DNA of 43,351 nt from Bacteroidota bacterium (GTDB lineage Bacteria; Bacteroidota; Bacteroidia; CAILMK01): assembly GCA_013288555.1 (NCBI GenBank), contig JABDBQ010000020.1, forward strand, positions 1 through 43,351, given 5' to 3'. Positions 1 through 43,351 of the stretch are shown here, piece after piece. The stretch's first letter is position 1. Each line of letters begins with the position of its first letter. The position numbers and the translations under genes are program-made. The notes under the pieces were generated by a model that made no database searches, was not told the DNA's origin, and was given only the letters and a program-made list of their open reading frames with translations.

Positions 1-3000
1 TATCTCTCTATCAATTACGGTAGCACCTGGACAAAAATTACGGGGTCTTTGCCGTCAGTCCCAAAGAACGTTATAGCGATCGATAAGAATTCTTATTCTG
101 GATTATATTTAGGTACGGATGCAGGCGTTTATTATATGGATTCAACTATGACCGATTGGACGACATTTTATAGCGGATTGCCGGTAGAACCTCGTATCCT
201 TGATTTGGCAATTTATTATGATGCATCCAATAGCGCAAATAACTTTATCAATGCTGGTTCTTTTGGCCGCGGTGCATGGCAATCTACCTTATTCAGCCCG
301 GTAAATCCCGTAGCTAAATTCGGTCTCAGCGCTTATGCCCAATGCCTGAATAATAATAGTTTTGCTTTTTTAGACAGCAGTACAATAGCATCAGGTTTCC
401 TTTCATGGTCTTGGGATTTTGGCGATTCGAAACATGCGTATACTGAAAACCCTACGCACACATATGCTGCAGCAGGTACATATACGGTAAAACTGATTGT
501 AACCAGTTCTTTGGGCACCACAAGTACAATATCGAAAACGGTAACAGTCTATCAGCAGGCAACTCCGGCATTTACTGTAAACACTTTAAATCAATGCTTA
601 TCTGTTAATAATTATTCATTTACAGATAAATCAACTGTAAGTTCCGGAACAATGAAATGGAGTTGGAATTTTGGCGATGGCTTAGGAACATCCACCTCCG
701 AAAATCCGTCATATTCATTTAAAAAATCTGGTACAGATACTGTAAAATTAACTGTTACCACAAATAATGGTTGTCCTGCATTGATTTCAAAAACAGTTAT
801 CGTATATCCTCAGCCTTCCGATTCATTTTCTGAAAACAGTGTAGGCCAATGTTTCAGAGGGAATAGTTTTGTTTTTACTAATAGTACGACTATTTCTTCA
901 GGGAGCATATCAAGTTGGAAATGGAAATATGGGAGCGGAGATTCTTCAGCTTCAAAATCACCAACATACTCCTATGCTAAGGCCGGGGTTTATAAAATCG
1001 TCCTTACTGCAGTATCTAATTTTGGTTGTGTGACAAAAGATTCGCAATCGGTATCAGTTTACCCACAGATCAACCCTTCATTTGCCATTAACGCCGCAAA
1101 TCAATGTTTTTCAGGTAATAAGTTTATTTTTACAGACAAATCAACCTTAAGTTCGGGCTCGATAACAACCTGGATATGGCAATTTGGAGATGGACATGAT
1201 ACTTCTACGGAAAACCCGGTTCATATTTTTGATAGTATTGGTAGTTTTAGAGTAAAAGTATTTATGACAACTGATAATTCCTGCTATGATACCATATCTA
1301 AAGTTGTGGCAGTGTATCCTCAACCAATGTCTTCATTTACCATAAAGACTGCATCTCAATGTCTTAAGTATAACAGGTTTTCTTTCTCTGATCAGAGTGT
1401 GGCAAGCAGCGGAAATGTTATTGTCGGGTGGAATTGGAAATTCGGGGACAGCACTTCATCTTCCTCTACAAATCCATTTCATACTTTCAGCAATTCAGGA
1501 ACTTATACTGTAAGCCTCATTGTATCAGATTCTAATAAGTGTACAGATTCTTCTTCTAAAACAGTAACCCTGCTTCCGAAAATTAAAGCGCAGTTTAAAT
1601 CAAATGACAGCGTTCAGTGTTTTGAAAGCAATAATTTTATTTTCACTGATCAAAGTATCCTGCCATCCGGTACAAATTATTGGGCCTGGAATTTTGGTGA
1701 CAATCAACATGCTATTAGTCAGAACCCGGCTCACGCATACAGCAATCCAGGGAGCTACAAAGTCAGCCTGATTGTAACTAATGCGGATGGGTGTAAGGAT
1801 ACGATTTATAAGACAGTAATAGTGCATTCAAAAATTACACCTAAATTTGGAGTTAGTACCTTAAAACAATGCCTCAAGGGCAATAATTTTGCAATAACAG
1901 ATAGCAGTTCTATTTCTTCAGGGGGTATTTCGTTAAGAAGCTGGAATTTCGGAGATGGAAGTTCTTCGACTTCTGCAAACCCGGACCATAGTTATAAAAA
2001 CCCAGGTATTTACCATATGACATTAACCCTGAAATCTGATCAGGGTTGCTACGATAGTACCAAAGTAACAGTTACAGTTAATCCAACTCCTTCACCTTTT
2101 ATTTTTGGAGATTCTGTTTTATGTGCTAAAAGCAATGCAAATTATCTTTCTGTCAATGATCCGGGAAGCAGTTATCTTTGGATCATATCTGGCGGTAAAA
2201 TAATTTCTAAAACAGACTCAACATACATAATAACTGCGAACTGGCCTGTATCTGATACTGGAAATTTAATTTTAATCGAAACAAATATTTACGGATGTGT
2301 AGATTCTGATTCCACGAGTGTTGTAGTGTACCCATTACCTACTGCAAAATTCGGAGCAGCAAACCATAATAGTGTTTGTGCGGGAACATCGCTTGCCTTT
2401 AGCGATTCAAGCATGAATGCATCTAAAATATTCTGGATTTTTGGAGATGGTGGCAATGATTCAAAATCCAATCCGGATCATGTTTACAATAATCCTGGGA
2501 AATACGCAGCGAGGCAGGTTGTAACTAACAGCTACGGTTGTGCTGATACAACTTCCAGAAACATTACCGTAAATGCCATTCCGGTCGCACATTGGAGTGC
2601 GGATTCATTAAATAAAGCAAAAATTGTTTTCGTCGCCCGGGATACGACATTGCCTTCAACTGATTATTCCTGGGATCTGGGTGATGGAACGAAACTTACA
2701 GGGCATAGGCTGACACATATTTTTTCTTCTAATAAGCAATACATTGTTAAACTTGTTGTTACAAGTGCAGCAGGATGTGTACAGGAGTTTGATTCCACTC
2801 TAAATGTTACGGTTTCTAATATTGCCCTGGAAAAAACAGGGCTTGATAATTTCAGCCTGAATATATATCCAAATCCATTTCATAACAGCACGAATGTTGA
2901 CTATGACCTCAGCGCTGATTCAAAGGTAAGAATTGTATTGTATGATCTGAACGGCAAAGTGATAAGCATAATTGCAGATCAGAAACAGGAAGCAGGCAAA

Positions 3001-3108
3001 CATAAGTTTGAAATTGATGGCGGCAAACTAGGCATGAGCCCCGGTAGTTATATTGTTAAAATATATGTAAATGATGCGTTTATAACTAAAAACATCGTAA
3101 AATTATAA
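1..3108 (+). CDS. T9SS-sorted PKD-repeat surface protein, 5' truncated by window edge
   Basis: The reading frame is open from base 1 with no start, so the N-terminus lies outside the window; the TTG at 49 is internal. The first ~100 residues resemble the last blade of a sortilin/BNR-type propeller (NYGSTWTKITG, LYLGTDAGVYY, SFGRGAWQS). Then come about nine PKD modules recognised by W-x-FGDG-like cores (WDFGDS, WNFGDG, WQFGDG, WKFGDS, WIFGDG, WDLGDG), plus one degenerate module without that core around bases 2090-2330. The last ~75 residues form a type A T9SS sorting domain (NIYPNPFHNSTNVDYDL, then LYDLNGKV and GSYIVKIY). The product is predicted to cross the outer membrane by T9SS and be cell-attached or released, perhaps binding glycans or proteins through the PKD array. 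It converges on the reductase gene 12 bp downstream. Domain calls are from motif reading; the role is unknown. Confidence 0.93.
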   Translation, partial: YLSINYGSTWTKITGSLPSVPKNVIAIDKNSYSGLYLGTDAGVYYMDSTMTDWTTFYSGLPVEPRILDLAIYYDASNSANNFINAGSFGRGAWQSTLFSPVNPVAKFGLSAYAQCLNNNSFAFLDSSTIASGFLSWSWDFGDSKHAYTENPTHTYAAAGTYTVKLIVTSSLGTTSTISKTVTVYQQATPAFTVNTLNQCLSVNNYSFTDKSTVSSGTMKWSWNFGDGLGTSTSENPSYSFKKSGTDTVKLTVTTNNGCPALISKTVIVYPQPSDSFSENSVGQCFRGNSFVFTNSTTISSGSISSWKWKYGSGDSSASKSPTYSYAKAGVYKIVLTAVSNFGCVTKDSQSVSVYPQINPSFAINAANQCFSGNKFIFTDKSTLSSGSITTWIWQFGDGHDTSTENPVHIFDSIGSFRVKVFMTTDNSCYDTISKVVAVYPQPMSSFTIKTASQCLKYNRFSFSDQSVASSGNVIVGWNWKFGDSTSSSSTNPFHTFSNSGTYTVSLIVSDSNKCTDSSSKTVTLLPKIKAQFKSNDSVQCFESNNFIFTDQSILPSGTNYWAWNFGDNQHAISQNPAHAYSNPGSYKVSLIVTNADGCKDTIYKTVIVHSKITPKFGVSTLKQCLKGNNFAITDSSSISSGGISLRSWNFGDGSSSTSANPDHSYKNPGIYHMTLTLKSDQGCYDSTKVTVTVNPTPSPFIFGDSVLCAKSNANYLSVNDPGSSYLWIISGGKIISKTDSTYIITANWPVSDTGNLILIETNIYGCVDSDSTSVVVYPLPTAKFGAANHNSVCAGTSLAFSDSSMNASKIFWIFGDGGNDSKSNPDHVYNNPGKYAARQVVTNSYGCADTTSRNITVNAIPVAHWSADSLNKAKIVFVARDTTLPSTDYSWDLGDGTKLTGHRLTHIFSSNKQYIVKLVVTSAAGCVQEFDSTLNVTVSNIALEKTGLDNFSLNIYPNPFHNSTNVDYDLSADSKVRIVLYDLNGKVISIIADQKQEAGKHKFEIDGGKLGMSPGSYIVKIYVNDAFITKNIVKL
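319..2090 (+). repeat. Tandem array of PKD-encoding units, ~255 bp period
   Basis: Seven consecutive coding units each begin with a Gln-Cys pair (codons at 340, 592, 847, 1102, 1357, 1615 and 1867), giving spacings of 252-258 bp, or 84-86 codons. Each unit has the order QC..N.F.F.D.S..SG, then a W-x-FGDG-like core, then NP.H.Y..PG.Y.V.L. The units are clearly related at protein level but diverged at DNA level, so this is an old duplication array and not a recent expansion. Confidence 0.85.
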
Positions 3109-3120
3109 ATGGATAAGGGG

Positions 3121-4176
3121 TTAAACATATTCAATATCAGCGTTTTTTGTAAGGGGATATCCTACGCAAGTAAGAATCCATCCTAGTTTTAGTTCTTTCG
3201 GCGTGAGAACATCATTGATAGACATTGAAATTTTGCCGGCAGTGCATATTGCGGAGCAGGTTCCGCATATACCCCCCTGGCAGCTGTAGGGAAGCTTGAT
3301 CCCCTGTTCCAAAGCAGCCTTGAGAATGGGTTTGCCAAATGGAACAGTTAAATCAAAATTCTGCCCCTGGTATTTAATGGAAACGAATTTATCTCCTGCT
3401 TCCTGAACAGGAGCTGTATTTATAGCCTCCTGTTCCGCAATCACTACAAAATTTTCCTTTTTTAACTGTGATTTGTCAAATCCCATTGCAATGATGATCA
3501 TCTCTGCATTGCGCATGTAGTCAAAGGGACCACAAAGCATAAAGATTGCATCCTGTTTTTTATATTTAAGATTTAATTCAATAAGGCTTCGGAGCAGCTC
3601 AAGGCTCAGATGCCCCTTGTACATCCGGTTTTTATTTTCAGGTTCGCTAAATATGTATATGCATATAAAGTTTTCTTTGTAAGCGTTTTGCAAATTATTG
3701 AGTTCATCATAAAATATGGTTGATAACTCATCCCGGTTGCTATAGATCAAGATAATCCTTGAATCTGAATCTTGTAACAGTTTTGTTTTGATTATTGAAA
3801 ACAATGGTGTGACCCCGCTCCCTGCTGCAATCATAAAAACGTCGCGTTTATAATTGGTATTGCTGAGAATAAAACGACCTGAAGGATGGAGTGATTGAAT
3901 AACGTCACCTATAGCCAGATGACGATAAATATAATTTGAAATTTCTCCGTTCGCGATTCTTTTCACAGTGATGGCGAGGTCATTATCAATATCCGGAATA
4001 GAACTGAGCGAAAATGATCTGCGGATTTCTTTTCCATTTATTTCAAAGACCAGGGTCAGGAATTGCCCTGATAAATATTTGATTTTTTCATCGTTAATAT
4101 TTTGCAGATATACAGTTACCGAATCAGGGGTTTCATGTTTGATAGCTATGACTTTAAGATTCAGGAAAGATTCCAT
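3121..4176 (-). CDS. PaaE-type ferredoxin--NAD(P)H oxidoreductase with C-terminal 2Fe-2S domain
   Basis: This 351-residue protein has the length and layout of the PaaE/Hmp-reductase family. An FAD-binding barrel carries RSFSLSS near residue 55. An NAD(P)-binding domain carries AAGSGVTP and a late CGP motif (MLCGPFDYM). The C-terminal plant-type ferredoxin domain has cluster ligands Cys299, Cys304, Cys307 and Cys337, the expected C-x4-C-x2-C-x29-C pattern. It should pass electrons from NAD(P)H through FAD and the 2Fe-2S cluster to an oxygenase or another acceptor in the cytosol. No phenylacetyl-CoA oxygenase genes (paaABCD) are nearby, so a paa role cannot be assumed and I give no symbol. It stands alone, convergent with the PKD gene and divergent from the OmpA gene. 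Confidence 0.9.
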   Translation of the reverse strand: MESFLNLKVIAIKHETPDSVTVYLQNINDEKIKYLSGQFLTLVFEINGKEIRRSFSLSSIPDIDNDLAITVKRIANGEISNYIYRHLAIGDVIQSLHPSGRFILSNTNYKRDVFMIAAGSGVTPLFSIIKTKLLQDSDSRIILIYSNRDELSTIFYDELNNLQNAYKENFICIYIFSEPENKNRMYKGHLSLELLRSLIELNLKYKKQDAIFMLCGPFDYMRNAEMIIIAMGFDKSQLKKENFVVIAEQEAINTAPVQEAGDKFVSIKYQGQNFDLTVPFGKPILKAALEQGIKLPYSCQGGICGTCSAICTAGKISMSINDVLTPKELKLGWILTCVGYPLTKNADIEYV

Positions 4177-4183
4177 ATCTGGA

Positions 4184-4191
4184 CAAAGTTA
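4184..4191 (-). promoter_or_regulatory. Candidate -7 box for the reductase gene
   Basis: The minus strand reads TAACTTTG, a full match to the Bacteroidota -7 pattern TAnnTTTG, ending 7 nt before the ATG at 4176. No clear TTTG -33 box is found at the usual distance. If used, the transcript would have almost no leader. Confidence 0.35.
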
Positions 4192-4321
4192 TATAAGCAG
4201 ATTCAGATTATCAGGATGCCTAGTGTTGAATATGAAAAAATCCATAGTCTTTAAAAAATAATTTTTTTGGAAAAGATGAAAACAATATCGGGCGAGTGGG
4301 TGTTAGCTGAGCGGATAACAT

Positions 4322-4329
4322 TAATTTTG
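4322..4329 (+). promoter_or_regulatory. Candidate -7 box for the OmpA-family lipoprotein gene
   Basis: TAATTTTG matches TAnnTTTG and lies 14 nt before the ATG at 4344. No good -33 TTTG is present at 17-23 nt upstream, so this is only a partial promoter match. Confidence 0.38.
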
Positions 4330-4343
4330 CTAAAACAATACAT

Positions 4344-5342
4344 ATGAAACCAAAGTACCTGTTTTTATTTTCTTTGTTAGCTTTTGCATCTTGTGTGCCC
4401 CAGCGAAAATTTGAAGATCTGCAGAAAAACTATAATGATGAACTGCAGAAAAATACAGATTGTATAAAATCTAACCTGAATCTTCAGCAAATGGTTGATA
4501 CTGATAATAAAACCATCAAAGATCAGCAGGCTAAGCAGGATGCCCTTGTCAGAGATACTACTTTATTGGGGACTTCCATGCGAAAACTGAATAGTTTGTA
4601 TTCTGATATAAATGATGCCTATCAGAAACTTCTGGAAAAACAAAAGGAAATCGAATCGGGGAACAAACTAAAAACCGCCGAAATAAGTGGCCAGCTTGAT
4701 GAAGCCCGAAGAAAACTGAATGAAAAGGAAGTTGAATTAACTAATAAGGAAGACAGCCTCAATAAACTCAATTCACAATTACTGAATACCCGACATGATC
4801 TTGAAGCCAGGGAGAAACGGGTGCAGGAATTATCAAATGTGCTGAATAAAAAAGATTCGACGGTTAAAGCATTGAAAAATACGATATCTGATGCCTTACT
4901 GGGATTTCAGGACAAAGGACTAACTGTAAGTGTAAAAGATGGTAAAGTATACGTTTCAGTACAGGACAAACTTTTATTCCAGTCCGGTAAATATGCGGTG
5001 AATAGTGATGGTAAGCAGGCTTTAATCCAATTGTCGCAAGCTCTTATTAAGATGCCGGATGTAAGTATAATGGTGGAAGGACATACCGATAATGTACCTT
5101 ATAAGGGGAATGGGATACTTGTAGACAACCTTGATCTAAGCGCCAAGAGGGCTACAGAAGTTGCCAGAATACTCACTATTGACGGCAAAATAGATCCAGT
5201 AAAAGTTATTGCGGCAGGCAGGGGAGACGCAGAACCCGTTGTGAGTAACGAAACCCCGGAGGGACGTGCTCAGAACAGGCGAACGGAAATCATCCTTACG
5301 CCTAATCTAGGCGAACTATTTAAAGTGCTTAACCAGAACTGA
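4344..5342 (+). CDS. OmpA-family lipoprotein with coiled-coil linker
   Basis: This 332-residue protein starts with a lipoprotein signal ending in a lipobox (LLAFASC, Cys17). A long charged, Gln/Lys/Glu-rich region (about residues 25-175) looks like coiled coil. The C-terminal OmpA/MotB peptidoglycan-binding domain (about 195-325) is shown by LLFQSGKYAVNSDG, VEGHTDNVPY, LSAKRATEVARIL and GRGDAEPV. NRRTEI closes the domain. It is probably anchored in a membrane by lipid and tethers the envelope to peptidoglycan. The ATG at 4344 gives a complete signal peptide, so the start is well supported. It converges on the DUF1573 gene with only 4 bp between them. Confidence 0.93.
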   Translation: MKPKYLFLFSLLAFASCVPQRKFEDLQKNYNDELQKNTDCIKSNLNLQQMVDTDNKTIKDQQAKQDALVRDTTLLGTSMRKLNSLYSDINDAYQKLLEKQKEIESGNKLKTAEISGQLDEARRKLNEKEVELTNKEDSLNKLNSQLLNTRHDLEAREKRVQELSNVLNKKDSTVKALKNTISDALLGFQDKGLTVSVKDGKVYVSVQDKLLFQSGKYAVNSDGKQALIQLSQALIKMPDVSIMVEGHTDNVPYKGNGILVDNLDLSAKRATEVARILTIDGKIDPVKVIAAGRGDAEPVVSNETPEGRAQNRRTEIILTPNLGELFKVLNQN

Positions 5343-5346
5343 ATTA

Positions 5347-5799
5347 TTAATTTCCTATACGCAACGGGCTTTGATTTGGGTCAGTGCTGTTGTCTGTTGA
5401 TGGCGTAACCGTTCCTGAAATGAATAATATTTTGGTATCTTCAGGTATGTTGGAAGTGATGGTGATGGATTTGTTGAATTTACCCGGGCGGCCTGCTGAA
5501 TTAAATTTTACTACGATAAGCCCCGTTTTTCCTGGCTGAACAGGTTCTTTACTCCATTCCGGCGTCGTGCAGCCACAACTCGGGCGAACGTCCTTCAGAA
5601 TCAAAGGCTGGTCTCCCGTATTTTTAAATTTGAATGTGAATTCTGCCACAATACCTTCTTTTATGGCGCCGAAATTATGAGACTCATCTTCAAAAGCTAT
5701 TTTAGGGCCTTCGGTGGTTTTAGCACTTTGTTTTTGTGCATTTATTGTGAGTGTAGTAGCTGAAATAAAAAGAATAACGAGGAGGAATAACTTTTTCAT
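5347..5799 (-). CDS. DUF1573 domain protein (downstream copy)
   Basis: This is a 150-residue secreted protein with a cleavable signal peptide (MKKLFLLVILFISATTLTINAQ). A single Ig-like DUF1573 domain follows: FEDESHNFGAIKEG, a TGDQPLIL strand, PSCGCTTPEWSKEPVQPGKTG, and a closing FISGTV strand. The CGC motif is the family hallmark. It is a close paralogue of the next gene upstream, from which it is separated by 36 bp, so the two are probably co-transcribed. DUF1573 proteins are common in Bacteroidota and their function is not established. A periplasmic or cell-surface location is expected. Confidence 0.9.
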   Translation of the reverse strand: MKKLFLLVILFISATTLTINAQKQSAKTTEGPKIAFEDESHNFGAIKEGIVAEFTFKFKNTGDQPLILKDVRPSCGCTTPEWSKEPVQPGKTGLIVVKFNSAGRPGKFNKSITITSNIPEDTKILFISGTVTPSTDNSTDPNQSPLRIGN

Positions 5800-5835
5800 A
5801 TTCTAATAATATCAATATTTTTAACAATAATTATT

Positions 5836-6297
5836 TTAGTTCGATTTCAAGGTTGATTTGTTTTTCTGTTTCCATTCCTTATTTGTCAAAGCATTACCTT
5901 TAATCATAAGTAGTATATCTTCATGATTCTGTAAAACGGCATTTGTTTTCACAGCTAGCGTTTTTCTGAAAACACCAGGCCGGTCTTTGGAATGATATAC
6001 AACCTTGATTTCTCCGGTTTTTCCCGGCATTACAGGCTCTTTACTCCAACTGGGAACGGTGCAGCCACATGGCTCTTCAACGTGTTGAATGATAACAGGG
6101 GCATCGCCTATATTAGTGAACTTAAAAACACATTCTTTTATATCGCCTTCTTTCATAATACCATAGTCATAAACCATATTATCAAACTTAATAACAGGGC
6201 CACTTGGCTTTTGCCCATAAGCTACCGTAGAACCAAAAAACATGCCTGCCACCACAATAAAAAATATCCAGATAATCCCTTTTCTCATAATTTTCAC
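5836..6297 (-). CDS. DUF1573 domain protein (upstream copy)
   Basis: This 153-residue protein has an N-terminal hydrophobic signal (KGIIWIFFIVVAGMFFGSTVAYGQ) and one DUF1573 domain with FDNMVYDYGIMKEGD, EPCGCTVPSWSKEPV and MPGKTGEIKVVYHS. Its CGC motif and SWSKEPV segment match the neighbouring copy almost residue for residue, so the two arose by tandem duplication. A start at the second Met (MRKGI, three codons in) is equally possible. It lies 72 bp after lnt and may belong to the rsmI-lnt transcript. Confidence 0.9.
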   Translation of the reverse strand: MKIMRKGIIWIFFIVVAGMFFGSTVAYGQKPSGPVIKFDNMVYDYGIMKEGDIKECVFKFTNIGDAPVIIQHVEEPCGCTVPSWSKEPVMPGKTGEIKVVYHSKDRPGVFRKTLAVKTNAVLQNHEDILLMIKGNALTNKEWKQKNKSTLKSN

Positions 6298-6369
6298 TTT
6301 TTCATGTTACAATTCTTAAACAATATTAATACCAAATTGTCAGTTTTGCTTCGAATGAGCCAAATTCAT

Positions 6370-7989
6370 TCATTCTGACCTTTTAAATAATTCTCTTATC
6401 AACGATAAGTTCAATATTATAAATAGAATGGTGCCGGCATAAACACCAGCCCAGCCCAGGTAATCTCCGTATTTTGAATAGAATGTAACTTTCTGACTTA
6501 TATAAACAGGTGATTTAATCACTGCCTCTTTCCAGTATTCTGTTGGATGGATAATTTCGCCGGAAGGCAAAATAAAGCAGGATATCCCAGTATTTGCTGC
6601 CCTGATAATAAATTTTCGGGTTTCTATAGCCCGCAGCGCCCCTGTATATAGGTGTTGCCTGTAACCCGGCGTATTTTGCCACCAACCGTCATTTGTAATA
6701 ATGGCCAGGACATTTGCTCCGTTTTTAACAAACTTGCTTACATATTCGCCGAAAATTGATTCATAGCATATAATCGGTGCTATTTTAAGGCTGTCATTGA
6801 TTTTGAAAGGGACAGGATGATAATTGCTTCCGAGACTGCCTCCTGGGCCTCCCATACTAATGGAATAACTTTCCAGGAATCCCAAAACTTCAGGATACGG
6901 CATTTTTTCAACACCTGGAACGAGTTTAAATTTATGATAAATATGAATGCTATCAGTATGGTCCATTTCAAATGAGGCATTGAAACCATCATACCAGCCT
7001 GATTTGTCAGAATACATACGGGATGTGGCCAGATGACTTTCATCAATACCGTAAGTCGTATATGAGTTAACCCCTGTAATCAGCTTTAAATGCGGGTATT
7101 TTTTTAAAAACTCATGAATTTCTCTTATTGACCTATAACTGAAAATGGTTTTTTCATTTATCAATTCTGCAATTGCAGTTTCTGGCCAGGCAAGAACTAC
7201 GGTATTGCTGTCAACTTTTTGAGCACTAAGTGATAATAACGTATTAATCTGACTGTCATAAGTTGCCGGGTCAAATTTATCATTATAAGGATCTATATTC
7301 GGTTGAACCGCAACAATATTGGCTTTATTATTAAGGATGGGATTTTTGGGCTTTATGAGGTAGGATACAACTATTGGTAGAATTAGTACTAATAACAAAC
7401 TTATAATCATTGCTTTCCTTGAGCCTAAGGCCTTACGCCTTATGCCTAAAATAAAATAAATCAAAATGTTTGATGTCCATATCCAAATGGTACCGCCAAG
7501 GGTCCCTGTATATTCATACCACTGTACCCAATCCCTTGTTGTTGCAAATGCATTCCCAAGGTCAAGCCATGGCCAGGGAGAATCCCAGTTGAGATGCAGC
7601 ATTTCATAGCAAAGCCAAAAGCAGATAAGGGAAAAATACCCGACCAGATTTCCGAATTTCCGTTTTATGAAATGAAACGTATAAAATGGAATCGTCATCA
7701 GCAATGCATTCAAAACAATGGCTAAAACAGCGCCTCCCGGAGAAGCGTACCAGATCCAGTATGTTGTGAAAATATTCCAGAACAAAAAACTGAGGTAAGA
7801 GAGCAGGAAGACCTTTAATCCTTTCTTTTTATGATAAATACTGATATTGTCTTCCACAATCAAAAGAGGAACGAAGGCAAATAGAACTACAAAATTGAGT
7901 CGAAAAGGCGGCCATGCAACCCATAGCAGGCAACTGCTTATCGATGATAAAACAATTAGCCGGAAAATATTAATTCTTGCCTGCAACAA
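6370..7989 (-). CDS. lnt: Apolipoprotein N-acyltransferase
   Basis: Lnt adds the third acyl chain to the N-terminal cysteine of lipoproteins at the periplasmic face of the inner membrane. The 539-residue protein has an N-terminal block of hydrophobic helices (about residues 1-220), a nitrilase-like domain, and a final transmembrane helix. The Glu-Lys-Cys triad is visible as Glu270 (WPETAI), Lys362 (VEKMPY) and Cys408 (ICYESIFG). The start is unusual: the frame is closed by TAA just upstream, no ATG occurs before residue 92, and the first usable codons are TTG at 7989 and TTG at 7986. The gene therefore probably starts with TTG inside the end of rsmI, overlapping it by 20 nt, which suggests translational coupling. 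The identification is firm; the exact start is less so. Confidence 0.93.
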   Translation of the reverse strand: MLQARINIFRLIVLSSISSCLLWVAWPPFRLNFVVLFAFVPLLIVEDNISIYHKKKGLKVFLLSYLSFLFWNIFTTYWIWYASPGGAVLAIVLNALLMTIPFYTFHFIKRKFGNLVGYFSLICFWLCYEMLHLNWDSPWPWLDLGNAFATTRDWVQWYEYTGTLGGTIWIWTSNILIYFILGIRRKALGSRKAMIISLLLVLILPIVVSYLIKPKNPILNNKANIVAVQPNIDPYNDKFDPATYDSQINTLLSLSAQKVDSNTVVLAWPETAIAELINEKTIFSYRSIREIHEFLKKYPHLKLITGVNSYTTYGIDESHLATSRMYSDKSGWYDGFNASFEMDHTDSIHIYHKFKLVPGVEKMPYPEVLGFLESYSISMGGPGGSLGSNYHPVPFKINDSLKIAPIICYESIFGEYVSKFVKNGANVLAIITNDGWWQNTPGYRQHLYTGALRAIETRKFIIRAANTGISCFILPSGEIIHPTEYWKEAVIKSPVYISQKVTFYSKYGDYLGWAGVYAGTILFIILNLSLIRELFKRSE

Positions 7990-8641
7990 TGATTACAAAT
8001 TCTCCTTTTATTGTGTGTTTTAGATAATATTCCAGGATTTCGGGCAGGGTGCCATTTACTGTTTCTTCAAATATTTTTGTGAGTTCCCTGGAAACCGAAG
8101 CCTTTCTTTCAACTCCAAAAGTAGCGATAAATTGTTCAAGAGTCTTGATGACCCTATAAGGAGATTCGTAAAACACCATAGTGCGAGTCTCTTCCTGGAG
8201 TGATTTTAATTTGGTTTGTCTGCCCTTTTTTTGCGGTAGGAAGCCTTCAAAACAAAAAGAAGAAGTTGGCAAACCTGATTTCACAAGGGCAGGAACAAAA
8301 GCCGTGGCTCCGGGCAGACATTCTACTTCAACACCTTGATCCAGACATGCTTTAACGAGGAGATATGCGGGATCGGAAATACCAGGCGTACCGGCATCAG
8401 AAACCATAGCGTAAGTCTTATCTTCTGTCAGATCAGCAGCAATTAGCGAGGCGGATTGATGCTCATTATGTTGATGAAAAGCTCTGAGTGTACTATGAAT
8501 TTCATAATGATTAAATAATTTACGTGTAACCCTTGTATCCTCGGCCAGAACAAGGTCTGCTTCTTTCAATACCCTTATAGCTCTCAAAGTGATATCTTCC
8601 AGGTTACCTATTGGCGTCGGAACAATGATGAGTTTGCCCAT
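7970..8641 (-). CDS. rsmI: 16S rRNA (cytidine(1402)-2'-O)-methyltransferase RsmI
   Basis: RsmI uses S-adenosylmethionine to 2'-O-methylate C1402 in the decoding centre of 16S rRNA. The 223-residue protein shows the tetrapyrrole-methylase fold motifs of the family: PTPIGNLEDITLRAIRVL at the N-terminus, LAEDTRVTRKLFNHY, VSDAGTPGISDPAYLLV, and ECLPGATAFVPALVKSGLP followed by FEGFLPQKKGRQ. It ends inside the start of lnt. This is shorter than the ~285-residue E. coli protein at the C-terminus, as is common in Bacteroidota. It is probably the first gene of the rsmI-lnt-DUF1573 transcript. Confidence 0.95.
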   Translation of the reverse strand: MGKLIIVPTPIGNLEDITLRAIRVLKEADLVLAEDTRVTRKLFNHYEIHSTLRAFHQHNEHQSASLIAADLTEDKTYAMVSDAGTPGISDPAYLLVKACLDQGVEVECLPGATAFVPALVKSGLPTSSFCFEGFLPQKKGRQTKLKSLQEETRTMVFYESPYRVIKTLEQFIATFGVERKASVSRELTKIFEETVNGTLPEILEYYLKHTIKGEFVIIVAGKN

Positions 8642-8719
8642 TTACTTAAATATAAAAGGAGTTAGGTTCGCCCATTCCGAATCGGTAGGTTGGGACCGGG
8701 GATAAATGGCAAGACATTT

Positions 8720-9370
8720 TTATTCGCATTGTTTCAACAAGTCATCAGCCATTTTTTTTCCCCAATGTGGTGCAAAATCACTTGCCGGTTTAAATACGTG
8801 GTATTCAACAACAGCTTTCTCAAGAACCGGTTTGGCTTTTTCTTTACCGCCACCAAACATTTTTGGGGTATGAAAAAGTCCCTGGCCTTCCAGGAAATAA
8901 GGACGCGGATTGAGGGAATCTATTTTTTCAGCAGTTTTAAATTGCTGGCTTGCAAGTGTTCCATACTTTTTTCCCCTTGTTGCAGGGTCAACCATGATTC
9001 GACCCTGATCAATAAATCCCTTAACTGCATATATTTCAGCATTATTAGGAGCTAAGGCATCGGCCTTATTTATAAGCGATTCCGCTTTATCAAGGTAGTC
9101 GTCAATGCTTTTTTTGTCCTTGTGTTGTGTAAATCCGGCCAAAACATAACAATAGGCAGCATAGTAGTCGGGAAGCCATTCTTTGCTCTCGGCCCCGGCA
9201 ATCCGTTCAAAAGTATTGGCAAGCTGAATAAATTGCTCCGGTGCAATGGCAGAGTCCAACTGACTCACTGAACTTTTCATAGCCTGTTCATATTGTGGAC
9301 CACCGGCAAAGGCCTTTTTAGATAGAAATGCTGTAAATATCAAAGCAGCAATGAGTAATGTCCTTTTCAT
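8720..9370 (-). CDS. Secreted TPR-like protein of unknown function
   Basis: I chose the ATG at 9370 because it opens a clean signal peptide (MKRTLLIAALIFTAFLSKKAFA). A start 51 nt further up would prepend a basic stretch and overlap the preceding gene. The mature part (~195 residues) is helical, with pairs resembling tetratricopeptide units (LANTFERIAGAESKEWLPDY, ADALAPNNAEIYAVKGFID, AEKIDSLNPRPYFLEGQGLF). It begins 28 bp after the TonB-dependent receptor stop on the same strand, so the two are likely co-transcribed. A role as periplasmic partner of the receptor is only inference. I do not recognise a specific family. Confidence 0.82.
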   Translation of the reverse strand: MKRTLLIAALIFTAFLSKKAFAGGPQYEQAMKSSVSQLDSAIAPEQFIQLANTFERIAGAESKEWLPDYYAAYCYVLAGFTQHKDKKSIDDYLDKAESLINKADALAPNNAEIYAVKGFIDQGRIMVDPATRGKKYGTLASQQFKTAEKIDSLNPRPYFLEGQGLFHTPKMFGGGKEKAKPVLEKAVVEYHVFKPASDFAPHWGKKMADDLLKQCE

Positions 9371-9398
9371 TTTGCATATTTTTATTGTAATGTATAAT

Positions 9399-11567
9399 CT
9401 AATTCGTCGTCTTTCTACCAATGTCTACAAACATACCAATAAAAAAGGTACGGTAAGATGGCGGGATGATCGGGTAGGCTGTTTTTCCATCTAACGAATA
9501 GCGGTATCCATATATGTTTTTAAAATTGGGCACATCGGCAATGGATACAAATACAACTGTGAAATTATTCCATAACTGGGTAAGATAGCTATATCCAAGA
9601 CTGATATCTTTATAATCTGGGGTTGTTGTTTCCACAAATTCAGGACTGTATGATGGCCTTCCGGTAGCATATGTAAAAGTGGCGCTGATACTTGAATTGA
9701 TTGCAGGGAAGCTTTGCTTGTAAACGACAGACAGGGTATGTTTTGCAGCAAATGTGGGCATAACCTCATCCTCATATCTCCTGAATAATCGTTTGGTATC
9801 AAGATATGAATAAGAAATCCAGTAATCTACATGTTTAATGGTCTTTTTATCCCTCCAGAAAACGTCAATACCATCCGCATAACCGTAGCCGCTGTTATCA
9901 ACAATAGAATCCTGACCGATTCCTGACTGATATACCCTGGCCAGGTTATTATATTTCTTATAATACCCTTCCACCCTGAAAGTGCGGTCGTCATCCATAT
10001 ACTGGTAGTCTAGTATATAATGTGTGGCCAGTTCGTAAGTCATTCCCGGACTTTTATATAAATAAGGCTCTTGCGACAGGTATAAAAGGTCCCTGTCAGG
10101 TGTCTGGTAGAATTCTCCATAAGCTGCTGAAAGTTGTGTTTTGTCTCCTGTTTTGTAGGCCAGAGATAATCTCGGGGCCGCATTATATTTATTCAGAAAT
10201 TTGGAATACTCCGCTCTGGCCCCAATTCTTGCTGCCAGTTTTCTTGTAATAAATAAATCTGATTCAGCATATACAGCAGCATATTGCTCTTTCAGCGAAT
10301 TCTGATAAATACCAAAACTATCCGTAAAATTCTGAAGCTGCCCATCCACTCCGAATTTTATATCGGAACTCACATTTACAAGTGGATGGGTAACATAAAT
10401 TTTGGTTTGGGTTAATTCCTGTGTCCTGCCAAAAGGTATAAGAACTCCTGAAGTATCAAAATTGATATTATCATGGCTTTTGCTGTAAGATAGCCCGGTA
10501 TATAATTTCCAATTGTTAAAACAATCAGAATAGGTAGCATTGATATATAAGTTGTTGTTTTTTATATCAAAACGATCTTCAATCGGGGAATAGGTGAGGC
10601 TCGGAAAATTCAGTGTTGAGTGACTTAAACTATAAGTTGCATAAAATTTGATAATACCTGTTTCGGAAGTTTTTTGCCTGAAGATCAACGCGCCATTCCC
10701 GGTTTCAGGAGGTTTAATCCACTGGGTATTCTGGGGATTTAAAAAAAAGAAAGGCTGCAGGTTTGCGTAGCTGCCTTCAATACTTAACTGTGTATTTTTC
10801 CATCGTTGGGTATGGTTTGCTCCAAAACCCACAGCGGTAATACTTACACCAGTACTGGTTTGGTCAGCCAGGTCATCCGTGCTTAATACTAATGTAGAAG
10901 AAAGTGCCTGACCGTATAAAGCAGAATATCCACCAGTACTGAAAACAGTCCCTGTGAATAAAAATGGAGAAAACCTGCCCCGTTGTGGTACATCAGGAAT
11001 ACTGCTGAAATAAGGGTTTTGAACTACCATATCATCAATGATGGTTTTGGTTTCACCAGCATCACCGCCTCTTACAAAAAGACCTTCCTGTTCACCAATT
11101 TGCTGGGCACCCGGTAATGTTTTCATGGCGCCGGTTATATCACCTGAAGCGCCTGCTGTTGTAACAATATCAATGGGTTTTAAGATAGTAGCTCTTTTTT
11201 TATCACTAGCTTCAAAAGATCCTGCAGATATCACTACCTGGTTTCCTTCAGTTGCTTTTTCAATCAAGATGGCGTTTATAACCATATTTTTGTCGTTGAT
11301 ATTTATTTCAACCTCTTTTGTCTCGTAGCCAAGATAACTAAAGACCAAAGTTTGCTTTCCTTTTTCACTGGTTTTGAAACTGTATTCCCCTTTGTCATTA
11401 GTACTTGAACCGTCGTATGTTCCTTTTAAAAGGACACTTGCATAAGGAAGTGGGTTTTTTGTTTCATCGGATATTTTACCTGAAATATTGACCTGGCCCG
11501 AACTTTGAAAGGTACAAAGTAGTATGGCTAACAAAAAGGCGGAGCGGAAAAGAATTTTAAATCTCAT
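9399..11567 (-). CDS. TonB-dependent outer membrane receptor with carboxypeptidase-like regulatory domain
   Basis: This 722-residue protein has a signal peptide (ending near SSGQ). A CarboxypepD_reg-like beta-sandwich covers about residues 25-105 (ISGKISDETKNPLPYASVLL, DKGEYSF, FSYLGYETKEVEI). The plug domain covers about 115-235 (GAMKTLPGAQQIGEQEGLFV, RGGDAGETKTIIDDMVV). A beta-barrel rich in aromatic-alternating strands runs to the C-terminus. It imports an unknown ligand across the outer membrane with energy from TonB-ExbBD. No SusD partner is adjacent, so it is not a standard polysaccharide utilisation pair. A MarR regulator is transcribed divergently, and the palindrome between them suggests that this receptor is its target. 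Confidence 0.93.
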   Translation of the reverse strand: MRFKILFRSAFLLAILLCTFQSSGQVNISGKISDETKNPLPYASVLLKGTYDGSSTNDKGEYSFKTSEKGKQTLVFSYLGYETKEVEININDKNMVINAILIEKATEGNQVVISAGSFEASDKKRATILKPIDIVTTAGASGDITGAMKTLPGAQQIGEQEGLFVRGGDAGETKTIIDDMVVQNPYFSSIPDVPQRGRFSPFLFTGTVFSTGGYSALYGQALSSTLVLSTDDLADQTSTGVSITAVGFGANHTQRWKNTQLSIEGSYANLQPFFFLNPQNTQWIKPPETGNGALIFRQKTSETGIIKFYATYSLSHSTLNFPSLTYSPIEDRFDIKNNNLYINATYSDCFNNWKLYTGLSYSKSHDNINFDTSGVLIPFGRTQELTQTKIYVTHPLVNVSSDIKFGVDGQLQNFTDSFGIYQNSLKEQYAAVYAESDLFITRKLAARIGARAEYSKFLNKYNAAPRLSLAYKTGDKTQLSAAYGEFYQTPDRDLLYLSQEPYLYKSPGMTYELATHYILDYQYMDDDRTFRVEGYYKKYNNLARVYQSGIGQDSIVDNSGYGYADGIDVFWRDKKTIKHVDYWISYSYLDTKRLFRRYEDEVMPTFAAKHTLSVVYKQSFPAINSSISATFTYATGRPSYSPEFVETTTPDYKDISLGYSYLTQLWNNFTVVFVSIADVPNFKNIYGYRYSLDGKTAYPIIPPSYRTFFIGMFVDIGRKTTN

Positions 11568-11654
11568 GTAAAATTATTTTTTGTAAATGTATGTTTCTAA
11601 TAAGTTTAATGACGGTTTAATCGAACAAATATTTCAATTCTATATTCAATATTA

Positions 11655-11683
11655 TTGATATAATTTTGACAAAATTATATCAA
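11655..11683. promoter_or_regulatory. Perfect 29-bp palindrome: candidate MarR operator over divergent promoters
   Basis: Arms TTGATATAATTTTG (11655-11668) and its exact reverse complement (11670-11683) flank a single central A. Each arm contains TAATTTTG, a match to the -7 pattern TAnnTTTG, on opposite strands. On the minus strand, ATTG at 11698-11701 lies 20 nt upstream of that box, giving a plausible promoter for the TonB receptor gene. A dyad placed over the promoters between a MarR gene and its divergent neighbour is the usual architecture for a MarR operator. Confidence 0.65.
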
Positions 11684-11720
11684 ATTTGTTATAAATGCAA
11701 TATTTGTGTTGTTATTTTAG

Positions 11721-11728
11721 TAAATTTG
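11721..11728 (+). promoter_or_regulatory. Candidate -7 box for the marR-like gene
   Basis: TAAATTTG matches TAnnTTTG and ends 18 nt before the chosen TTG start. A TTTG at 11703-11706 is closer than usual (14 nt), so the -33 match is weak. Confidence 0.4.
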
Positions 11729-11746
11729 TGTTAAAATAATTGTAAC

Positions 11747-12391
11747 TTGAACAAAACCGTTGAAATTGTTAACGAATGGGCATCTTTTGAGGAAAAGCAT
11801 CCCCATGCAGACCTCGAGGAATTCTGCAGACATTATTTGATCAAATCAAGGGAGGCTAAGAACCCGGAATTGCCTTTTCAGGGTGCCATGCCGCCGCAGC
11901 CAAAAATTGTATTGGTTAAGCTATTAGGCAGGATATCAGGAATGTACCAGATATATGCCGACCCTGCATTAGCTGAAATCGGGATCAGGCACCTGGGTGA
12001 TTTTTTGTTTCTGAATGTTATTTACCACACAAAAGAACCCAGGAAAACAGATGTGATCCATGAAACTATGACTGAACTTTCAACCGGACTGCTGATTATT
12101 TCTTATCTTAAGCATAGAAAGTTGATTACGGAACATTCAGATCCTACAGACAAAAGGTCAAAACGTTTAAAAATAACACCTGAAGGAATTAAGGTTTTAT
12201 TTAGAAGTTATGAACAAATGATAAAAATAGGGGAGTTGATGTTTGGTGAAATGCCTGATGAAGACATTAATTTATGCGTTCAACTCTTAAAAAACATTGA
12301 CCAAAAATTTTCAAAACTCTGGCATCAACACAAAGGGATACCATTGGGTGAGGTTATTGAAAAAATGAAAAATGTTGACAATGACCGATGA
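11747..12391 (+). CDS. MarR-family winged-helix transcription regulator
   Basis: This 214-residue protein has a MarR-type core: a helix-turn-helix region (TVIHETM-like, in KTDVIHETMTELSTGLLIIS) and a wing with the family's D-x-R-S signature (DPTDKRSKRLKITPEG), followed by dimerisation helices. It is about 60 residues longer than a standard MarR because of an N-terminal extension (residues 1-60). The only start close to the in-frame stop at 11732 is TTG at 11747; no ATG gives the complete extension, so translation from TTG is likely. It is divergent from the TonB receptor gene with a 179-bp gap holding a perfect palindrome, which fits a regulator of itself and the receptor. It precedes the pse genes but need not control them. 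Confidence 0.85.
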   Translation: MNKTVEIVNEWASFEEKHPHADLEEFCRHYLIKSREAKNPELPFQGAMPPQPKIVLVKLLGRISGMYQIYADPALAEIGIRHLGDFLFLNVIYHTKEPRKTDVIHETMTELSTGLLIISYLKHRKLITEHSDPTDKRSKRLKITPEGIKVLFRSYEQMIKIGELMFGEMPDEDINLCVQLLKNIDQKFSKLWHQHKGIPLGEVIEKMKNVDNDR

Positions 12392-12467
12392 TGTTAGTTG
12401 TTTTAGAAGCAAAATTTTTATGGATGGGCCTCTTAGAGATACTATCCCAAAATATTAAGGAAAACAT

Positions 12468-12475
12468 TAAATTTG
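12468..12475 (+). promoter_or_regulatory. Candidate -7 box immediately before pseB
   Basis: TAAATTTG matches TAnnTTTG and ends 4 nt before the pseB ATG. A promoter here would make a leaderless or near-leaderless transcript. No -33 TTTG is seen at the usual distance. Confidence 0.35.
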
Positions 12476-12479
12476 CAGA

Positions 12480-13490
12480 ATGCTAAACGGTAAAGTTATT
12501 TTGGTTACAGGAGGGACGGGCTCCTTTGGGAAGAAATTCGTTCAGACAGTTTTGAAGGATTATCCGGACATTAAAAAACTTATTATTTTCTCTCGCGACG
12601 AGTTGAAGCAGTTTGAAATGGCCCAGGTTTATAATCCTGTTAAGGACAAAAGATTGAGATATTTTATCGGAGATGTAAGAGATAAAGAACGATTATATCG
12701 CGCTTTCGATGGGGTTGATATTGTGGTTCATGCCGCTGCATTGAAACAGGTACCCGCTGCGGAATATAATCCCATGGAATTTATCAAAACCAATATAATT
12801 GGTGCTGAAAATGTGATAGATGCCGCTATAGACAGGGGAATTTCAACTGTTATTGCGTTATCGACCGATAAAGCAGCAGCTCCTATCAATTTGTATGGGG
12901 CTACCAAATTGTGCTCAGATAAACTTTTTGTGGCCGCTAATAATTTTAAAGGGCCTCATAACATTAAATTTTCTGTGGTCAGGTATGGTAATGTAATGGG
13001 ATCGAGGGGTTCGGTTATTCCTTTTTTCATGGAGAAAAGAAATAATGGGACCATTCCGATAACACATAATCAAATGACCCGTTTCAATATTTCACTCGAA
13101 GAAGGCGTAAAACTCGTACTTCACGCTATTGAACATTCATGGGGTGGAGAGATATTTGTCCCTAAATTACCGTCTTATCACATTACTGATGTTGCAGAGG
13201 CCATCGCACCAGGTGTAAAAATTGAAATGGTTGGAATTAGACCAGGTGAAAAAATTCATGAAGAAATGATAACAGAATCGGATTCTTTCACTACAGTTGA
13301 TGCAGGTAAGTATTATATAATATTACCTCAAACTTCAATGTGGGACCAGGAAGAGTATTTAAAAACGATTAACGGGAAACGGGTTGAACCCGGGTTTAAA
13401 TATAACAGCGGATCGAATACCGAATGGCTCAATGTGAAAGAGATTAGAAATCTTATCAGAACATTTGTTGATCCGGATTTTAAAATTTAA
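12480..13490 (+). CDS. pseB: UDP-N-acetylglucosamine 4,6-dehydratase (inverting), pseudaminic acid pathway
   Basis: PseB carries out the first step of pseudaminic acid synthesis: 4,6-dehydration of UDP-GlcNAc with C5 inversion to the 4-keto sugar. The 336-residue protein is an extended SDR with the NADP loop TGGTGSFGKKF near residue 9. Active-site residues match the FlaA1/PseB pattern: Asp130-Lys131 (STDKAA) and Tyr139-x3-Lys143 (NLYGATK). HAAALKQVPAAEYNP is a family signature. It begins the nonulosonic acid locus and its stop is one base before the pseC start. The family assignment is firm; retaining homologues (such as CapD/FlmA) are a less likely alternative given pseC and pseI nearby. Confidence 0.95.
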   Translation: MLNGKVILVTGGTGSFGKKFVQTVLKDYPDIKKLIIFSRDELKQFEMAQVYNPVKDKRLRYFIGDVRDKERLYRAFDGVDIVVHAAALKQVPAAEYNPMEFIKTNIIGAENVIDAAIDRGISTVIALSTDKAAAPINLYGATKLCSDKLFVAANNFKGPHNIKFSVVRYGNVMGSRGSVIPFFMEKRNNGTIPITHNQMTRFNISLEEGVKLVLHAIEHSWGGEIFVPKLPSYHITDVAEAIAPGVKIEMVGIRPGEKIHEEMITESDSFTTVDAGKYYIILPQTSMWDQEEYLKTINGKRVEPGFKYNSGSNTEWLNVKEIRNLIRTFVDPDFKI

Positions 13491-13491
13491 T

Positions 13492-14643
13492 ATGATAAAA
13501 CCTATTCCATATGGGCGCCAGCATATATCTGATTTGGATATTCAGGCTGTAATTGAAACGCTACAATCGGATTTTTTGACTCAGGGGCCTAAGATTGCTG
13601 AATTCGAAGAAAAATTTGCTTCGTACATTGGTTCAAGATATGCAGTAGCCGTGTCAAATGGAACTGCGGCACTTCACTTATCCATGATGGCACTCGGTGT
13701 TGACGATGAAACGAATGTTATAGTTAGTCCAATAACTTTCGCTGCAGATGGCAACGGGGTACGCTATTGTGGTGGCAACGTTTATTTTGCTGATATTGAT
13801 CCGGAAACATATAATATAGATATCAATTCGGTAAAGAATCTTATTGAATCAATGCCTGAAGGATTTTTTAGCGGTATCGTAGTTGTTGATTTTGCAGGGC
13901 GGCCAATGGAACTTGACATATTACGGGCTTTGACGGAAGAAAATGATATGTGGATCGTTGAAGATGCATGCCATGCGCCTGGCGGTCATTTTTTCGACAT
14001 TAATGAAAAAAGGCATAATTGTGGAAGCGGATATTTTGCTGAGTTGGCGGTATTTTCCTTTCATCCGGTCAAACATATTGCCACAGGTGAAGGTGGGATG
14101 ATTACAACCAATAATACCCAGCTATATGAAAAACTTAAACTTCTTCGCACACATGGCATAACAAAAGATCCGGCAATTATGGATCAAAATCATGGCGGCT
14201 GGTATTATGAAATGATAGAATTGGGATATAATTACAGGATGCCGGATATACAGGCCGCTCTCGGGATATCTCAACTTTCAGTAGCTGATGCCAATATGCA
14301 AAGGAGGCAGGAATTGGCAAGGAGATACAATAAAGCATTTGAAAACACGCCTATAAAAGCGCCGAAAGTAATGACTAATGGCCTCCATGCTTATCATTTA
14401 TATGTTATTCAGGTAGAAAACAGGAAAGGATTGTACGATCATTTGCATGCCAACCAGATATATGCCCAGGTTCACTATGTACCTATGCATCTGATGCCTT
14501 ATTATAAAAATCTGGGATTTAAAGAGGGCGATTATCCAGTTTCCGAGGCCTATTACAACAAATGTCTGAGCCTGCCAATGTATGCATCTCTAACGGATGA
14601 ACAGCAAGATTATGTAATTGAAAAGGTATTGGAATTTGTTTGA
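13492..14643 (+). CDS. pseC: UDP-4-amino-4,6-dideoxy-N-acetyl-beta-L-altrosamine transaminase
   Basis: PseC is a PLP enzyme that transfers an amino group from glutamate to C4 of the PseB product. The 383-residue protein belongs to the DegT/DnrJ/EryC1 aminotransferase family: IPYGRQHISDLDIQAVIETL at the N-terminus, VSNGTAALHLSMMAL, EDACHAPGG, and the PLP lysine Lys194 in FHPVKHIATGEGG. I used the ATG at 13492, one base after the pseB stop. A start 27 nt earlier would overlap pseB and add a non-conserved MLIRILKFN. The tight junction with pseB and spsF-like genes supports a single operon. Confidence 0.95.
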   Translation: MIKPIPYGRQHISDLDIQAVIETLQSDFLTQGPKIAEFEEKFASYIGSRYAVAVSNGTAALHLSMMALGVDDETNVIVSPITFAADGNGVRYCGGNVYFADIDPETYNIDINSVKNLIESMPEGFFSGIVVVDFAGRPMELDILRALTEENDMWIVEDACHAPGGHFFDINEKRHNCGSGYFAELAVFSFHPVKHIATGEGGMITTNNTQLYEKLKLLRTHGITKDPAIMDQNHGGWYYEMIELGYNYRMPDIQAALGISQLSVADANMQRRQELARRYNKAFENTPIKAPKVMTNGLHAYHLYVIQVENRKGLYDHLHANQIYAQVHYVPMHLMPYYKNLGFKEGDYPVSEAYYNKCLSLPMYASLTDEQQDYVIEKVLEFV

Positions 14644-14646
14644 AAA

Positions 14647-15387
14647 ATGATGTTGGATAAAAAAGCAGGAATTATCACCCAAGCAAGGATGACAAGCACA
14701 AGGTTGCCCGGGAAAATACTGAAAGAGGTGAAGGGAAAGTCAATACTGGAATATCAGGTGGATAGGTTAAAGTGGAGTGGGATTCCGATGTATATTGCTA
14801 CTACAACAAACCTGACAGATGATATAATTGCAGATTTTGCCAAAGACCATAATGTTGTATTCAGCAGAGGATCAGAAGACAATGTACTTAGCAGATATTA
14901 TCAATGCGCTAAGGAAAATGAACTGGATGTTGTGATACGTGTAACATCAGACTGTCCGCTGATTGATGGATACCAGGTAAAAGAAGGCCTCGAGGCTTAT
15001 CTGAAAATGAATGACGAAAATCTCTATCTTTCAAATAGTATCGAAAGAACCTACCCAAGAGGATTTGATTATGAGATATTTTCATTTGGATTATTGGAAG
15101 ACGCATATAAAAATGCTGACAGAGTGCCTGAACTGGAACATGTGACACCTTATATCCGTTCAAACAGGTCAGGCAAAGTAAATGTCTATAACATATCAAA
15201 TACTGAAAATTATGGTAGTTTAAGGATCACACTCGATACACCCGAAGACTTTGAATTGATTTCAAGGTTGATTGATGACTATCATGCAGAAAAAATTGGA
15301 TATAAAGAAATAACAGAAATTCTTATCAACCACCCCGAACTGGTGGCTATAAATGCACATGTTGAGCAAAAGAAAGTAGATGCCTGA
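14647..15387 (+). CDS. SpsF-type cytidylyltransferase, likely CMP-nonulosonate synthetase
   Basis: This 246-residue protein belongs to the SpsF/COG1861 branch of the CMP-KDO/NeuA-like nucleotidyltransferases. The nucleotide-binding loop is QARMTSTRLPGKILKEVKG, followed by DNVLSRYYQCA and VIRVTSDCPLIDG. In a pse locus it most likely activates the sugar acid with CTP, the PseF step. It is not the classical PseF sequence type, so I leave the symbol empty. The start may be ATG at 14647 or the adjacent ATG at 14650. It overlaps the next gene by 8 nt. Confidence 0.85.
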   Translation: MMLDKKAGIITQARMTSTRLPGKILKEVKGKSILEYQVDRLKWSGIPMYIATTTNLTDDIIADFAKDHNVVFSRGSEDNVLSRYYQCAKENELDVVIRVTSDCPLIDGYQVKEGLEAYLKMNDENLYLSNSIERTYPRGFDYEIFSFGLLEDAYKNADRVPELEHVTPYIRSNRSGKVNVYNISNTENYGSLRITLDTPEDFELISRLIDDYHAEKIGYKEITEILINHPELVAINAHVEQKKVDA

Positions 15388-15961
15388 TTATAAATGTCTT
15401 ATAAGGAATAAGTTCAAAATCAATCAATATCAATTGATTCCTTTACGCGAAGAGGATATTTATAAAATTAAAAAATGGCGGAATGAACAGATGGATGTTC
15501 TTCGTCAGAAAAGAGTCCTGACTAATGCAGATCAGGGGAAATATTTCAAAGATTACGTCCTGCCTAATTTTTCTGAGGAATATCCCACGATGATCTTATT
15601 TAGTTTCCTTGATGAGAATAACAATCTCATTGGCTATGGGGGGCTTACAAATATAGATTGGGAAAGTAAACGGGCTGAGATTTCATTTTTAGTTGATACA
15701 AGCAGAATAACAGATAAAGAAATCTACAGGTCTGATTTTGGTTCTTTCCTTAAAATGATAAAGCAGGTTGCGTTTGATGATTTGAAATTTAATCGTTTGT
15801 TTACTGAAACATACGATATCAGGCCGCTGCATATTTCAATTCTAGAAGAAAATAATTTAAGGGCAGAAGGGCGCATGAAAGAACATGTTTATATTAATGG
15901 AAGCTATGTCGATTCTTTATTGCATGGCTGTTTAAAATCGTATTATGAATCTGAAAAATAA
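15380..15961 (+). CDS. PseH-like GNAT N-acetyltransferase
   Basis: This 193-residue protein has the GNAT layout: an early LIPLREEDIYKIKKWRNEQ segment, a central beta strand NNLIGYGGLTNIDWESKRAEI, and a C-terminal TETYDIRPLHISILEENNLR like the acyl-CoA region of RimJ/PseH proteins. The expected job in this locus is N-acetylation of the 4-amino group made by PseC, using acetyl-CoA. It overlaps the cytidylyltransferase gene by 8 nt and the following fusion gene by 17 nt, so translation is probably coupled across all three. Another acyl donor cannot be excluded from sequence. Confidence 0.82.
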   Translation: MPDYKCLIRNKFKINQYQLIPLREEDIYKIKKWRNEQMDVLRQKRVLTNADQGKYFKDYVLPNFSEEYPTMILFSFLDENNNLIGYGGLTNIDWESKRAEISFLVDTSRITDKEIYRSDFGSFLKMIKQVAFDDLKFNRLFTETYDIRPLHISILEENNLRAEGRMKEHVYINGSYVDSLLHGCLKSYYESEK

Positions 15962-17849
15962 AAGAGTTTTTGTAAGTGGCGGCGCGGGGGTAATTGGTAC
16001 GGCATTGGTGGAAAGACTTCAAAAGGAAGGTGCTGAAATATTTATCGGTGACCTGAAACCAAGACCTTCAGGCCTATCTAAAAATATAAGATACAGGCAG
16101 GGAGATCTTAATTTTATTACTTCGTTTGAAATTCTTGATTTTGACCCCGAAGTGGTTTTTCATCTTGCAGCAACTTTTGAAAGATCTACCGAAACTTATG
16201 AATTCTGGGAAGAGAATTATCACCATAACGTACAACTGAGCAATCATTTAATGACGTTATTAAAAGACAGCAAGTCCCTCAAAAAAGTAGTCTTTGCCTC
16301 GAGTTATCTCATTTATAAACCTGATCAGTATTATTTTGATAAACCTGCTGAAAAGGCAACCCGACTAAAAGAAACTGATCCAATCTATCCAAGAAATTTA
16401 TGTGGTACCGCTAAATTATTACATGAAATGGAGTTGTCTTTTTTGACTCATTTTCATGGCGACCAGTATAATACGGTATCTGCCCGGATTTTCAGAGTTT
16501 ATGGTAAGAATTCAAAGGATGTTGTATCAAGATGGATAAGAAGTCTCCTGAACGGAGAAACCTTGACAATATATAAACAAGAGGGCTTGTTTGATTATAT
16601 CTACGCTGATGAAGTGGCAGAGGGGCTATTCCGTCTTGCAACCAATGATGTAACAGGAATTATAAACCTGGGGCGAGATAATGCAAGAAGGGTATCTGAA
16701 GTTTTAGAGGTACTAAAACGGCATTTTCCGGATATTAAAACGATCCATTCTGACCTTGACATCCCATATGAAGGTTCCCAGGCAAATATGGAATACTTCA
16801 GATCAAAAACCGGATGGGCTCCGGAGAGAGACATAGAGGATACAATTCCTGAGATGATTGAATATGAAAAAAAGTCATCTGGCCTGAAGAATGCATACCC
16901 GATGGAATTCAATGTGTTTATAACAAGTATTGCTCAAAAAATTCCATTAATCAATGCCGTTAAAAATGCTTCTAGAAAAGCAGGAAATACAGGAATTGTT
17001 ATTGGAGGAGATATGAATTCTGAATGCATTGGGCAGTATTTTGTCGATCAGTTTTATCAAATGCCTTCCCTGAATAATCTGGATGTTGAATCGTTTATAT
17101 CATATTGTAAATCAAACAATATCAAAGCCATAATCCCAACGAGAGATGGGGATTTGAAATTCTTCACGAACCATAAGAGCATTTTGAATGAAAATGATAT
17201 TTCTGTAATGATTTCAGGCGAGGCGGCAATCGATATTTGTATCGATAAATTGAAATTTTATCAGGAACTTCAATCAATGGGTTATCCTGTTATTCAAACT
17301 GCAGAATCTATAAATGAGATTCAATCTGATAAAATTGTAGTTAAAGAAAGGTATGGAGCCGGATCGAAAAAAATCGGTGTCGGTGTTTCAAAAGTAGAAG
17401 CAATAGACGTTCAGCAAAATTTGTCAGACCCCATATTTCAGCCTTATATTGAGGGGAAGGAGTTCAGTATTGATGTTTATGTTGATAAAACAGGCAAATC
17501 TAAAGGCGCAGTAGTACGTAGCAGGGATATAATTGTCGATGGCGAATCGCAAATTTCCACTACCCTTAAAAATACAGAGTTAGAAAAGCTCTGTATTGCA
17601 ATGAGCGAAAAAATAGGCTTATACGGCCATTCTGTTTGGCAAGTGATTGTTGATCAAAATGGTCATTATTATATTATTGAGTGCAATAGCCGTTTTGGAG
17701 GTGCATCCACACTGAGTATTGAATCAGGACTAGATAGTTTTTTCTGGTTCTTGCTGGAGTCTTCCGGAACGGATATTTCTGAGTACCCATTTATCAGAAG
17801 TACCAAAGAAAAAAGACAGATCAGGTACAAATCAGATATGATAATATGA
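15945..17849 (+). CDS. Fused extended-SDR epimerase / ATP-grasp ligase in the nonulosonic acid locus
   Basis: This 634-residue protein contains two unrelated enzymes. Residues 1-310 are an extended SDR (NAD-dependent epimerase/dehydratase): dinucleotide loop VSGGAGVIGTALVERL, VVFHLAATFE, FASSYLIYKPD, and DYIYADEVAEGLFRL. The expected catalytic YxxxK is CxxxK: Cys153 (NLCGTAK) with Lys157 retained. Residues from about 322 to 634 are a CarB/PylC-like ATP-grasp domain: VFITS start, TRDGDLKFF, DKLKFYQEL, VKERYGAGSKKIGV (ATP loop), QPYIEGKEFSIDVYV and a metal-binding end IIECNSRFGGASTLSIESGL. ATP-grasp enzymes join a carboxylate to an amine or thiol through an acyl phosphate, so this protein may modify the sugar acid with an acyl or aminoacyl group. 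That role is inference. It overlaps the preceding gene by 17 nt and the following one by 4 nt (ATGA). Confidence 0.85.
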   Translation: MNLKNKRVFVSGGAGVIGTALVERLQKEGAEIFIGDLKPRPSGLSKNIRYRQGDLNFITSFEILDFDPEVVFHLAATFERSTETYEFWEENYHHNVQLSNHLMTLLKDSKSLKKVVFASSYLIYKPDQYYFDKPAEKATRLKETDPIYPRNLCGTAKLLHEMELSFLTHFHGDQYNTVSARIFRVYGKNSKDVVSRWIRSLLNGETLTIYKQEGLFDYIYADEVAEGLFRLATNDVTGIINLGRDNARRVSEVLEVLKRHFPDIKTIHSDLDIPYEGSQANMEYFRSKTGWAPERDIEDTIPEMIEYEKKSSGLKNAYPMEFNVFITSIAQKIPLINAVKNASRKAGNTGIVIGGDMNSECIGQYFVDQFYQMPSLNNLDVESFISYCKSNNIKAIIPTRDGDLKFFTNHKSILNENDISVMISGEAAIDICIDKLKFYQELQSMGYPVIQTAESINEIQSDKIVVKERYGAGSKKIGVGVSKVEAIDVQQNLSDPIFQPYIEGKEFSIDVYVDKTGKSKGAVVRSRDIIVDGESQISTTLKNTELEKLCIAMSEKIGLYGHSVWQVIVDQNGHYYIIECNSRFGGASTLSIESGLDSFFWFLLESSGTDISEYPFIRSTKEKRQIRYKSDMII

Positions 17850-18526
17850 AACGTGTTCTTGTCTTTGATCTTGATGATACTTTATATCCTGAAATAAGTT
17901 TTGTAAAAAGCGGGTTTAAAGCAGTTGCGGAGTTCCTTGAGAAGGAATATGACCTTCCTCTAAAAGAAAGTATTGCATTCATGCTCAAAGAACTTGAAAA
18001 CGGAAGGGGAGATATTTTTGATAAACTATTAAAGGTCAAAAATGTATATTCTGCTTCTTTGGTAAAAAAGTGCTTGTCGGTTTATAGGCTTCATAAACCG
18101 GAAATAAAACTCGATCCTGAAACATTGAAATGTTTCCAAAGATTTACTGATTATCCAAAATACATTATTACTGATGGTAATAAAATCGTGCAGCATAACA
18201 AGCTTGTTGCACTTGGATTATATTCAATGGTGAAACGATGTTTTATTACACATAGACATGGTGTTAACAAAGCAAAGCCTTCCCCATATTGCATGCATAA
18301 AATATGCGAACTGGAAAAAATCGAACCTTCTCAGGCTGTATACATAGGAGATAATCCAAAAAAAGATTTTGTAAACTTGAAACCTATTGGTTTTAAGACG
18401 ATTCGGATCTTACAGGGGATGTATAAAAATGAACCTGCGGATCAAAAATACAATGCTGATTGGTCGGTAAATTCGCTTAAAGAGATAAATGAATCATTGT
18501 TAAATACGATATTTGGCATTAATTAA
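17846..18526 (+). CDS. HAD-superfamily phosphatase
   Basis: This 226-residue protein carries the HAD motifs: motif I FDLDDTLYP (nucleophile Asp8, acid Asp10), motif II ITDGN, motif III lysine in NKAKPSPYCM, and motif IV YIGDNPKKDF. A helical cap lies between motifs I and II (about residues 17-95). It probably removes phosphate from a small molecule in the cytosol. The start overlaps the end of the ATP-grasp fusion as ATGA, so the two are likely translated together and may act on the same substrate. PseI makes pseudaminic acid directly and does not need a 9-phosphatase, so this HAD is an addition to the standard pathway. Confidence 0.85.
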   Translation: MKRVLVFDLDDTLYPEISFVKSGFKAVAEFLEKEYDLPLKESIAFMLKELENGRGDIFDKLLKVKNVYSASLVKKCLSVYRLHKPEIKLDPETLKCFQRFTDYPKYIITDGNKIVQHNKLVALGLYSMVKRCFITHRHGVNKAKPSPYCMHKICELEKIEPSQAVYIGDNPKKDFVNLKPIGFKTIRILQGMYKNEPADQKYNADWSVNSLKEINESLLNTIFGIN

Positions 18527-18574
18527 CGGGGTGATTTGTTTTCTGATTTAACCGGGATATTTTAATATAATTAT

Positions 18575-19615
18575 ATGAACGACATAAAAGTAGGGAATTA
18601 TACCATCGGGGAAGCGCATCAGCCATTTGTTATTGCTGAAATGAGTGGGAACCACAATCACTCACTTGAACGTGCTTTTGCCATTGTGGAAGCAGCAGGG
18701 AAAGCAGGTTGCCATGCCTTGAAACTTCAGACCTATACAGCTGATACCATGACGATAAAGGGAGTGCTTACCATTGAAGATGATAACTCATTGTGGAAAG
18801 GCCGTGAATTGTATTCCTTGTACCAGGATGCATTTACGCCCTGGGAATGGCATAAGCCCATTTTTGATCGCGCGAAAGAACTTGGGATGATTGCATTTAG
18901 TACACCTTTTGATGAAACTGCTGTAGATTTTCTTGAAGAACTCGGCGTGGAAGCATATAAAGTAGCTTCTTTTGAAAATACAGATTGGCCATTACTTAAA
19001 AAAGTAGCTAAAACCGGTAAACCTGTAATTATGTCAACCGGTGCTGCAACCATATCCGATATCGGGGAGGCTGTAAGGGTGCTGAGAGAAAACGGGTGCA
19101 AAGATCTCGTATTGCTAAAATGTACAAGCACCTATCCAGCAACACCCGACAATATCAATCTTAAGACAATCCCCAACATGCGTGATGTTTTCCATTGTCA
19201 TATTGGTTTGTCTGACCATACCATGGGTATTGGTGTTTCTGTAGCATCTGTTGCATTAGGTGCCTGCGTGATAGAAAAGCATTTTACGTTGAGAAGAAGT
19301 GATGGGGGAGTAGACAGTGCCTTTTCCATGGAACCAGAGGAAATGGAAGGCCTGGTTAAGGAATCTGCCAATGCTTTTATGTCCCTCGGTACCATAAGCT
19401 ATGATATTGCTGAGGAAGAGCGGAAGAGCCTTAAATATAAAAGATCTATCTATGTGAGTAAGGACATCGCTCCGGGCGAAGCTTTCTCTGCTGACAATCT
19501 AAAAATTATCAGACCGGCAGATGGACTTGAAACCAAGTATTACGACCTTATCCTGGGAAGAAAAGCTTCAAAAGTCATCAAAGCCGGAACACCACTAAGC
19601 TGGGATATAATATAG
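18575..19615 (+). CDS. pseI: Pseudaminic acid synthase
   Basis: PseI condenses the 2,4-diacetamido-2,4,6-trideoxy-L-altrose intermediate with phosphoenolpyruvate to give pseudaminic acid. The 346-residue protein has an N-terminal NeuB-type TIM barrel (FVIAEMSGNHNHSLERAFAI, ALKLQTYTADTMT, AFSTPFDETAVDFLEELGVE, YKVASFE, CTSTYPATPDNINL, GLSDHTMGIGV) and a C-terminal SAF/antifreeze-like domain (SIYVSKDIAPGEAFS). GNHNHSLERA and TYTADTMT are typical of PseI rather than sialic or legionaminic synthases. It starts 48 bp after the HAD gene, a longer gap than others in the locus. Confidence 0.94.
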   Translation: MNDIKVGNYTIGEAHQPFVIAEMSGNHNHSLERAFAIVEAAGKAGCHALKLQTYTADTMTIKGVLTIEDDNSLWKGRELYSLYQDAFTPWEWHKPIFDRAKELGMIAFSTPFDETAVDFLEELGVEAYKVASFENTDWPLLKKVAKTGKPVIMSTGAATISDIGEAVRVLRENGCKDLVLLKCTSTYPATPDNINLKTIPNMRDVFHCHIGLSDHTMGIGVSVASVALGACVIEKHFTLRRSDGGVDSAFSMEPEEMEGLVKESANAFMSLGTISYDIAEEERKSLKYKRSIYVSKDIAPGEAFSADNLKIIRPADGLETKYYDLILGRKASKVIKAGTPLSWDII

Positions 19616-19628
19616 TTTTACCAGTTTT

Positions 19629-21044
19629 ATGGAGCGCATTTATACCAATAAATCATGGGAATATGTCGTAAAAAACCTGGATAAATTATCCAGGCGAAAG
19701 TCCTGTGTTTCAAGGTTTCTGATCGATTATTTTGCCTTTGTTTTTGGAACAAGTTCCGGTAAAGAATTTCTAAAGAAATTCTTTCTGAATATCATTGGTT
19801 TTATGAGCCAGCTGAGGTATATTTTAATTTTTCAACTGGGGAAAACCAAAACCCTCGATCCCAAATCGAAATATATTGTTCACCTGTTAGACAGTAATTC
19901 TTTTCTCAAAACAATTCTGCCGGTTTGCAATATGCTTATTAAGAATGAAGTCAATCCTGTATTTCTTTGCCCTGCAAATCACTATCACAGGCTTGCTGCG
20001 CGACTCGACCCGAGGATAACCGATACGCTATACAGGTACGAACAAATTAAGATGCATCCGAATAAGTTGTTGGTAATCATGCAGATGATCAAGGCTTTTG
20101 TTTTTTCGGCATTTGATTGTGCCTGGTTCATGTTTCAGCCTGTAAAGAAAAGTTTTTTTACGTCTTTCAGTTTCTGGAGACATTCCTACATCCATCATTA
20201 TTCAGATGGTTTCTGGAAAAACTATTTTGACAGCGAAAAGAGAATGTTTATGGCTGCGGCAGATCAATATCTCTGGGAAGCAGCTGTTTTTAGTAACATT
20301 CAAAAAACAAGTTCATCGTCTTTTGTCTTTCAGCATGGTAAGTTGAGCGATGTTTATTATCCGACATCAGCCAAATATTTCTGTACCCTTGGGCCGATAG
20401 ATTCAAAAAAGATGGTTGAAGAATATCACGCGAATCCCACTGAAATTCGGGAAGTTGGTTCTCCTTGCTTTGATCAGATATTCAATCATTATCAGCAGCA
20501 TCCCGTTAAAGATATTCTAAATAATAAAACCATTGTATTCTTTGCCCAACCATGGTACAGGGTATCTGTTTCATCTATAAATAATTATGTTTCAGTACTG
20601 AACTGGTTTTACAAGCTCTCAGAGAATAAACGCCTTGCTGAATATAAATTTATATTAAAGCTGCACCCACACGATCTTGCTTCATTCTATCAAAACAAGC
20701 CGGCAAGTGTTGAAATCGCGCATGATAACCTGCTGGCACTTATAGAGAAATCAATTTTTAGCATTACAGTTGATTCGTCTTCGGTTTTTGAATCTGCTTT
20801 TTGCGGAATTCCATCGATTCAAACCATTCCGCCTGAAAAAGATTTATTTGCGGATGAATCATCAACTGGCATCGCAATGAAAGCAAGCAGTTATGAAGAA
20901 CTTGAAAACCTGGGTTTTAAACTTTTAGAGGATGAGAATTACTATCAAAATGCTATTCGTACATCAAGGGAAGCATTAGACCTTTATTTTGCAAATTTGG
21001 GTCATTCCCTTGAAGTTGTAAAAGCAATGCTTGAACTTGCTTAA
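19629..21044 (+). CDS. GT-B-like glycosyltransferase, candidate nonulosonate transferase
   Basis: This 471-residue protein is not a family I can name with certainty. It resembles GT-B capsule/polysialyl- or CDP-glycerol-type transferases. Visible motifs, in order, are YSDG (residues 191-194), FQHGKLSDVYYPTSAKY, KLHPHD (His346-Pro347), and VDSSSVFESAFCGIPS (Ser383-385). Bacterial sialyltransferases of the GT38/GT52 type share a D/E-D/E-G, HP, S/SS order, which this broadly follows (SDG in place of the acidic pair). It starts 13 bp after pseI, so transfer of the activated sugar acid onto a glycan is the natural guess. A PseG-like hydrolase role seems unlikely from its length and motifs. Confidence 0.75.
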   Translation: MERIYTNKSWEYVVKNLDKLSRRKSCVSRFLIDYFAFVFGTSSGKEFLKKFFLNIIGFMSQLRYILIFQLGKTKTLDPKSKYIVHLLDSNSFLKTILPVCNMLIKNEVNPVFLCPANHYHRLAARLDPRITDTLYRYEQIKMHPNKLLVIMQMIKAFVFSAFDCAWFMFQPVKKSFFTSFSFWRHSYIHHYSDGFWKNYFDSEKRMFMAAADQYLWEAAVFSNIQKTSSSSFVFQHGKLSDVYYPTSAKYFCTLGPIDSKKMVEEYHANPTEIREVGSPCFDQIFNHYQQHPVKDILNNKTIVFFAQPWYRVSVSSINNYVSVLNWFYKLSENKRLAEYKFILKLHPHDLASFYQNKPASVEIAHDNLLALIEKSIFSITVDSSSVFESAFCGIPSIQTIPPEKDLFADESSTGIAMKASSYEELENLGFKLLEDENYYQNAIRTSREALDLYFANLGHSLEVVKAMLELA

Positions 21045-21049
21045 GCTTA

Positions 21050-21082
21050 TTTGAATTTGAAGCATATAACTGACTAAATTTG
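21050..21082 (+). promoter_or_regulatory. Candidate promoter upstream of the flippase gene
   Basis: TTTG at 21050-21053 and TAAATTTG at 21075-21082 are separated by 21 nt, matching the Bacteroidota pattern TTTG-N(17-23)-TAnnTTTG. It lies in the 127-bp gap after the glycosyltransferase gene, so the flippase may have its own promoter. Confidence 0.5.
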
Positions 21083-21171
21083 TGCTTGGTTGATGGCAGA
21101 TAAATATTTCTTGTATCTTGATTCTGTTGATTGAAAACTGGCCATTAACATAAAAATATAAAATATCCATT

Positions 21172-22677
21172 TTGGGCATCGTAAAAAAAGAAGGCATCAG
21201 GAACACCATTATCTACTATTCGGGGGTGGTACTTGCTTACTTTACCATGGTCATTCTGCTGCCTAAAGTACTACTACCTGATCAGTTCGGTTTGATCCGA
21301 ATTTTGATTCCATATGCGGCCATGCTGGCTTATTTTTTCCTTGTGGGAATGCCCAATGTAATGGTCCGGTTTTTTCCTTATCTCAAAAATGCCGAAAAAG
21401 GCCATAACGGCATTCTGTTTTTTGCTTTTTCTGTAGCCGGAGCGGGCATTCTGGTTACGTCTGTTGTGTTTTATATTTTTAAAGACCAGATTTTACATTT
21501 TTATGCACCCAAAGCGGGTTTGCTGGTGCAGTATTATTACCTGCTATATCCGCTGGCGATAAGCATAACAATATTTGAAATTTTCAGCGCTTATTGCAGA
21601 GCCCAGTTCAAAACCAATTTTTCAGTGTTTCTGAATGAGGTATACGTACGAATACTGGTTTTGATACTTGCAGTTTGTTATTTCTATCATCTCTTTAATT
21701 TTCAGGTATTTGTATACTTATTTATTGGCGCCTATCTTACAAATCCCGTATTGATGCTATTGTATACCTGGTGGAATAAAATGCTTTTCATAAAGCCAAC
21801 CAAAGCAGTTTTAAGATCAGGACAAATAAACCAGATGCTGAATTATGGTCTCTTTAATTTTTTCGGTGGTGCAACTGGTGTATTAATGGACAAATTAGAC
21901 ATCGTATTTATCCCCGGATTATTAAACCTGGCTTATACCGGTATTTATGGGATAGCGGTTATGCTGGGCCAGGCAGTGGCATTACCTGCCAAGGCTTTAT
22001 TAATGATCCTATATCCGCTTACTACTGATGCCTTTAAGGAAAATGACAGGGAGAAACTTCATTATTTGTACACTACTTCCTGCAACGTGCAGTTGTTTGT
22101 AGGCGGATTTACTTTTTTAATGATCTGGGTAAATTTTGATAGCGTTTTCAATATTTTACATCCATCGTTTTTGCTGGGTAAATATGCATTCCTTTTCCTT
22201 GGGATCGGAAAATTGTTTGATATGGCAACAGGAATTAATGGCCCATTGCTATCAAGTTCAAAATACTATCGTTATGACCTGGCATTCACCATATCATTGG
22301 TTATATTAACCATAGTTACGGTAAATTTATTCGTCCCATTGTATGGTATTGCAGGAGCCGGATTGGCTATTGCTACTACGAGTATTCTTAATAATATTGT
22401 AAAGTCGGTCTTCGTATGGCGAACTTTACGTTTACAGCCATTCAATATGGCTACGTTAAGGATATTTATGGCCATATCGGGAATATTCGTGGTGAGCATG
22501 CTTTTGCCTGCCAGTGGAAGTTTTATTTTCGACATTCTATACAAATCTACCGTCATTGGTTTTCTATTTTTAATGAGCTTGTTATACTTAAATATAACCC
22601 CTGAAATATCAACTCTTGCTATTTCAATGATAGAAAGGGGTAAACGTATTGCTAAACGCCCATTCGGTAAAAAATAG
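21172..22677 (+). CDS. Wzx/MATE-like polysaccharide flippase
   Basis: This 501-residue protein is almost entirely hydrophobic, with about 12-14 predicted membrane helices. The N-terminus (GIRNTIIYYSGVVLAYF, then LLPDQFGLIRIL) and central NYGLFNFFGGATGVLMDKLD are typical of oligosaccharide flippases of the MOP superfamily. It would move a lipid-linked glycan across the inner membrane. The best start is TTG at 21172, shortly after an in-frame TAA at 21151; the next ATG is 25 codons further in and would cut the first helix. It follows the pse genes after 127 bp with a promoter-like sequence in between, and is probably the exporter for the same glycan. Confidence 0.88.
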   Translation: MGIVKKEGIRNTIIYYSGVVLAYFTMVILLPKVLLPDQFGLIRILIPYAAMLAYFFLVGMPNVMVRFFPYLKNAEKGHNGILFFAFSVAGAGILVTSVVFYIFKDQILHFYAPKAGLLVQYYYLLYPLAISITIFEIFSAYCRAQFKTNFSVFLNEVYVRILVLILAVCYFYHLFNFQVFVYLFIGAYLTNPVLMLLYTWWNKMLFIKPTKAVLRSGQINQMLNYGLFNFFGGATGVLMDKLDIVFIPGLLNLAYTGIYGIAVMLGQAVALPAKALLMILYPLTTDAFKENDREKLHYLYTTSCNVQLFVGGFTFLMIWVNFDSVFNILHPSFLLGKYAFLFLGIGKLFDMATGINGPLLSSSKYYRYDLAFTISLVILTIVTVNLFVPLYGIAGAGLAIATTSILNNIVKSVFVWRTLRLQPFNMATLRIFMAISGIFVVSMLLPASGSFIFDILYKSTVIGFLFLMSLLYLNITPEISTLAISMIERGKRIAKRPFGKK

Positions 22678-22754
22678 AATTACTGTACGGGTATATTCTG
22701 ATAGTTGCAAACTGATTTGCCCCAAGCCCTTTCTATTCATTCCTTTCTTTTGAT

Positions 22755-22762
22755 TAATTTTG
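22755..22762 (+). promoter_or_regulatory. Candidate -7 box for yebC
   Basis: TAATTTTG matches TAnnTTTG and lies 41 nt before the yebC ATG. A -33 TTTG at the correct distance is not apparent. Confidence 0.33.
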
Positions 22763-22803
22763 AAACTCAAAAATCCAGTCAGCATTATATATTTTAAGAT
22801 CGT

Positions 22804-23559
22804 ATGTCAGGACATAGCAAATGGAGTAAAATAAAACGTAAAAAAGGAGCCAACGACAACAAGCGCTCCATGATCTTTACGAAGTTGATTAAAGAGATGA
22901 CTGTTGCGGCCAAACTGGGCGGGGCAGATCCTTCAGCCAATTCAAGATTGTTTTTAGCCATACAGAATGCGAAAGGGCAGAACATGCCCAAGGAAAATAT
23001 TGAGCGCGCCATAAAGAAAGGTGGTGATAAAGATACCGCCAGTTTCCAGGATATTACTTACGAAGGATATGGACCCGGGAAAGTAGCTATTTTTATAGAA
23101 ACATCTACAGATAATATCAACAGAACCGTTGCCAATATTCGCAAGTACATCAGCAAAATGGGTGGATCACTGGCAAATAACGGGACTTTTGAATTCATTT
23201 TTGATCAGAAAGGGATCATTGAATTCAAAATGAAGGAAAGTACAGACCCTGATGAGTTGACACTGGAGTTAATAGATTCTGGCGCCGAAGATGTTGATAT
23301 CAGTGACGGTGAAGTAGAGGTTGTTACTGCATTTGAAGATTTTGGCTCTGTTCAGAAAAAATTGAAGGAATTGAATATAGAACCCGAAAGTGCAACCCTG
23401 CAGCGCATCCCTAAGATTTTCAAGAAGCTGGACGTAGATGAGTTTAAAAAGGTCATGAGGCTTATTGAAACCATTGAAGAAGACGAAGACGTAACAGCCG
23501 TATATCACAATATAGAAATGACCGAAGAACTTCAAAGTATATATGAGTCTGAAGACTAG
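22804..23559 (+). CDS. yebC: YebC/PmpR (TACO1) family protein
   Basis: This 251-residue protein shows the full family signature at the N-terminus (MSGHSKWSKIKRKKGANDNK), then IFTKLIKEMTVAAKLGGADP, NMPKENIERAIKKG, YEGYGPGKVAIFIE and NRTVANIRK. YebC-type proteins have been described as DNA-binding regulators and as ribosome-associated factors that help translation of difficult sequences; the sequence cannot tell which applies here. It is preceded by a 126-bp gap after the flippase, so it is probably an independent housekeeping gene. It is followed 64 bp later by the carboxylase gene. Confidence 0.95.
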   Translation: MSGHSKWSKIKRKKGANDNKRSMIFTKLIKEMTVAAKLGGADPSANSRLFLAIQNAKGQNMPKENIERAIKKGGDKDTASFQDITYEGYGPGKVAIFIETSTDNINRTVANIRKYISKMGGSLANNGTFEFIFDQKGIIEFKMKESTDPDELTLELIDSGAEDVDISDGEVEVVTAFEDFGSVQKKLKELNIEPESATLQRIPKIFKKLDVDEFKKVMRLIETIEEDEDVTAVYHNIEMTEELQSIYESED

Positions 23560-23563
23560 AGCG

Positions 23564-23584
23564 AATTGCATTTTTATTGCAATT
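23564..23584. repeat. Short inverted repeat between yebC and the carboxylase gene
   Basis: AATTGCA (23564-23570) and TGCAATT (23578-23584) form a perfect 7-bp stem around a 7-nt loop, a few bases after the yebC stop. The stem is AT-rich with no T tract behind it, so it could be a weak attenuator or a regulator site. Confidence 0.4.
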
Positions 23585-23623
23585 GATTTATAATTCATGC
23601 ATCTTTGGTATAAATAATTAAGA

Positions 23624-25165
23624 ATGAACGCATACGAAAAATTAGATAAACTCAGGGAAGAAGCGCTGGAAGGCGGTGGAAAAGAGCGTGTTGCAAAGCA
23701 GCATAAAAGCGGTAAACTTTCAGCCCGCGAACGTATTCATTTCCTGGTTGATGAAGGATCTTTTAATGAAATCGGAGCTTTTGTTCTGCATCGTAGCCGG
23801 GATTTTGGCATGGATGAACAAAAGTTTTTAGGGGATGGTGTTATAACAGGGTATGGTACTGTAAATGGCAGGCTTATCTATGTGTTTTCCCAGGACTTCA
23901 CTGTTTTCGGTGGGTCACTTTCTGAAACTCATGCCGAAAAAATAGTGAAGATCATGGATCTTGCCATGAAAAACGGAGCACCGGTCATCGGACTGAATGA
24001 TTCAGGAGGGGCACGTATCCAAGAAGGTGTCGTCTCACTGGGTGGATATGCCGATATATTTTACAAGAATGCCAGAGCTTCCGGTGTCATCCCTCAGATA
24101 TCTGCTATTATGGGCCCTTGTGCCGGCGGAGCTGTTTACAGTCCTGCGCTCACTGATTTCATTATGATGGTACAGAACACATCTTATATGTTTGTTACCG
24201 GCCCAAATGTAGTAAAAACGGTGACACATGAAGAAGTGAGCTCAGAAGACCTTGGTGGAGCTGCTGCGCATGCTATGAAGTCAGGGGTCACACATTTTGC
24301 ATGCAGTAATGAAATAGAGTGTATAGGGCATATTAAAAAACTGCTCAGCTATATCCCCCAAAACTGCGAAGAGATACCAAAATCACTCCAATATGAGTCG
24401 TCTGGTGATGAAATTCGTTTTGAATTAGACAAAATCGTTCCGGAAAATCCAAATCAGCCCTATGATATCCGGGATGTCATTAATAATGTTATTGATAAGG
24501 ATTCATTTTTCGAAGTACACAAGGATTTTGCAGAAAATATTGTGGTTGGTTTTGCCCGATTGGCTGGTAGAAGTATGGGTATTGTTGCCAATCAGCCTGC
24601 CTATCTGGCTGGTGTACTTGATAATCATTCCTCAAATAAGGGGGCACGTTTTACAAGGTTTTGTGATTGCTTCAACATTCCTTTGCTTGTTCTGGTAGAT
24701 GTTCCGGGATTTTTACCTGGTACAGACCAGGAATGGAACGGGATCATTAAAAATGGGGCCAAGTTGCTATATGCATTTTCAGAAGCCACTGTTCCAAGAA
24801 TTACGGTAATCACCAGGAAGGCGTATGGGGGTGCGTATGATGTGATGAATTCCAAGCATATAGGGGCTGATTTAAGTTTTGCATGGCCAATGGCTGAAAT
24901 AGCCGTTATGGGAGCCAAAGGCGCTTCAGAGATCATATTCAAACGTGAAATTAAGGCATCTAATGAACCAGCAAAAAAACTGGAAGAAAAAATCGCAGAA
25001 TACACTGAGATGTTTGCCAACCCCTACAAAGCTGCCGAAAGGGGATTTATAGACGAGGTCATTAAACCTCATGAAACACGGAAAAAACTGATTTCAGCTT
25101 TCAAAATGTTGGAAAATAAGGTTGACAATACACCAAGAAAAAAACATGGGAATATACCTTTGTAA
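23624..25165 (+). CDS. Acyl-CoA carboxylase carboxyltransferase (beta) subunit, propionyl-CoA type
   Basis: The 513-residue protein is the carboxyltransferase half of a biotin-dependent acyl-CoA carboxylase (propionyl-CoA carboxylase beta / methylmalonyl-CoA decarboxylase alpha family). It has two crotonase-like halves. The N-terminal part shows KLSARERIHFLVDEGSFNEI, QDFTVFGGSLSETHA, LNDSGGARIQEGV and MGPCAGGAVYSPAL. The C-terminal part shows VDVPGFLPGTDQEWNGII, RKAYGGAYDVMNSKH and AEIAVMGAKGA. It transfers CO2 from carboxybiotin to propionyl-CoA or a related acyl-CoA in the cytosol. The biotin carboxylase and biotin carrier subunits are not in the window, as is usual for a stand-alone pccB in Bacteroidota. 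Confidence 0.95.
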   Translation: MNAYEKLDKLREEALEGGGKERVAKQHKSGKLSARERIHFLVDEGSFNEIGAFVLHRSRDFGMDEQKFLGDGVITGYGTVNGRLIYVFSQDFTVFGGSLSETHAEKIVKIMDLAMKNGAPVIGLNDSGGARIQEGVVSLGGYADIFYKNARASGVIPQISAIMGPCAGGAVYSPALTDFIMMVQNTSYMFVTGPNVVKTVTHEEVSSEDLGGAAAHAMKSGVTHFACSNEIECIGHIKKLLSYIPQNCEEIPKSLQYESSGDEIRFELDKIVPENPNQPYDIRDVINNVIDKDSFFEVHKDFAENIVVGFARLAGRSMGIVANQPAYLAGVLDNHSSNKGARFTRFCDCFNIPLLVLVDVPGFLPGTDQEWNGIIKNGAKLLYAFSEATVPRITVITRKAYGGAYDVMNSKHIGADLSFAWPMAEIAVMGAKGASEIIFKREIKASNEPAKKLEEKIAEYTEMFANPYKAAERGFIDEVIKPHETRKKLISAFKMLENKVDNTPRKKHGNIPL

Positions 25166-25180
25166 TTATATTTGTAATGA

Positions 25181-25213
25181 AATTAATCATATTCAATTAA
25201 TTGAAAATTAATT
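25181..25213. repeat. Nested AT-rich dyad after the carboxylase gene
   Basis: An exact 14-bp palindrome, TTCAATTAATTGAA (25192-25205), is bracketed by AATTAAT (25181-25187) and its complement ATTAATT (25207-25213). It sits directly upstream of the TTTG box of the next promoter, so it may be a regulator site for the 1553-residue gene or a weak transcript end. There is no T tract. Confidence 0.4.
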
Positions 25214-25242
25214 TGATATGAACATTTTACGGGGTAAATTTG
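25212..25242 (+). promoter_or_regulatory. Bacteroidota-type promoter for the type B T9SS gene
   Basis: TTTG at 25212-25215 and TAAATTTG at 25235-25242 are spaced by 19 nt, a full match to the -33/-7 consensus TTTG-N19-TAnnTTTG. Transcription would begin near 25249, leaving a leader of about 110 nt before the ATG at 25358. Confidence 0.65.
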
Positions 25243-25357
25243 TTTTATTCCGTGATAAGTTACCGCAATACGTGCCAAATGAAATTTGATGATATATTGT
25301 TTAACTTTTTAAAGCCTCGATTGTCTAACCTTAAATGTCATTCATAATTTCGTTGTT

Positions 25358-28300
25358 ATGAGGATTAAAGTATATTTATATTCGTTAACCATTACCCTAA
25401 TCGCTTCCTTATTCGTATTAAACATTGCAGCCGCGCAATGTTCTGGCTCAGATATAGCGGTTACATATTCCAGCAAATGTCTGCCAGCATTAGTTAGTTT
25501 TTATGTATCACCTGCTTTGCCAAAAGGTAGTATTTATTATTGGGATTTAGGAGATGGCAAAGGTCAGGTACTTGGTGCAGATACCTTTTATCATCAATAT
25601 TCTTCCGGGGGCAGCTATGGAATAACAGTTACTATTACAAAGCCTGATGGTACAAAATGCGTTATAACTAAACCAAAAGGATTTGTTTCATTTAACGCGC
25701 AGTTAGTTCCCGGTTTTTATGCTGATCAAACTATTTTCTGTTCCATACCTGCGATCATTTCACTTCATGATACTACTCAAAATTCGGTAACAAGAGATTG
25801 GTTTATCAATGGGAAATTATATTCAAATCATTCAGCTGACTTTAGTTTTTCAGATTCTACAGTTGGAAATTTGACAATTACTCTTATTGCGCATGATATT
25901 GCAGGGTGCAGTCAGAATCTGGTTAAACAAAACTATATTTCTTTTCCTCAGAGTATTCCTGTTAATTTTTGTAGTGTTATGACAATGGATACAAGTCACA
26001 CAAAGATTTCAGCAAAATATAAAATCGGCTTTGATACTTCCGGGTATAATATTTCAGAAATTGATTGGTCTTTTCCATCCGGTAACCCATCAACATATTC
26101 AGGTGTAAATCCTCCTTTAGTATCATATTCCAATATTTCATCATCGTATGATGTTTCAATTACTGTAAAAACTAATAGTGGATGCATTGTTTCATTTACA
26201 AAGAAAGGTTTGGTGGGAACATATTTTTCTGTTCCTAAATCGAAAATTTGTGCAAGTGACACAGGTATTATTTATTATGTATCGCCACACTCTGGTGGAC
26301 CAATAGGAGAATTTTATTCTTATGAATTAAACAACTCTGCTCAAATGAGATTTGCCAATGGATCTCAATATTTGGCCTTTTTCAATAATGCAGGCACAAT
26401 AAATTTTAAATGTTCTATCTTGTTTCATGGCTCTAATTGTCCTGATACACTTATAGTTCCTAACTTGTTTACAGTTCTCCCTCCAACAGCAAATTTTACA
26501 CTTAACCCAAGTGAATTATGTACTACACCTTCCAAAATGAATCTCAATGCTGCAAATGGGGCTTCTGGATCAAGCGGTAATAGCTATACCTGGCAGATAT
26601 TTGATAGCTCAATGCACCAATTGTCGGGATCACCAATTGGCCCTATTACTCAGTCAGACACATCGTTTATATTCAATCAAAATGGCATTTATAGTATAAA
26701 ACTAATATCATCTAATACAAATGGTTGTACTGACACAGTGTTTTCGCCTAATGTTTTAAGAGTTGGGACTCCAGATGCAAATTTTAAGTTTGTTAATGAT
26801 ACAATTTGCGCCGGCGATATTTTGAAAGCGATAAATTTGACAAAATTTAAGGATGCACCACATAATACGCTTAATTACAAGTGGTTGTTTTATGATATAG
26901 ACAGTGTTAACATTCAACAGGTTTCTTATTCTCGTTCTCCAAGTCTGGTTTTTAATATTCCTGGTATTTATAATTTAAGTTATTATATTCAAGCCAATTA
27001 CACGTGCACAGCTTTTAAAAACGTAAATAATGCAGTTTATGTCGATGGCATTATTGGAAATATCGTTCTGAGTGGAAATAAATCATGCGCCCCTGTTACT
27101 TATACTGCTAGTGCCGATATTAAAGCCAATTTTCCGAATAATAGTCCTCTAACTTACTTTTGGTCAGTTTCTCCCTCAGTAAATGCTTCCATTTCTAACC
27201 CAAATCTTGCTTCGCCGGATATTACTTTTAATAAGCAGGGAAACTACAGTATAATTCTTAAAATTTCGAATGGTTTTTGTTCTTCCATTATTCATAAAGA
27301 TAGCATTTCAATTGGTACAGTATCAAATTTCTTAATAGACTCTTTTTCATGTAGAAATATCGATATTCATCCACAAAATTTAAGTTCTTCGAATGCGAAC
27401 AGTTTTAAATGGAGTGTTGTTCCGGCAACTGGATTTTCAATTGACAATGATACTATAGTAAATCCGACAATTAAATTTATCAATCCTGGTTGTTATAGAG
27501 TTTATCTGCAAACTTCAGACAGGTCTCTTTCAAAATGTCCTGACACAATTTCGATGCCAATTTGTATCCATCAACCACCGGTCATCCGCAACGTTTATTC
27601 TCCTGATAGCTCTAGCCATTGTTCACCTAGGATCGATAGTTTTTATCTAAGTTCAATTTTCGGCAAATCTTTTTTCTGGGATTTTGGTGATAGTAGCTTT
27701 ACAACTAATTCGGATTCTCAGGTTACGCATGGTTATTATAATAATAACAGTGCAGGTTACACTGTGAAAACTGTAGCTATTGACAGCAATGGATGCACTT
27801 CGGATACTTTCGTTCTTAAAAATTATATCAAAATCTCTGGTCCAGAGCCGAGTTTTTCATTAATCTCAAATCAACTTTGTGATAGTGGGACTATTAATTT
27901 TGTTGATAATTCAAAGTATGTTTATAATTATTATTTCGTTTACGGAGATAATTCAGGCATAGACAATAACAGAATAGAACCACATTTTTATAAATACGAG
28001 GATTATTCAAAAGATAGCAATATTTATAACCCTACTATGTATGCATATGATGAAACAGGATGTCTGGCTTCAGCATCTGCCTCAGTAAAATTATATCGAC
28101 CTCCGATTCTTAAGATATCTTCAAATGATACGGTTGGCTGCATACCATATAAAGTGCAATTCCTTGACAGTACAAAATATGGCGTAAATTACTTTTGGAA
28201 CTTTGGAGATGGGAGCACTGACACTTCTTTTGCTCCAATGCATGATTTTACACAGGCATCAACTCCCGGGAATGATTATAAAGTAACCCTAACTGCTACA

Positions 28301-30019
28301 ACAGATAAAGGTTGCTCAGCTACATCATTAGCGTTGAATATTGTTGTCCATCCGGTATCAATACCTAAAATGACAATAATAGCTCCTAAAATTCTATGTT
28401 ATCAGGACTCCGTTCATTTTCAGGCTTCTACAAGTGCACCGGTAAGTAGATATCAGTGGAATTTCGGTGATGGAAATATTATTTCAGATACGTCTTCTTC
28501 ACTGGATCCGGTGTACCATTATACTTTTTCCGGTCATCATAAAGTAAAATTAACCGTCTATACCAAATTTGGTTGTTCAGCTCAAACACAGGATTCAACA
28601 TCAATTGATAACCTGGACTCTACATCTCCTGTTGCACCCAAAATTCATTTTATTACAGTTACCCCCTTGAATCAAATTAAAATTGTGTTTTCTAAAAGTT
28701 TATCCGTCAAATTTGATCATTACACAATATACAGATATCCGGGCCCTGATTCAATTTATGCGACTAATATTCAAAGTGATACAGTTTATTTCGATATTCC
28801 GCCATCGATTAACGTAAATTCGCAATCCTATGCATATTCTATAAAATTTTTCGATTTATGCGGATTGATTTCAAATTATAGTGTTCCTCAGCATTCTATT
28901 TATTTAGTAGTAAACAAATTTGGTAAAAATAAACTTCAATTGGTATGGAATAAATATACCGGATGGGACAGTGTGAAATATTATCAGATTTTCAGGATGA
29001 ATAAGGGAAAATTCGTTCAAATTGGAATCTCCGGCCCATTGGACAGTACCTACTTGGATACAAATCTTTGCCCTGGGAGGAATATTTATTATGTTAATGC
29101 GGTAAATTCGAATGGGTTATATTTTTCAGCAAGCGATACATCTTCAAATATTCCTGATTATCAATACCAAAGTACACCGTTGGTTTTGGCAAAGGCTACA
29201 GTATTGAACAATAAATTCATATATCTGAACTGGAATTTATCCCTTCAACCAAACTTTAAATTTTATTCTATTGACAGATATTCTAAAAATACAGGATGGA
29301 TTATGAATTTTGCAAATACTGTAAAGTCTTTTTTAATAGACTCTTCGGTAGATGTCTATAATAATGAATATATCTATCGTGTAAGCACTGTAGACGAATG
29401 CGGCGATATTAGTCCAATAAGCAATATTGGTACCTCAATACTCCTGAAAAGTATCGTAATAAATGATGCAAGGTATTTGAATTGGAATTCATATTCAAAC
29501 TGGAGCAATGGCGTATCAAGTTATCATGTTCAGATAATACAAGATAACGGCCAGTTCAAAGACGTTGCTACACTACCATCATCCGATACCACTTATTTTG
29601 ACAGTTCCGCACATTCAGAACTTGATGTCCCATCCTGCTACAGAGTATATGCTGTTGAAAATCCGGATATCAGTGGTAACATAGATACGAGTTTGTCGAA
29701 CATTACCTGCCCCAATCTTCCTGCTAGGATATTTATTCCTGATGCATTTACACCGAATGCTGATAGCGTAAACGATATTTTTATGCCAAAAGGGCTTTCG
29801 ATTATTAACAATACGGATATTAAAGCTCAGGAGTATGATTTCCGGATTTATGACAAATGGGGAGAGCTCGTTTTCGAGACCCATGATTTCAAGAAAGGAT
29901 GGGATGGGAAATACAATGGGAGTTCAGCACCTTCGGGGGTATATATATATATAATAGATGCTCAGGGGTTTAATGGTCAGAGATTCTATTTAAAGGGGAA
30001 TGTAACTCTTGTTAAATAG
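25358..30019 (+). CDS. T9SS type B-sorted PKD/FN3-like surface protein
   Basis: This 1553-residue protein starts with a signal peptide (LTITLIASLFVLNIAAAQ). PKD-like modules are scattered along the first two thirds: YYWDLGDGKG (~61), FFWDFGDSSF (~771), FVYGDNSG (~857), YFWNFGDGST (~944) and YQWNFGDGNI (~1031), with more degenerate Ig/PKD-like segments between. Residues ~1094-1450 look like four FN3-like modules (FDHYTIYRY, VKYYQIFRM, FKFYSIDRY, VSSYHVQII). The last ~97 residues are the CHU_C/type B T9SS sorting domain (IFIPDAFTPNADSVNDIF, YDKWGELVFETHDFKKGWDG, APSGVYIYII). The gliding-motility-associated C-terminal domain directs export and surface attachment, often noncovalent. It has its own promoter and is monocistronic. 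Function is unknown; adhesin or matrix protein is inference. Confidence 0.93.
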   Translation: MRIKVYLYSLTITLIASLFVLNIAAAQCSGSDIAVTYSSKCLPALVSFYVSPALPKGSIYYWDLGDGKGQVLGADTFYHQYSSGGSYGITVTITKPDGTKCVITKPKGFVSFNAQLVPGFYADQTIFCSIPAIISLHDTTQNSVTRDWFINGKLYSNHSADFSFSDSTVGNLTITLIAHDIAGCSQNLVKQNYISFPQSIPVNFCSVMTMDTSHTKISAKYKIGFDTSGYNISEIDWSFPSGNPSTYSGVNPPLVSYSNISSSYDVSITVKTNSGCIVSFTKKGLVGTYFSVPKSKICASDTGIIYYVSPHSGGPIGEFYSYELNNSAQMRFANGSQYLAFFNNAGTINFKCSILFHGSNCPDTLIVPNLFTVLPPTANFTLNPSELCTTPSKMNLNAANGASGSSGNSYTWQIFDSSMHQLSGSPIGPITQSDTSFIFNQNGIYSIKLISSNTNGCTDTVFSPNVLRVGTPDANFKFVNDTICAGDILKAINLTKFKDAPHNTLNYKWLFYDIDSVNIQQVSYSRSPSLVFNIPGIYNLSYYIQANYTCTAFKNVNNAVYVDGIIGNIVLSGNKSCAPVTYTASADIKANFPNNSPLTYFWSVSPSVNASISNPNLASPDITFNKQGNYSIILKISNGFCSSIIHKDSISIGTVSNFLIDSFSCRNIDIHPQNLSSSNANSFKWSVVPATGFSIDNDTIVNPTIKFINPGCYRVYLQTSDRSLSKCPDTISMPICIHQPPVIRNVYSPDSSSHCSPRIDSFYLSSIFGKSFFWDFGDSSFTTNSDSQVTHGYYNNNSAGYTVKTVAIDSNGCTSDTFVLKNYIKISGPEPSFSLISNQLCDSGTINFVDNSKYVYNYYFVYGDNSGIDNNRIEPHFYKYEDYSKDSNIYNPTMYAYDETGCLASASASVKLYRPPILKISSNDTVGCIPYKVQFLDSTKYGVNYFWNFGDGSTDTSFAPMHDFTQASTPGNDYKVTLTATTDKGCSATSLALNIVVHPVSIPKMTIIAPKILCYQDSVHFQASTSAPVSRYQWNFGDGNIISDTSSSLDPVYHYTFSGHHKVKLTVYTKFGCSAQTQDSTSIDNLDSTSPVAPKIHFITVTPLNQIKIVFSKSLSVKFDHYTIYRYPGPDSIYATNIQSDTVYFDIPPSINVNSQSYAYSIKFFDLCGLISNYSVPQHSIYLVVNKFGKNKLQLVWNKYTGWDSVKYYQIFRMNKGKFVQIGISGPLDSTYLDTNLCPGRNIYYVNAVNSNGLYFSASDTSSNIPDYQYQSTPLVLAKATVLNNKFIYLNWNLSLQPNFKFYSIDRYSKNTGWIMNFANTVKSFLIDSSVDVYNNEYIYRVSTVDECGDISPISNIGTSILLKSIVINDARYLNWNSYSNWSNGVSSYHVQIIQDNGQFKDVATLPSSDTTYFDSSAHSELDVPSCYRVYAVENPDISGNIDTSLSNITCPNLPARIFIPDAFTPNADSVNDIFMPKGLSIINNTDIKAQEYDFRIYDKWGELVFETHDFKKGWDGKYNGSSAPSGVYIYIIDAQGFNGQRFYLKGNVTLVK

Positions 30020-30132
30020 ATAATAATTTGGGTTATTTATAAAGTAGGATACAATCTCCTTGTTTGGTACTTTATTAAGTGCTACCTTTGCAGCCTTGTT
30101 TTTTAAGATCGTTTAAAAGCATTAAAATATAC
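30020..30132. other. Gap between surface protein gene and tRNA, holds the tRNA promoter
   Basis: The 113-bp interval has no coding potential that I can see. It contains the tRNA promoter (30063-30090) and leader. No clear terminator hairpin follows the upstream gene. Confidence 0.6.
30063..30090 (+). promoter_or_regulatory. Promoter of the initiator tRNA gene
   Basis: TTTG at 30063-30066 and TACCTTTG at 30083-30090 are separated by 16 nt. TACCTTTG is a full TAnnTTTG match, and the spacing is just below the usual 17-23. Transcription would begin near 30097, some 36 nt before the mature tRNA. Confidence 0.6.
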
Positions 30133-30205
30133 TGCGGGGTAGAGCAGTTGGTAGCTCGCCGGGCTCATAACCCGGAAGTCGTTGGTTCGAGTCCTTCCCC
30201 CGCTA
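30133..30205 (+). tRNA. Initiator tRNA-Met (anticodon CAT)
   Basis: The 73-nt gene folds as a cloverleaf. The acceptor stem is TGCGGGG (30133-30139) with CCCCGCT (30198-30204), discriminator A at 30205. The D stem is GAGC/GCTC. The anticodon stem is CCGGG/CCCGG with loop CTCATAA, and the variable loop is AAGTC. Three features mark it as the initiator: no Watson-Crick pair at 1-72 (T1-T72), an A11-T24 pair in the D stem, and three G-C pairs next to the anticodon loop. The T stem GTTGG/CCTTC (30181-30185, 30193-30197) has T-T mismatches at 50-64 and 51-63, which is odd. CCA is not encoded. Confidence 0.88.
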
Positions 30206-30220
30206 CAATCCCGATAGGGT

Positions 30221-30258
30221 AATCCCTCTAAGTGAATAACTTAGGGGGATTTTTGTTT
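30221..30258 (+). terminator. Rho-independent terminator of the tRNA gene
   Basis: AATCCCTCTAAGT (30221-30233), loop GAATA, and ACTTAGGGGGATT (30239-30251) pair over 13 bp with one G-T wobble. The run TTTTTGTTTT follows. It lies 15 nt after the tRNA. Confidence 0.8.
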
Positions 30259-30699
30259 TACGGAGAACACTTTTCAGGACACTTTTAAGTGTTTGCCTTC
30301 CCATTTCTCTTTCTTTTTCAGTTACTTGTCTGTTTACTACGGTGTACATTTTTGTTTTTTTCTTTATGATTTACAGGTTATTTACTAATATTGAGTATCT
30401 TAACTGTCACGTTTGGGTGTACATTTGTGCCATATGGTATATACATTTGGGTTTTTATTTTGATATCTATTTGGTTTACAGGTTTTAAAGTGAACATATA
30501 TCAGGCGTTAAAGGTTTTGAGTTAGTTGCAAACGCATAATTTTTGGTGCGTTAAACTCATTCGTAATTCGTATTTGTTTTTATATACATATATAGTGAAC
30601 TACCCAAGTGGGTGGGTGTTTTTGAAAATAAATTTTCAACTTTAATTTATTCAATAAGTTATAAAGGAATATTTTTTAAGATTTGTCATAACTTTTTGG

Positions 30700-30791
30700 A
30701 TAATGCGGGAGATTTACGGATACCCGGATGGTAGTTTGGAGAGGAGCAACGAGCTCTTATCCCCGGCTGCCGACAGTCAGGCATTTTTTTT
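30700..30791 (+). ncRNA. Candidate small RNA with terminator, no known family
   Basis: This stretch is clearly richer in G+C than its surroundings and ends in a run of eight T (30784-30791). The strongest hairpin is GGAGAGGAGC (30738-30747), loop AACGA, GCTCTTATCC (30753-30762), with one G-A mismatch and one wobble. TACC/GGTA at 30721-30733 could form another. CCGGCTG, loop CCGA, CAGTCAGG just before the T run could act as the terminator stem. TAACTTTT at 30689-30696 is one base off a -7 box, giving a transcript of about 90 nt. I recognise no riboswitch, SRP, RNase P, 6S or tmRNA signature. Confidence 0.4.
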
Positions 30792-30987
30792 CAAAATTCA
30801 TCTATAGAAGACTTGAAAGATCCGGGTAAACAGGTTCCAATGCAAATAGGCTCTTAAAAATGAAAAAAATGCAGATTTATCGCGAATTTGGTGCAAATTT
30901 ATTATGGTTTCATAAATTCAGCTATGAGTCAATGAAGGGATCGACTTATTCAGGGATCTAAGCGTGTTAAACCATTTTTTAGTTAAG

Positions 30988-31068
30988 ATGCAGCAAAATG
31001 CAGATCTGATGAAAGGTCATTATTGGATTTGCTTTCTTGTTATTATTTATGGTTTGATAAGTTATTAA
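30988..31068 (+). CDS. Possible 26-residue hydrophobic peptide
   Basis: A short frame starts with ATG at 30988 and ends at TAA 31066-31068. Its second half (YWICFLVIIYGLISY) could form one membrane helix, after a polar start MQQNADLMKGH. Chance is a fair explanation in AT-rich DNA, and no ribosome binding site or promoter supports it. It is listed because small membrane peptides are easily missed. Confidence 0.15.
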   Translation: MQQNADLMKGHYWICFLVIIYGLISY

Positions 31069-31150
31069 TTAGAAATCATTTTCCTTTGAACATATGAAAT
31101 ATCGATATTACTATTTATATGATTAAGATTAATAATCCTACTTTTACCGA

Positions 31151-34100
31151 ATGAAGGCTGCTGATAAAAAAGTAAATATTCATCTTATATGCTTTTTAAT
31201 TGTACTGGCATTTTTTCAGTTTAATTTATCAAATGCTCAGTCAAATATTGAGTTTAAAACATTAACATTTCCTGAACTTTCTCAAAATCAGGTAAATGAA
31301 ATTGTACAGGATAAAAAGGGATCTCTGTGGTTGGCAACTTACAACGGGGTTTTTAGATATGATGGATATCAGATTGAACAGCTCATTGCCACAAATGCAA
31401 CTGGTGAATCTTTGCCCGTTGGCCCCTCAAATCATTTGTTCATTACTCGGGAAGATCATCTTTGGATTGTTTATCAAAATGAGGCATTGGTAGATTTCGA
31501 TCTTAAAACAACCAGATTTGAGGTATACAGGCATAAAGTAGCTGACGTACATAGTATTGCAAGTAATGTTATTAATTCCATTGTGGAAGACAGTAAAGGG
31601 CAATTGTGGTTTGCCACCTTTAACGGACTTGATTGTTTTGATAAAAATACAAAAAAATTTATTCATTTTGAAAAGCATAGTCATGGCCTGGACACAGATA
31701 GTCTCAGCACATTATGCGTAGACCAATACGATAATCTTTATGTAGGAACAGAGCAAAATAAAAATGGGCTGTATTATTTTGATAAAACGAAAATGGTTTT
31801 TAACAAAATCTTTAAAGCAGCTAAAATTGACGATTTTTATTACGTTAGATTTCTGACTATGGATCAGGACAACAATGTATGGTGCGATAACGATGGATGC
31901 ACTTTCGTGTTAGATCACAAAAGTAAAATTATTAAACCGGTTATTGGTTCATTTGAACATAATATGGAAAGTCAGATAATAGGGTCTGGGCCCATTATGG
32001 TTTCAAAGGATTTGGTCTGGATAGGTTCTTATACAGGTCTTTATATCTACAATCAGCAAACGCATCGAACGATTCATTTTGAGCATAATGATGTTGATCT
32101 TACTTCTATTAACAGCAATAGAATTCTCTGCTTATTCAAAGACAGAAGTGAAAATATCTGGATAGGAACTGATAATGGATTAATGAAATTGAGCAAGGTT
32201 CAGGTTCAGATTCATGTAGCTAAACACTTAATTTCTGAGCAGGGGTATTTGAGAAAAAAACCAGTAAGAAGTTTGTGGGTTGATCCAAAGGATCATACGA
32301 TCTGGCAAGGAACCTCAGGCGAAGGACTACAAAAATTAAATCAGGACGGAACCTGGTCGCAATATCTTTTCAACCCTCATTACAGCCAATATGGGTACAA
32401 TTATATAAACGATATACGTCTACTCCGAAATGGCTCTCTTGCCCTTGCTACGGAACGTGGTTTACAGATTTTTAATACGAAAACGAATACGTTTATTGCA
32501 AATAAATTCAATATCCCCGATACCGACAAAATATTTATTGAGAGGCCTTTATGGAATATATGGGAAGATGAAAAAGAGGTTTTGTGGCTTGGTTTTAAAT
32601 TCAATGGACTTTATTTATACGATTTTTCTAAGAATTCACTGCAAAGAATAGACAGTACTAAAAAAAATCTTTCAATTTGGTTTATTTATAATGATCAATT
32701 CAGAAAACAGATTGTCTGGCTGGGCACCAACAAAGGGCTGTATTATATTGATCGCTCTAAAATCCCCTTTCAAATTAATTCAGCCTCTTTTATTAAAGAA
32801 AATAAAGAAATTGGAGGCGAAAATATATTTTTAATCCATCAGGACAAAATCGGTAATCTTTGGTTATCAACCGTCGGCAAAGGATTATTAAAATATACTC
32901 CTGGAAAAGGAGAATTAAGACAATTCTCTACTATTCAGGGATTACCATCAAATATGATTTCTGGGATTCTCGAGGATCGTGTAGGTCATTTATGGATAAG
33001 TTCTGCAAATGGCATTTTTGTTTTTGATCCTTTAAGTGAAAGGGTTATTAGAGAATATAATGATTTGGATGGATTTTCAAGTACAAGATTTAATTTTAAA
33101 AGTTGTTTTGAACTGCCGGATGGTGAAATGTTTTTCGGAAGCTCTGACGGAGTAAATTTTTTCAACCCTGATAGTATAAAGATAAATACATATCAGCCGA
33201 GATTATTTATCACTTCCTTTAAAACTCTTTATAATGAGCGCGTCCAGGATTTATCTTTAGATTCTACAGTTACGTTGCCATACAATCAAAACTCATTTGC
33301 TATAGAATACGCTTCGGATGATTATACCAATCCAGGCAAAAATACATTTTCTTATCAGCTTGCAGGGTTTTCAACAGATTGGAGCAAACCAGATCCAAGG
33401 CATTATACCGCTTTTACTAACCTGGGTCCGGGGAAATATATTTTTAAGGTCCGTGGCGCAAACAGCGATGGTTTATGGGGCGAAAAAGTGCTTATACTCA
33501 GGATTACCATTTTGCCCCCTTTTTGGCAAACCTGGTGGTTCTATAGTATTTGCATTATCTTTTTGATGGGCGTACTATTTTATTTCGTGAATGATTTTGT
33601 TCAAAAAAGGGATCTCAAACGCAAAAAGATATATGCCGAACTGGCTGCCTTGCGTATGCAGCTGAATCCTCATTTTGTTTTTAATTCATTAACTTCGCTT
33701 GAGCATTTTATTGTTTTAAACCAGAATAAACTTGCGATAGATTACCTTGTAAAATTTTCAAGATTGATGCGAATGATCCTTGAAAATTCGGCGGAAGAGT
33801 TTATCTTGCTCTGGCAGGAAATAGACTTTTTGGAACTGTATATTTTTATGGAATCTTTACGCTTAAAAGACAAAGTCATCTTTGAAATAATCCCAGACCC
33901 GGCGCTGGATATGGATCATTGCTATATACCGCCAATGCTTTTGCAACCCATAATTGAAAATGCCATTATTCACGGAGTTTCAGCAAATAAAAAAGAAGGA
34001 AGGATTATCATTTCTTTTATTGCGGAAAAAGACGGTTTTATCGCCAAAGTTGAGGATAACGGTGTGGGATGGGAAACCGCAGTTAGAAACAAAACTGCAT

Positions 34101-34297
34101 TTGGAGAAGCAAAGAAATCTGTAGGATTAAAAATAGTGAAAGACAGGATTAATATTATCAGGCAAATGTATGGCGAATATGCAGGGATCGCCATTACTGA
34201 AATCAAAGAGGAAGGCAATTCAGGCACCAAAGTAGAAATAAAAATACCCTATATTCATGAATCCAAACCAGCCAAAAATCAGATCCCTTATAGTTGA
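31151..34297 (+). CDS. Propeller-type sensor histidine kinase (LytS-like kinase domain)
   Basis: This 1048-residue protein has a signal/anchor helix (IHLICFLIVLAFFQFNLSNAQ). A large periplasmic sensor of two-component-regulator propeller repeats (about residues 35-680) follows, with recurrent LWLATYNGVFRYDGY-like strands such as WFATFNGLDCFD, WIGTDNGLMKL, WISSANGIFVF. Then come a Y_Y_Y domain (~690-785; YQLAGFSTDW, FKVRGANSDGLWG), one membrane helix (~795-815), and a cytoplasmic His_kinase domain. The phosphoacceptor is His841 in LNPHFVFNSL. The ATP-binding domain shows QPIIENAIIHG and VEDNGVGW. It probably senses an extracytoplasmic ligand and phosphorylates the LytTR regulator whose gene overlaps its end by 41 nt. 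It has no AraC output fused, so it is not a hybrid (HTCS) sensor. Confidence 0.94.
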   Translation: MKAADKKVNIHLICFLIVLAFFQFNLSNAQSNIEFKTLTFPELSQNQVNEIVQDKKGSLWLATYNGVFRYDGYQIEQLIATNATGESLPVGPSNHLFITREDHLWIVYQNEALVDFDLKTTRFEVYRHKVADVHSIASNVINSIVEDSKGQLWFATFNGLDCFDKNTKKFIHFEKHSHGLDTDSLSTLCVDQYDNLYVGTEQNKNGLYYFDKTKMVFNKIFKAAKIDDFYYVRFLTMDQDNNVWCDNDGCTFVLDHKSKIIKPVIGSFEHNMESQIIGSGPIMVSKDLVWIGSYTGLYIYNQQTHRTIHFEHNDVDLTSINSNRILCLFKDRSENIWIGTDNGLMKLSKVQVQIHVAKHLISEQGYLRKKPVRSLWVDPKDHTIWQGTSGEGLQKLNQDGTWSQYLFNPHYSQYGYNYINDIRLLRNGSLALATERGLQIFNTKTNTFIANKFNIPDTDKIFIERPLWNIWEDEKEVLWLGFKFNGLYLYDFSKNSLQRIDSTKKNLSIWFIYNDQFRKQIVWLGTNKGLYYIDRSKIPFQINSASFIKENKEIGGENIFLIHQDKIGNLWLSTVGKGLLKYTPGKGELRQFSTIQGLPSNMISGILEDRVGHLWISSANGIFVFDPLSERVIREYNDLDGFSSTRFNFKSCFELPDGEMFFGSSDGVNFFNPDSIKINTYQPRLFITSFKTLYNERVQDLSLDSTVTLPYNQNSFAIEYASDDYTNPGKNTFSYQLAGFSTDWSKPDPRHYTAFTNLGPGKYIFKVRGANSDGLWGEKVLILRITILPPFWQTWWFYSICIIFLMGVLFYFVNDFVQKRDLKRKKIYAELAALRMQLNPHFVFNSLTSLEHFIVLNQNKLAIDYLVKFSRLMRMILENSAEEFILLWQEIDFLELYIFMESLRLKDKVIFEIIPDPALDMDHCYIPPMLLQPIIENAIIHGVSANKKEGRIIISFIAEKDGFIAKVEDNGVGWETAVRNKTAFGEAKKSVGLKIVKDRINIIRQMYGEYAGIAITEIKEEGNSGTKVEIKIPYIHESKPAKNQIPYS

Positions 34298-35006
34298 TGA
34301 CGAAGAATCGTGCAGGGAAACACTAAAGGTATTCCTTGATGAATATTGCCATGATATAGAGATCATTGGTTCAGTAGATAATGTAGAAGAAGCATACAGG
34401 GAAATTATTATTAAAAAACCTGACCTTGTTTTTCTTGATGTTTCAATGCCTCCATCTGATGGTTTTGAGTTGCTCAGGAAGTTTCAGAAATTTTCGTTTG
34501 AAATCATATTTACCACTGCCTTCAACCAATATGCCATCCAGGCTATTCGGTTTTCTGCAGCTGACTATCTGTTAAAACCAATTGACCCGGTAGAACTTGT
34601 AGCAGCTGTAGATAGGGTGAGAGAAAAGAAAAAAAAGAATTTAGACCCAAAGGAGTTACCCGGTAAACTTGTTTTGTATTCCGATAAATCATACTTTTTT
34701 GTACATCCCGACCTGATCATATACATGGAAGTGCAAAGCCGCAAAATCGCCATCTTTCTGAAAGACAATAAAAAATACGAGGTTTCAAAATCTATTCAGG
34801 AAATGGAAGATTCTCTCGACAATAATTTCTTTCGATGCCATAAGTCATTTATTATCAACCTCAATGAGATCAAAGAATATGTGCCCGATAAACATGGCGG
34901 ATGCCTGATCCTTACCAACAATAAAATAGTACCTGTAGCCGAACGAAGAAAAGAGGCTTTCTTAAGAGCTTTTGGTTCAGGGCAAAATAATATTATGGCA
35001 GACTAA
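34257..35006 (+). CDS. LytTR-family response regulator
   Basis: This 249-residue protein has an N-terminal receiver domain (SLIVDDEESC, phosphorylation site Asp61 in LVFLDVSMPP, TTAFNQYAIQAI with the switch Thr, and Lys in DYLLKPIDPVEL). The C-terminal LytTR DNA-binding domain (about residues 145-245) shows YMEVQSRKIAIFL, FFRCHKSFIINLNEIKEY and IVPVAERRKEAF. The ATG at 34257 lies inside the kinase gene, giving a 41-nt overlap that couples translation. Its target is unknown. The large surface protein gene 155 bp downstream is a reasonable candidate, and a direct repeat with 21-bp period lies in that gap. Confidence 0.94.
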   Translation: MNPNQPKIRSLIVDDEESCRETLKVFLDEYCHDIEIIGSVDNVEEAYREIIIKKPDLVFLDVSMPPSDGFELLRKFQKFSFEIIFTTAFNQYAIQAIRFSAADYLLKPIDPVELVAAVDRVREKKKKNLDPKELPGKLVLYSDKSYFFVHPDLIIYMEVQSRKIAIFLKDNKKYEVSKSIQEMEDSLDNNFFRCHKSFIINLNEIKEYVPDKHGGCLILTNNKIVPVAERRKEAFLRAFGSGQNNIMAD

Positions 35007-35066
35007 AAATCTCATCTTTCTTCGTGCTTTTTACAGCCGGTCCTAAAATCTATCTTTTCTAAACAG

Positions 35067-35106
35067 CCGCGTTAGCACATCAAAGTTCCGCGTTGATGCG
35101 GAATTC
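35067..35106 (+). repeat. CCGCGTT direct repeat (21-bp period) with hairpin, upstream of the 1994-residue gene
   Basis: CCGCGTT occurs at 35067-35073 and 35088-35094, exactly 21 bp apart. The second copy forms a perfect hairpin TTCCGC (35086-35091), loop GTTGAT, GCGGAA (35098-35103). The same heptamer pair with the same 21-bp period occurs after the gene at 41301-41328 and nowhere else that I found in intergenic DNA of the window. It may be an interspersed repeat family or a regulator site. Confidence 0.6.
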
Positions 35107-35161
35107 CATTTCATCCCTATTCTTATATATAGTTTGGTGGCATAATTAAAATTTTTATGTT

Positions 35162-38100
35162 ATGAAAACAAACTCACAAACCCGGGGTAATACCCTAAGA
35201 TATAAGCGATTTTGGAAATCGTTTATCGTATCAATGATTTACTCAAGAGCGTTCAGAAGAATGAGTTTTCTCATTTTTTTGACTGTTATTTTTACATCTG
35301 TAGTACCATTGGCATTAAAAGGCCAACAATCAATGTCTGAAAATTGCAAAAAGTTAATTTTAAATAATAATAAAGTAGTTGATGAGGGGTATAAAAAGCA
35401 GGTCATGATGGCAATTGACAAACTTGACTTCACTGAAAACAAGGGGCAATTGAAAGATTTAAATGGCAATCAAATACCAGATGTCCTTTTTACTGGTAAA
35501 AGTAATGACGTGCAGTATTTGCTAACGAAAACGGGCATAAGTTATGTTTATAGAAAGAGCCTTGGACACGGTAAATTAGCTATGACCAGGGTAAATATGG
35601 ATATGAAGGGCGCGAATAAAGAACCGAAAATAATAACTGTAGATGCGGAAAAAATGGTTTTGAACTATTTTCTATCAGGCTCAAATGAACAAGAAAATGT
35701 ACACAGTTTCGCATCAGTTATTTACAAGGAAGTTTATCCCTTTATTGATATGAAAGTATATACTAAGGATAATGCATTGGAATATGATTTTATTGTTCAT
35801 CCTGGAGGAGATCCAGCCCAGATTAAATTGTCCTTTACTGGTGATGATCATCTAAAATTAAACAAGAAAGGAGAAATGACAATTACTAATAAATTAGGGG
35901 TGTTAACCCAAAATGCGCCTTATACCTACCAGGCTTCATCAAAAGAAAATACTGTAATTGAAAGTAAATTCCGTTTAAAAAGAAATGAAGTTTCATTTGC
36001 ATTAGGAAAATATGACAATAAAAATGATTTGATAATTGACCCGGGACAAAAATGGGGCACTTATTTTGGTGGAACCAATAGTGATGTAATTAACGGAATT
36101 GTTTGTGACGCCAGCGGTAATATTTACGTAGTCGGAACGACAATGAGCACGAGTGGCGTTGCCAGTTCTAGTGCATTTCAGACAACATATGGCGGCGGGT
36201 CTTATGATGTTTTTTTGGCGAAATTTAGCAACAGTGGAGCCGGTATTTGGGCAACCTACTACGGTGGGTCAGGAGATGATATTGGATATTCGATTGCCTT
36301 GGATGGTAGTGGTTATCCTTGGATTTGTGGAAGTACAACTAGTTTTGGGTTGCCACTAAAAGGAGCATTTCAATCATCAAACGGTGGAGGAACAGGTATG
36401 GACGGATTTATTGCATCATTTAACTCTTCTGGTACATTTGAGTATGGAACATATTATGGTGGATCGGGCGATGACGAAATAAACACTATTTACGTTACAG
36501 GTTCATCGACTACTACAGCGATATATGTCGGAGGTGAAACTAGCAGCAGCAACAATATTGCCACTTCAGGAACTTATCAGACAATATTTACAGCGTGGGG
36601 GACAACTGGGTTCGTGGCTGAATTTGGAATTACTGGCTCATCAATTTCACTGGCATGGGGAACGTATTACGGTGGTACAGTACCTGGCGGCTCCCCTGCA
36701 ACTGAAGTTTTTGGATTAGTGCCTGATGGAGGTTCAAATATTTTCATTGTAGGTGTCACAATTTGTTCGTCAACTTTTGCAACTACTGGAGCTTATCAAA
36801 CTTCATTCGGCGGTGTTTCCGATGCTTTTGTGGGTGATTTAGATAATTTAGGTAATAATATCTGGACAACCTATTTTGGCGGATCCGGAGTTGATGGTGC
36901 TTTTGGAATTTTAATATCGGGTTCAAGTCTTATAATATCAGGAAACACGCAAAGCGTCGGTTTAGGAACGACTGGGGTTTACCAATCTTCTAATGCGGGT
37001 GGTTATGACGGTTATTTATTGTCAATGAACAATTCAGGAACTGGTGTAAATTGGTGTACTTATATCGGCGGGTCTGGAGACGATATCGTAAGCGGCGGAC
37101 TTGGAACAGATGGAACTAATTATTATTTAACTGGTTCAACTTCAGGAGGGTTAAATTTAACTGCTCCAGGATGTGCGTTTCAAACAACTTTATCAGGTGG
37201 TTCTGGTACTGATGTATTCCTGGCAAAATTTAATAGTATAGGAGGAGGCATTTTTCAGACATATATAGGGGGCCCAAGAAATGAAATAACCGGAGCTGAA
37301 AATGTTTTAGCACTCGATCCGAGTAAAAATATTTTTGTTGCCGGTTCGACAACAAGTACCACAGGCATCGCTTCATTAGGAGCTTACCAATATTCAAACG
37401 GCGGTGGTACGGATGGTTTTATTTTTGGAATTGACAACTGTACATTGTGTCAAATGTTCTCGAACGCGCCAGCTTCATCGTGCACGGGAACTTCTTTGAC
37501 CCTAAGTAATTATGCCTGGATGAGTTATCAATGGCAAGTATATTCCAGCAGCACAAGCTCTTATACTAATGTCTCGGGTACATCAGGTACAAGTTATACA
37601 TATACGCCTGGAACGGCAGGACAGTACCAATGTTCTGTTACAGACCCGACAACCGGCTGCCAGTATGCATGGGGCCCTGTTATGGTAAATGCGGTTCCTG
37701 TTGTTACGGCCGGACCATCAAATACATCGATATGTGCAGGCACGGGTGCGAGTTTTAGTGTTTCGGCAACCGGTACCGGCCTCAGCTACCAATGGCAGGA
37801 AAATACGGGATATGCCTGGTCTTCAGCAATAACAGCTACAACTGCAGTTTCTGGAGTTACTAGTTCAACTTTATCACTTTCTGGCTTACCGGTAACGACA
37901 AATGGGTATCAATATCGTTGCGTTGTATCCAGTGCCTGCCCTTCGGCAACTTCAGGTGCTGCTACTTTGACAGTTAATCCAACACCTATTCCTCCTGTTA
38001 ATTTGAATCCCGAAACGCTGTGTGTCGGGATAAAAGCAATACTAGAACCATATAATGTAACTGCATCAACTTATTATGTTTATGGCTCATCGACCACATG

Positions 38101-41100
38101 TCCTCCACCGGGATCAACAAATCCAAATGCCAATGGTGCTCCTATTGCATCATTTAGTACTTCAACTTGGCAGGATCCAACGCCTGTGAGCAACTCATCT
38201 TATGCAATTTTTGGCTCGCAACCTTATTTTGTTGTTGCAGAAAATTCGAGTGGCTGTTTAGGTTATTATCAAAATATGAGTGTACCTGTTTATCCGGCGG
38301 TTCAGGCACCGACGGGCCTCACTTCCAATCCTAATCCATCTTGTCCAGGTATAAGTACAACAATTTCGGCTTCGACAAGTGGGATTTCGAATTACAACTG
38401 GTACAATTCTTCCGGGACCAGTTTGCTAGGAACAGGTTTGACTTTTTCACCAGCGCCGACTGTAACGACTAATTATCTTGTCGAATCAGTTAGCTCCGCC
38501 ACTGGTGGATGTCTTTCTTCTGGTGTATCATTTACTCAAAACGTTTCAACAATAACCTTATATCAAGCTTCTTCTGTAACGGTAGGTACAGTTACTTATA
38601 ATTCAACCGGTTCAACCATTAATTTTGCTTCCTGTCAGCCTACAGAGTATCCAACACTTTCTCTAACAGGCTCGAGTTCTACTTTAACAGGGAATCTTTT
38701 AGTTTCATGGTATCTTGGCTCTACATTTCTAGCTTGTCAAGAGGTTTCTTCGGTTTCAGCTGCAAGTTTTACTGTTGGCTCTGCGGGGGATGTACCGTTT
38801 GACGGTGCGCAATATATAGTCCAGGTAAGTACAAAGTGTACTGGAACAGGCTCTTCCTGTAGTTCTTATAATTGCACCGGCTGCCTTTATGAGGCTATTT
38901 TTACTTTGCATGATAAATCTCCTAACGTTACTATTTCGAGTAATAGCCCGACTAATAATTTCCTTTGTCCAGGAACAAGTGTGATTTTGTCCGGCCCTTC
39001 CACACCTCCGCAAACTTATACATGGTACCAAAATGGAATTTCGGTGGCTGGACCTAGTGGCACTTACAATTATACTTTGTCAACCATCGGCGACTATTAT
39101 TTTACTGCAACTACGCCCGGCACTCCTTTTACATGCCCTTCTCAGACTATTCACATTAAAACTCCCCCTGCTTTAGTGGCAAACGCTGTACCAACGGTAA
39201 GCATTTCTAACGATGCCCAACTTTTCTTTACATCCTATTCCCATCAGATAAGTGTTTACCTTAATGGTAATTTCCAAGGATACCTCAGCGGAACTGTTTA
39301 TTCGGCAACCTCAAATGGATATTATTCGTTCACAGCCATTGATCCCTGTTCAGGAAAGACAGTTGCGTCAAATACTATAAAGGTCGCACCTGCTTGTTCA
39401 ACTTATACAGGTAGCGGCCCTGCTTCAGGAGGTCACAATGCCTATGATTATAACACATATGCAACAACCGCTGCTAATTTTAGTGCAAGTTACGGTACTA
39501 CAAATTATATTGAACCAATTGGAGGTCCATATAAAGATTATTATTTCGGTGTAAAATTAGAAATATCCGGTACTGGTACTGTCAATATTAGTGGGGCAAA
39601 CATAATAATGGGAGAATGCACCGAAATCGAGGTCGATCCCGGGGCTACCTTAGTTCTTGACGGTGTTACAATTACAGGCTGCACACAATGGAAAGGAATA
39701 CAGGTTGATGGTGTTCAAAATTATAACAAAGTTGGCCGGCTTTCAGGATCGTTTGGCACTCTTAATATGATGAGCTCAACTATAAGCGATGCGCTTAATG
39801 CTGTTTATTCTCAGCACGGGGGTACAGTACAAATTAACGGATCTGTGTTCGTCAATAATGTGAATCACATCTTTTTTGACGCGTACAATTATAATCATAA
39901 TTCCGCTGTAAATGGCCAATCAACATTTGGTAACCTGGTTACACAAATTGTGACATGCTCACCTTTAGTTACTCCATCATACGTCAATAATTGGCACATG
40001 GTATATATGGAAAATGTAGGTGGGATTACATTTAACGTCAATAATTACTTCCACGCATCAGATTGCAATCAAAACTCATACGGTGTCGAAGGATGTAATT
40101 TGAATGTTGGTACTATATCAACTTATACAGTGGATTTAGATGGCAATGATTTTGATGGACCTTTTAACGCTGGTATTTCCAACATTTTTTACAATACAGG
40201 TACAAGTGGGACCAGTAATGGAATGCAAATCACAGGTAATACATTCGGGACAAGGGGGATAAGCTTGCATCCAATAAGTGGGATATTGTTCAATAATGCA
40301 GATAATTGTATAGTACAGGGCACAAATATTTTCAAAAACATGATAAATGGTATGGAGTTTTATCAGGATATTTCAGGAGGAGGGCCATTAGGAGTTACGT
40401 TGTCTCATAATGATTTTGAGTATAATACATATGGTTTGGTGGTTGCGCCTGATCAATACCCTATTACAAATATGCCAGGTAATTTAAGCCCAAACTCAAT
40501 TAATCTTGTAACAAGTTGTAATAAATTTATTTACAATACTATAGGGTTCATTGGGAATGGAAATTTAGTGGACCAGGGGGCTACATCAACTGATGCAGGA
40601 AATAATTTTAATTCCACTACAACTACAAATACGTGCCCATGTTCTTCAGGATTAAATACTTGTGCTGATATTCTTTGGATCGGTACAAACCCATTCACAA
40701 ATTATTATATGCATAATTTATATAGTCCTTACGTAAATACTGCACTCATTCCTGGTTGTGCCTTATCCTCAGTGGAGATTAATGGGTTTAGTCAAACAGC
40801 CTCAGTTAATTTAAACGTAATTGTGAATTCGGGTATAAGCACCCTTTCTCCTTGCTGGAATGTTTTTGATCCGAGTCCAAAAATTACGGATTTAACTTAT
40901 AAACTCCAGTTATATCCTAATCCAAATAACGGAAATTTTACCGTTGGATTGAGCGATGTCTATGATTTGACTGGCTATACAATTGAGTTATGGGATATCC
41001 TTGGCAGAAGGTTGCAAAGTCAATTAATAGTCGCTTTGCCAAATGTTGAGGTGAATGCAACTGATCTTGCTGCAGGAGCCTATACCGTTCGTTTAATAGA

Positions 41101-41146
41101 TCCGACTGGAAAAGCATATTCAACCCATGTGTCAATAACTAAATAA
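35162..41146 (+). CDS. T9SS type A-sorted surface protein with SBBP propeller, Ig-like modules and beta-helix
   Basis: This 1994-residue protein has a hydrophobic signal at residues ~34-53 (MSFLIFLTVIFTSVVPLAL) after a 33-residue basic lead. Translation may start at ATG 35162 or at ATG 35261, which gives an ordinary signal peptide. Residues ~88-295 match the DUF7948 type (FTENKGQ, then DVQYLL). Residues ~298-760 hold seven SBBP blades, each with TYFGG/TYYGG/TYIGG and SGDD-like turns, enough for one closed propeller. Ig-like modules follow (YQWQVYS, YQWQENTG). A right-handed beta-helix-like region lies at ~1465-1820 (MGECTEIEVDPGATLVLDGV). The last ~80 residues are a type A T9SS domain (LQLYPNPNNGNFTVGL, LWDILGRRL, AGAYTVRLID). 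It is exported and surface-bound; function is unknown, with glycan or protein binding the likely theme. A strong terminator follows. Confidence 0.92.
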   Translation: MKTNSQTRGNTLRYKRFWKSFIVSMIYSRAFRRMSFLIFLTVIFTSVVPLALKGQQSMSENCKKLILNNNKVVDEGYKKQVMMAIDKLDFTENKGQLKDLNGNQIPDVLFTGKSNDVQYLLTKTGISYVYRKSLGHGKLAMTRVNMDMKGANKEPKIITVDAEKMVLNYFLSGSNEQENVHSFASVIYKEVYPFIDMKVYTKDNALEYDFIVHPGGDPAQIKLSFTGDDHLKLNKKGEMTITNKLGVLTQNAPYTYQASSKENTVIESKFRLKRNEVSFALGKYDNKNDLIIDPGQKWGTYFGGTNSDVINGIVCDASGNIYVVGTTMSTSGVASSSAFQTTYGGGSYDVFLAKFSNSGAGIWATYYGGSGDDIGYSIALDGSGYPWICGSTTSFGLPLKGAFQSSNGGGTGMDGFIASFNSSGTFEYGTYYGGSGDDEINTIYVTGSSTTTAIYVGGETSSSNNIATSGTYQTIFTAWGTTGFVAEFGITGSSISLAWGTYYGGTVPGGSPATEVFGLVPDGGSNIFIVGVTICSSTFATTGAYQTSFGGVSDAFVGDLDNLGNNIWTTYFGGSGVDGAFGILISGSSLIISGNTQSVGLGTTGVYQSSNAGGYDGYLLSMNNSGTGVNWCTYIGGSGDDIVSGGLGTDGTNYYLTGSTSGGLNLTAPGCAFQTTLSGGSGTDVFLAKFNSIGGGIFQTYIGGPRNEITGAENVLALDPSKNIFVAGSTTSTTGIASLGAYQYSNGGGTDGFIFGIDNCTLCQMFSNAPASSCTGTSLTLSNYAWMSYQWQVYSSSTSSYTNVSGTSGTSYTYTPGTAGQYQCSVTDPTTGCQYAWGPVMVNAVPVVTAGPSNTSICAGTGASFSVSATGTGLSYQWQENTGYAWSSAITATTAVSGVTSSTLSLSGLPVTTNGYQYRCVVSSACPSATSGAATLTVNPTPIPPVNLNPETLCVGIKAILEPYNVTASTYYVYGSSTTCPPPGSTNPNANGAPIASFSTSTWQDPTPVSNSSYAIFGSQPYFVVAENSSGCLGYYQNMSVPVYPAVQAPTGLTSNPNPSCPGISTTISASTSGISNYNWYNSSGTSLLGTGLTFSPAPTVTTNYLVESVSSATGGCLSSGVSFTQNVSTITLYQASSVTVGTVTYNSTGSTINFASCQPTEYPTLSLTGSSSTLTGNLLVSWYLGSTFLACQEVSSVSAASFTVGSAGDVPFDGAQYIVQVSTKCTGTGSSCSSYNCTGCLYEAIFTLHDKSPNVTISSNSPTNNFLCPGTSVILSGPSTPPQTYTWYQNGISVAGPSGTYNYTLSTIGDYYFTATTPGTPFTCPSQTIHIKTPPALVANAVPTVSISNDAQLFFTSYSHQISVYLNGNFQGYLSGTVYSATSNGYYSFTAIDPCSGKTVASNTIKVAPACSTYTGSGPASGGHNAYDYNTYATTAANFSASYGTTNYIEPIGGPYKDYYFGVKLEISGTGTVNISGANIIMGECTEIEVDPGATLVLDGVTITGCTQWKGIQVDGVQNYNKVGRLSGSFGTLNMMSSTISDALNAVYSQHGGTVQINGSVFVNNVNHIFFDAYNYNHNSAVNGQSTFGNLVTQIVTCSPLVTPSYVNNWHMVYMENVGGITFNVNNYFHASDCNQNSYGVEGCNLNVGTISTYTVDLDGNDFDGPFNAGISNIFYNTGTSGTSNGMQITGNTFGTRGISLHPISGILFNNADNCIVQGTNIFKNMINGMEFYQDISGGGPLGVTLSHNDFEYNTYGLVVAPDQYPITNMPGNLSPNSINLVTSCNKFIYNTIGFIGNGNLVDQGATSTDAGNNFNSTTTTNTCPCSSGLNTCADILWIGTNPFTNYYMHNLYSPYVNTALIPGCALSSVEINGFSQTASVNLNVIVNSGISTLSPCWNVFDPSPKITDLTYKLQLYPNPNNGNFTVGLSDVYDLTGYTIELWDILGRRLQSQLIVALPNVEVNATDLAAGAYTVRLIDPTGKAYSTHVSITK

Positions 41147-41229
41147 TTGGTTTTGCATTCAAATTAGCTAATATCTTAAAAACATATTGTGGCTAAAAAT
41201 CACTTCCCCTTTCTTCTTTTCTTCAAAAA

Positions 41230-41258
41230 GGCGCCCTGTTTTTCAGGGCGTCTTTTTT
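41230..41258 (+). terminator. Terminator of the 1994-residue surface protein gene
   Basis: GGCGCCCTG (41230-41238), loop TTTTT, CAGGGCGTC (41244-41252), then six T. The stem is 9 bp with one G-T wobble. It lies 84 bp after the stop codon. Confidence 0.88.
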
Positions 41259-41298
41259 GTTTATGTATAATTGTCCTGAAAACTTTCAGACATGGTAT

Positions 41299-41329
41299 GT
41301 CCGCGTTCGAGCAGAAAAAGTCCGCGTTC
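41299..41329 (+). repeat. GTCCGCGTTC direct repeat (21-bp period)
   Basis: The decamer GTCCGCGTTC occurs at 41299-41308 and 41320-41329, 21 bp apart, with an A-rich spacer. The core CCGCGTT and the period are the same as in the copy at 35067-35094 upstream of the large gene. Confidence 0.6.
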
Positions 41330-41462
41330 ACGCAAATTTTTGGTTCCCCCTTTATCCTTAAATCTAATTTGGCACAGAATAACCCAACCTCACCTTATTC
41401 CAACCATCATAATTATAAAAACCTCCATATTAATTCCTTATCATTCTTTCTTTCTTTTATTC

Positions 41463-41492
41463 AAAGGCGCCCGTCCCCCCGGGCGCCTTTTT
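41463..41492. terminator. Strong terminator hairpin between convergent genes
   Basis: AAAGGCGCCCG (41463-41473), loop TCCCCC, and CGGGCGCCTTT (41480-41490) pair perfectly over 11 bp, followed by TT. The A and T flanks allow use from both strands. It abuts the stop codon of the Dph6-like gene on the minus strand and backs up the terminator of the plus-strand gene. Confidence 0.82.
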
Positions 41493-42199
41493 CATTTAAT
41501 GCCTTCCAGGTCACAAAACCAAAACCCTTTTGTTTCTGATCCGGTTTCATTCATTTTCAATTCCAGAGGCCTGTAAATCTTTTCTCCGATCCGGAAATCG
41601 ATCTTTTCCTTAAACAATGGCCCATCGTAACAAAAGCTATGAAATTCACCGTTTTCTCCGCAGGGGTCAACGTTTGCAGGCAATTGTTCAATAAACGATT
41701 TGTCAATTTCTTTTCCAACCCAATTTTCATCGAGATAAGCATCATTGGTACAACAGGTAATGGTTTTGAATCCTTTATTGATAAAATCATTTATTAACCA
41801 TTTTGTTTCTGATTTCCAGATTGGGAAAATCCCGTACATCCCTATTTTTTCCAGATTGTTTTCCCGGTAAATCCTTAAATCATCTAAGAATATATCCCCG
41901 AAAATGACATGTTGTATTCCTTCAGATTTAGCCCGAAGCAATACTATTTCCATCTGTTTTTCGTACTCATCATTGGTTTCCTTGTGAACGTTCACTTTAA
42001 GCAAAGGGATGTTAATGGATTCAGCCTGTTTCTCTACTAGTTCTTCCCTTACGCCATGCATTGAAACACGTTTATATTGATTGTTAAATGTTGTAAGCAA
42101 GTATTTTACATCAAATAAATGTTCTGAAAGCACTTTGTGCAGACAATAAGCAGAATCTTTTCCACCGCTCCAGCAAAATATGGCTTTGGGGATAGTCAT
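41492..42199 (-). CDS. Dph6-like PP-loop ATP pyrophosphatase
   Basis: This 235-residue protein has the N-type PP-loop SGGKDS (Ser11-Ser16) in FCWSGGKDSAYCLHKV. Other family segments are SMHGVREELVEKQAESINIP, HVIFGDIFLDDLRIYRENNL, GIFPIWK and a C-terminal CGENGEFHSFCYDGP. It resembles diphthine--ammonia ligase (Dph6/ATPBD4) of eukaryotes and archaea. Bacteria lack diphthamide on EF-G, so the true substrate is unknown; it probably adenylates an amide- or carboxyl-bearing molecule. It is a single gene, convergent with the large surface protein gene and divergent from marR. Confidence 0.9.
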   Translation of the reverse strand: MTIPKAIFCWSGGKDSAYCLHKVLSEHLFDVKYLLTTFNNQYKRVSMHGVREELVEKQAESINIPLLKVNVHKETNDEYEKQMEIVLLRAKSEGIQHVIFGDIFLDDLRIYRENNLEKIGMYGIFPIWKSETKWLINDFINKGFKTITCCTNDAYLDENWVGKEIDKSFIEQLPANVDPCGENGEFHSFCYDGPLFKEKIDFRIGEKIYRPLELKMNETGSETKGFWFCDLEGIK

Positions 42200-42233
42200 C
42201 GATGAGATGTTGTTTTTGAATTTACTAAAAATG

Positions 42234-42241
42234 CAAAGTTA
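42234..42241 (-). promoter_or_regulatory. Candidate -7 box for the Dph6-like gene
   Basis: The minus strand reads TAACTTTG, matching TAnnTTTG, about 35 nt before the ATG at 42199. No -33 match is evident. Confidence 0.35.
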
Positions 42242-42382
42242 ACTTACTGCCATTAATGTTTTATAAGCTTTTACGGCTGGTAACCTGATAATGTGTATTA
42301 TCAAAAAAATCATTTTGATACGCGTTCTAAAACCGTAGAAACATTTAACCTTTTATTAACTAGCTGGGTTTTTGTTAATAGT

Positions 42383-42390
42383 TAGCTTTG
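42383..42390 (+). promoter_or_regulatory. Candidate -7 box for the second marR-like gene
   Basis: TAGCTTTG matches TAnnTTTG. It lies 33 nt before the ATG at 42424 and directly before a palindrome, so the start site would fall within the palindrome. Confidence 0.42.
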
Positions 42391-42393
42391 CAA

Positions 42394-42407
42394 ACAATAT
42401 GTATTGT
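42394..42407. promoter_or_regulatory. Palindrome ACAATA-TG-TATTGT, candidate autoregulatory operator
   Basis: Perfect 6-bp arms around TG begin 3 nt after the -7 box TAGCTTTG and 17 nt before the marR ATG. A dyad over the transcription start of a marR gene fits repression of its own operon, here marR plus the TolC-family gene. Confidence 0.45.
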
Positions 42408-42423
42408 AAACTGTTCTAATAGT

Positions 42424-42831
42424 ATGCCTCAAACGCAAATCTGGAATGAAAATATGCCGTTGAGCCGGTTTATGAGCCTGATCACAAAGGCTTATTACGG
42501 CGCGCTCACTAAAAGGCTGGAACATCTGGATATTGAGCATTACTATTCCATCCTTATTACCATTGAAGATCAGAAAGGTGGCCTTTGCAGTCAGCAATTC
42601 CTTTGCAATTTGCTCCATGTGGATAAGGCATCTATGGTAAAAAAAATAGACTACCTTGCAAAAAGAGGCTTGGTAAAAAGAGGTAAAAACCCCAAAGACC
42701 GCAGAGAGCATATTATAAACCTTACAGAAAAGGCCATTCGCATCCTTCCTGAAATTCATCAGGCAGTGAATGAATTGAACTCGAGCGCTGTCATGGGATT
42801 AAATTCAAAACAACAAGAGGCGTTTTTTTGA
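42424..42831 (+). CDS. MarR-family regulator of an efflux operon, C-terminus lost to a likely frameshift
   Basis: The 135-residue product starts at ATG 42424 (MPQTQIWNENMPLSRF). I rejected the TTG at 42388 because it overlaps the promoter-like box. It has a MarR winged helix: CSQQFLCNLLHVDKASMVKKI (recognition helix inside) and a wing KNPKDRREHIINLTEKA. The frame stops at TGA right after a run of seven T (42823-42829). Removing one T continues the protein as EALWLVYDNVMTLPANQVSY and onward to a stop at 42923-42925, which supplies the missing last dimerisation helix and ends in an ATGA overlap with the next gene. The intact gene would be 42424-42925. Either a single-base assembly/sequencing error or a true mutation explains this. 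It probably represses the adjacent outer membrane efflux gene. Confidence 0.82.
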   Translation: MPQTQIWNENMPLSRFMSLITKAYYGALTKRLEHLDIEHYYSILITIEDQKGGLCSQQFLCNLLHVDKASMVKKIDYLAKRGLVKRGKNPKDRREHIINLTEKAIRILPEIHQAVNELNSSAVMGLNSKQQEAFF

Positions 42832-42921
42832 AGCCCTGTGGCTGGTTTATGATAATGTCATGACCCTGCCAGCCAATCAGGTAAGCTATAAGATCATGAA
42901 AATCAAAGATCCACAACCTAA

Positions 42922-43351
42922 ATGAAGAAAAGGAGAATCATATCAATCAAGGTGGAAATGAAGGCTTCCCTTTTATGTTTTTTAAGCTTTGCATTTATTC
43001 CTTTTTATTCGATTGCTCAAAATAATGAGACCGGTAGTTCAAACAAGGCGTTTACGCTTCAGCAATGCATTGATTATGCCCTAAAAAATCAACCGGCTTT
43101 AAATCAGTCATTAATTAATATTTCTATTGTAAAAAAGACGAACGATATAAGTTTGTCAGGCTGGTTACCGCAGGTAAATTTGTCAGGAAACCTGGTACAT
43201 TACTATCAATTGCCTACATCATTTATTGCCAATTCTGCCGTACCTGGCGGGCCGCCTTTAGAAACACACAGCGGCATTGCAAATACATTTATTCCTGACC
43301 TCTCCGCTACCCAGACGATTTTTAATCCGCAGCTTTTATATGCGGCAAACA
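42922..43351 (+). CDS. TolC-family outer membrane efflux protein, 3' truncated by window edge
   Basis: The frame from ATG 42922 is open to the last base of the window, giving the first ~143 residues. A basic lead (MKKRRIISIKVE) precedes a signal peptide (MKASLLCFLSFAFIPFYSIAQ); the inner ATG at 42958 is an alternative start. The mature part begins with the TolC/OEP signature FTLQQCIDYALKNQPALNQS and continues SGWLPQVNLSGN, typical of the first coiled-coil helix and first beta strand of these outer membrane channels. The ATG overlaps the stop of the frame-corrected marR gene as ATGA, so the two form an operon. Periplasmic adaptor and inner membrane pump genes would be expected just beyond the window. 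Confidence 0.85.
   Translation, partial: MKKRRIISIKVEMKASLLCFLSFAFIPFYSIAQNNETGSSNKAFTLQQCIDYALKNQPALNQSLINISIVKKTNDISLSGWLPQVNLSGNLVHYYQLPTSFIANSAVPGGPPLETHSGIANTFIPDLSATQTIFNPQLLYAAN

Follow-up and report, generated by a model that had tools for sequence, protein, structure and literature searches.

The window (the whole 43,351-nucleotide stretch of DNA that was analysed) contains a forward-strand operon for pseudaminic acid (Pse) in the order PseB, PseC, cytidylyltransferase, GNAT, SDR-ATP-grasp fusion, HAD and PseI. The window-type GNAT family is referred to here as wGNAT and the window-type SDR half of the fusion as wSDR, and L-numbers denote surveyed loci. The features are as follows.

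12480..13490, + strand: PseB, UDP-GlcNAc 4,6-dehydratase (inverting); TIGR03589, 531 bits (cut-off 407.75)
13492..14643, + strand: PseC, 4-aminotransferase; TIGR03588, 457 bits (cut-off 423.5)
14647..15387, + strand: cytidylyltransferase, probable CMP-Pse synthetase, not of the TIGR03584 PseF type; PF02348, 76 bits; TIGR03584 unmatched
15380..15961, + strand: wGNAT, PseH-like GNAT fold lacking the CoA P-loop, proposed to replace PseG functionally; PF13420, 64 bits; PseH model, 20.7 bits; loop missing; AlphaFold pLDDT 96; complementary to PseG
15945..16880, + strand: wSDR half of the fusion, Rossmann GxxGxxG kept, Tyr of YxxxK replaced by Cys153 (codon 16401-16403); PF01370, 96 bits; alignments
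16902..17849, + strand: ATP-grasp half of the fusion, a carboxylate-amine ligase domain of PylC/PRK12767-like type, catalytic residues conserved; PF21360 and PF02655; K/E/N/R invariant in 31/31 relatives; PDB 2pn1 by sequence and fold
17846..18526, + strand: HAD phosphatase, constant partner of the ATP-grasp; PF00702, TIGR02253-like; catalytic residues Asp, Thr and Lys kept; occurs as a fusion with a distant ATP-grasp in Lachnospiraceae and one Clostridiaceae genome
18575..19615, + strand: PseI, pseudaminic acid synthase; TIGR03586, 481 bits (cut-off 340.25)

Very large ORFs occur elsewhere in the window (25358-30019, 35162-41146 and 49-3108), and two translated ones look by eye like repetitive surface or adhesin-type proteins.

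The fusion gene is a single unbroken frame of 634 aa at 15945-17849 (+) in which an extended SDR is followed by a PylC/CPS-like ATP-grasp domain, as a preliminary description of this DNA had claimed. Pfam places Epimerase (PF01370) at residues 8-243 (E 3e-27), PylC-like_N (PF21360) at 325-421 and ATP-grasp_3 (PF02655) at 432-586, and NCBIfam gives a PRK12767-like match at 323-610. At its upstream end 17 bases are shared with the wGNAT gene, and at its downstream end 4 bases with the HAD gene; the earlier placement of the fusion between an acetyltransferase gene and pseI with overlapping ends did not mention this HAD gene, which separates the fusion from pseI. Full-length homologues (44-57% identity) were found in ten other loci from diverse phyla, so the fusion is no assembly accident. 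The predicted structure of the whole fusion has a pTM of 0.55, and the interdomain contacts in that model carry no information. The fusion is real and belongs to the Pse pathway, a membership that the preliminary description had proposed and that the survey of ATP-grasp homologues bore out.

The surveys overall covered ~1,600 genomes. A profile of the ATP-grasp half searched against about 85,000 species genomes returned 39 loci, 31 of them strong, spread over Bacteroidota, Bacillota, Chlamydiota, Nitrospirota, Pseudomonadota, Desulfobulbaceae, Bdellovibrionales, Campylobacterota and one archaeon. These homologues sit in nonulosonate loci and not mostly outside sugar-acid loci, the outcome that the preliminary description had named as refuting its reading, and nearly all complete ATP-grasp loci also hold the HAD and PseI or other nonulosonate genes. 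Two locus types were distinguished. Type A loci combine a stand-alone ATP-grasp with HAD and PseG, and no GNAT match was found inside the 14 PseG-bearing loci; type B loci combine wGNAT, an ATP-grasp (often wSDR-fused) and HAD, and PseG was not found in them. Whole-genome searches recovered PseG over cut-off in 14 of the 31 genomes, every one of type A, and in none of the type B genomes. True PseH scored over cut-off in only 2/31 genomes, on other contigs adjoining second PseG genes. A single clade-bound origin of the two types was rejected, as the ATP-grasp, HAD and PseI trees need 5-7 label changes, at least 2-4 of them on supported branches; judged from these trees, in which many branches are weak, switches between types A and B probably recur.

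Several loci depart from this scheme. L014, from the archaeon Methanolobus, has an ATP-grasp with neither PseG nor wGNAT; its other genes include a HAD, a PseH-like GNAT (67 bits) and an inositol/UDP-GlcNAc dehydrogenase-type oxidoreductase. Another acetyltransferase (PF02522) lies near the ATP-grasp in L026. In Bdellovibrionales, L018:9212-10954 encodes a cytidylyltransferase-ATP-grasp fusion of 580 aa, a further fusion partner of the ATP-grasp. Chlamydiota operons (L083:9467-13350, L089:6365-10259, L082 and L088) carry wGNAT, wSDR-ATP-grasp, HAD and a cytidylyltransferase; PseB, PseC and PseI were not found within 18-20 kb around them, and all four flank an ORF of ~911-927 aa with CoA-ligase and GNAT domains (Pfam in L083 and L089). 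Genes for an aldo/keto reductase, a cytidylyltransferase and a class III aminotransferase form a sub-module seen repeatedly in Pse loci (L022 and L040, Pfam-checked; L051, L054 and L057, by position), which may make a further amino-Pse variant.

The best solved relative of the ATP-grasp half, by sequence and by fold, is PDB 2pn1, and K119, K151, E263, N265 and R267 (domain numbering) are invariant across the 31 relatives. Because its loci, the stand-alone ones included, are without PseH, the ATP-grasp most likely stands in for PseH and would join a carboxylic acid to the sugar 4-amino group; the preliminary description had likewise suggested ligation of an acid to a sugar amine, and the group added is most likely something other than acetyl. 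The accompanying HAD retains DxD, Thr, Lys and the acidic motif IV (in 35 aligned rows, D8, D10, T109 and K144 at 100%, D169 and D174 at 97%). Distant ATP-grasp-HAD fusions were found in Lachnospiraceae and one Clostridiaceae genome (L042-L048, about 9970-11630 in the long loci), and their loci encode a DegT aminotransferase; several add a PglF-like 4,6-dehydratase, those checked for it have a Bac_transf initiating sugar transferase, and no NeuB match was found in these loci. The shared context is thus a UDP-4-amino-4,6-dideoxy sugar and not a nine-carbon acid, in favour of acylation at N4 ahead of the PseI step, and the conserved gene company points to a UDP-4-amino sugar as the acceptor of the ATP-grasp. 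The Lachnospiraceae and Clostridiaceae fusion loci possibly make acylated bacillosamine-type sugars; other acetyltransferase families occur in some Lachnospiraceae loci (a GNAT in L042, a hexapeptide protein in L043).

Our best guess for the acyl acid is glycerate or another small hydroxy acid, given the phosphatase partner, the frequent methyltransferases and the glyceroyl-type groups known on Pse. Methyltransferases (MT1, TylF-like) lie in 14/31 ATP-grasp loci, none lies in the window operon and a homology search found them in 0/6 wGNAT-only loci; their presence in ATP-grasp loci hints at an O-methylatable hydroxy acid. Tannerella forsythia Pse carries N-glyceroyl at C7 (Pse5Am7Gra; PMC6388019, PMC6120980), added by a gene stated as unknown by the authors (PMC6120980), and Campylobacter Pse carries 2,3-di-O-methylglyceroyl at C5 (PMC3068675).

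In the wSDR half, the catalytic Tyr of YxxxK is replaced by Cys or Thr in 22/22 sequences while the Lys is kept, the GxxGxxG glycines G12, G15 and G18 are invariant and the acidic residue after strand 2 is retained. The fold matches NDP-sugar epimerases, and the window and Hymenobacter sequences are 54% identical. On these alignments wSDR is not a normal epimerase, and the epimerising role assigned to it by the preliminary description is not supported, the Tyr being replaced in every relative seen. wSDR occurs only together with an ATP-grasp of the window kind, with which it is optional, and was seen only in PseG-less loci. That it is a re-tooled active enzyme, an epimerase or NAD-dependent enzyme using Thr or Cys in place of Tyr that, ahead of ligation, alters UDP-sugar stereochemistry or produces the acyl acid, would fit its strong conservation (with GxxGxxG, many unique motifs and the Lys of the active site retained) and its fold; this seems doubtful, however, with the catalytic Tyr absent throughout and seven loci (L031, L039, L087, L090, L091, L092 and L095) that combine wGNAT and ATP-grasp without wSDR.

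The preliminary description took the gene upstream of the fusion for the pathway acetyltransferase. wGNAT does have a GNAT fold (pLDDT 96.4 for the structure model), with the SpeG and PseH (4ri1) structures among its matches, but it scores only 20.7 bits against the PseH model TIGR03585 (cut-off 93.1), and no PseH was found in the window operon. The CoA-binding loop (Q/R-x-x-G-x-G/A) after strand 4 is absent at its position in 23/23 wGNAT sequences and the typical GNAT Asn and Tyr positions are altered, while RGKG-type loops are present in most partner GNATs of the same loci. An acid-base mechanism is not evident from the wGNAT alignment, and to our knowledge no GNAT-fold hydrolase of nucleotide sugars has been described. 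In L050-L052, L054 and L055 an ordinary GNAT lies next to wGNAT or in one protein with it (as a fusion of wGNAT with a PseH-type GNAT in L050 and L052), just as PseG is fused to a PseH-type GNAT in the canonical loci L058 (505 aa) and L059 (487 aa). Fusions of wGNAT to ATP-grasp occur in L031, L039, L087, L091, L092 and L095, and in L053 a formyltransferase (10505-11371; PF00551/PF02911), which suggests N-formyl Pse, occupies the PseH position as the only other acylating candidate beside wGNAT. Each of these arrangements thus pairs one candidate for UDP release (PseG or wGNAT) with one acyl candidate (PseH, formyltransferase or ATP-grasp). Identity of wGNAT with PseH was dropped in view of the missing CoA loop, the low PseH score and the co-occurrence with other acyl enzymes.

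The distribution of wGNAT places it in the PseG slot. Separate searches of 297 Bacteroidota genomes for PseI, PseG and wGNAT, a control for the background rate of PseG absence, identified PseI over cut-off in 41 genomes, 32 with PseG and 9 without. wGNAT was present in all nine PseG-less genomes (217-290 bits; next match 81 bits) and in 0/32 of those with PseG. So exact a match would have a chance of 1/C(41,9), about 3e-9, if genomes were independent, which they are not: the sampled genomes are related within clades and the counts are not independent events. The six Flavobacteriaceae among these nine were found via the absence of PseG and not via wGNAT, and they are therefore a real test of the complementarity. 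Both states occur within each of two genera (L050 and L052-L055 versus L057; L028 versus L056), and L051 has the same gene order as L057 with wGNAT where PseG stands, differing by one added ORF after pseC and some accessory genes before pseI. Among 234 Chlamydiota genomes 19 carry wGNAT, and PseG was found in none of the 16 carriers tested; the window genome, a MAG of 67.5% completeness, likewise gave no TIGR03590 PseG match. The module of L021 is flanked by what is left of a pseG-pseH gene, in two pieces that each contain a stop: a PseG remnant at 8111-8446 (E 1.7e-20), directly before wGNAT, and a PseH remnant at 13517-13777 (E 2e-12), directly before pseI. Most simply read, the module made pseG and pseH dispensable in L021.

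From these patterns wGNAT, a more surprising element than the fusion, appears to be a replacement of PseG across several phyla. That it is instead still an acyltransferase, a diverged PseH, with UDP removed by an unrelated, unlinked enzyme or not needing removal and with ATP-grasp, HAD and wSDR as later decoration, would agree with its fold, the PseH structure among its matches and the Pfam Acetyltransf_4 match, but we regard this as unlikely in view of the lost loop and altered Asn and Tyr positions, the ordinary GNAT or formyltransferase beside it and the exact complementarity to PseG in the 297-genome sample. Two other proteins of the module were considered for the PseG role and dropped. 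wSDR, acting for example by NAD-assisted elimination-hydration at C1, would match the restriction of wSDR to PseG-less loci, yet the six Flavobacteriaceae and several wGNAT-ATP-grasp loci are without both PseG and wSDR, and a search of 20 genomes did not find wSDR in the genomes of L031 or L039, making this assignment very improbable. Nucleotides and sugar phosphates are among the substrates of HAD phosphatases, and the HAD gives TIGR02253/YjjG-like scores; removal of the nucleotide by the HAD, with wGNAT as an accessory protein, is nevertheless hard to credit, since ATP-grasp loci that carry PseG have the HAD as well, and it was not found by homology in the wGNAT-only loci L050-L055. For wGNAT itself we tentatively propose, at a little under even odds, a UDP-sugar hydrolase on an acetyltransferase fold: a PseH-like ancestor would have lost CoA binding and come to substitute non-orthologously for PseG in Bacteroidota, Chlamydiota, Bacillota and others, where it would combine freely with PseH, formyltransferase or ATP-grasp and HAD to yield Pse with different C7 substituents.

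The best reading of the locus is a variant Pse pathway in which two core enzymes have non-orthologous replacements, one of these being possibly a GNAT-fold UDP-sugar hydrolase. From gene content, domains and motifs, and replacement patterns we infer the reactions of ATP-grasp, HAD, wGNAT and wSDR, and we give the whole variant route (ATP-grasp with HAD for PseH, wGNAT for PseG, wSDR as substrate presenter) a probability of roughly 0.62. PseB and PseC would form UDP-4-amino-4,6-dideoxy-AltNAc; the HAD would free a carboxylic acid, at best guess the hydroxy acid named above, from a phosphorylated precursor; and the ATP-grasp would couple this acid via an acyl-phosphate to the 4-amino group, which becomes C7 of the final Pse. 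wSDR, which keeps NAD- and NDP-sugar-binding features, would most likely bind the UDP-amino-sugar and present it to the ligase with no classical epimerisation. The P-loop-less wGNAT, in place of PseG, would then release UDP, and PseI and the CTP-transferase would complete CMP-activated pseudaminic acid. The earlier reading was accordingly upheld for the ligase half and not for epimerisation or for the neighbour as acetyltransferase; the HAD partner and the absence of PseG were not mentioned there.

If true, this route explains genomes that seemingly lack PseG, and a family now annotated as acetyltransferase gets re-annotated; hydrolysis by a GNAT-fold enzyme would add a new chemistry to a very large fold family. 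Non-acetyl N-acylation of nonulosonic acids gains concrete candidate genes in the ATP-grasp and HAD pair, and the enzymes that install unusual groups on these sugars, such as the C7 N-glyceroyl of Tannerella, have been reported as unknown (PMC6120980). Replacement of PseG by a GNAT or of PseH by an ATP-grasp was not found in the open-access papers searched, which is no proof of novelty.

Compared with the canonical CMP-Pse pathway (PseB-C-H-G-I-F), the window has clear equivalogs of PseB, PseC and PseI over curated cut-offs and a cytidylyltransferase, but in place of PseH and PseG it has wGNAT, wSDR-ATP-grasp and HAD. The ATP-grasp half shares domain order and conserved catalytic residues with the PylC/PRK12767 'carbamoyl phosphate synthase-like' ligases (PDB 2pn1), from which it differs by its fusion to a Tyr-less SDR, its HAD partner, its tie to nonulosonate loci and its scores below the PRK12767 curated cut-offs. 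wGNAT resembles PseH (TIGR03585; PDB 4ri1) in having a GNAT fold, in length and in its place in the operon near PseI, but it is without the CoA loop, scores far below the PseH cut-off and stands beside or fused to genuine acyl enzymes. With PseG (TIGR03590) it shares the slot, parallel fusions to PseH-type GNAT and mutual exclusion, although there is no sequence similarity and the fold class differs, PseG having a glycosyltransferase-B-like fold and wGNAT a GNAT fold. T. forsythia has annotated pseH and pseG and may therefore not use a window-type module. Its Pse5Am7Gra is similar as a Bacteroidota Pse with N-glyceroyl at C7 (PMC6388019, PMC6120980). The Shewanella gene sfmE (SO_3265) is an ATP-grasp gene tied by mutant phenotype to a modified nonulosonic acid in flagellin (PMC3765264); judged by its description, it is set apart from the window fusion as a 412-aa ATP-grasp_4 protein in another operon context.
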